From: Bacteroidales bacterium
Lineage (GTDB): Bacteria; Bacteroidota; Bacteroidia; Bacteroidales; UBA7960
Reading direction: 5' to 3'
DNA: 32,900 nt
Assembly: GCA_007129255.1 (NCBI GenBank)
Contig: SKVW01000131.1
Coordinates: 1 to 32,900 of the forward strand
Part shown: positions 1 through 32,900 of the stretch, in pieces
Layout of the letters: every line of letters starts with the position of its first letter
Numbering within the stretch: position 1 is the stretch's first letter
Position numbers and translations under genes: made by a program
The notes under the pieces: generated by a model
Told to the model about the DNA's origin: nothing
Database searches by the model: none
What the model saw: the letters and a program-made list of their open reading frames with translations, nothing else

Positions 1-524
1 GCAGGCCAGTTGGCAATGTTGATAAGGCAATCATAATCAAACCCTTTATCCGGGCTGTAATGGTTTTTACACCACACCGGGAAGCGCATATCATAGCAGA
101 TCAGCAACAGGAATTTCCACCCTTTATAAGGCACGATCACCCTTTCCTTACCCGGGGTATAGTTTTTGGTTTCTCCCGCAAAAGTAAACAGGTGTTTTTT
201 GTCATACTGGAAATGATGGCCATCGGGCTGCATCCAGATCAAGCGATTAAAAAAATTATCTCCTTCCCGGGTTGCAATGCTTCCAGTCAGCACAAAATTT
301 CTTTCTGCAGCCAGGCGCTTCATCCACTGAAAGGTTTCTCCTTTGTGGGGTTCTGCGCAACCTTTGGGTTCCATGGTAAAGCCGGTGGTAAATACCTCCG
401 GTAAAACCACAATGTCTGTGGGTTCGCTGATGGCATTGATCTTTTTTTCAAACATTGCCCTGTTGGCTGCCGGATTTTCCCAATGCAAGGGCGATTGTAT
501 GAGGGTTACTTTTAAATTCGACAT
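1..524 (-). CDS. Omega-amidase / nitrilase-family hydrolase (C-terminal part missing)
   Basis: Carbon-nitrogen hydrolase of the YafV/omega-amidase type, which hydrolyses the omega-amide of 2-oxoglutaramate or 2-oxosuccinamate. Reading from the ATG at 524, 174 complete codons are present before the window edge; family members are about 255-265 residues, so roughly the last third is missing. The Glu-Lys-Cys triad is visible: E43 in VVLPEVFTTGF, K109 in YDKKHLF, and C143 in LICYDMRFPVW, whose DMRFP context is typical of omega-amidases. The start overlaps the end of the upstream aminotransferase gene by 13 bp, so the two are almost certainly cotranscribed and translationally coupled. Cytoplasmic, with no signal peptide. 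Family assignment is firm. The exact substrate is inferred from the neighbour. Confidence 0.88.
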   Translation of the reverse strand, partial: MSNLKVTLIQSPLHWENPAANRAMFEKKINAISEPTDIVVLPEVFTTGFTMEPKGCAEPHKGETFQWMKRLAAERNFVLTGSIATREGDNFFNRLIWMQPDGHHFQYDKKHLFTFAGETKNYTPGKERVIVPYKGWKFLLLICYDMRFPVWCKNHYSPDKGFDYDCLINIANWP

Positions 525-1672
525 AATATTTCTGCGGCTTTTTCAAGGGTTTCTTCTGATTTGGCAAAACAAAACCTAAGGGAATGGTTGTTAAATGGCT
601 TGCTGTAAAAAGATGAAGTGGGTACCGATCCCACCCCGTGGTCCAGGATTAGCCTGCGAGCAAAGTCCATCTCCCCTTCATCGGTTATTTTACTGTAATC
701 CAGCAGCTGGAAATAAGTACCCCGGGTTGGGGTAATTCTAAACCTGGAGGAAGCCAGGGCCTGGTTGAAAAAGTCTCTTTTCTTTTCATACATTTTGCTC
801 AGGCCCAGGTAGTTTTCCTTGTCCTGCAGATATTCTGCCAGGGCATGCTGTACGGGGGTATTGGCGCAAAACACGACAAACTGATGGGTTTTTCTGAATT
901 CTTTCATCAGGTTTTTGGGGGCAACACAATACCCCATTTTCCAACCGGTAGCATGAAAGGTTTTCCCAAATGAACACATCACCAGGCTGCGCTCGGCCAG
1001 ATTTGGATAGCGGCAAACACTCTGATGCTCCAAGCCATCAAAAATAATGTGTTCATATACTTCATCACTTAGTATAATGATGCCGGTATTTTTGGTCAAT
1101 TTTTCGAGAGCCATCATATCTTTGGCCGAAAGGATGCTTCCGGTCGGATTGTGAGGTGAGTTGATAATGATCATGCGTGTGCGGGAGTTGAGCAGTTTCT
1201 TCACCTCATCCCAGTCAATATGATAATCCGGCGATTTCAGGTTGAAAACAATGGGCACCCCCCCATTAAGTTTAATGGCCGGCACGTAGCTGTCATAGGC
1301 AGGCTCAAAAACGATCACTTCGTCTTCTTCTCTGATAAAAGCGGTAATTGCAGAAAAAATAGCCTGGGTGGCACCGGCGGTAATGGTTATCTCAGTTTCA
1401 GGGTCATAACTTGCCGAATAAAGCAGTTCTGTTTTTTCTGCAATCCTTTCCCTCAGGGCTGGCACACCGGGCATGGGAGCATACTGGTTCAAACCTTTCA
1501 TCATGTACTTATGCACCAGACCGATGAGCTCTTCCGAAACAGGAAAATCAGGAAAGCCCTGGGAAAGATTGATGGCATTGTGCTGGTTGGCAAGCTGCGA
1601 CATGACGGCAAAAACTGAGGTGCCGGTCTGGGGGAGTTTGCTGTGGATCACTTCCGGATAGGGATTCATCAT
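512..1672 (-). CDS. PLP-dependent aminotransferase, methionine/glutamine (YbdL/KAT) type
   Basis: Fold-type I class I/II aminotransferase of 386 residues. It is likely to transaminate methionine, glutamine or aromatic amino acids with 2-oxoacids, like E. coli YbdL and kynurenine/glutamine transaminases. Visible landmarks are the N-terminal INLSQGFPDF segment, the PHNPTG loop with its Asn, the cofactor Asp in ILSDEVYEH, the Schiff-base Lys (about residue 237) in SFGKTFHATGWKMGY, and a C-terminal LRFCFAK with the carboxylate-binding Arg. I place the start at the ATG at 1672 (a second ATG follows at 1669), because the further 15 in-frame residues upstream are low-complexity and family members begin close to the SKLP segment. 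The gene overlaps the omega-amidase gene downstream. Together they form the transaminase plus omega-amidase pathway, in which amide hydrolysis makes glutamine transamination irreversible. Confidence 0.9.
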   Translation of the reverse strand: MMNPYPEVIHSKLPQTGTSVFAVMSQLANQHNAINLSQGFPDFPVSEELIGLVHKYMMKGLNQYAPMPGVPALRERIAEKTELLYSASYDPETEITITAGATQAIFSAITAFIREEDEVIVFEPAYDSYVPAIKLNGGVPIVFNLKSPDYHIDWDEVKKLLNSRTRMIIINSPHNPTGSILSAKDMMALEKLTKNTGIIILSDEVYEHIIFDGLEHQSVCRYPNLAERSLVMCSFGKTFHATGWKMGYCVAPKNLMKEFRKTHQFVVFCANTPVQHALAEYLQDKENYLGLSKMYEKKRDFFNQALASSRFRITPTRGTYFQLLDYSKITDEGEMDFARRLILDHGVGSVPTSSFYSKPFNNHSLRFCFAKSEETLEKAAEILCRI

Positions 1673-1822
1673 GCTATTTTTAGATGGATTTAAAAAATTT
1701 GACAAATAACGAACCAAAAGCAGGCCTTCTTTTTTCTAAAAATATTAACTTTATGTTTTTGTACCTTGCTTTTGCAAGGCACAAAAATAACGGAATTTAT
1801 CCAATTTTTCTTTTCCTGAGGC

Positions 1823-1850
1823 TTTGACAGCTGGCGTTGAAATATATTTG
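1823..1850 (+). promoter_or_regulatory. Candidate Bacteroidota promoter for pgk
   Basis: A perfect -7 element TATATTTG (1843-1850) lies 16 bp downstream of TTTG (1823-1826), matching the Bacteroidota sigma-ABfr pattern TTG/TTTG - TAnnTTTG, though the spacing is slightly short. Transcription would start near 1857, giving a leader of about 70 nt before pgk. Based on pattern only. Confidence 0.6.
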
Positions 1851-1927
1851 AATACCTGTTTCTTATATATTAAGAGGAAAACATTTTTAAAAAGTTTTTT
1901 TTACCAAACCACTAAATGAGGATTGAT

Positions 1928-3118
1928 ATGAGAACCATTGATGATTTTAATTTTTCAGAAAAGAGAGCGTTGATACGTGTGGATTTCAATGTGCCGCTAA
2001 ACGGCGATTTTCAGATCACGGATGATTCCCGCATGCGTGCAGCCTTACCCACCATTAAAAAAATACTGGAAGACAACGGATCAGTAATTTTGATGTCACA
2101 CCTTGGGCGACCCAAAGAAGGTCCTGAAGAGAAATTCTCTTTAAAACACCTGAAATCCCATCTGAGCAAGCTGGTTGGAGCGGAAGTCAAATTTGCCGAT
2201 GATTGCGTTGGGGAGTCAGCAAAACGGCTTTCCAAAGAACTTGAACCCGGGCAGGTGCTTTTGCTGGAAAACCTTCGTTTTCATAAAGAAGAAACCAAAG
2301 GCGATGAAAATTTTGCGAAAAAACTGGCTTCCCTTGCCGATCTGTATGTGAATGATGCGTTTGGTACAGCACACCGGGCGCATGCGTCTACCACCATCGT
2401 GGCAAAATTTTTCCCGGATAAAAAGATGTTTGGATACCTGATGGCCAAAGAACTTAAAAATATTGATAAAGTGCTGGACGACACCAAAAAACCTTATGTT
2501 GCCGTGATCGGAGGAGCAAAGGTAAGTTCAAAGATCGGCATCCTTGAAAACCTGCTTGACAAAGCAGATGAAATGATTATAGGTGGAGGCATGATGTTTA
2601 CCTTTATCAAAGCCTCCGGAGGCAAGATCGGTGACAGCATGGTAGAAACAGATTACCTGGATAAAGCCCGGGAAATCATGAAAATAGCGGATAAAAGAGG
2701 GATCAAGGTACATATCCCTTCCGATGCTGTGATTGCCGATAAGTTTGCCAATGATGCCAAAACACAGAAGGTAGAAGCGGATGACATCCCTGAGGGATGG
2801 CTGGGACTGGACATAGGCCCTGACAGCATCGCCGACTTCCGCAAGATCGTGGAAAATGCCAAAACCGTTTTGTGGAACGGACCCATGGGCGTTTTTGAAA
2901 TGCCAGTTTTTGCCAAAGGAACCAAAGCCATTGCCGAAGCCCTTGTAAAAACCACTGAAAAAGGTGGGTTTACCCTGATCGGAGGCGGAGATTCAGTGGC
3001 TGCCATTAACCAGCTGGGCCTTGAAGACAAAGTGAGCTACGTGAGTACGGGCGGGGGTGCGCTGCTGGAATACATGGAAGGAAAATCTCTTCCCGGTATA
3101 AAGGCCATCAATGAATAG
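1928..3118 (+). CDS. pgk: Phosphoglycerate kinase
   Basis: Converts 1,3-bisphosphoglycerate and ADP to 3-phosphoglycerate and ATP in glycolysis, and the reverse in gluconeogenesis; cytoplasmic monomer. At 396 residues it has the usual bacterial length. Signatures include the N-terminal [11 protein letters not shown] substrate loop, [31 protein letters not shown], the hinge-region [25 protein letters not shown] and the nucleotide-binding [11 protein letters not shown]. An in-frame ATG at 1916 would add MRID, but family members in this phylum begin at the MRTIDDF-type Met, so I use 1928. Single-gene transcription unit: a promoter candidate lies at 1823-1850 and a hairpin terminator follows the stop. 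The aminotransferase gene is divergent upstream and the signalling operon is convergent downstream. Confidence 0.97.
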
Positions 3119-3152
3119 CTCTTTTCAGGTTGGACTTTCAAAACATAAAAAC

Positions 3153-3174
3153 GGAGGGTGACCCCTCCTTTTTT
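3153..3174 (+). terminator. Rho-independent terminator after pgk
   Basis: Perfect 6-bp stem GGAGGG (3153-3158) / CCCTCC (3163-3168) with a TGAC loop, followed by six T (3169-3174). On the minus strand the same stem is followed by GTTTTTATG, so it can also end the convergent kinase transcript. Its T-run overlaps the kinase stop codon at 3173-3175. Confidence 0.85.
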
Positions 3175-5515
3175 ATGTCATGCGGTGAATAATTTCCATT
3201 AATTTTTGTTCGTCAATGGGTTTGGAGATGTAATCATCCATACCTACTTCAAGAAATTTTTCCCGGTCTCCAGGAATGGCATACCCGGTAATGGCAATAA
3301 TAGGGATATGCTCACCTGTATCTTTTTCCATTTCCCGGATACGGCGGGCGGTTTCAAAGCCGTCCATTTTTGGCATTTGTCCATCCATCAAAACCAGATC
3401 GTAGGCGTTGTGTTCAAATTTCTCAATAGCCTGTAACCCATTGGAAGCGGTATCAACTTTCCAACCCTGCGATTTCAAAAATCCGGCAAGATAAAGCTGA
3501 TTAATGGCATCATCTTCTGCAACCAATATTTTCAATTCTTTTTCCACAACATTAAAGGTATCTTCTTCTTTTTTCTCAGGTGTCGGCAGGCGTTTTTCCA
3601 GGGAATGGCCCAACACGGGGATCTGAAAAGTAACTTTACTTCCTTTTCCAAAATCACTTTCAAAAACCACTTCGCCATTCATCAGCTCCACCAGGCTTTT
3701 AACAATATTCAAGCCCAGGCCGGTACCCTGGTATTCTTTTCGGGTGGAGATATCCAGCTGACGAAAAGATTCGAAGATCGTGGGAACATCCTCCTTTTTC
3801 ACCCCAATCCCTGTATCTTTAACGGAAAAACCGAGTTGAAGGTTCTCATTATCAGCATTTTTTTTCTCAACCTCTATCTCAACTTTTCCTTCATTGGTAA
3901 ACTTAACGGCGTTACTGATCAGGTTACTCAGTATTTGCCTGATCTTTTTCTCATCACTGTATATAAATTCAGGCAATGCATTCTTAAAGTGAATATTCAG
4001 TTCAATATTTTTTTGGGTAACCTGGGGTTTGAAAGCTTCCACCACTTCCTCGATGGTTTTCCGCAAGTTGAAATCGGAAAAAGTAAGTTCTATTTTGTTG
4101 GCTTCAATTTTTGAGAAATCCAGGATGTCATTCAAAATGCTCAAAAGGATATTTGAGGAGATCAGTATAGAGTTCAGGTAATTTTGCTGATCATCATCCA
4201 TTGGGGTTTTTCCAAGGGTTTTGGTCATTCCGATAATGGCATTGAGGGGGTTGCGGATTTCATGGCTCATATTGGCCAGGAATTCAGATTTGGCCTTGTT
4301 GGCTCGTTCGGCAACCTCCTTGGCTTTAAGCAATTCTTCTTTTTCTTTACGTTCGGTAATATCCCGGCTCACGCAAACGATCTCTTCCACCACTTCGGTT
4401 TTGGGGTTGTAAAGCACCTGGTTGTTGGTTTCAAACCATATGTATTGCCCGTTACTTTTTCTGATGCGGTAACTTTCGATAAAAGAACCGGATTGGCTTT
4501 CAAGCATTTTAACATGATTCTGCCTGACACTTTCAATATCTTCGGGATGGATGAGCTGGTAGGCAGATTGACCCACGAGTTCTTCCGGCTCAAACCCAAG
4601 TAGGTGTCTGCTGGCAGGCGACACATAAAGGTAGGTGCGATCCCAGTTATGTTTGGATATCATATCGCTTGAGTTTTCAGCCAGGATACGATAGCGTTCC
4701 TCACTGATGCGCAGGGCTTCTTCAACCTGTTTGCGCCCGGAAATGTTGCGTATGGTACCAATGATCTTCCGGGGAGCCCCATCCTGGTGATACAGGTATT
4801 TGCAGGTGAAAGAACAGGGGATTCTTACTTTGTCCTTGCGGGTAAGGTAAACTTCAAAGTCTGAAACATATCCTTTATGTTGAAGTTTATCAATAAACAG
4901 GTTTTCGACATTTTTGTCGTCAAAAAAAGGTTTGCCCAGCAGTTCTTCCTTTTTATAGAAAAATACATTTTCTGCCGAGGGCGACAATTCAATAACAAAA
5001 GCATCGGGGGTAAGTTCAAAATAAACATCCTGGATGTTTTCAAAGATACTGCGGTGCTTTTCCTCACTTTTTTTGAGAGCTACCTGCGATTCAGCCAACT
5101 GCTGCTGCACATTTAGATGGTTAATAACCTGGTATACCACGGTAGGCAAAAGATCAATGAAGCTGGAGTCTTTGACCATATAATCCAGAGCACCAAGCTT
5201 CATCATTTCCACAGCAGTTTTTTCATCTCCATGTCCGGTAATGATTACAAACGGAATGTTAATGTCTTCATTTTTTAAAGTTCTGACCATTTCCTCACCG
5301 CTCATATCGTAGAGGTTATAGTCCAGTAAATAAAGGACTTTTTCGTCGGGATTTCGCCGGATCCATTCAAGGGCCTCACTCCCGGTAAAAAACCCTTCCA
5401 TTGTAAATCCCTGTTTCTCCAGTCTTTTTTGGATCAACTTATTCAGGGCAATATCATCCTCTACCACAACGATTTGATATTGTTGATGGTGAGTATATTC
5501 AAAAAATTGCTGCAT
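3173..5515 (-). CDS. Hybrid sensor histidine kinase, REC-PAS-PAS-HisKA-HATPase-REC
   Basis: A 780-residue soluble hybrid kinase with no membrane segment, so it senses a cytoplasmic signal or receives phosphate from another kinase. Domains: N-terminal receiver (about 13-135; VVEDD, phospho-acceptor D65 in LLDYNLYD, K115); two PAS domains (about 150-262 and 270-392); HisKA with H418 in NMSHEIRNPLNAIIG; HATPase_c with N-box N531/N535, G1 box D567 in DTGIGV and G2 box GTGLGL (597-602); C-terminal receiver (about 661-778; VAEDD, D711 in LMDGQMPKMDG, K765). No Hpt domain is present, so phosphotransfer to an Hpt protein or to the neighbouring regulators is an inference. It is the last gene of the three-gene cassette. 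A 100-bp gap upstream contains its own promoter candidate. The N-terminal receiver is visibly paralogous to that of the adjacent cyclase. Confidence 0.93.
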   Translation of the reverse strand: MQQFFEYTHHQQYQIVVVEDDIALNKLIQKRLEKQGFTMEGFFTGSEALEWIRRNPDEKVLYLLDYNLYDMSGEEMVRTLKNEDINIPFVIITGHGDEKTAVEMMKLGALDYMVKDSSFIDLLPTVVYQVINHLNVQQQLAESQVALKKSEEKHRSIFENIQDVYFELTPDAFVIELSPSAENVFFYKKEELLGKPFFDDKNVENLFIDKLQHKGYVSDFEVYLTRKDKVRIPCSFTCKYLYHQDGAPRKIIGTIRNISGRKQVEEALRISEERYRILAENSSDMISKHNWDRTYLYVSPASRHLLGFEPEELVGQSAYQLIHPEDIESVRQNHVKMLESQSGSFIESYRIRKSNGQYIWFETNNQVLYNPKTEVVEEIVCVSRDITERKEKEELLKAKEVAERANKAKSEFLANMSHEIRNPLNAIIGMTKTLGKTPMDDDQQNYLNSILISSNILLSILNDILDFSKIEANKIELTFSDFNLRKTIEEVVEAFKPQVTQKNIELNIHFKNALPEFIYSDEKKIRQILSNLISNAVKFTNEGKVEIEVEKKNADNENLQLGFSVKDTGIGVKKEDVPTIFESFRQLDISTRKEYQGTGLGLNIVKSLVELMNGEVVFESDFGKGSKVTFQIPVLGHSLEKRLPTPEKKEEDTFNVVEKELKILVAEDDAINQLYLAGFLKSQGWKVDTASNGLQAIEKFEHNAYDLVLMDGQMPKMDGFETARRIREMEKDTGEHIPIIAITGYAIPGDREKFLEVGMDDYISKPIDEQKLMEIIHRMT

Positions 5516-5549
5516 TTTTTAAGAATATCTCTAAAAATTTTTAACCTAA

Positions 5550-5579
5550 CAAAATTACGATAATCTGTTAGTTTAGCAA
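5550..5579 (-). promoter_or_regulatory. Candidate internal promoter for the hybrid kinase gene
   Basis: On the minus strand TAATTTTG (5557-5550) is preceded by TTG (5579-5577) with exactly 19 bp between them, an excellent match to the Bacteroidota -33/-7 promoter. It sits in the 100-bp gap between the cyclase and the kinase. The start site would lie about 30 nt upstream of the kinase ATG. Confidence 0.65.
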
Positions 5580-5615
5580 GTTAGAAAAAAAAGGGAAACC
5601 TTTTGAAAAGGGGGT

Positions 5616-6884
5616 TCAGCTTTTGTTTTCTTCGGTGGCTAACCCTGAGATCAGGGAGGCTTTTTGCCAGAAGGTTCTATTGGGTTGCAGCCCTTTTTTA
5701 TCAGCAAAAAACCCCGGGACGATTTTATTCACAAAAAACATGGGCACTGCTTGCTCATTCTTTACAGGGATGTTACCTCTGGGGGTGCATTCAAACAAAT
5801 CGCCTACCAGGTCATGGGTATTTTTTGAAATATTCACTTTTCCCACCTCCCCTGCCATTACCATCCAGCTGGCCAGATTTGCGGCATTTCCCCAGATATC
5901 ATAGGCAAATTTTTTGCGTCCGATCACCCCGGCTACCACTTCACCCGTATGAATACCCAGGCGCAGTTCAAAAGCCGTTTTACCTTTTTTATGGGCTTTT
6001 GCTCCCATCTCTTTAACCAACTCCTGGATATGAAGGCCTGCCAGAACCACCTTGAACGGATGCAGGGGATCTTCCAGGGGCAGTCCGCCGGCACACATAT
6101 AACAATCTCCAATGGTTTTGATCTTTTCCAGATTTTGCTGCTCAATAATGGTGTCAAAGGCACAAAAATATTCATCCAGTTTTTCAACCAATTCAATGGG
6201 GGTAAAAAAAACAGATTTGGAAGAAAAAGCCTCAACATCGGCAAACATTACAGTGACTTTTTCATAATAACGGGCTTTGGCGGTGCCTTTATCCATTAGC
6301 TCACGGGCTATTTTCTCGGGGAGAATGTTTCTGAGTAAGCGGTCTTTCTCGGCCTTTTCAACTTCAAGCGCAGTATTTTGCCGTGTAATACGGGCATTCA
6401 GCTCTTTTTGTTTTTGAATGCTTTTTTGAAGTTTGAGGCGGGAGACTTCCAGTTCTGTTTTTAATTGTATATGCTCAAAAGCTTGGTCTACGGCCATATG
6501 AACCCTGCGAAAAAAACCTTTTTCCTTAATCAGGTAATCAATGGCACCGGCTTTCATTATTTCCACGGCAGTGCGTTCATCTCCACCCCCGGTCATAATT
6601 AAGAAATGAAGAGGCTGGCCGGGTTTTCTGATTTTTTGTACGATATCCAGGGCCGTTATATCGCTTAAAAAATAATCCAGTAATAACAAAACCTGGTTGT
6701 CGGGTTGTTCTTTTTCCAGGTGAGATTCAAAGTCGGCTACAGTATGAAAAGTTTTGACCTCATAACCTTCCCTTTTTAACGTGCTACTGATGTATTGATT
6801 CACTATCCTGTCATCTTCCACAATCCAAACCTTGCGTGGAGTTTTAAAACCGGATCCTTCGTATTTTTTATTTTTTTCCTGCAT
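5616..6884 (-). CDS. Response regulator with class III adenylate cyclase output domain
   Basis: A 422-residue protein: receiver (about 18-135; IVEDD, phospho-acceptor D70 in LLLLDYFLSD, K120), a coiled-coil linker (about 138-190), and a class III nucleotide cyclase domain (about 205-388). Metal-binding Asp residues are D216 (MFADVEAF) and D260 (KTIGDCYM). K256 and D329 (AYDIWGN) are the pair that selects ATP over GTP, so cAMP is the predicted product. The catalytic Asn is present (N336 in ANLAS). The transition-state Arg that normally follows four residues later (NxASR) is Trp, W340. Activity is therefore uncertain. The gene starts 3 bp after the preceding response regulator's stop, indicating one operon. 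Phosphorylation of the receiver would be expected to control dimerisation of the cyclase through the coiled coil. Confidence 0.92.
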   Translation of the reverse strand: MQEKNKKYEGSGFKTPRKVWIVEDDRIVNQYISSTLKREGYEVKTFHTVADFESHLEKEQPDNQVLLLLDYFLSDITALDIVQKIRKPGQPLHFLIMTGGGDERTAVEIMKAGAIDYLIKEKGFFRRVHMAVDQAFEHIQLKTELEVSRLKLQKSIQKQKELNARITRQNTALEVEKAEKDRLLRNILPEKIARELMDKGTAKARYYEKVTVMFADVEAFSSKSVFFTPIELVEKLDEYFCAFDTIIEQQNLEKIKTIGDCYMCAGGLPLEDPLHPFKVVLAGLHIQELVKEMGAKAHKKGKTAFELRLGIHTGEVVAGVIGRKKFAYDIWGNAANLASWMVMAGEVGKVNISKNTHDLVGDLFECTPRGNIPVKNEQAVPMFFVNKIVPGFFADKKGLQPNRTFWQKASLISGLATEENKS

Positions 6885-6887
6885 GAA

Positions 6888-7325
6888 TCAGCAAGTATTT
6901 TCAGGAACAGTCACCGATTTAAGAAAAAGTCCAAGGCGACTGACCACATCCGTAAACTGCTCATAACTTATGGGCTTAACAATATACCCGCTACAACCCA
7001 AACGATAACATTCCTCTATTTCGTTTTTATTGTCCGTAGTAGAAAAAACAACAACGGGAACCTTTTTTAAAACCGGATGACTTTTAAGCGTTTCCAGTAC
7101 TTCCATCCCGTCTACCCTGGGCATTTTCAAATCCAAAATCAAAATGCACCGACAAAAATCTTTTTGTGGTACTTCCACCTGGGATAGAAAAAAACGAAGC
7201 ACTTCTTCTCCATTACCAAAATGAAGCACATGATTATCAACCCCAATCCTTGCAAGGTTCCTTCTGATCAGCAAAGCGTGATTCTCATCGTCTTCAGCAA
7301 GTATGATCTTAACAACTTTCTCCAT
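6888..7325 (-). CDS. Stand-alone response regulator (Rcp1-like single receiver)
   Basis: A 145-residue single receiver domain with no output domain. Counting from the ATG at 7325, it shows IILAEDDE, phospho-acceptor D65 in LILDLKMPRVDG, the Ser-Thr-Thr switch region VVFSTTD, and K117 in YIVKPIS. The long beta3-alpha3 region and CYRLGCSGYIVKP motif resemble the Rcp1 class, which usually shuttles phosphate to or from hybrid kinases. A start at 7340 would add MPILI; I prefer 7325 because family members begin right before the first beta strand. First gene of the cassette, 3 bp from the cyclase gene. It is divergent to the respiratory operon, and the intervening region holds no other gene. Confidence 0.9.
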   Translation of the reverse strand: MEKVVKIILAEDDENHALLIRRNLARIGVDNHVLHFGNGEEVLRFFLSQVEVPQKDFCRCILILDLKMPRVDGMEVLETLKSHPVLKKVPVVVFSTTDNKNEIEECYRLGCSGYIVKPISYEQFTDVVSRLGLFLKSVTVPENTC

Positions 7326-7804
7326 TATTAAAATGGGCAATTAATATGAGCAAAATCGAAATAGTTACCGTCAAAACCATCAAAATACTTTGCAAAAAAA
7401 AGAATTTTTATGATTTAAATGGTAAAATTTATCCAATATAATTAAATTTTTTTGTTTCGCCAGCAAATTTCTGTTGGTTTAAATCCACCAAACAGCCTTA
7501 AACAGGCAAACCCTTACCCTTATACCGGTTATTCCATTGAAGGACAACTTAATACATATGTATATATTCGACCAATGGCAGGGGTTTTATTTTGAATCAT
7601 TATGAATAAGGGGGCAGATGCCGAAACATGATTTTTTTTTATAATTTTACCCCCGTTGGCCTGATAAATTTGCCATCTTGGGTTTTTGAAACCTTTGTTT
7701 TTAATACCAGTCTGAGGTTCAATAAATTTATAGATATTTAGATGCCTGAAAAGGATTAAAAACCGTAACCCAAGAAATTAATCACAAAAAATAACCCAGG
7801 TAGT
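7326..7804. other. Non-coding divergent region upstream of the respiratory operon
   Basis: About 480 bp without a credible reading frame, between the response regulator and actA. It contains a -7-like TAAATTTG at 7665-7672 facing actA, a perfect 12-bp palindrome ATACATATGTAT at 7552-7563, and long A/T runs. Any regulation of the respiratory operon at the DNA level should act here. Confidence 0.6.
7665..7672 (+). promoter_or_regulatory. Candidate -7 element for the respiratory operon
   Basis: A perfect TAnnTTTG match (TAAATTTG) about 130 bp before the actA start. No TTG is present at the expected -33 distance, so it would need an activator or be a chance match in an A/T-rich stretch. Confidence 0.35.
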
Positions 7805-9001
7805 ATGCGCAAAAAACCTGCTCCCAACCGGAAAAAACCCCGCAACATCGGTTTTGGAATTTTTCTTTCCGCCTTTCTTTTGGTTGCTTATTTTTCATTG
7901 GTTTCTTTTTCCCGCGAAAATCCTGAAAGCGATAATGAGGAGCCGCCGGTAAACGGGGTAATAAGCCCGGAGGAGTTTACCCGCACCGATCTGCGAAAGG
8001 GGGAGCGTTTGTTTAAGGGACTTGTTGAGTTTGAGAGTGGTATACACGATTGCTCCTCATGCCATTATACCGTTCGATCCGACACCATGAACTGGAACCC
8101 CTCGGCCTACGAGCTGGCCAAACAATGGATCAGTGAGGAAAATTACAGCCTCAAAGAAAAGCTGGAAAACCCTGTAGGTGTTCGCATGATCAATGATCAT
8201 GAGGGGATGCAGATCACCGAAGAAGAAGAGCACCAACTAAATGCCTATCTTGCAAAGGTTTTTGAAGAGGGCCGCGGTGAATTGCAGGTCATTCCTGTCA
8301 ATGCATTTATTTTCTGGGGACTTGGGTTTTTAATGGCACTGGCCCTTATCGACCTGCTGATCACGCGCAAGATCAAGGTCAAAGCGTTTCACGTATTGAT
8401 ATTAATTGTTGGATTGGTTGTGCACATGCAGTATGCTGTTGCCGAAAGCCGGAGCCTTGGCAGAACCCAGGGGTATGCCCCGGATCAGCCAATCAAATTC
8501 TCCCATTTGGTGCATGCAGGCGAGCATGAAATTGACTGCAATTACTGCCACCAGATCACCAATTTCAGTCTCAGTGCGGGAATCCCATCCAACAATACCT
8601 GTATGAATTGCCACACGGTAATTCGGGAAGGCACCCACTCCGGAAGGTTTGAGATCAACAAGATCCATCAGGCCCACGAATCGGGTGAACCTGTCGAATG
8701 GATACGTGTGCATAAATTACCCGATCATAGTTATTTCAGCCATGCCCAGCATGTTAATGCAGGTAAAGCGGAATGTCAGGATTGTCATGGACCCATAGAA
8801 GAAATGCATATTGTTATGCAAACCGAAGACCTCTCTATGGGATGGTGCCTCACCTGCCACAGGGATTCCAGGGTAGATTTTCTCGACAACCCTTATTACG
8901 AAATTTATGAAAGGTTGCATAACGACATTAGGGAAGGAAGGATTGACGGAGTAACAGCAGCTGAAGTTGGCGGAGAAGATTGCATGAAATGCCATTATTA
9001 A
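7805..9001 (+). CDS. actA: Alternative complex III subunit A, multihaem cytochrome c
   Basis: A 398-residue membrane-bound cytochrome c of ACIII, the quinol-oxidising complex that replaces bc1. An N-terminal hydrophobic segment (about 14-34) is followed by a monohaem-like domain with CSSCH at 83-87, a pair of hydrophobic segments (about 164-186 and 194-214), and a pentahaem domain with CxxCH motifs at 245, 266, 324, 348 and 393. That makes six haem sites, one more than the pentahaem core described for Rhodothermus ActA. The extra site lies in the N-terminal domain. KFSHLVHAG and YFSHAQHV supply distal His ligands typical of multihaem ActA. First gene of the operon, 41 bp before actB. Role: passing electrons from the ActB Fe-S clusters to ActE and onward to the oxidase. 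Confidence 0.93.
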   Translation: MRKKPAPNRKKPRNIGFGIFLSAFLLVAYFSLVSFSRENPESDNEEPPVNGVISPEEFTRTDLRKGERLFKGLVEFESGIHDCSSCHYTVRSDTMNWNPSAYELAKQWISEENYSLKEKLENPVGVRMINDHEGMQITEEEEHQLNAYLAKVFEEGRGELQVIPVNAFIFWGLGFLMALALIDLLITRKIKVKAFHVLILIVGLVVHMQYAVAESRSLGRTQGYAPDQPIKFSHLVHAGEHEIDCNYCHQITNFSLSAGIPSNNTCMNCHTVIREGTHSGRFEINKIHQAHESGEPVEWIRVHKLPDHSYFSHAQHVNAGKAECQDCHGPIEEMHIVMQTEDLSMGWCLTCHRDSRVDFLDNPYYEIYERLHNDIREGRIDGVTAAEVGGEDCMKCHY

Positions 9002-9042
9002 TGTTGGTTTCATTTTTTAGAAACCTTCTCAACATAGATTAA

Positions 9043-12015
9043 ATGGAAAAAAAGTACTGGAAAAGTTTAGAGGAGATCCAACCTCAGAGCAACGGAAAAT
9101 ACCAGGAAAAGCAGGCTCCTTCAGAGGCCTCCTCCCCTATGGATATCCTGTCCGACGAATTGAACGAAAAATCTTCTTCCCGCCGTGACTTTTTGAAGTG
9201 GTGCGGGATCAGTTTTTTCTCTGCCACGGTGATATCTGCCTGTGAAAATCCCGTAAAAAAAGCCATTCCTTATTTAAACCAGCCTGAGGAGATTATCCCG
9301 GGAAAACCTACCTGGTATGCATCATCTTTTATACAGGGGAACGAATATTGCCCCATCCTGGTAAAGAATCGTGACGGACGCCCCATTAAGATCGAGGGCA
9401 ACGACCTTTCCTCCCTGACGACAGGAGGTACCAATGCCAGGGTACAGGCATCGGTACTGAGCCTTTACGATGACGGGGCCAGGTATAAAACTCCCATGGA
9501 GAACAGAAATTCCACTACCTGGGAAAAAACAGATCAAAAAATTCTTTCCAGGCTAAAAGATATTTCAGCCAATGGAGGACGCATGGTATTGGTAACCCCA
9601 ACCTTGGTCAGTCCCTCCACAAGATCACTCATTGATGAGGCGGTTCAGCATTTTCCGGGGCTGGAGGTGATCACCTGGGATGCCATTTCTTATTCCGCCA
9701 TTCGCAAAGCACACCAGGCAACATTTAACCGGGATATCATTCCAGGTTTCCGGTTTGACAAAGCTGACCTGATCATCAGCTTCAGTGCTGATTTTCTGGG
9801 CACCTGGCTTTCGCCGGTAGAATTCTCTGCACAATATGCCAAAACCAGGCGCCTTAAGAAAGAGAAAAAGGACATGTCGCGGCACATTCAATTTGAAAGC
9901 CACTTTTCCATTACAGGTGCCAATGCCGATCATCGCCACCCGGTTCATCCTGCCAAAGAGGCAAAAATATTAATGGCGCTGTATGACCGCATTGCCAATG
10001 CCACCGGCAACCCTGTCATCGGAGCCCCTGCTGTTGATTTTGATGTGGAAAACCTGGCAAAACAGATCCTGGAAAACCGTGGAAAAACCCTCGTGGTATG
10101 CGGACATAACCATTCCGGAATGCAAATGCTGGTCAATGGCATCAATTATATGACGGGTAACTATGAAAATACCCTTGAAACTTCTGTCCCTTATAATTCC
10201 GGCAAGGGCGACAATGAGGCTTTTGAAAACCTGGTTCAGGATCTTGAAAATGGAGAAGTGGATGCCATTTTGTTTTACAAAACCAATCCCCTCTACCATT
10301 ACCATCAGCCCGAAAAATTGAAGGCCGGGATTGAAAATACCCAACTGAGTATTTCATTTTCTACTGCCAAAGATGAAACGGCTGAAGCATGCGGTTTTGT
10401 GTTGCCCGATCACCACTTTTTAGAATCCTGGAATGATGCGGAATTTAAAGACGGATATTTCAGCCTGGCCCAGCCGGTAATTCGTCCCCTTTTCAAAACC
10501 CGTCAGTTTCAGGATACCCTGCTGACCTGGATGGAAAAAGAAACAGATTTTCATCAATATCTGAAATATCAGTGGGAAAAGGCAGTTTATCCCACCCAAA
10601 CCGAACACCCCGATTTTTATCAATTCTGGGTACATGCGCTGCAAAAGGGGATTTACGAAAAGCCGGCCACTGAAACTGAAAGTTTAAGCTATTCGCCCGA
10701 AACCTTAAATGAAGAAATAACCAGTGTAAAAACCCTTGCCAATCAAGAGGGAGAGGTTGTTTTCAACCTGTACCCGGGTTTGGCAATGTATGACGGTCAG
10801 GATGCCAACAATCCCTGGCTTCAGGAATTACCCGACCCTATTACCTCTGTGGCCTGGGACAATTTTGCAGCCCTGTCCCCTGTTACCCTCAAAAAAATGG
10901 ATCTTTCAGAGGGAGACCTTATCCGGGTCAACCAAAAAATCGAATTACCGGTGTTGGCACAGCCCGGGCAAGCCAACGATTGTATTTCCCTTGCTTTAGG
11001 ATACGGACGCACCCAAGCCGGCAAAGCCGGAAATAATGTAGGAGTAAATGCATTTCTGCTCAGCAAATGGGAAGAAGGAAACCGGTCTTTTTCCGGTGCA
11101 GTAAATTCCTGGGAAAAATCAGGAAGCGACCATCAGTTTGCCCGCACTCAGACCCATTTTTCCATGGAAGGCAGGGCCATCGTCAGAGAGTCAACCCTGG
11201 ACAAATACCAGAAAGACCCCGCTGCAGGAAACGAACTGCATCAATATCACGAAGACCACAAACTGACCCTTTATCCAGGGCACAATTACGAAGGGCACCA
11301 CTGGGCATTGATGGTAGACTTGAACAGTTGCACCGGATGTAGCACCTGTGTGATTGCTTGCCAGAGCGAAAACAACACCCCCGTGGTGGGCAAGGACGAG
11401 GTTAGAAGGCGCCGTATCATGCACTGGATGCGGATTGACCGGTACTACAACGGCACAGCCGAAAACCCCCAGGTGGTATTCCAGCCCCTGATGTGTCAGC
11501 ACTGCGACCACGCCCCCTGCGAAGCGGTATGCCCGGTAGCGGCCACTATGCACAGTAGCGAAGGTATCAACCAGGTGACTTATAACCGCTGTGTGGGTAC
11601 CAAATATTGCATAAACAACTGCCCTTATAAAGTCAGGCGTTTTAACTGGTTCCAATACGCCCAAAATGAACGGTTTGATTATAACATGAACTCGGATTTC
11701 GGCCGCATGGTGCTCAATCCGGATGTTACGGTAAGAGAAAGAGGAGTTGTGGAAAAATGCTCTTTCTGTGTACAGCGCATCCAGGATGCCAAGCTCAAAG
11801 CCAAAAATGAACGACGAAAACTCCGCGATGGTGAGGTCATTCCTGCCTGTGTGCAGGCTTGTCCATCCAAAGCCCTGGTATTTGGCGACCTGAACGACAA
11901 ACAAAGCCGGGTGGCAAAAATGATCCAGGATCCGCGGAATTATCACCTGCTGGAAGAGTTGCACACCTTGCCTACGGTGGGTTACCTGACCAAAATAAGA
12001 AACCCGAAGGCCTAA
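9043..12015 (+). CDS. actB: Alternative complex III subunit B, iron-sulfur / molybdopterin-like fusion
   Basis: A 990-residue periplasmic subunit that fuses a molybdopterin-oxidoreductase-like domain (no cofactor in characterised ActB) to a ferredoxin-like domain carrying three [4Fe-4S] and one [3Fe-4S] clusters. The N terminus has a Tat-type SSRRDFLK (45-52) followed by a hydrophobic stretch and VISAC, so C67 may also be lipidated. Cluster motifs lie in the last quarter: CTGCSTCVIAC (about 760), CQHCDHAPCEAVCP (about 817), CVGTKYCINNCPYKVRRFNW (about 850), CSFC (about 906) and CVQACPSKAL (about 936). The length agrees with family members. Lies between actA (41-bp gap) and actC (40-bp gap). 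Receives electrons from menaquinol oxidised at the ActB/ActC interface. Confidence 0.95.
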   Translation: MEKKYWKSLEEIQPQSNGKYQEKQAPSEASSPMDILSDELNEKSSSRRDFLKWCGISFFSATVISACENPVKKAIPYLNQPEEIIPGKPTWYASSFIQGNEYCPILVKNRDGRPIKIEGNDLSSLTTGGTNARVQASVLSLYDDGARYKTPMENRNSTTWEKTDQKILSRLKDISANGGRMVLVTPTLVSPSTRSLIDEAVQHFPGLEVITWDAISYSAIRKAHQATFNRDIIPGFRFDKADLIISFSADFLGTWLSPVEFSAQYAKTRRLKKEKKDMSRHIQFESHFSITGANADHRHPVHPAKEAKILMALYDRIANATGNPVIGAPAVDFDVENLAKQILENRGKTLVVCGHNHSGMQMLVNGINYMTGNYENTLETSVPYNSGKGDNEAFENLVQDLENGEVDAILFYKTNPLYHYHQPEKLKAGIENTQLSISFSTAKDETAEACGFVLPDHHFLESWNDAEFKDGYFSLAQPVIRPLFKTRQFQDTLLTWMEKETDFHQYLKYQWEKAVYPTQTEHPDFYQFWVHALQKGIYEKPATETESLSYSPETLNEEITSVKTLANQEGEVVFNLYPGLAMYDGQDANNPWLQELPDPITSVAWDNFAALSPVTLKKMDLSEGDLIRVNQKIELPVLAQPGQANDCISLALGYGRTQAGKAGNNVGVNAFLLSKWEEGNRSFSGAVNSWEKSGSDHQFARTQTHFSMEGRAIVRESTLDKYQKDPAAGNELHQYHEDHKLTLYPGHNYEGHHWALMVDLNSCTGCSTCVIACQSENNTPVVGKDEVRRRRIMHWMRIDRYYNGTAENPQVVFQPLMCQHCDHAPCEAVCPVAATMHSSEGINQVTYNRCVGTKYCINNCPYKVRRFNWFQYAQNERFDYNMNSDFGRMVLNPDVTVRERGVVEKCSFCVQRIQDAKLKAKNERRKLRDGEVIPACVQACPSKALVFGDLNDKQSRVAKMIQDPRNYHLLEELHTLPTVGYLTKIRNPKA

Positions 12016-12055
12016 AAAGAACCAATGAGTATGAACAGATTATAAACCATTGTCC

Positions 12056-13435
12056 ATGTTCAGCAAGAAAATAAGCCATGCCCTGGTAGAGGGCGACAAA
12101 AACTTCGGCCAGATCAGTGATGAACTGCTTTCCAATGTGGAGAGCAAGCCGGCCTTGTGGTGGTATGCAGGTTTGACCCTGGGCGCCATCTTTCTGGCCA
12201 TCGGTGGATGGGCCTTTTACATGACCCTGAGCCAGGGCATTGGAACCTGGGGATTGACCAATAGCGTTGCCTGGGGATGGGACGTCATCAACTTTGTCTG
12301 GTGGATTGGTATCGGACATGCCGGTACGGCCTTTACCATCTTTTTTCTGGTGTTCAGGCAAAAATGGGCAGGCTCCATCAACCGGTCTGCCGAAGCAATG
12401 ACGGTTTTTGCGGTAATGTGCGCAGGGCTATTCCCTTTGATCCATATGGGCCGGCCCTGGCTGGCGTTTTTTATTATGCCCTATCCCAATACCCGCCTGC
12501 TTTGGGTAAACTACAATTCGGCCTTATTCTGGGACGTGCTGGCCATCAGTACCTACCTGATCATGTCCGTCACCCTGTGGTACCTGGGTATGGTGCCCGA
12601 CCTGGCAACCATCGCCAATCGCACCAAAAATAAACTCAGAAAAACCATTTATGGGATATTCAGCCTGGGATGGAACGGTTCTTTGTATACATACAACCGC
12701 TACGAAACCCTGCTAAAACTTCTTGGTGGCCTTGCGGCCCCCCTTGTAATTTCGGTACACACCATTGTTTCTCTTAACTTTGCCATTTCGGTGCTGCCGG
12801 GCTGGCATGCTACCATCCTGCCGCCTTACTTTTTTGTAGGGGCAATATTTTCGGGATTTGCAATGGTTCTCACCCTCATGATCCTTATGCGCAAAGTGTT
12901 CAATATTTCCGACTACATTACACCGAAACATTTGGATAACATTGCACAGGTACTTAAATATAGCAGTTTGATCATTGCCCTGGCATATGCCACCGAAATA
13001 TTTATTGCTTGGTATTCAGGGGTGACCTATGAAATATACACTTTCTTTAATGCCAGGGCCACCGGGTCTTTCTCAACGGCCTTCTGGATCATGGTTTTTT
13101 GCAACGCCGTTGTACCGCAGGTTTTCTGGTGGGAAAAAGCCCGCAAAAACCTGCTCATCCTTTTCGCAGCGTCCATCCTGATCAATATCGGGATGTGGTT
13201 TGAGCGTTTTGTGATATTGGTATCCTCCCTTGCCGAAGACTTTCTTCCTTCCAGCTGGACACCCTATCAGCCCGCCATGGTTGATATCGGGATTTTTGTG
13301 GGCACCTTCGGGCTTTTCATTGTGGGGATGTTGTTGTTTGTAAGATTTATTCCCGTTATTGCCGTCAATGAGGTAAAACCTATTTCACGTATAGGAAAAA
13401 ATATAAACCCAAAATCGGAAAAAGATGAGCTATAA
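12056..13435 (+). CDS. actC: Alternative complex III subunit C, NrfD/PsrC-like quinol-binding membrane protein
   Basis: Integral membrane subunit of 459 residues with about ten hydrophobic helices, of the NrfD/PsrC family. It contributes the menaquinol site next to the [3Fe-4S] cluster of ActB. Seen directly: a hydrophilic N terminus (EGDKNFGQISDELL), then alternating membrane segments with conserved features such as WGWDVINFVWWIGIGHAGT and MGRPWLAFFIMPYP near the predicted quinol site. I use the ATG at 12056; a TTG at 12050 would add only two residues. Overlaps actD by 11 bp, indicating translational coupling. Sequence-based assignment to the ACIII branch is strong because of the neighbours. 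Proton translocation by this subunit is inferred from other family members. Confidence 0.94.
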   Translation: MFSKKISHALVEGDKNFGQISDELLSNVESKPALWWYAGLTLGAIFLAIGGWAFYMTLSQGIGTWGLTNSVAWGWDVINFVWWIGIGHAGTAFTIFFLVFRQKWAGSINRSAEAMTVFAVMCAGLFPLIHMGRPWLAFFIMPYPNTRLLWVNYNSALFWDVLAISTYLIMSVTLWYLGMVPDLATIANRTKNKLRKTIYGIFSLGWNGSLYTYNRYETLLKLLGGLAAPLVISVHTIVSLNFAISVLPGWHATILPPYFFVGAIFSGFAMVLTLMILMRKVFNISDYITPKHLDNIAQVLKYSSLIIALAYATEIFIAWYSGVTYEIYTFFNARATGSFSTAFWIMVFCNAVVPQVFWWEKARKNLLILFAASILINIGMWFERFVILVSSLAEDFLPSSWTPYQPAMVDIGIFVGTFGLFIVGMLLFVRFIPVIAVNEVKPISRIGKNINPKSEKDEL

Positions 13436-13937
13436 ACATATTATCGGCGTCTTTGATGATGAAGCTTTATTGCTGAAAGCTTTCCGGAAGTTAAAGAAGA
13501 ATGGGGCAAACATTAAGGATATTTACGGCCCTTTTGCTGACCATGATCTGATGAAAGCTTTTGCTCCCGAATCCCGTCTTCCTTACCTATCCTTTGTTTT
13601 TGCCGTGATGACCATCATAGGGGCTTTTGGCTTTTTATATTATACCGCCGTTATTGATTACCCCCTGAACTATAGTGGCAAGCCGTATTTCAGCTTCCCA
13701 TCCATGGTGGTCGTTTTGTTTTTGCTTACCATTTTGGTGACGGGCGGATTATCGGTAGTCACTTTTTTGGGAAGGACACAGCTTTTTCCCGGGAAGGAAG
13801 CCAAAATGCCCGATCCTCAAGCCATGGACAATCGCTTTTACCTGGTGCTGGATCAAAACTTTAATCCTGAGGATATAAAAAAGTGGCTGAAGGAAAGCGG
13901 AGCGGAAGATGTCCTGGAAAAAGAAATTGACTTTTAA
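13425..13937 (+). CDS. actD: Alternative complex III subunit D
   Basis: A 170-residue subunit matching the DUF3341/ActD pattern: a hydrophilic N-terminal ferredoxin-like stretch (YKHIIGVFDDEALLLKAF), GANIKDIYGPF, two membrane helices (about 54-78 and 92-114), and a C-terminal cytoplasmic tail with FYLVLDQNF. No cofactor motif is present, as expected. It packs against ActC/ActF in known structures; its precise function is structural or unknown. The start codon lies inside the actC 3' end, and actE follows after 15 bp. Confidence 0.9.
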   Translation: MSYKHIIGVFDDEALLLKAFRKLKKNGANIKDIYGPFADHDLMKAFAPESRLPYLSFVFAVMTIIGAFGFLYYTAVIDYPLNYSGKPYFSFPSMVVVLFLLTILVTGGLSVVTFLGRTQLFPGKEAKMPDPQAMDNRFYLVLDQNFNPEDIKKWLKESGAEDVLEKEIDF

Positions 13938-13952
13938 CCTTAATTTTTGCAT

Positions 13953-14540
13953 ATGACCGGCAAAAGACCAATCATAAAACCCAGGAGCAAAATCTTTTTT
14001 GCGGCCTTTACTTTGCTATCGGTACTGTTTTTTTCGTGCGACCGCACCCGGGAAGATAAAGGATATGAATATTTTCCTGATATGGTGCACGGCCATGCTT
14101 ATCAGACTTATTCCGATAACCCGGCCATGGAGGATGGAAGGACTATGCGAGAACCGGTTGAAGGCACCGTTCCCCGGCATCTGGTTCCTTATCCTTACGC
14201 CGCTGACTTTGAAGGCCGCGAGCAAGCCGGGCAAGCCCTGAAAAACCCTTTGACAATGAGCGACAAACTGCTTGCAGAAGGCAGGGAGCTTTACAGGGTT
14301 TATTGCAGCAACTGCCATGGGGAATCAGGAGATGGACAGGGCAACCTGCACACCAGCGGTGCTTACATTATTACGCCCACTTCTCTGCTTGACCCCAGAG
14401 TAAAGGAAATACCCGAAGGAGAAACCTACCATGTAATAACTGCCGGATGGGGCGTAATGGGGGCACATGCCTCCCTGATCCAACCGGAAGATCGCTGGAA
14501 GATCGTGGCATTTATTGAACAAGTATTACAGGAAAAGTAA
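13953..14540 (+). CDS. actE: Alternative complex III subunit E, monohaem cytochrome c lipoprotein
   Basis: A 195-residue lipid-anchored cytochrome c. The signal peptide ends in a lipobox (SVLFFSC, lipidated C29). The mature part starts with a long linker containing a PVEGTVPRHLVPYPY segment typical of ActE. The haem c site is CSNCH (118-122) with likely axial M169 in GVMGAHA. It hands electrons from ActA to the caa3 oxidase or to soluble carriers. I use the ATG at 13953, which puts the n-region directly before the hydrophobic core; a TTG at 13947 is in frame but less likely. Gaps are 15 bp upstream and 13 bp downstream. Confidence 0.94.
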   Translation: MTGKRPIIKPRSKIFFAAFTLLSVLFFSCDRTREDKGYEYFPDMVHGHAYQTYSDNPAMEDGRTMREPVEGTVPRHLVPYPYAADFEGREQAGQALKNPLTMSDKLLAEGRELYRVYCSNCHGESGDGQGNLHTSGAYIITPTSLLDPRVKEIPEGETYHVITAGWGVMGAHASLIQPEDRWKIVAFIEQVLQEK

Positions 14541-14553
14541 AATACAATTCCAA

Positions 14554-15714
14554 ATGGAAGCAACTTACAAACCATCCCAATCCATAAAAATTGCGACCGC
14601 CCTGATGCTGGCTGTTGGTATTGCGGCAGTGGTCGTCGGCTTCACCACTGATCCATCAAGAACATGGGCCAACCTTTTGCTCAACAACATGTTTTTTCTG
14701 ACCATCAGCATTGGTGCGCTGATGTTTTACAGCCTGCAATACATCACACAGTCCAGCTGGTCGGCCATGTTTCAGCGCATTCCCCTGGCCCTGGGTGCTT
14801 TTTTGCCCGTTGCTGCCATTTTGATGCTTCTGCTTTATTTCGGGTTACCAGATATTTATAAATGGGCTCAACCCAACATTACGGAAACCGATAAACTGAT
14901 TGCCCATAAATCACCCTTTTTAAATGTACCTTTTTACATGATCAGGATGGTTGTGTATTTTACACTCTGGATTTCCCTGGGATACGCATTGAGAAAGTTT
15001 TCTGTAAAAGAGGACCAAAAAGCGGACATCAAATACTATAAAAAAAGCAGTTTTTTTTCAAAAGTTTTCGTTTTTATTTCGGTAATATTTTTCTCCCTGG
15101 CCGCTATTGACTGGATCATGACCATTGACGCTCATTGGTACAGCACACTTTTTGGTTTCAGGGTAATGGTTACCAGTATGTATTATGCAGTTGCCCTGAT
15201 CGTATTGCTGCTGTTTTTTCTTAATGACAAAGGTTATTTTACACAGCTTAACAAAGCCCACCGCAACGATCTGGCAAGGTATCTTTTCCGTTTCAGTATT
15301 ATTTTTGGTTACCTTTGGTTTATGCAATTCCTGATCATTTGGTATGCAGACATTCCTGAGTTGACCGCTTATTATTATCCCCGTTTTGTAGGGGAATGGC
15401 AGGGGTTCTTTTATGCCGAGATCGTGATCAATTTTGCGATCCCTTTTCTCGCCCTGATGTCGGATGAGATCGGAAGGAAAAAAGAGGTGCTTATTGCCAT
15501 CAGTTTATTATTGGTGGTTGGGTTATGGATCAGCCTTTTTCTTCAAATCATGCCGGGAAGTTATGGAGAGATCCGGTTTGGGTTTGTTGAAGTTGGCCTT
15601 TGGATCGGATATGCCGGTTTGTTTGTCATCATTGTTTTGGAATCCCTTAGCAGAAGTGCGCTAATTCCAAAGAATCACCCCATGCTGGAAGAAAGTGTCC
15701 ATCATCATTTGTAA
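14554..15714 (+). CDS. actF: Alternative complex III subunit F, integral membrane protein
   Basis: A 386-residue membrane subunit with about ten helices, related to ActC but without a partner Fe-S surface. It forms the second half of the membrane domain and is proposed to belong to the ion-translocating part of ACIII. Recognisable stretches are WANLLLNNMFFLTISIGALMF, SLAAIDWIMTIDAHWYSTLFG and IIWYADIPEL. The start is the ATG at 14554, 13 bp after actE; the in-frame TTG at 14515 lies inside actE and is not needed. The next gene (sco) begins 19 bp downstream. Confidence 0.93.
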   Translation: MEATYKPSQSIKIATALMLAVGIAAVVVGFTTDPSRTWANLLLNNMFFLTISIGALMFYSLQYITQSSWSAMFQRIPLALGAFLPVAAILMLLLYFGLPDIYKWAQPNITETDKLIAHKSPFLNVPFYMIRMVVYFTLWISLGYALRKFSVKEDQKADIKYYKKSSFFSKVFVFISVIFFSLAAIDWIMTIDAHWYSTLFGFRVMVTSMYYAVALIVLLLFFLNDKGYFTQLNKAHRNDLARYLFRFSIIFGYLWFMQFLIIWYADIPELTAYYYPRFVGEWQGFFYAEIVINFAIPFLALMSDEIGRKKEVLIAISLLLVVGLWISLFLQIMPGSYGEIRFGFVEVGLWIGYAGLFVIIVLESLSRSALIPKNHPMLEESVHHHL

Positions 15715-15733
15715 AAAAGAAAAACAACATATT

Positions 15734-16516
15734 ATGAGAGCCTTATTATTAACTTTATGCCTGCTGACCGTTTATGGGAGCATTTCCTCCCAGGATATGG
15801 GAAGGCAATACCAGCCGAAAGAAGGAGAAATCGGCATTTTTGAAAAACTGGACGAGTACCTGCCGGAAAATATTTCGCTGATCGACCACGACGGCAATAC
15901 CGTTTCCATGAACAACCTGCTTGACAAGCCCACGGTGCTGGCCCTGGTCTATTACCGCTGCCCCGGCATATGCAGCCCTTTTATGGAAGCCATGGCCCAG
16001 GCGTTTTCCCGCTCCGATATGGCACTGGGAAAAGATTTCCAGGTCCTTTCCATCAGCTTTGACCCCAGGGAAGGCCCCGGGCTGGCCAAAACCAACCGCA
16101 ACACCTATCATCACCTGGTAACCAAAGATTTTGATCCGGAGGGATGGAAGTTTTTTGTAGCCGACAGCACCAATATTCGCAGGATCACAGAAGCAGTTGG
16201 CTTCAAATACCGCCGCACGGGTTTCGATTTTTTGCATTCCTCGGCCATGATCTTTGTAAGCAAAGATGGTAAAATAACCCGCTACCTGCATGGTACCTAT
16301 TTTCTTCCCATTGACCTTAAAATGGCAGTGATCGAAACCTCTGAAGGAAAGTCAGGACCTTCCCTGAGCAGGGTACTGGCTTATTGCTATACCTATGACC
16401 CGGAAGGCCAGCAATATGTTATGAATATTACCAAAGTAGCGGGAACCCTGATACTGTTTTTTGCGGTACTCTCTTTCCTGGTGCTGGCTCTGAAACCAAG
16501 AAAACGGACAACTTAA
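15734..16516 (+). CDS. SCO1/SenC/PrrC-family copper chaperone for CuA assembly
   Basis: A 260-residue thioredoxin-fold protein that delivers copper to, or reduces, the CuA site of oxidase subunit II. It carries a cleavable-looking signal peptide (about 1-20), the CxxxC copper motif C76-P-G-I-C80 in YYRCPGICSPF, the third ligand H168 in FDFLHSSAMIF, and a C-terminal membrane helix (about 234-253) that would tether it to the inner membrane. Many Sco proteins are anchored at the N terminus instead, so this one may carry anchors at both ends. The start is the ATG at 15734, since a GTG at 15695 would lie within actF. Its position between the ACIII and oxidase genes fits its role in maturing ctaC, which is encoded downstream. 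Confidence 0.93.
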   Translation: MRALLLTLCLLTVYGSISSQDMGRQYQPKEGEIGIFEKLDEYLPENISLIDHDGNTVSMNNLLDKPTVLALVYYRCPGICSPFMEAMAQAFSRSDMALGKDFQVLSISFDPREGPGLAKTNRNTYHHLVTKDFDPEGWKFFVADSTNIRRITEAVGFKYRRTGFDFLHSSAMIFVSKDGKITRYLHGTYFLPIDLKMAVIETSEGKSGPSLSRVLAYCYTYDPEGQQYVMNITKVAGTLILFFAVLSFLVLALKPRKRTT

Positions 16517-16539
16517 CCCACTAAATCATCCATAATAAC

Positions 16540-18147
16540 ATGTCAGAATCAACCAAAAGCAATCACACAAGTTTCCTTGAATACAAGGGAAAATACAGGG
16601 GCATACTGGGTTGGATATTATCTACTGACCATAAGCGCATTGGGTTGCTGTATTTGTATACCATGCTGGTTTTCTTTTCAGTGGCCGCCATTCTGGGCTT
16701 GCTGATGAAAATACAACTTATTGCTCCCGGGCATACCATCATGGGGCCGGCCACATACAATGCCATGTTTACCATGCATGGGATAATCATGATATTTATC
16801 ATTGTGGTACCGGGATTACCCGCTGTTTTCGGCAACTTTTTCCTTCCCCTGATGATCGGAGCCAAGGATGTGGCCTTTCCAAAATTAAACCTGGCTTCAT
16901 GGTGGATTTATGTGATCGGTATCCTGATTGTACTGACTTCCCAGTTTTTGGGTGATGGTCCTCCCGATACCGGTTGGACCTTTTATGCCCCTTACAGCTT
17001 TCAGACCCCGGCCAATATCGTTCCTGCCCTTGTAGGGGCATTTGTGCTTGGTTTTTCCTCCATTCTTACCGGTATCAACTTTGTGGTGACAATCCACCGG
17101 TTGCGGACTCCCGGCATGACCTGGTTTAAAATGCCGTTATTCCCCTGGACCCTTTATGCCACTGCATGGATCCAGATCCTTGCCACTCCGGTAATTGGCA
17201 TCACCCTGCTGCTTACGGTAATGGAACGCACTTTGGGCGTTGGTATTTTTGATCCCGCCCTTGGGGGAGATCCCATTCTTTACCAGCACCTGTTTTGGAT
17301 TTATTCGCACCCTGCAGTATATATCATGATTTTGCCGGGTTTAGGAGTGATCAGTGAAATCATACCTGTTTTTTCCAGGAAGCGTATATTCGGGTACAAG
17401 GCCATTGTCCTTTCTTCTCTTGCCATTGCATTTGTGGGCTATTTTGTATGGGGGCACCACATGTTTACGTCGGGGATGAGCGGAAGAGCCTTATTTGCTT
17501 TCAGCTTCCTTACTTTTTTGGTAGCCATACCGTCTGCCGTTAAAGTGTTTAACTGGGTGGCCACCATGTATAAAGGCTCACTGATATTTCAAACCCCGTT
17601 TTTCTGGGCGGTATCTTTTATTTTCGTGTTTATGATTGGAGGGTTCAGCGGCCTCACCCTCGGCTCTTTGGCCACCAACGTGCATTTGCACGATACCCAC
17701 TTTGTAGTGGCACACTTCCATTTTATTGTTTTTGGAGGGACCGGCTTTTCATTCCTGGCAGCAATCCATTATTGGTTTCCCAAAATGTTTGGACGTATGT
17801 TTGATGCCAGCTGGGCCAACATCGGATGGGTGGTATTTTTTGCCGGCTTTCTTACCCTATATTTGCCCATGTTCTCCCTTGGCATCATGGGCATGCCCAG
17901 AAGATACTACGATTACCTTCCTGAGTTTCACGCAGCCAACATCCTGTCTTCTCTTGGAGCCATGCTGATGATTGCCGGGGCCATGATCATCATTGTCAAT
18001 CTTGTGCGATCCGCAAGGTATGGCAAAAAAACCAACGAAAAGAATCCCTGGGGTGGGAAAACCTTGGAATGGCAGGCCGATACCCCTCCCACCCTGGAAA
18101 ACTGGGAAGAAATTCCGGAAGTAACTGAAAAACCATACGAATACTAA
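16540..18147 (+). CDS. ctaD: Cytochrome c oxidase subunit I, A2-type (caa3) haem-copper oxidase
   Basis: Catalytic 535-residue subunit with about 12 helices; reduces O2 to water at the haem a3-CuB centre. Ligands seen: H80 (TMHGIIMIF) and H394 for low-spin haem, H392 for haem a3 (AHFHF), and H257, H306 and H307 for CuB (YSHPAVY, GHHMF). Y261 is placed for the His-Tyr cross-link. The helix VI motif is YSHPAVY rather than xGHPEVY, which places it in the A2 subfamily that uses Tyr-Ser instead of Glu at the end of the D-channel, as in Rhodothermus and Thermus caa3 enzymes. Lies 23 bp after sco and 11 bp before ctaE. Confidence 0.97.
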   Translation: MSESTKSNHTSFLEYKGKYRGILGWILSTDHKRIGLLYLYTMLVFFSVAAILGLLMKIQLIAPGHTIMGPATYNAMFTMHGIIMIFIIVVPGLPAVFGNFFLPLMIGAKDVAFPKLNLASWWIYVIGILIVLTSQFLGDGPPDTGWTFYAPYSFQTPANIVPALVGAFVLGFSSILTGINFVVTIHRLRTPGMTWFKMPLFPWTLYATAWIQILATPVIGITLLLTVMERTLGVGIFDPALGGDPILYQHLFWIYSHPAVYIMILPGLGVISEIIPVFSRKRIFGYKAIVLSSLAIAFVGYFVWGHHMFTSGMSGRALFAFSFLTFLVAIPSAVKVFNWVATMYKGSLIFQTPFFWAVSFIFVFMIGGFSGLTLGSLATNVHLHDTHFVVAHFHFIVFGGTGFSFLAAIHYWFPKMFGRMFDASWANIGWVVFFAGFLTLYLPMFSLGIMGMPRRYYDYLPEFHAANILSSLGAMLMIAGAMIIIVNLVRSARYGKKTNEKNPWGGKTLEWQADTPPTLENWEEIPEVTEKPYEY

Positions 18148-18158
18148 TAATTGCAAAG

Positions 18159-18776
18159 ATGGAAAAAAACGCAGAACATACGCATGTGCACCGCGATGAT
18201 GAAGGCGATAAGCTGGGCATGTGGTTGTTTATATTCACCGAACTCCTTTTGTTCGGTATGCTGTTTCTGATATACGCAGTTTACAGGTATCGCAACCCCG
18301 TGGCCTTTCAGTTAGGAGGAGAAGAGGTGGATGTTTTTATCGGCACCCTGAACACCGTATTGCTGCTCGTTAGCAGTGCAACAGTTGCTATGTCCATTTC
18401 CGCCATTCAAAAGGGGCTGAAAAAACATGCCCTTGTTTTTCTGGGGATTACCCTTTTAATAGCCTTGGTTTTTCTTGTAAACAAATATTTTGAATGGGGC
18501 GCAAAGATTGAGTATGGGTTTTACCCTGGTGGAGAAGCCCTGTTGGAGCTAGGACATGGCACCATATTATTTTTCGGACTTTATTATGTAATGACCGGAA
18601 TCCATGCCCTGCACATTCTCATCGGAATCGGCTTGTTTATTTATGTATTTCAGCAGATCAGGGCCGATAAGATACACAGCACAGATTACATCTGGCTGGA
18701 AAACACAGGACTTTACTGGCACCTTGTGGACATTATCTGGATATTCCTTTTCCCATTGTTTTACTTAATTCATTAA
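18159..18776 (+). CDS. ctaE: Cytochrome c oxidase subunit III
   Basis: A 205-residue five-helix subunit III of the short bacterial type. Motifs: KLGMWLFIFTELLLFG at the first helix, TVLLLVSSATVAMS, the FEWGAKIEYGFYPGG loop, GHGTILFFGLYYVMTGIHALH, and YWHLVDIIWIFLFPLFY at the C terminus, all typical of family members. A His-rich N terminus (HTHVHRDDEGD) precedes the first helix. It stabilises subunit I and keeps the D-channel active. 12 bp separate it from the following subunit IV gene. Confidence 0.95.
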   Translation: MEKNAEHTHVHRDDEGDKLGMWLFIFTELLLFGMLFLIYAVYRYRNPVAFQLGGEEVDVFIGTLNTVLLLVSSATVAMSISAIQKGLKKHALVFLGITLLIALVFLVNKYFEWGAKIEYGFYPGGEALLELGHGTILFFGLYYVMTGIHALHILIGIGLFIYVFQQIRADKIHSTDYIWLENTGLYWHLVDIIWIFLFPLFYLIH

Positions 18777-18788
18777 AAGAACCCGATC

Positions 18789-19073
18789 ATGAGCCAGGAA
18801 AAATCACATATCAGCAGCTATCAGTCCCATGTTTTTGTTTTGTTAGCTTTGCTTGCGCTCACGGCTATAAGTGTGGCAGTAACCACACTGGAACTGGGGA
18901 GGCTTGACACCCTGGTGGCCATGCTCATTGCCGCTACCAAAGCAGCCATTGTGCTGGTTTGGTTTATGCATTTAAAATTCGACAATAAGCTATACGCTAT
19001 TTTTACCGTGTTGGTACTTGTTGTATTTTTACTGGTACTTTATGTTACCTTTTTTGATTATTCATACAGATAA
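18789..19073 (+). CDS. ctaF: Cytochrome c oxidase subunit IV (prokaryotic, CtaF/CyoD-like)
   Basis: A small 94-residue membrane protein with three helices (about 13-30, 38-57, 65-89). The central VAMLIAATKAAIVLVWFMHLKFD segment is the hallmark of bacterial subunit IV. It has an assembly or stability role within the oxidase and no cofactor. Gaps of 12 bp and 9 bp to its neighbours indicate cotranscription. Confidence 0.93.
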   Translation: MSQEKSHISSYQSHVFVLLALLALTAISVAVTTLELGRLDTLVAMLIAATKAAIVLVWFMHLKFDNKLYAIFTVLVLVVFLLVLYVTFFDYSYR

Positions 19074-19082
19074 ACTTGAAAT

Positions 19083-20024
19083 ATGATCTCAGGAGCTTCA
19101 ACATTTGTAGAAGGAGTTGACAACGCCTTTCTTTTCATCATGGTGATAAGCTTTTTCTTCTTGATCGGTATCACTCTGACCATCCTGGTATTTTTGATTC
19201 GCTATAACCACAAAAAAAATCCAAAGCCCACCCAGGTAAAAGACAGTGTAGCGCTGGAAATAACCTGGACCGTTATTCCGCTGATCCTGGTAATGGGAAT
19301 GTTTTATTATGGCTATGTGGGGTGGATACCCATGAAAAGACCCCCGGATGAAGGTGTGGTGGTAACTGCCAATGCCCGCATGTGGAGCTTTTCGTTCCGT
19401 TACGAAAACGGCAGGGTATCGGATAAGCTCTACGTTCCAAAGGACACGGCCGTGATCATTAATCTGAATGCACTGGATGTGCTTCACTCTTTTTATATTC
19501 CGGCTTTTCGCATCAAAGAAGACATGGTTCCGGGACTCGTAAATAACCGCACCTGGTTTGAAGCCACCAAAACAGGAACTTACAATATTTTTTGTGCTGA
19601 ATACTGCGGTTTACAGCACTCCTACATGATAAGCGAGGTGGTGGTAATGGAGCCCGAAGAGTTCTGGGAGTGGTACCATGACCCCGATGCCATGGTAATG
19701 GAAGTACCCGATGATGCCGATCCTGTCCTTTTAGGGAGACAAATTGTTGAAAGGCAGGGTTGCGTGGCCTGCCATTCACTGGATGGCAGCACCGTTGTCG
19801 GGCCGACCTTTAAAGGCCGTTTTGGTGAAACCATCACGGTAATGACCCAGGGAGAAGAACGGGAGATCGTTTATGACGAAGAATACGTAAAGCGTTCCAT
19901 ATACGAACCGGATTACGACATCACTGAAGGTTTCCGGGCCGGGCAAATGCTTTCTTATGAAGGAGAGATTTCGGAACAGGAAATTGAATTTATCGTTGAG
20001 TTCCTCAAGTCCCTGAATGAGTAA
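19083..20024 (+). CDS. ctaC: Cytochrome c oxidase subunit II fused to cytochrome c (caa3 type)
   Basis: A 313-residue subunit: two N-terminal helices (about 14-38 and 60-80), a periplasmic cupredoxin domain with the complete CuA set (H135, C171, E173, C175, H179, M182 in CAEYCGLQHSYM), then a fused class I cytochrome c domain with CVACH (227-231) and likely axial M289 in AGQMLSY. The fused haem receives electrons directly from ActE, consistent with an ACIII-caa3 supercomplex. It has no classic cleavable signal; the N terminus MISGASTFVEGVDN resembles other ACIII-linked caa3 subunits. Placing subunit II last of the oxidase genes departs from the common II-I-III-IV order. Its 3' end overlaps ctaB by 8 bp. 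Confidence 0.96.
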   Translation: MISGASTFVEGVDNAFLFIMVISFFFLIGITLTILVFLIRYNHKKNPKPTQVKDSVALEITWTVIPLILVMGMFYYGYVGWIPMKRPPDEGVVVTANARMWSFSFRYENGRVSDKLYVPKDTAVIINLNALDVLHSFYIPAFRIKEDMVPGLVNNRTWFEATKTGTYNIFCAEYCGLQHSYMISEVVVMEPEEFWEWYHDPDAMVMEVPDDADPVLLGRQIVERQGCVACHSLDGSTVVGPTFKGRFGETITVMTQGEEREIVYDEEYVKRSIYEPDYDITEGFRAGQMLSYEGEISEQEIEFIVEFLKSLNE

Positions 20025-20889
20025 AACAGGAATTTTTTTATTTTTTCTTCCCTATCTGCAGCTGGCCAAGCCGAAAATCACCTTCCCTGTTACTCTTTCG
20101 GCATTGACAGGTTTCCTGCTTTACCAGGGAGCCTTTTCACCTTCATGGCTTGCTTTGGCAGTTGGCGTTTTCCTTATGGCCGCGGGCTCATCTTGCATCA
20201 ACCAGTTGCAGGAATTCCGTCTTGACCGTATGATGGCCCGCACCCGAAACCGTCCTATCCCTTCCAAAAAGGTATCTCCTTTGAGTGCATCCATACTGTC
20301 GGGAATTTTCAGCATTAGCGGTTTTGTGATTCTTTGGTTGTTTACCTCATCCTTGTCTGCCTTTATTGGTTTTGTTACCCTGGCCTGGTACAATGGTGTT
20401 TATACTTTTTTGAAGCGGCTGACGGCTTTTGCCGTGGTTCCCGGTTCGCTTGTCGGCGCCCTCCCCCCGATTATCGGCTGGACAGCCGCCGGGGGCCAGA
20501 TCTGGCACCCATCAATTCTGCTGGTGGCCTTTTTCTTTTTTATCGGTCAGATCCCTCATTTCTGGCTTATCATCTTGCGTTACGACAAAGAATACCGGAT
20601 GGCAGGTTTTCCCGTGCTCAGCGACCTGTTAAGTTACCAACAGATCTTCCGGCTTACTTTTGTATGGGTAGTAGCTACGGTTTTATCCGGCTTGATGTTG
20701 GTTTATTTTAAAATCATCACCCTGCTGCCTGCCATAACAATGCTTTTCGTTGCCTCCTTCCTGCTCCTGTTTTATTTTGTTGTCTGGCTGCGCCGGGCAA
20801 AGGAAAAAGAAAAGTTAAAGGCTTTTGTTTTTATTAATTCCTATTACCTCCTGGTCATGATCCTGATCATCATAAGCAGTCTGCTTTGA
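20017..20889 (+). CDS. ctaB: Protoheme IX farnesyltransferase (haem O synthase), UbiA superfamily
   Basis: A 290-residue polytopic prenyltransferase that adds farnesyl to haem B to make haem O, the precursor of the haem A needed by CtaD. The first polyprenyl-diphosphate motif is N62-QLQE66-FRLD70 followed by RMMARTRNRPIP, which is characteristic of CyoE/CtaB; the usual NDxxDxxxD reads NQxxExxxD here. The second motif region is YDKEYRMAGFPVL, also typical of CyoE. Eight or nine hydrophobic helices are visible. The start ATG lies inside the ctaC end (8-bp overlap). No haem A synthase gene (ctaA) is present in the window, so it must be elsewhere if haem A is made. Confidence 0.9.
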   Translation: MSKTGIFLFFLPYLQLAKPKITFPVTLSALTGFLLYQGAFSPSWLALAVGVFLMAAGSSCINQLQEFRLDRMMARTRNRPIPSKKVSPLSASILSGIFSISGFVILWLFTSSLSAFIGFVTLAWYNGVYTFLKRLTAFAVVPGSLVGALPPIIGWTAAGGQIWHPSILLVAFFFFIGQIPHFWLIILRYDKEYRMAGFPVLSDLLSYQQIFRLTFVWVVATVLSGLMLVYFKIITLLPAITMLFVASFLLLFYFVVWLRRAKEKEKLKAFVFINSYYLLVMILIIISSLL

Positions 20890-20925
20890 TAATCCCAGTC
20901 AGGAAAAATCTTCATGAGTAAAACT

Positions 20926-20972
20926 AAAAAAATCCTGCATCAATCAAACATTAGAGGCTGACTGATGCAGGA
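20926..20972 (-). terminator. Terminator of hppA, possibly also ending the respiratory operon
   Basis: A 10-bp perfect stem TCCTGCATCA (20933-20942) / TGATGCAGGA (20963-20972) with a 20-nt loop. On the minus strand it is followed by seven T (complement of 20926-20932), fitting rho-independent termination of hppA. On the plus strand the hairpin lacks a U-tract; no better terminator follows ctaB. Confidence 0.75.
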
Positions 20973-21003
20973 AAAAGAAAATTAAAAAAAAGCGGCGTAA
21001 CCT

Positions 21004-23205
21004 TTAAAACGCAGATCCGGCCAAAACCAGTGCTACAATGGAAACCAGTTTCAGCAGGATATTCAGTGAAGGCCCGGCGGTGTCCTTTAACGGATCACCA
21101 ACGGTATCGCCCACCACTGATGCCTTATGTGCTTCACTTCCTTTACCATATTCTACTCCGTTGTGGGTAATCCCTTTTTCAATTAATTTTTTGGCGTTAT
21201 CCCAGGAGCCACCGGCATTGGATTGCAAAATAGCCAGCAACACACCCGATACCGTTACCCCCGCAAGAAGACCTGCCAGGGCTTCGGCGCCAAGGGTCAG
21301 GCCAACGATAACGGGAACTGCTACGGCTATTACCCCGGGTAAGATCATTTGGCGAAGCGCCGCTTTGGTGGAAATGGTTACACAACGCTGATAATCGGGG
21401 GTTCCTTCTGCAGCATCCATGGTTTCACGATCTTCCTTACTCCAGTCTTTCTGCTCTTTACCCTGGTTTTTCTTCAACACTTTTAAAGCCTTATTTAAAG
21501 GTTCAATGGTTTTGAATTGGTTTCTCACTTCTTCGATCATTGATTGTGCAGCCTCACTTACAGCTTTAATGGTCAATGCAGAAAAAACATAAGGAAGCAA
21601 TGCCCCAACAAATACGGCGGCAATCACTACTGCTTCCGATACATCGATAATGGTGATGTTAGCTGCGGTCATATAGGCTCCAAACAATGCCAAAGCGGTA
21701 AGGGCGGCAGAACCGATGGCAAATCCTTTTCCAATAGCGGCAGTGGTATTTCCCACAGCGTCCAGCTTATCGGTTCTTTCCCTCACCTCCGGGGGCAGTT
21801 CGGCCATTTCGGCTATACCACCGGCATTGTCAGAAACAGGGCCGTAAGCATCTACTGAAAGCTGGATCCCAAGATTGGCAAGCATACCCACGGCGGCAAT
21901 AGCAATACCATACAGCCCGGCAAGATGGAATACCAAAACAATGGTGACCGCAATGGTCAAAATGGGAATAATGGTAGAAAGCATGCCGATACCCAAACCT
22001 GAAATAATGTTGGTAGCCGCGCCGGAAGTGGATTGTTTGGCAATGATCTTAACAGGCAGATAGTTGGTACCGGTAAAAAATTCGGTAGAAAAGCCAATGA
22101 TTAAACCGGCTGCCAATCCAATGATAGCAGCATAGAACACATTGATTGCAAGTATTTCACGCTCAATACCCCCATAAAGCATATCGGTAAAAGTAAGGCT
22201 GGAAGGCAATACATTTATGATGATAAAATAGGAAAATATGATCATCAGAACAGCCGATACCAGCTCTCCGATGTTGAGCCCGGTTTGAGGGTTTCCTCCT
22301 TCTTTCACATTCACAAAAAAGGTTCCCACCATAGATGCAATGATCCCTGCCCCGGCAAGGAATAAAGGCAGGAGCACTGGTGAAAGTCCGCTAAAGGCAT
22401 CGGTATAGGTTCCTGCCTGGTAGCCTGTAAGAAAAATAGCTCCTAGCACCATGGCAGCAATAATTGATCCCACATAAGATTCAAACAGATCGGCCCCCAT
22501 TCCGGCCACATCACCAACATTATCTCCAACGTTGTCGGCCACGGTGGCAGGATTCAGGGGGTGGTCCTCAGGAATGCCCGATTCAACCTTACCGACAAGG
22601 TCGGCTCCAACATCGGCGGCTTTGGTAAAAATACCCCCTCCTACCCTTGCAAAAAGTGCAATGGAAGAAGCTCCGAAAGAATAACCGGTCACTACAGTGA
22701 GGACTTTATTAACGGTAAGGTAGTCTCCTGTGCCAAACAAAAAGGAATAAAAAATAAAAAGCAGGCTTAACCCAAGAATCCCAAGCCCGACCACACTGAG
22801 GCCCATTACACTACCTCCGGCAAAAGCCACTTTCAGGGCCCTTGCAAGGCTTGTTTCTGCTGCGTGGGTGGTCCGCACATTGGCTTTGGTAGCAATACGC
22901 AACCCGATATATCCGGCAAGGCCGGAGGACAAGGCACCCATCACAAATGAAAAAGCCACCAGTGGATGGGATTGTTCCGTGCCGGTGGCTAATGCTAATA
23001 ATACCGCTATGGATATCACAAAGATCGAGAGTATCTTATACTCAGCCTTTAAAAAGGCCATGGCACCCTGCGAGATAAAGCCCGCGATCTTGATCATTTT
23101 GCCATTGCCTTTAGGCTGTTTTTTTATCCAGGAAACCTGGAAGGCAACAAAAATTATGGCAAGAATACCGATTAAGGGAATTAAGTAAATTAAGAAGTTT
23201 TCCAT
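21004..23205 (-). CDS. hppA: Membrane-bound ion-translocating pyrophosphatase, K+-dependent type
   Basis: A 733-residue, about 16-helix pump that couples PPi hydrolysis to H+ or Na+ export. Catalytic signatures: [11 protein letters not shown] (198-208) with D198, D201 and K205, the Asp-rich [19 protein letters not shown] (224-242), [14 protein letters not shown] (450-463), and C-terminal [14 protein letters not shown]. In [10 protein letters not shown] (485-494) the residue that distinguishes subfamilies is Ala (A489), which predicts K+-dependent hydrolysis. Ion specificity (Na+, H+ or both, as reported for some Bacteroides enzymes) cannot be decided by eye. Transcribed alone: terminator at 20926-20972, and a roughly 360-bp non-coding upstream region with palindromes. 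It would conserve energy from biosynthetic PPi. Confidence 0.96.
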
Positions 23206-23568
23206 AAGTTTTAATTAAGTGAGTTACAGGTTTTGTTAATTGATTGAAATCGAATCCATATTACTTACTAAAATAATCAAAAAATTGCTTAAAATGATTC
23301 ACCTATCCAAATAGGTAAATTTTACCGAATATAAACCCTTAAGAAAAAAAGGGTTGATTTTGTTATTTTAAAAAACTAAATGCAAGGAGCTTATTACAGA
23401 AACATACCATTAGTTTACATAAATCAAAAAATTATTTTAATGGCATCAATCGGAAAGAACAAATGTAAGAATAAAAAAGTTCAACTGATATGACTAAATT
23501 CATATTTAAGCCCTAAAAAAACCTTGTTCCTGTATAAATTTAATAAAAAAAATAGCCGGAATTGGAAA
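23206..23568. other. Non-coding region upstream of hppA with inverted repeats
   Basis: About 360 A/T-rich bases without a credible gene. Holds a candidate minus-strand -7 element (23460-23467) and, between it and hppA, three inverted repeats: AACCCTT (23334-23340) / AAGGGTT (23349-23355); GGTAAA (23314-23319) / TTTACC (23321-23326); and ACCTAT (23301-23306) / ATAGGT (23311-23316). The last two share GGT and cannot form together. Confidence 0.5.
23460..23467 (-). promoter_or_regulatory. Candidate -7 element for hppA
   Basis: TACATTTG on the minus strand fits TAnnTTTG. A TTG lies only 14 bp further upstream, shorter than usual. If used, hppA would have a leader of about 250 nt containing the inverted repeats. 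Confidence 0.35.
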
Positions 23569-24489
23569 TTATTCCTGGGCTTTTTGCCGGTAATATCTTG
23601 CTTTGCTTTCGTTTTCAAAACGCTGGTAAATGTTTGCAAGATAACTGGCAATACGGGGAGAAGGGTCAATATTATACAGCTTTAAAAGATAGTTCAATGC
23701 AGTGCGAAAATCCTCATTGATCACTTCAAAGGCTTCAAGCAAAATGGCATACTGACGATGGGTGCGGTTTCGCTCATAAGCTTCCATTTCACGGCTGTAG
23801 CGGCTTTCGGCCCTGCGAAAGTATTTTATTCCCAGCCATTCAAGTGCATCTGTATTGTTTTCATTGATTTGCAGCAGTTTTTTTGCCAGGCGGGTGCATT
23901 GTTCGTCATTGCCAAGGGCCTTATTTACGGTAAAATATCCATTGAGAAATGATTCTTTTCTCCTGGTTTCTTCGTCAAGTTCGGGCCATAGATCGTAAGC
24001 CTGTTCCCAGTTCATGCTTTCCACCAGGGTTTCAAAATACCGCCCGCGCATGGCTTCAATTCTTTCTCCATCAGGATATTCATTTACATAAATCTCCAGG
24101 TTGGTTATTTCCCTGGAAAGGTTGTCAATTTCACGGTATCCGTCTGCAAGGGCGGCATAAGTTCGCTCATCGGCTGCATCAGTGTGCCTTGCCCGCTCGA
24201 GGTATTGAAGAGAGAGGGAAGTTTTTTTCAGGTAATAAGCAGACAGACCGGCCCGGTTCAGGGTTTTACCTGACACCTCGTCTTCACGCGCTTCTTTAAG
24301 TTCAATAAGCTGTCGATAATGATCCAGGGCTGCCTGATAATTACCGGCCTCATAGGCTGATTCGCCTTCCTCGCTCAAACGCGTAATTTCACGGGCCGGT
24401 CCACAGCCGGTAAAAGAAAAGATCAGAATAAAAATAGAAATTAAAAATGCTTTCGCAGGATTTATAAGTGATAGAGAAGAAAATGGCAT
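23569..24489 (-). CDS. TPR-like repeat lipoprotein, function unknown
   Basis: A 306-residue protein counted from the ATG at 24489. That start gives a clean lipoprotein signal: PAKAFLISIFILIFSF followed by lipobox FTGC, with lipidated C29. An upstream in-frame ATG at 24552 would put 21 extra residues in front of the signal and is less likely. The mature part is helical with tetratricopeptide-like units, for example GESAYEAGNYQAALDHYRQL and LSAYYLKKTSLSLQYLERA, and a C-terminal YLANIYQRFENESKARYYRQ. No enzymatic motif is seen. The family is likely a Bacteroidota-specific envelope protein; a scaffold role is inference only. A good promoter candidate with an inverted repeat sits directly upstream. 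Confidence 0.8.
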   Translation of the reverse strand: MPFSSLSLINPAKAFLISIFILIFSFTGCGPAREITRLSEEGESAYEAGNYQAALDHYRQLIELKEAREDEVSGKTLNRAGLSAYYLKKTSLSLQYLERARHTDAADERTYAALADGYREIDNLSREITNLEIYVNEYPDGERIEAMRGRYFETLVESMNWEQAYDLWPELDEETRRKESFLNGYFTVNKALGNDEQCTRLAKKLLQINENNTDALEWLGIKYFRRAESRYSREMEAYERNRTHRQYAILLEAFEVINEDFRTALNYLLKLYNIDPSPRIASYLANIYQRFENESKARYYRQKAQE

Positions 24490-24525
24490 TGAATTAAAAC
24501 AGTTTAAGCGTTTTTTAAGAAGTTG

Positions 24526-24552
24526 CAAAAATAAGCATAATTTATTATGCAA
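24526..24552 (-). promoter_or_regulatory. Candidate promoter for the TPR lipoprotein, with operator-like inverted repeat
   Basis: On the minus strand TATTTTTG (24533-24526) is preceded by TTG (24552-24550) with 16 bp between. The spacer is almost entirely an inverted repeat, GCATAA - 4 nt - TTATGC (24535-24550), a suitable position for a repressor site. Confidence 0.5.
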
Positions 24553-24698
24553 AAAATATTCCGAAAATTAACAAGGGAGGTGATCACTGGTTGATAATGA
24601 TGCTATTTTCTGAAGAGAATTAAACAAAACACTTTTCAAATGGGTTAAACAATCAAGTAAGAATAAGACCTATAAAAAAAACCAAAATTTGAAAAGCT

Positions 24699-25013
24699 AT
24701 GAAAACTATAACAAAAGAAGAACTGAAAAAGAAGATGGAAAATAACGAAGTCACTGTAATTGAAGTGCTATCTGAAGACTCCTACAAAAAGGAACACATA
24801 CGCGGAGCCATAAATATTCCTTCGGAAAGGATTGGCAAGGAAGCCCGGGAAAAATTTGATAAGGATGACCCCCTGGTGGTTTACTGCAGTAATTACGATT
24901 GTACTGCCAGCCCTACAGCTGCCAAAAAACTGGAGGATCTTGGATTTACCAATGTTTATGATTACGAAGGCGGAAAAGAAGAATGGAAGCAGGCAGGGCT
25001 GCCCATGGAATAA
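24699..25013 (+). CDS. Single-domain rhodanese-like sulfurtransferase
   Basis: A 104-residue cytoplasmic rhodanese domain: ITKEELKKKM, VIEVLSEDSYKKEHIRGAINIP (the conserved HIxGAxxIP), then the active-site loop C63-SNYDC-TAS after VVYC, and a C-terminal YDYEGGKEEWKQAGLP typical of the fold. The loop carries a second Cys (C68) and lacks the usual CxxGxR pattern, so the preferred substrate may differ from thiosulfate. Likely roles are sulfane-sulfur transfer or sulfide/persulfide handling. Single gene, divergent to the TPR lipoprotein, ending at a strong bidirectional hairpin. Confidence 0.88.
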   Translation: MKTITKEELKKKMENNEVTVIEVLSEDSYKKEHIRGAINIPSERIGKEAREKFDKDDPLVVYCSNYDCTASPTAAKKLEDLGFTNVYDYEGGKEEWKQAGLPME

Positions 25014-25032
25014 CCATCCCCCTTTTTAAATT

Positions 25033-25084
25033 AACCCTTGCTTTTTTGAAAGGCTACCTGCCAATTCAAAAAGCAAGGGTTTTT
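25033..25084. terminator. Strong bidirectional terminator between rhodanese and coiled-coil genes
   Basis: A 17-bp stem with one bulged T: AACCCTTGC plus T-run and GAA (25033-25050) pairs with TTC plus A-run and GCAAGGGTT (25065-25081). The plus strand continues with T (to 25084), and the flanks are A/T-rich on both sides. It serves two convergent genes. Confidence 0.85.
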
Positions 25085-25106
25085 AAATTTAATTCATTCT
25101 GCATTT

Positions 25107-25421
25107 TTAATCCGGAGAATTTCCAGAATTCGGTTTTTTAAATTTGGACCAGGCCTCCTTAAAAGCCATCCGTAAATCGTCCATTGCTTTTTCCATACCC
25201 TCTTTAAGGGTTCCCCACGCTTCCGACCCGGATCCTTCCATTTCTTCAAGTTTTTTTCGTCCTTTGGACATTTTAATTTGCAATTCCTGAAGTCTTTTAT
25301 CCTGGTCCAACCGCCTGTTTATGTCTTCCTGCCTGGCCTGGGCTTTCATTTTTTCCATTTCCGCTTCCCACTCTTCCAGCTGGGCTTTAACTTTTTCTTT
25401 ATACAATTGATGGTCGGTCAT
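25107..25421 (-). CDS. Coiled-coil protein resembling the sll1863 stress-response family
   Basis: A 104-residue, highly charged, all-helical protein. LYKEKVKAQLEEWEAEMEKMKAQ and RLQELQIKMSKGRKKLEEMEG form heptad-bearing coiled coils. The second half, SEAWGTLKEGMEKAMDDLRMAFKEAWSKF, is an amphipathic helix with the Trp spacing seen in sll1863-like small stress proteins. No signal peptide or membrane segment is present. The exact function is unknown; the family link rests on layout and motif spacing that I recognise, not on a search. Convergent with the rhodanese gene and sharing its terminator. Confidence 0.75.
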   Translation of the reverse strand: MTDHQLYKEKVKAQLEEWEAEMEKMKAQARQEDINRRLDQDKRLQELQIKMSKGRKKLEEMEGSGSEAWGTLKEGMEKAMDDLRMAFKEAWSKFKKPNSGNSPD

Positions 25422-25596
25422 AGTTGAATAGTTTATTGATTAGAAATACTTCTTTACTATAAATATAAGAAAAAAAACCGGCAACACCATAATTTATATT
25501 CGGATGTTTTTCATGCTTCTTCAAATAGAGCTTGGATAAATTTAGAAAAACATATTACTTTTACAGAACAGACTCAAATCCCAAAATACAATAAAC

Positions 25597-26175
25597 ATGA
25601 AAATTCCGTTTAAAATTTTTATTACAATGGGCTTACTCCTTTTTGGCGGCGGTTTTATTATGGCTGCTCCTGCGGAAGGAAACGCTACGATAGAAAGAAT
25701 ACTTACTTTCTGGCCATTCATTATCGTTTTGGTTTTGTTGCTGCTAACCATCCTTTGGTATCAAAACATCCGCACCATGCGGCGCGGCAGGCAGGACCCG
25801 GGTCATCGCAGAAGAACCGGGGTAAACCCCATCGTTTTTCTGGGTATTGTAACCATTTTTGCACTGGTATTGCTCGCATTACCCTGGTATATTCAAACAA
25901 CCCATGAAAGAATTGAGGAGGAAAGGGTGGTTACCCCGGTAATTGCTCCGGAAGACCGGGTAGAAAAGACCTTTCACGTCGAAGGAATGACCTGTACAGG
26001 ATGCGAATCACTTATTGAGAGAAGGGTTAAAGAACTTCCCGGAATCGAGTCGGTTGAAGCCAATCATGAAGAAATGGTTGCATTGGTAACTTTTGATAAA
26101 ACCCTGACCAGCCAGGATGAAATCACTATGGCCATTGAAGATGCAGGTTATAAGGTAAAATCAGCTAATCCATAA
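25597..26175 (+). CDS. Three-TM membrane protein with C-terminal heavy-metal-associated (HMA) domain
   Basis: A 192-residue protein: a signal-like first hydrophobic segment (about 5-24), two further membrane helices (about 36-56 and 77-99) separated by a basic cytoplasmic-type loop (RTMRRGRQDPGHRRR), then a roughly 70-residue HMA domain (about 122-190) with the metal-binding GMTC133-TGC136 loop and a C-terminal EDAGYKV. The layout recalls MerT-like transporters fused to a MerP-type domain, but the first helices lack the MerT Cys pair, so I do not call it MerT. Copper or another soft metal is the likely ligand. The deiminase gene starts 23 bp downstream on the same strand. Function is unknown beyond metal binding. 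Confidence 0.8.
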   Translation: MKIPFKIFITMGLLLFGGGFIMAAPAEGNATIERILTFWPFIIVLVLLLLTILWYQNIRTMRRGRQDPGHRRRTGVNPIVFLGIVTIFALVLLALPWYIQTTHERIEEERVVTPVIAPEDRVEKTFHVEGMTCTGCESLIERRVKELPGIESVEANHEEMVALVTFDKTLTSQDEITMAIEDAGYKVKSANP

Positions 26176-26198
26176 AATAAAAATTCAACTTCTGTTCC

Positions 26199-27611
26199 AT
26201 GGTAAAAAGTATTACCTTTTCATTTTTCGCAGTTTTTCTTGCCTTAAACCTTAATGCAGACCTGCCAGAAGATTTGCCGGTTAATCCCACCACCATTCCT
26301 GAATATGATTCCGTAGCCGGGGTGGTTATGTATTGGATTCCTTACAATAACCATCAATACGATTTAATTGCTGTAGCAGTAATTGACGGCATACAGGAAC
26401 AGGCAACCGTTTTTATGCAAACGAACAATGATGATCATCGTTCCGACATGATCAATTCCCTTAGTTATCATGAGGTGCCTCTTGACAATGTGGTTTTTAT
26501 CAACGTTTATGGCGACCGCATATGGATCAGGGATCACGGACCTTTCAGCATATATGATGAAGGGGAACTGGCCATAATTGGCTTTGATGATCTTGCTGCC
26601 AGCCACGGCGACCAGGATCTTCCCTACCGGCTTGCCCAGTATTGGGATTTGAACTTTTATGATTTTACCCACATCATTTTTGACGGGGGAAACTATATGG
26701 TGGACAGTCACGGACGGCTTTTTGCCACCGACCGCCTTTATTCCAACAATCCCGGGATACCCCCTGCAGATATTGACAGCATCCTGGCCCAATATATGAA
26801 TATACAGGAGATCTTTACCTTCAGTGCTTTAAGCAGCGATTACTGGGGTCACCTGGATATGCAGATCAAACTCCTTAACGACACCACCTTCATCATCAGC
26901 AGCGTAGATGAGTGGCACGATGACCATCAGATACTGGAAGATAATTACCAGGCATTGCTGGCTATTGACCATCCTGAAGGAAAAGCTTACTCTATTCATA
27001 AAATTCCCAAGGCAGGCAACTGGAAAACCTATATCAACAGCCTTATTGTAAACGATGCCGTGCTGGTACCCATTTATAATGATGCGAGGGATTCCCTTGC
27101 ACTGGCGACTTATGAAAACCTTATGCCTGGCAAGGAAATCATCGGGATTGACTGCAACCACATGATCGGGTGGGAAGGCGCAATTCATTGCATCACCAAT
27201 CAATTGCCTCCTTTCCAGCAAAATCCCGGAGATGATGACGATGACAATGGAGATGATAACGGGGATGATGATAATGGGGATGATGACAACGGAGATGATG
27301 ACAACGGGGATGATGATGACTCCACCTCTGTTGAAGATTTTATCCAAACCGGGGAAGAAGCGGAACTGAAAATTTTCCCCAACCCTGCTTCAGATCATGC
27401 CATTGCAGAATTCACCATTACCCGAAGTGGGGATTATGTTTTCACCATTACCGATATTTCAGGTAAGGTTTTGCGCAGCGTGAATATCCCGGCATGGTAT
27501 GTCGGCAATTACGCGGTGCCCATTGATGCCGGCAAAAAGCAAGCAGGTATCTATACGATAACCCTTAGCGGGAAAGAATATCTTGAAACCAAAAAGCTGA
27601 TCATTCAATAA
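26199..27611 (+). CDS. Secreted agmatine/peptidylarginine deiminase-family enzyme with T9SS sorting domain
   Basis: A 470-residue guanidino-group-modifying enzyme of the PAD_porph/agmatine deiminase family. Signal peptide about 1-20. The catalytic set is visible: D112 (IWIRDHGPF), the FDGGNY loop (161-166), H218 and D220 (WGHLDMQ), N280 (YINSL), and nucleophile C331 (GAIHCITNQ), matching the Asp-His-Asp-Asn-Cys order known for Porphyromonas PPAD. The domain ends at about 340 and is followed by a 30-residue linker of G-D-D-D-N repeats (345-374), then a T9SS type A sorting domain (about 390-470; LKIFPNPASD, GIYTITLSG, KKLIIQ) for outer-membrane export. Substrate, whether free agmatine, arginine or peptidyl-arginine, is open. 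Ends before a strong terminator. Confidence 0.92.
   Translation: MVKSITFSFFAVFLALNLNADLPEDLPVNPTTIPEYDSVAGVVMYWIPYNNHQYDLIAVAVIDGIQEQATVFMQTNNDDHRSDMINSLSYHEVPLDNVVFINVYGDRIWIRDHGPFSIYDEGELAIIGFDDLAASHGDQDLPYRLAQYWDLNFYDFTHIIFDGGNYMVDSHGRLFATDRLYSNNPGIPPADIDSILAQYMNIQEIFTFSALSSDYWGHLDMQIKLLNDTTFIISSVDEWHDDHQILEDNYQALLAIDHPEGKAYSIHKIPKAGNWKTYINSLIVNDAVLVPIYNDARDSLALATYENLMPGKEIIGIDCNHMIGWEGAIHCITNQLPPFQQNPGDDDDDNGDDNGDDDNGDDDNGDDDNGDDDDSTSVEDFIQTGEEAELKIFPNPASDHAIAEFTITRSGDYVFTITDISGKVLRSVNIPAWYVGNYAVPIDAGKKQAGIYTITLSGKEYLETKKLIIQ
27231..27320 (+). repeat. In-frame 15-bp minisatellite encoding Gly-Asp-Asp-Asp-Asn units
   Basis: About six near-identical units of the type GGNGATGATGAYAAY in the deiminase linker. 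They keep the reading frame, so gain or loss of units would change linker length only. The acidic stretch could bind Ca2+ or act as a flexible spacer before the sorting domain. Confidence 0.85.
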
Positions 27612-27630
27612 AAACCGTGATGGTTATAAA

Positions 27631-27667
27631 GAAAAAGCCCGCAAGCAGTTGCAGGCTTTTTCTTTTT
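27631..27667 (+). terminator. Rho-independent terminator after the deiminase gene
   Basis: Stem GAAAAAGCC (27631-27639) / GGCTTTTTC (27654-27662), extended inside by GCAA / TTGC after one mismatch, with a GCAG loop, followed by TTTTT (27663-27667). Confidence 0.85.
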
Positions 27668-27871
27668 CCGGGAAGCCCCGGACGAACAATCCGCGGGAAA
27701 GATTGTCCGAAACGTAATGGTCAAAAACCATACGAGGATTGAAACAATAATCAACAAAAAAACTTTTCAAAAATCAATTTCACTCCAAAAGTACAGCGCC
27801 CTGAATCCATGCAAAAGAGTATTTTTGCTCGATTTTTATATGGGTGTTTTCTACGGGTTTTCTCAGAAGGC

Positions 27872-28990
27872 CTATCGCCAGTGGCCTTTAAGGCTTATCC
27901 CTGAAACAATGGAACCCGTTACATAAAAGGGATAAAACAGGAAAGCAGGGAGGAAATAAGGCATCAGATCCTTTTTTTTGAAAAATACTGCAGCGGAAAA
28001 TATCAGGGGAAAATCAACCAGTCCCTTGAAAAGCCAGGCTCCCGCCACCGCCCATCTCACTATAGGCTCCTGCCAGGGAAGGCTTATTAAGCCAATGACC
28101 AGTAACAGGGAAAATAAACCAACCGCCAATGCAGTCCAAAAGGTAAAGCGGTCGGAATAGGCTTTGAATTTTCCGGCCCAACGGCCTCTTTGTCTGAAAA
28201 AAGGTTTTAAACCTTGCTCCGGCATGGTAAAAACAATAGCCCGGGGATCTTTCAGATAAACGATCTTACTGTTTTTGTTTTCTTTGATCCGGTGCATCAA
28301 AAACATGTCATCTCCCGAAGCCAGGTGAAGGTTTTGTTCATAACCGTTTGTGTCGAAAAAAACCTCCTTATTAAAAGCCAGGTTAGCCCCATTGCACATA
28401 ATGGGCTCTGAAAGTGCTGCGGCTCCCCCGGTACTTCCCTGCAGGCTTAAAAATTCAAGGGCCTGCAATTTCTGAAAAAATCCTTTTTCTCCGGAGATCA
28501 TTACCGGCCCAATGATCATTTCGGGTTCCTGGCAGGAAATAACGGATGCCATTGAGGAAAGCCACCCTTTTCCCATTATGCAATCAGCATCGGTGGTAAG
28601 AATATAATGGCCCCTGGCTTTTTTGATACCTGCTTTCAGCGCATGTTTTTTCCCGCGAGGGTTGTGCGTTCCGGCATTCCTGAATAGTTTTAATGGCAGG
28701 TCAGGGTGTTTTTCCATAAAAGTATTGATCATGCCTGCTGTGTCATCTTTGGAATGATCGTCCACGAGGATCACTTCAAATAAATTTTTTGGATAATCCT
28801 GTTGAGCAATAGACTCCAGCATGCCCCGGATTCTGCAGGATTCGTTTCGGGCAGCAACAACCACTGAAATCATTGCTGAAGGTCTTGCATCATTATTTTG
28901 CAAGGGAAGGGAAGTCCATCCTGAGGTAAACCGGAAAATAAGAATACCATAGATCAAGGCTGCCGATATCAATACAATGGCAAAGATCAT
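27872..28990 (-). CDS. Family 2 glycosyltransferase, membrane-bound, processive type
   Basis: A 372-residue enzyme: one N-terminal helix (about 1-20), a GT-A catalytic domain, and three C-terminal helices (from about 285). Motifs: ISVVVAARNE, D77/D78 in LVDDHSKDD, the metal-binding TTD134-A-D136, the acceptor-site GDD (226-228), and Q267-RG-R270-W271 (QxxRW), which marks processive beta-glycosyltransferases such as hyaluronan or cellulose synthases. Uses nucleotide sugars to build a lipid-linked or exported glycan; the sugar is unknown. Its ATG overlaps the stop of the upstream flippase-like gene (ATGA), so the two are translationally coupled. That points to synthesis and movement of one envelope glycan or glycolipid. 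Confidence 0.92.
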   Translation of the reverse strand: MIFAIVLISAALIYGILIFRFTSGWTSLPLQNNDARPSAMISVVVAARNESCRIRGMLESIAQQDYPKNLFEVILVDDHSKDDTAGMINTFMEKHPDLPLKLFRNAGTHNPRGKKHALKAGIKKARGHYILTTDADCIMGKGWLSSMASVISCQEPEMIIGPVMISGEKGFFQKLQALEFLSLQGSTGGAAALSEPIMCNGANLAFNKEVFFDTNGYEQNLHLASGDDMFLMHRIKENKNSKIVYLKDPRAIVFTMPEQGLKPFFRQRGRWAGKFKAYSDRFTFWTALAVGLFSLLLVIGLISLPWQEPIVRWAVAGAWLFKGLVDFPLIFSAAVFFKKKDLMPYFLPAFLFYPFYVTGSIVSGISLKGHWR

Positions 28991-30039
28991 GGCTTTGGAG
29001 GTTGCTTTTTAAGGGAGATCCCGCCCGACATGGCAATGAGGGCACCGGCCAGTCCGGGAACTACCAGGTTAATAAACCATACCGCCATCACCGCGGCCAG
29101 CACGCCCAGCCCCATCCCGGAATAAAACCCTTCGGAAGGAAGGTAAAAGAACTCAAACACAAACAAGGCGACAGATCCCCTTATACCTGCTTCTCCTAAA
29201 GAGGAAAGCGGTACTACGGTCATCACCAGGTAGATAAGGGCCAGCAGAAAAAAGGCATCAAACAAAGTGGCGGGAAACTGGAATAACCTCAGCAAAATGT
29301 AAAACTGGAGAATGAAAATGCCATACCTTAAGGAGCTGAAAAAAAACAAACTGGTCATTTGGCGGTGACTAAGATTTTCAAAGACATCCAGCACCTGCAG
29401 CCAGGAATGACGACCTTTAAACTTAATCAGCCATCCTGATAATTTGCGCATATTAAAAATAAACACCAGCAGCAACAAAATGGCAATTGCCGTGTACCAG
29501 ACCAAATCCATACGCAGGGCTCCCCCGGCAGGTCCATGGGGCCCGCCCCCGGCGAAAAACAGAATGACCATTACCAGGGCCAGCAATCCGGGAACAAGGG
29601 TAACTACAATCTGGGAAAGGCTGGCGGCAGAATTCACTACCATGCCCCTCACCCTGTTTTCGGAATTTAACACCAAAGCCCTGCCGGCAAAATCCCCTAC
29701 CCGCTTGGGAGTGATCATTCCCAGGGTTACCCCATACAAAACACCCTTCAAAGAATGAACCATAGATATTTTCTGCAGCCGGTCGGCAAGCAGTTTCCAC
29801 TTAACCGATTCAAAAAACCAATTAAAAAAAGTGAGGATCAGCAGTAAGGCCACCATGAAAAACACTTCAGTAGAAAACTCAAGGGAAGCCGTCCAACGCT
29901 TTACCCCTTCTTCGGGAAGGCCGCGAATGGCAAAAACGATATAGGCAAGAGCAGCCAGCGGTATAAAATACTGCACGACCACACGGATTATTTTATGTAA
30001 TTTTGCTTTGCCGGGAAAAAACCGGTGTTTTAAACCCAT
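28987..30039 (-). CDS. Lysylphosphatidylglycerol synthase TM region / UPF0104-like membrane protein
   Basis: A 350-residue integral membrane protein with about eight or nine helices, of the AglD/MprF-flippase-like family. Landmarks: FNWFFESVKWKLL, the family loop GVTLGMITPKRVGDFAGRA, a central GGGPHGPAGG periplasmic-type loop, PLSSLGEAGIRG near the C terminus, and a short basic tail. Family members flip or transport lipids, or act in glycan assembly; no synthase domain is present. I place the start at the ATG at 30039; an upstream in-frame extension would run into the divergent ruvC gene. Coupled by ATGA to the glycosyltransferase gene. Confidence 0.85.
   Translation of the reverse strand: MGLKHRFFPGKAKLHKIIRVVVQYFIPLAALAYIVFAIRGLPEEGVKRWTASLEFSTEVFFMVALLLILTFFNWFFESVKWKLLADRLQKISMVHSLKGVLYGVTLGMITPKRVGDFAGRALVLNSENRVRGMVVNSAASLSQIVVTLVPGLLALVMVILFFAGGGPHGPAGGALRMDLVWYTAIAILLLLVFIFNMRKLSGWLIKFKGRHSWLQVLDVFENLSHRQMTSLFFFSSLRYGIFILQFYILLRLFQFPATLFDAFFLLALIYLVMTVVPLSSLGEAGIRGSVALFVFEFFYLPSEGFYSGMGLGVLAAVMAVWFINLVVPGLAGALIAMSGGISLKKQPPKP
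29998..30005 (+). promoter_or_regulatory. Candidate -7 element for ruvC inside the flippase coding region
   Basis: A perfect TAATTTTG about 44 bp before the ruvC TTG start. It lies inside the N-terminal codons of the divergent flippase gene. No TTG is found at the -33 distance. Confidence 0.4.
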
Positions 30040-30048
30040 ACCTTCAAT

Positions 30049-30609
30049 TTGAATTACGAAAGGATCATACTTGGCATCGACCCCGGCACCAACGCCATGG
30101 GGCTGGGTGTTCTTGGCATCAACCGGCAAAAAGTGCAGGTAGTAACCATGGACGTTTTAAAGCTTGACAAGCTGCCCAACCATGCCCTCAAACTTAAAAA
30201 GATCTTTGAAACCGTATTGAGAAATATTGACACCTACCATCCTGATGAGCTCGCCATTGAGAGCCCGTTCTACGGCAAAAACATTCAATCCATGCTCAAG
30301 CTGGGTCGGGCCCAGGGGGTAGCCATTGCTGCCGCTCTTTACCGGGACATCCCGGTATTTGAGTATTCTCCCCGCAAAGTGAAGCAATCCATCACCGGCA
30401 AAGGCAGCGCTTCCAAAGAACAGGTGGCCTCCTTGTTATACCGCATCCTGGAAATGCAGGGAACGCCTCAAAACTTTGACATTACCGATGCCCTTGCCGT
30501 TGGTTTGTGCCATTTTTTCCAAAAAAAAGGATCGGCAGGGGAAGCGGGAAACAACTACAGCGGTTGGAAAGCCTTTATTCAAGATAACCCCGGCCGCATT
30601 TCCCGGTAA
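30049..30609 (+). CDS. ruvC: Holliday junction resolvase RuvC, TTG start
   Basis: A 186-residue endonuclease that resolves Holliday junctions with RuvAB. All four catalytic acids are visible: D11 (LGIDPGTNAMGLGV), E71 (LAIESPFYGKN), D144 and D147 (DITDALAVGLCH). ALKLKKIFE, MLKLGRAQGVA and YSPRKVKQSITGKGSASKEQV also match the family. There is no in-frame ATG between the upstream stop (TAA at 30031) and the catalytic Asp, so TTG at 30049 is the most plausible initiator. The 5' end is only 9 bp from the divergent flippase start. The stop is separated by one base from the convergent HIT gene. Confidence 0.95.
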   Translation: MNYERIILGIDPGTNAMGLGVLGINRQKVQVVTMDVLKLDKLPNHALKLKKIFETVLRNIDTYHPDELAIESPFYGKNIQSMLKLGRAQGVAIAAALYRDIPVFEYSPRKVKQSITGKGSASKEQVASLLYRILEMQGTPQNFDITDALAVGLCHFFQKKGSAGEAGNNYSGWKAFIQDNPGRISR

Positions 30610-30610
30610 T

Positions 30611-31009
30611 TTATAACTCCACCTTTCTTGCGATGCGCTCTGCAATCATCTTAAACTCATCGGGCCCCAGTTTCAGCTTGGGTTTGCGGAAATCAATATC
30701 ATAAATCCCATTGATGGGCACCAGGTGAATGTGGGCATGGGGCACCTCCAACCCTAGAACGGCTACCCCGATTCGCTCACACTGAATGGTTTTATCCATG
30801 GCCCTTGCCACTTTCTTGGCAAAAAGAAAAAGTCCCTGGTAGGTTTCATCTTCAATATCAAAAATATAATTGATTTCCTTTTTGGGGATCACCAGGGTAT
30901 GGCCCTTGGCCAAAGGATTAATATCCAGGAATGCCAGAAAATCTTCATCTTCTGCTACTTTATAGCTGGGAATCTCTCCCTGCACAATCTTCGTAAAAAT
31001 ACTTGCCAT
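30611..31009 (-). CDS. HIT-family nucleotide hydrolase (HinT-like)
   Basis: A 132-residue histidine-triad protein that hydrolyses AMP-linked substrates such as adenosine phosphoramidates, acting in the cytoplasm. It starts with ASIFTKIVQGEIPSYKV and contains LDINPLAKGHTLVIPK and the triad H91-A-H93-I-H95 in VPHAHIHLVP. The Cys pair of zinc-binding HIT proteins is absent (SIFTKI instead of CIFC). Convergent with ruvC with a single intervening base. The upstream greA terminator and a -7 element (31033-31040) suggest its own promoter. Confidence 0.95.
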   Translation of the reverse strand: MASIFTKIVQGEIPSYKVAEDEDFLAFLDINPLAKGHTLVIPKKEINYIFDIEDETYQGLFLFAKKVARAMDKTIQCERIGVAVLGLEVPHAHIHLVPINGIYDIDFRKPKLKLGPDEFKMIAERIARKVEL

Positions 31010-31032
31010 ATCCTTTTGTTTTAAATGACTTT

Positions 31033-31040
31033 CAAATTTA
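31033..31040 (-). promoter_or_regulatory. Candidate -7 element for the HIT gene
   Basis: TAAATTTG on the minus strand, perfect TAnnTTTG, about 24 bp from the HIT start and directly after the greA terminator T-run. No -33 TTG is visible. Confidence 0.4.
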
Positions 31041-31042
31041 AT

Positions 31043-31081
31043 AAAAAAAGCCGGGTTGCTTTTCTAAGGACACAACCCGGC
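31043..31081 (-). terminator. Rho-independent terminator of greA
   Basis: Perfect 9-bp stem GCCGGGTTG / CAACCCGGC (arms at 31073-31081 and 31050-31058), with a 14-nt loop, followed on the minus strand by seven T (complement of 31043-31049). Confidence 0.9.
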
Positions 31082-31101
31082 GGGCAAGAAAAAAAACGGT
31101 T

Positions 31102-31575
31102 TTACCTTGAAATATCTACTACTTCAAAAGACATAATGCCGGCAGGCACTTCAATTTCTGCCTTTTCGCCAATGGCCTTACCTAGAAGGCCTTTGGCAAT
31201 GGGAGAGTTTACAGATATTCTGCCGGCTTTGATATCTGCTTCATTTTCAGGAACGAGGGTATAGGTTACCACCGCATTGTTTTTTAAATTTTTAAGCTTA
31301 ACCTTTGAAAGGATGGAAACCTTGTTTTCATCCAGCTGGCTTTCATCGATCACCCTGGCCTGGCTCAGGGTTTCCTCCAGCTTGGAGATCTGGAGTTCCA
31401 GCATGGCCTGTGCATTTTTGGCTGCATCATATTCGGCATTCTCTGAAAGATCGCCTTTTTCACGGGCTTCTGCAATTTGCTGGGAAATAGCAGGTCTCTC
31501 AACAGACTTTAACTTTTCCAGTTCATCTTTCAGTCTGTTGAGTCCTTGTTTTGTGAAATATTTTACCTCGCTCAT
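31102..31575 (-). CDS. greA: Transcription elongation factor GreA
   Basis: A 157-residue cleavage factor that rescues backtracked RNA polymerase. The N-terminal coiled coil carries the catalytic acidic tip GDLSENAEYDAAK. It is followed by the FKBP-like C-terminal domain (VVTYTLVPENEADIKAG, ISVNSPIAKGLLGKAIGE). The start is the ATG at 31575; a GTG at 31578 is in frame but adds only one residue. Monocistronic: a strong terminator follows and a non-coding stretch with a 16-bp palindrome precedes it. Confidence 0.97.
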   Translation of the reverse strand: MSEVKYFTKQGLNRLKDELEKLKSVERPAISQQIAEAREKGDLSENAEYDAAKNAQAMLELQISKLEETLSQARVIDESQLDENKVSILSKVKLKNLKNNAVVTYTLVPENEADIKAGRISVNSPIAKGLLGKAIGEKAEIEVPAGIMSFEVVDISR

Positions 31576-31612
31576 CACTATTGCATTAAATTGTTTAACA
31601 AAACTCCTTTTG

Positions 31613-31628
31613 ATGCAAAATTTTGCAT
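31613..31628. promoter_or_regulatory. Perfect 16-bp palindrome upstream of greA
   Basis: ATGCAAAATTTTGCAT is identical to its reverse complement and lies 37 bp upstream of the greA start codon, a position suited to an operator for a dimeric regulator. Base content is plain A/T with GC at the ends; function unproven. Confidence 0.45.
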
Positions 31629-31977
31629 TTTCAAAAAAAGAGATAAAGATTTTAAAATTATTGATTTGGTTTATCCCTCATTATTGGGGCATTTGCTCTT
31701 ATGACTGGCCCGGGAAAAGAGGGAACTTTGACAAGAATTGGCCTAACGCCTGATCTTTGGGATATTTTATTCAGGTTACAACGACCATAAAACAGCAGTT
31801 GCCGGCACATGATAAAAATCACATGCAAAAAAAAGCAATATGTTTCTCGGTTGTTGCACATAAAAAACTTCCGGGTAAACTGCATAACACAGGGCAAAAA
31901 AAAATTGTTGACAGCCCGTAAAAAAACAAACTGACAACATTTTTAATCAGAATCTGGTAAAACAGTGTTGTCCGGTG

Positions 31978-32020
31978 AAAAAACACCTGACCATGGCATT
32001 TTTGCCATAACCAGGTTTTT
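31978..32020 (-). terminator. Terminator of the acidic membrane-protein gene (bidirectional shape)
   Basis: Stem ATGGCA (31993-31998) / TGCCAT (32003-32008), extended across a 3x3 internal loop by ACCTG (31985-31989) / CAGGT (32012-32016). On the minus strand it is followed within one base by six T (complement of 31978-31983), and on the plus strand by five T. Confidence 0.7.
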
Positions 32021-32098
32021 AAAATTTGATTAAACTTTAGGCAAATATAAGAAATTATGCAATGATAAACAATTTTAAGCTGGCAATAAAAAAATTTA

Positions 32099-32620
32099 TC
32101 AGGTATATTTTCTGTTGTAGATCTCGGAATAAATAACGGCTTTTCTCAGATCAAAATCAGGCAATTCGTCCCGGACACCCACCTCCTGATCACCGTCCAC
32201 TTCCTCCACTTCAAGCACGGGTTCTTTCTCTTTGTGGGCTTTAATCAAGTCTTCAATGGTTTCCACCTTGCCTTCGGAGGAAAATTCAAAATCTTCTTCA
32301 ACTCCGACAAATTCCTCATATTCTTTTTTTGTACCTTCCTTTTTCTGCAACATTTCTTCTTTTTCACGATAATGGCGCTCTGCTGCAGTTTCATGCGCTC
32401 TTTCAGGTTCTTCCGCTTCAACAACTTCTTCCTGTTTTTCCTTTTTCTTACCCCCGCCAAGAAATTCTTCCAGCATTTCTTCCAAGTCGGTTTCTTCCTG
32501 CGGCTCCTGCCGGGTAGCAGGGCGTGGCTTTCCGGTAGATTTGGCATCTTTGGGCTTTTTCCGCAAAAAGCTGATCACCAGCCAAATCAGGATCATTATC
32601 AGGATTCCAAAATCTTCCAT
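32099..32620 (-). CDS. Acidic membrane-anchored protein, Bacteroidota conserved, unknown function
   Basis: A 173-residue protein with one N-terminal helix (about 4-19, ILIMILIWLVISFL) followed by a basic stop-transfer (RKKPKDAK) and a long Glu/Lys-rich, probably coiled or disordered middle (about 40-120). The last residues, FDLRKAVIYSEIYNRKY, form a compact motif that I recognise from short hypothetical proteins in this phylum, suggesting a conserved docking peptide. No enzymatic motif is seen. Orientation would leave most of the protein in the cytoplasm. A -7-like element lies upstream (32683-32690) and a hairpin terminator follows. Confidence 0.75.
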   Translation of the reverse strand: MEDFGILIMILIWLVISFLRKKPKDAKSTGKPRPATRQEPQEETDLEEMLEEFLGGGKKKEKQEEVVEAEEPERAHETAAERHYREKEEMLQKKEGTKKEYEEFVGVEEDFEFSSEGKVETIEDLIKAHKEKEPVLEVEEVDGDQEVGVRDELPDFDLRKAVIYSEIYNRKYT

Positions 32621-32682
32621 AATAAAAATTTTTCTAAGTGCTAAACAGCCTGAACCAAAACAAGGTCTGCATTTTATTTACA

Positions 32683-32690
32683 CAAATTTA
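32683..32690 (-). promoter_or_regulatory. Candidate -7 element for the acidic membrane-protein gene
   Basis: TAAATTTG on the minus strand, perfect TAnnTTTG, 63 bp before the start at 32620. No TTG is present at the usual distance. Confidence 0.4.
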
Positions 32691-32742
32691 CCATTTTCCT
32701 GCTAACTTTACGTTATATTTTAAAACGAAGAGGTAACCTGAA

Positions 32743-32900
32743 ATGTTAGATTTTCTGAAAAAAATATCCTGGCCGCTCTTATGGCTTTTCATTGTTGCCC
32801 TGCCCTTTGCCTGTGACAAGGAAAGCCGCCATCCGGTGCCCGTTGTACCCGTGGATTTTACCATCAACGTGGAGTCCACCCAGCACATTGAGTTGAATAA
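32743..32900 (+). CDS. Lipoprotein, possibly Rieske-like; 3' end outside window
   Basis: The first 52 codons of a lipoprotein: MLDFLKKISWPLLWLFIVALPFAC, with lipobox LPFAC (C24), then a Pro/Val-rich mature start (HPVPVVPVDFTINVEST). The VPVDFTI segment right after the lipid anchor recalls a group of Bacteroidota Rieske (2Fe-2S)-like lipoproteins, but the cluster-binding region would lie beyond the window, so this is a guess. Divergent to the acidic membrane protein. Confidence 0.65.
   Translation, partial: MLDFLKKISWPLLWLFIVALPFACDKESRHPVPVVPVDFTINVESTQHIELN

Follow-up and report, generated by a model that had tools for sequence, protein, structure and literature searches.

The stretch of DNA that was analysed, hereafter the window, comprises 32,900 nucleotides of a Bacteroidales contig (SKVW01000131.1 of assembly GCA_007129255.1). 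At positions 5616 to 6884 its minus strand carries a gene with an ATG start codon for a protein of 422 amino acids, which consists of a receiver and a class III cyclase domain, as judged from the open reading frame, Pfam, an AlphaFold2 model and matches to class III structures. In whole-protein Pfam searches, the receiver (Response_reg; residues 19 to 121, positions 6522 to 6830) and the cyclase domain (Guanylate_cyc; residues 204 to 386, positions 5727 to 6275) were detected with E values of 5.3e-15 and 7.6e-47, respectively. PF00211 and PF00072 were the only Pfam matches in the protein, and PF10851 (DUF2652) gave none. The PF00211 match scored 159.7 bits against a curated cut-off of 21.9, which places the protein in class III. 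The AlphaFold2 model, obtained for a single chain from an alignment of 23 sequences, has a mean pLDDT of 87.5, and its cyclase part resembles solved class III domains such as 5o5l, 4p2f and 1cjk; among the 50 Foldseek matches listed, single-domain class III chains gave TM-scores by target length of 0.82 to 0.93. In the receiver, the acidic pair E23/D24, the phospho-acceptor D70 (positions 6675 to 6677), T98 and K120 are all in place. The alignment of the window protein with its relatives covers 17 genomes including that of the window, the proteins of G001 and G005 being cut by contig ends and that of G002 lacking a receiver; D70 is kept in all 15 of the 17 rows that reach this position.

The cyclase gene is flanked by two further genes on the same strand, both assigned from open reading frames and Pfam. 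A single-domain response regulator of 150 amino acids (6888 to 7340) lies 3 bp upstream, and a hybrid histidine kinase of 780 amino acids with REC, PAS domains, HisKA, HATPase and another REC (3173 to 5515) lies 100 bp downstream. Divergently from this module, the plus strand carries an alternative complex III/cytochrome c oxidase/UbiA cluster (7805 to 20889), for which Pfam identified a multihaem cytochrome, an Fe-S protein, ActD, COX1, COX3, COX2 and UbiA; the other Act genes were named by gene order. A membrane pyrophosphatase gene (21004 to 23205) adjoins the oxidase cluster. Moreover, positions 26199 to 27611 encode a Porphyromonas-type peptidyl-arginine deiminase family protein with a Por secretion C-terminal sorting domain.

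According to a residue check and the alignment rows, the cyclase domain keeps both metal-binding residues, D216 (6237 to 6239) and D260 (6105 to 6107), the ATP-selecting pair K256 (6117 to 6119) and D329 (5898 to 5900), and the catalytic, ribose-orienting N336 (5877 to 5879); these codons and those given below all lie on the minus strand. However, the transition-state Arg is absent. It is replaced by W340 in the window protein, encoded by a TGG codon (5865 to 5867) that is one base away from CGG, and by Leu in the related protein of G002. The original prediction, made from the letters of the window, had described this exchange to Trp; a script check found its residue numbers (D216, K256, D260, D329, N336 and W340) to be correct, and PDB alignments, alignment rows and the codon itself confirmed Trp at the catalytic site. 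A misplaced Arg was rejected because, in the PDB alignments with AC8, AC5 and AC9, W340 is paired with the Arg that their second (C2) domains have in the N-x-A-S-R-M motif, which keeps the catalytic position at 340. In mammalian cyclases, Arg1029, Lys1065 and Arg484 have been described to bind phosphate and to stabilise the transition state, and Asn1025 to position the ribose (PMC9223806). The equivalents of Asn1025, Lys1065 and Arg484 are kept here, whereas that of Arg1029 is lost. Lys1065 of the type II C2 domain corresponds to K375 (5760 to 5762) and Arg484 of the type V C1 domain, which contacts the phosphate tail (PMC9223806), to R308 (5961 to 5963), both equivalences having been counted by hand.

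Position 340 was compared in 150 distinct cyclase-domain rows that comprise 80 named loci, further loci, and the 30 order-wide and 20 phylum-wide loci listed from profile searches with matches in 172 and 65 genomes, respectively. Among these listed matches, Arg occurs in 140 rows, Trp in six, Gln in two and Leu in one, and one row has a gap. The loss of Arg is thus as unusual as had been supposed, and seven of the nine non-Arg rows belong to one clade. The named loci have Arg in 78 cases, Trp in L032 and Gln in L061. L032, the nearest named record, is a MAG contig of Bacteroidales bacterium isolate CSSed165cm_562 and is identical to the G001 contig. Trp340 is present in the window genome (G000), G001, G006, G012, G019 and G023, that is, in the two genomes of the window's genus and in the four of g6; Leu340 (CTG) is found in G002, the single member of g2. 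The Arg that was sought in close relatives is absent from the window's genus and from g6, and it is present in all nine rows of the sister group g5 as well as in G021 (g4). The two Gln340 cyclases, which keep the other listed residues, come from a Chitinophagaceae MAG (L061, positions 6001 to 6984) and from genome G423 (L155). A separate observation concerns the cyclases at L122 (G021, genus g4) and L121 (G033, genus g5), whose proteins are identical across the assigned genera; this would suggest that one of the assemblies is contaminated or that the gene was transferred very recently.

The seven proteins with Trp or Leu, all from uncultured Bacteroidales, form a clade (98/97) in a tree that was calculated from 146 rows. 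Its sister group consists of the nine g5 proteins (100/100), both together having a support of 99/94, with a bootstrap that had not fully settled. In a 38-row tree calculated without columns 335 and 340, the Trp/Leu proteins still group with an SH-aLRT value of 94, which came from a quick method and lies under the tool's mark of 95. Long branches were obtained in the larger tree for G019 (1.25) and G002 (0.6). The Trp proteins are 35 to 89% identical to each other, and identity to the window protein goes down to 35%. The original prediction had also considered a sequencing error or a recent mutation, to which the single base between TGG and CGG would lend itself. This explanation was rejected, and its probability is close to nil, because Trp is common to six of the seven clade members, from six assembled genomes of two genera, with Leu in the seventh. 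A Trp-motif pattern matched the 14 Trp loci and none of the other 183 among 197 loci. Across 198 genomes of the order, it matched only G000 and G167. The latter was rejected as a source of a further Trp cyclase; its translated frame, inspected by eye, is a repeat-type protein without a cyclase domain. Rare Trp cases may exist outside this sample.

The exchange at position 340 stands in an otherwise conserved domain. Of 39 columns that are at least 95% conserved in the 140 Arg-bearing rows, 335 and 340 are changed in all five intact Trp proteins, and the only other changes are F214Y, T356S or Y383F in some of them; G019 deviates at six of the 39. Leaving aside 335 and 340, three of the 37 conserved columns vary among the five proteins, all of them conservatively, as compared with 90 of the 159 other columns (binomial 7e-10, for positions and sequences that are not independent). 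At position 335, the alignment rows have Val in all 140 Arg-bearing proteins and Ala in six of the seven Trp/Leu proteins, including the window protein (A335, 5880 to 5882). R308 is kept in all 140 Arg-bearing and all seven Trp/Leu rows, and six of the seven clade members retain the other residues that were checked for contacts to metal, base, ribose and phosphate. In G019, K375 is changed to Thr, and its receiver has Cys for E23 and Glu for D24 of the acidic pair and Ile for T98. For two Trp pairs, the pairwise dN/dS values (Nei-Gojobori) were 0.057 and 0.111; four Arg pairs gave 0.060, 0.063, 0.071 and 0.077. Synonymous changes approach saturation in several of the pairs, and another four pairs yielded no usable value. 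Judged by these ratios, strong purifying selection acts on the cyclase gene, and the pattern of exchanges indicates that this is a selective change rather than a general decay of the domain.

It had been suggested that another Arg might substitute for the missing one. A scan of the positions that separate the clade from its sister group revealed no Arg that is common to all seven Arg-less proteins but missing from the Arg-bearing rows. What the alignment rows offer instead is a candidate for partial substitution at position 223 (K223 in the window protein, 6216 to 6218), which sits in the helix after the metal-binding D216, just past the phosphate loop and on the metal-binding side. The basic residue there is typical of the Arg-less clade, with Lys in five proteins, Arg in one (the Leu340 protein of G002) and Val in one (G019), whereas the 140 Arg-bearing rows have Ile, Leu or Val in 102 cases and Lys or Arg in six. 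The presence of Arg223 in the Leu340 protein is suggestive of compensation. As the count comes from one clade, it may reflect a single event.

Class III active sites are situated at the junction of two domains. If the protein formed a heterodimer with a second, Arg-bearing cyclase domain, in the manner of mammalian C1 and C2, a single such partner would therefore rescue one site. However, profile searches with PF00211 gave one match in each of the seven Arg-less genomes, and thus no second class III subunit was found in them that could lend an Arg. The completeness of five of these genomes is 91 to 97% (G000, 95%; G006, 91%; G012, 97%; G019, 92%; G023, 95%), and that of G001 and G002 is 73% and 68%, respectively. 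In contrast, two or three PF00211 matches were obtained in 11 of the 12 g5 genomes, and the Gln340 genomes have eight (L061) and two (L155). DUF2652 as a hidden partner was found in none of the 47 genomes of the window's family f1, a weak result in that the control genomes gave no match either. Moreover, C1-type halves lack the Lys, Asp and Asn as well as the Arg and work with a second cyclase domain. The window protein does not look like such a half, with K256, D329 and N336 kept and a single PF00211 match per genome. A heterodimer is hence considered very improbable.

CYTH domains (class IV type) were absent from G000 and G001 and occurred once in each of the five other Arg-less genomes and in two of the three Arg-bearing genomes searched; a CYTH domain does not by itself imply a cyclase. 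In cNMP domains of cAMP receptors, the phosphate-binding cassette usually reads Glu...Arg. This cassette was absent from all 20 cNMP-domain stretches that were inspected by eye (16 of the 18 PF00027 matches of the Arg-less genomes and four from g5), and cAMP receptors of other kinds may be present. Since the four stretches from Arg-bearing g5 genomes also lack it, the missing cassette says little about the loss of Arg. Six loci (L177, L180, L183, L185, L189 and L193) encode long proteins (open frames of about 410 to 660 amino acids) with a cNMP-like domain and the cassette GEGT...PHST, which has His where cAMP receptors have Arg.

The gene neighbourhood distinguishes the clade from its sister group. 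The hybrid kinase adjoins the cyclase in six of the seven Arg-less genomes, and in G002 only its first part is seen, as the contig ends within the kinase. The family of this downstream kinase is common to the Arg-less and the g5 loci. The small response-regulator family is also found upstream of the cyclase in seven of the ten Arg-bearing loci compared. In g6 and g2, no ORF of this family of at least 120 amino acids was observed next to the cyclase. The alternative complex III/oxidase cluster adjoins the cyclase module divergently in G000, G002, G006, G012 and G023. Beyond the kinase, PGK and an aminotransferase gene follow in four of these five genomes and in G001, whose contig begins in the cyclase gene. 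On the far side of the cluster in G000, G012 and G023, the oxidase genes and UbiA are followed by GT2, LPG-synthase-TM, a RuvC-like gene (a name given by eye), HIT and GreA, and the contig of G006 begins close to UbiA. The Arg-bearing g5 loci have other neighbours, which include, among those scanned, a CheB-CheR-PAS protein, an ABC transporter, an aminotransferase and receivers. In G019 (L125, G019:C106), the outer gene order is kept on both sides when compared with positions 512 to 32620 of the window. However, the oxidase cluster is missing between cyclase and GT2, as are the genes that follow it as far as GT2, and the kinase is a C-terminal remnant that matches only residues 659 to 780. Because the locus without the cluster has this kinase remnant, a receiver without E23 and T98, and Thr in place of K375, we read this as a sign, from one event, that the use of the module may depend on its respiratory neighbour.

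The Arg-less protein could still be a working, although slower, adenylate cyclase, in which K223 would share the charge stabilisation with R308 and K375, and Ala335 would make room for Trp340. The basic residue at position 223 in six of the seven Arg-less proteins, including the Arg of the Leu340 protein, is consistent with this idea, and so is the conservation of all other checked catalytic residues in six of the seven. Moreover, the protein has the only PF00211 domain found in genomes that may need cAMP. Arg mutants of mammalian adenylate cyclases keep some activity, and the loss of Arg therefore need not mean a loss of function. However, K223 is on the metal-binding side, its reach to the alpha-phosphate is conjectural, and Lys or Arg at this position is also present in six Arg-bearing proteins. 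A clear cAMP receptor did not emerge among the 20 cNMP stretches inspected by eye, which carries little weight as the g5 stretches are alike. A slow cyclase is thus possible, but we think it the weaker candidate when compared with an ATP-binding domain with crippled turnover. Alternatively, the cyclase domain may be a remnant that is being lost after cAMP signalling ended and that is kept for now by the receiver and the kinase. The long branches of G019 and G002 would agree with such a process, as would the missing receiver in G002, the truncated kinase in G019 and the lack of any PF00211 match in 22 of the 47 genomes searched in the family (25 have matches). In contrast, dN/dS is about as low as in Arg-bearing pairs, and the conserved positions of the five intact Trp proteins have hardly varied, which makes a decaying remnant rather unlikely.

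As far as sequences can tell, the loss of Arg is real, clade-wide and selectively maintained, and the enzyme that it affects is the sole class III cyclase detected in these genomes. The reading that we favour, with chances that we judge to be about even, is that of a clade-specific Arg-less class III cyclase whose domain binds Mg-ATP under the control of phosphorylation, its cyclization being crippled or very slow. The homodimer would still close on Mg-ATP and would cyclize it very slowly or not at all. We infer that the neighbouring hybrid kinase would phosphorylate D70, and that this would alter either the binding of ATP or the way in which the output domain dimerises. The task of the protein may be tied to the adjoining alternative complex III/oxidase cluster, for instance by making the control of terminal respiration responsive to the ATP status; this link is drawn from the gene order in one clade and from one apparent deletion. 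Tentatively, the paired change at positions 335 and 340, in a site that is otherwise intact, may have made a kinase-controlled ATP sensor that binds Mg-ATP without cyclizing it and reports the energy state to the oxidase cluster or, as a variant, may have moved the catalytic charge across the dimer interface to Lys or Arg223. The original prediction had proposed an inactive, phosphorylation-controlled binding protein. The conserved substrate and metal residues, the purifying selection and the kinase neighbour would fit a regulated nucleotide-binding domain, but the inactivity does not follow, as equally well-preserved catalytic residues would also be expected of a still active enzyme. In G002, no receiver was matched upstream of the cyclase domain, and phosphorylation control therefore cannot hold there in the same form.

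The proteins of the clade share with class III cyclases (PF00211; PDB 5o5l and 4p2f; mammalian C2 domains) the fold, the metal-binding Asp pair, the Lys/Asp pair, the Asn, the C2-type Lys and the phosphate-tail Arg. Unlike these, they have Trp or Leu for the catalytic Arg and, in six of seven cases, Ala for the Val before the Asn. The receiver-linked cyclases of g5 (ASR/AAR motif) resemble them in domain order and downstream kinase family, but differ by keeping Arg and Val335, by their gene neighbourhood and by the additional PF00211 matches in their genomes. The Gln340 cyclases likewise lack the Arg, but they are single cases that keep Val335 and come from genomes with more than one PF00211 match. 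Another comparison is provided by the DUF2652 proteins of Bacteroidetes, which are likewise class III-like and for which Gln, His, Tyr or Cys at the Arg position was predicted from sequence in some members (available part of PMC4886424). However, these belong to a different family with a Glu-Lys/Arg substrate pair and His in the transition-state pair, and Trp is not among the replacements given in that part of the source (PMC4886424).

In the literature searched, a scope outside which most subscription papers lie, neither a report of an Arg-to-Trp class III cyclase nor a worked-out case of a class III cyclase that has lost only its catalytic Arg and is kept under selection was found. The reuse of degenerate domains as receptors is common for GGDEF and EAL domains. 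As the Arg and Trp lineages are sister groups, a comparison of the two is ready-made. If the Trp proteins bind ATP without turnover, they would represent a clean natural pseudo-cyclase; if they still make cAMP, they would show how the catalytic Arg can be replaced.
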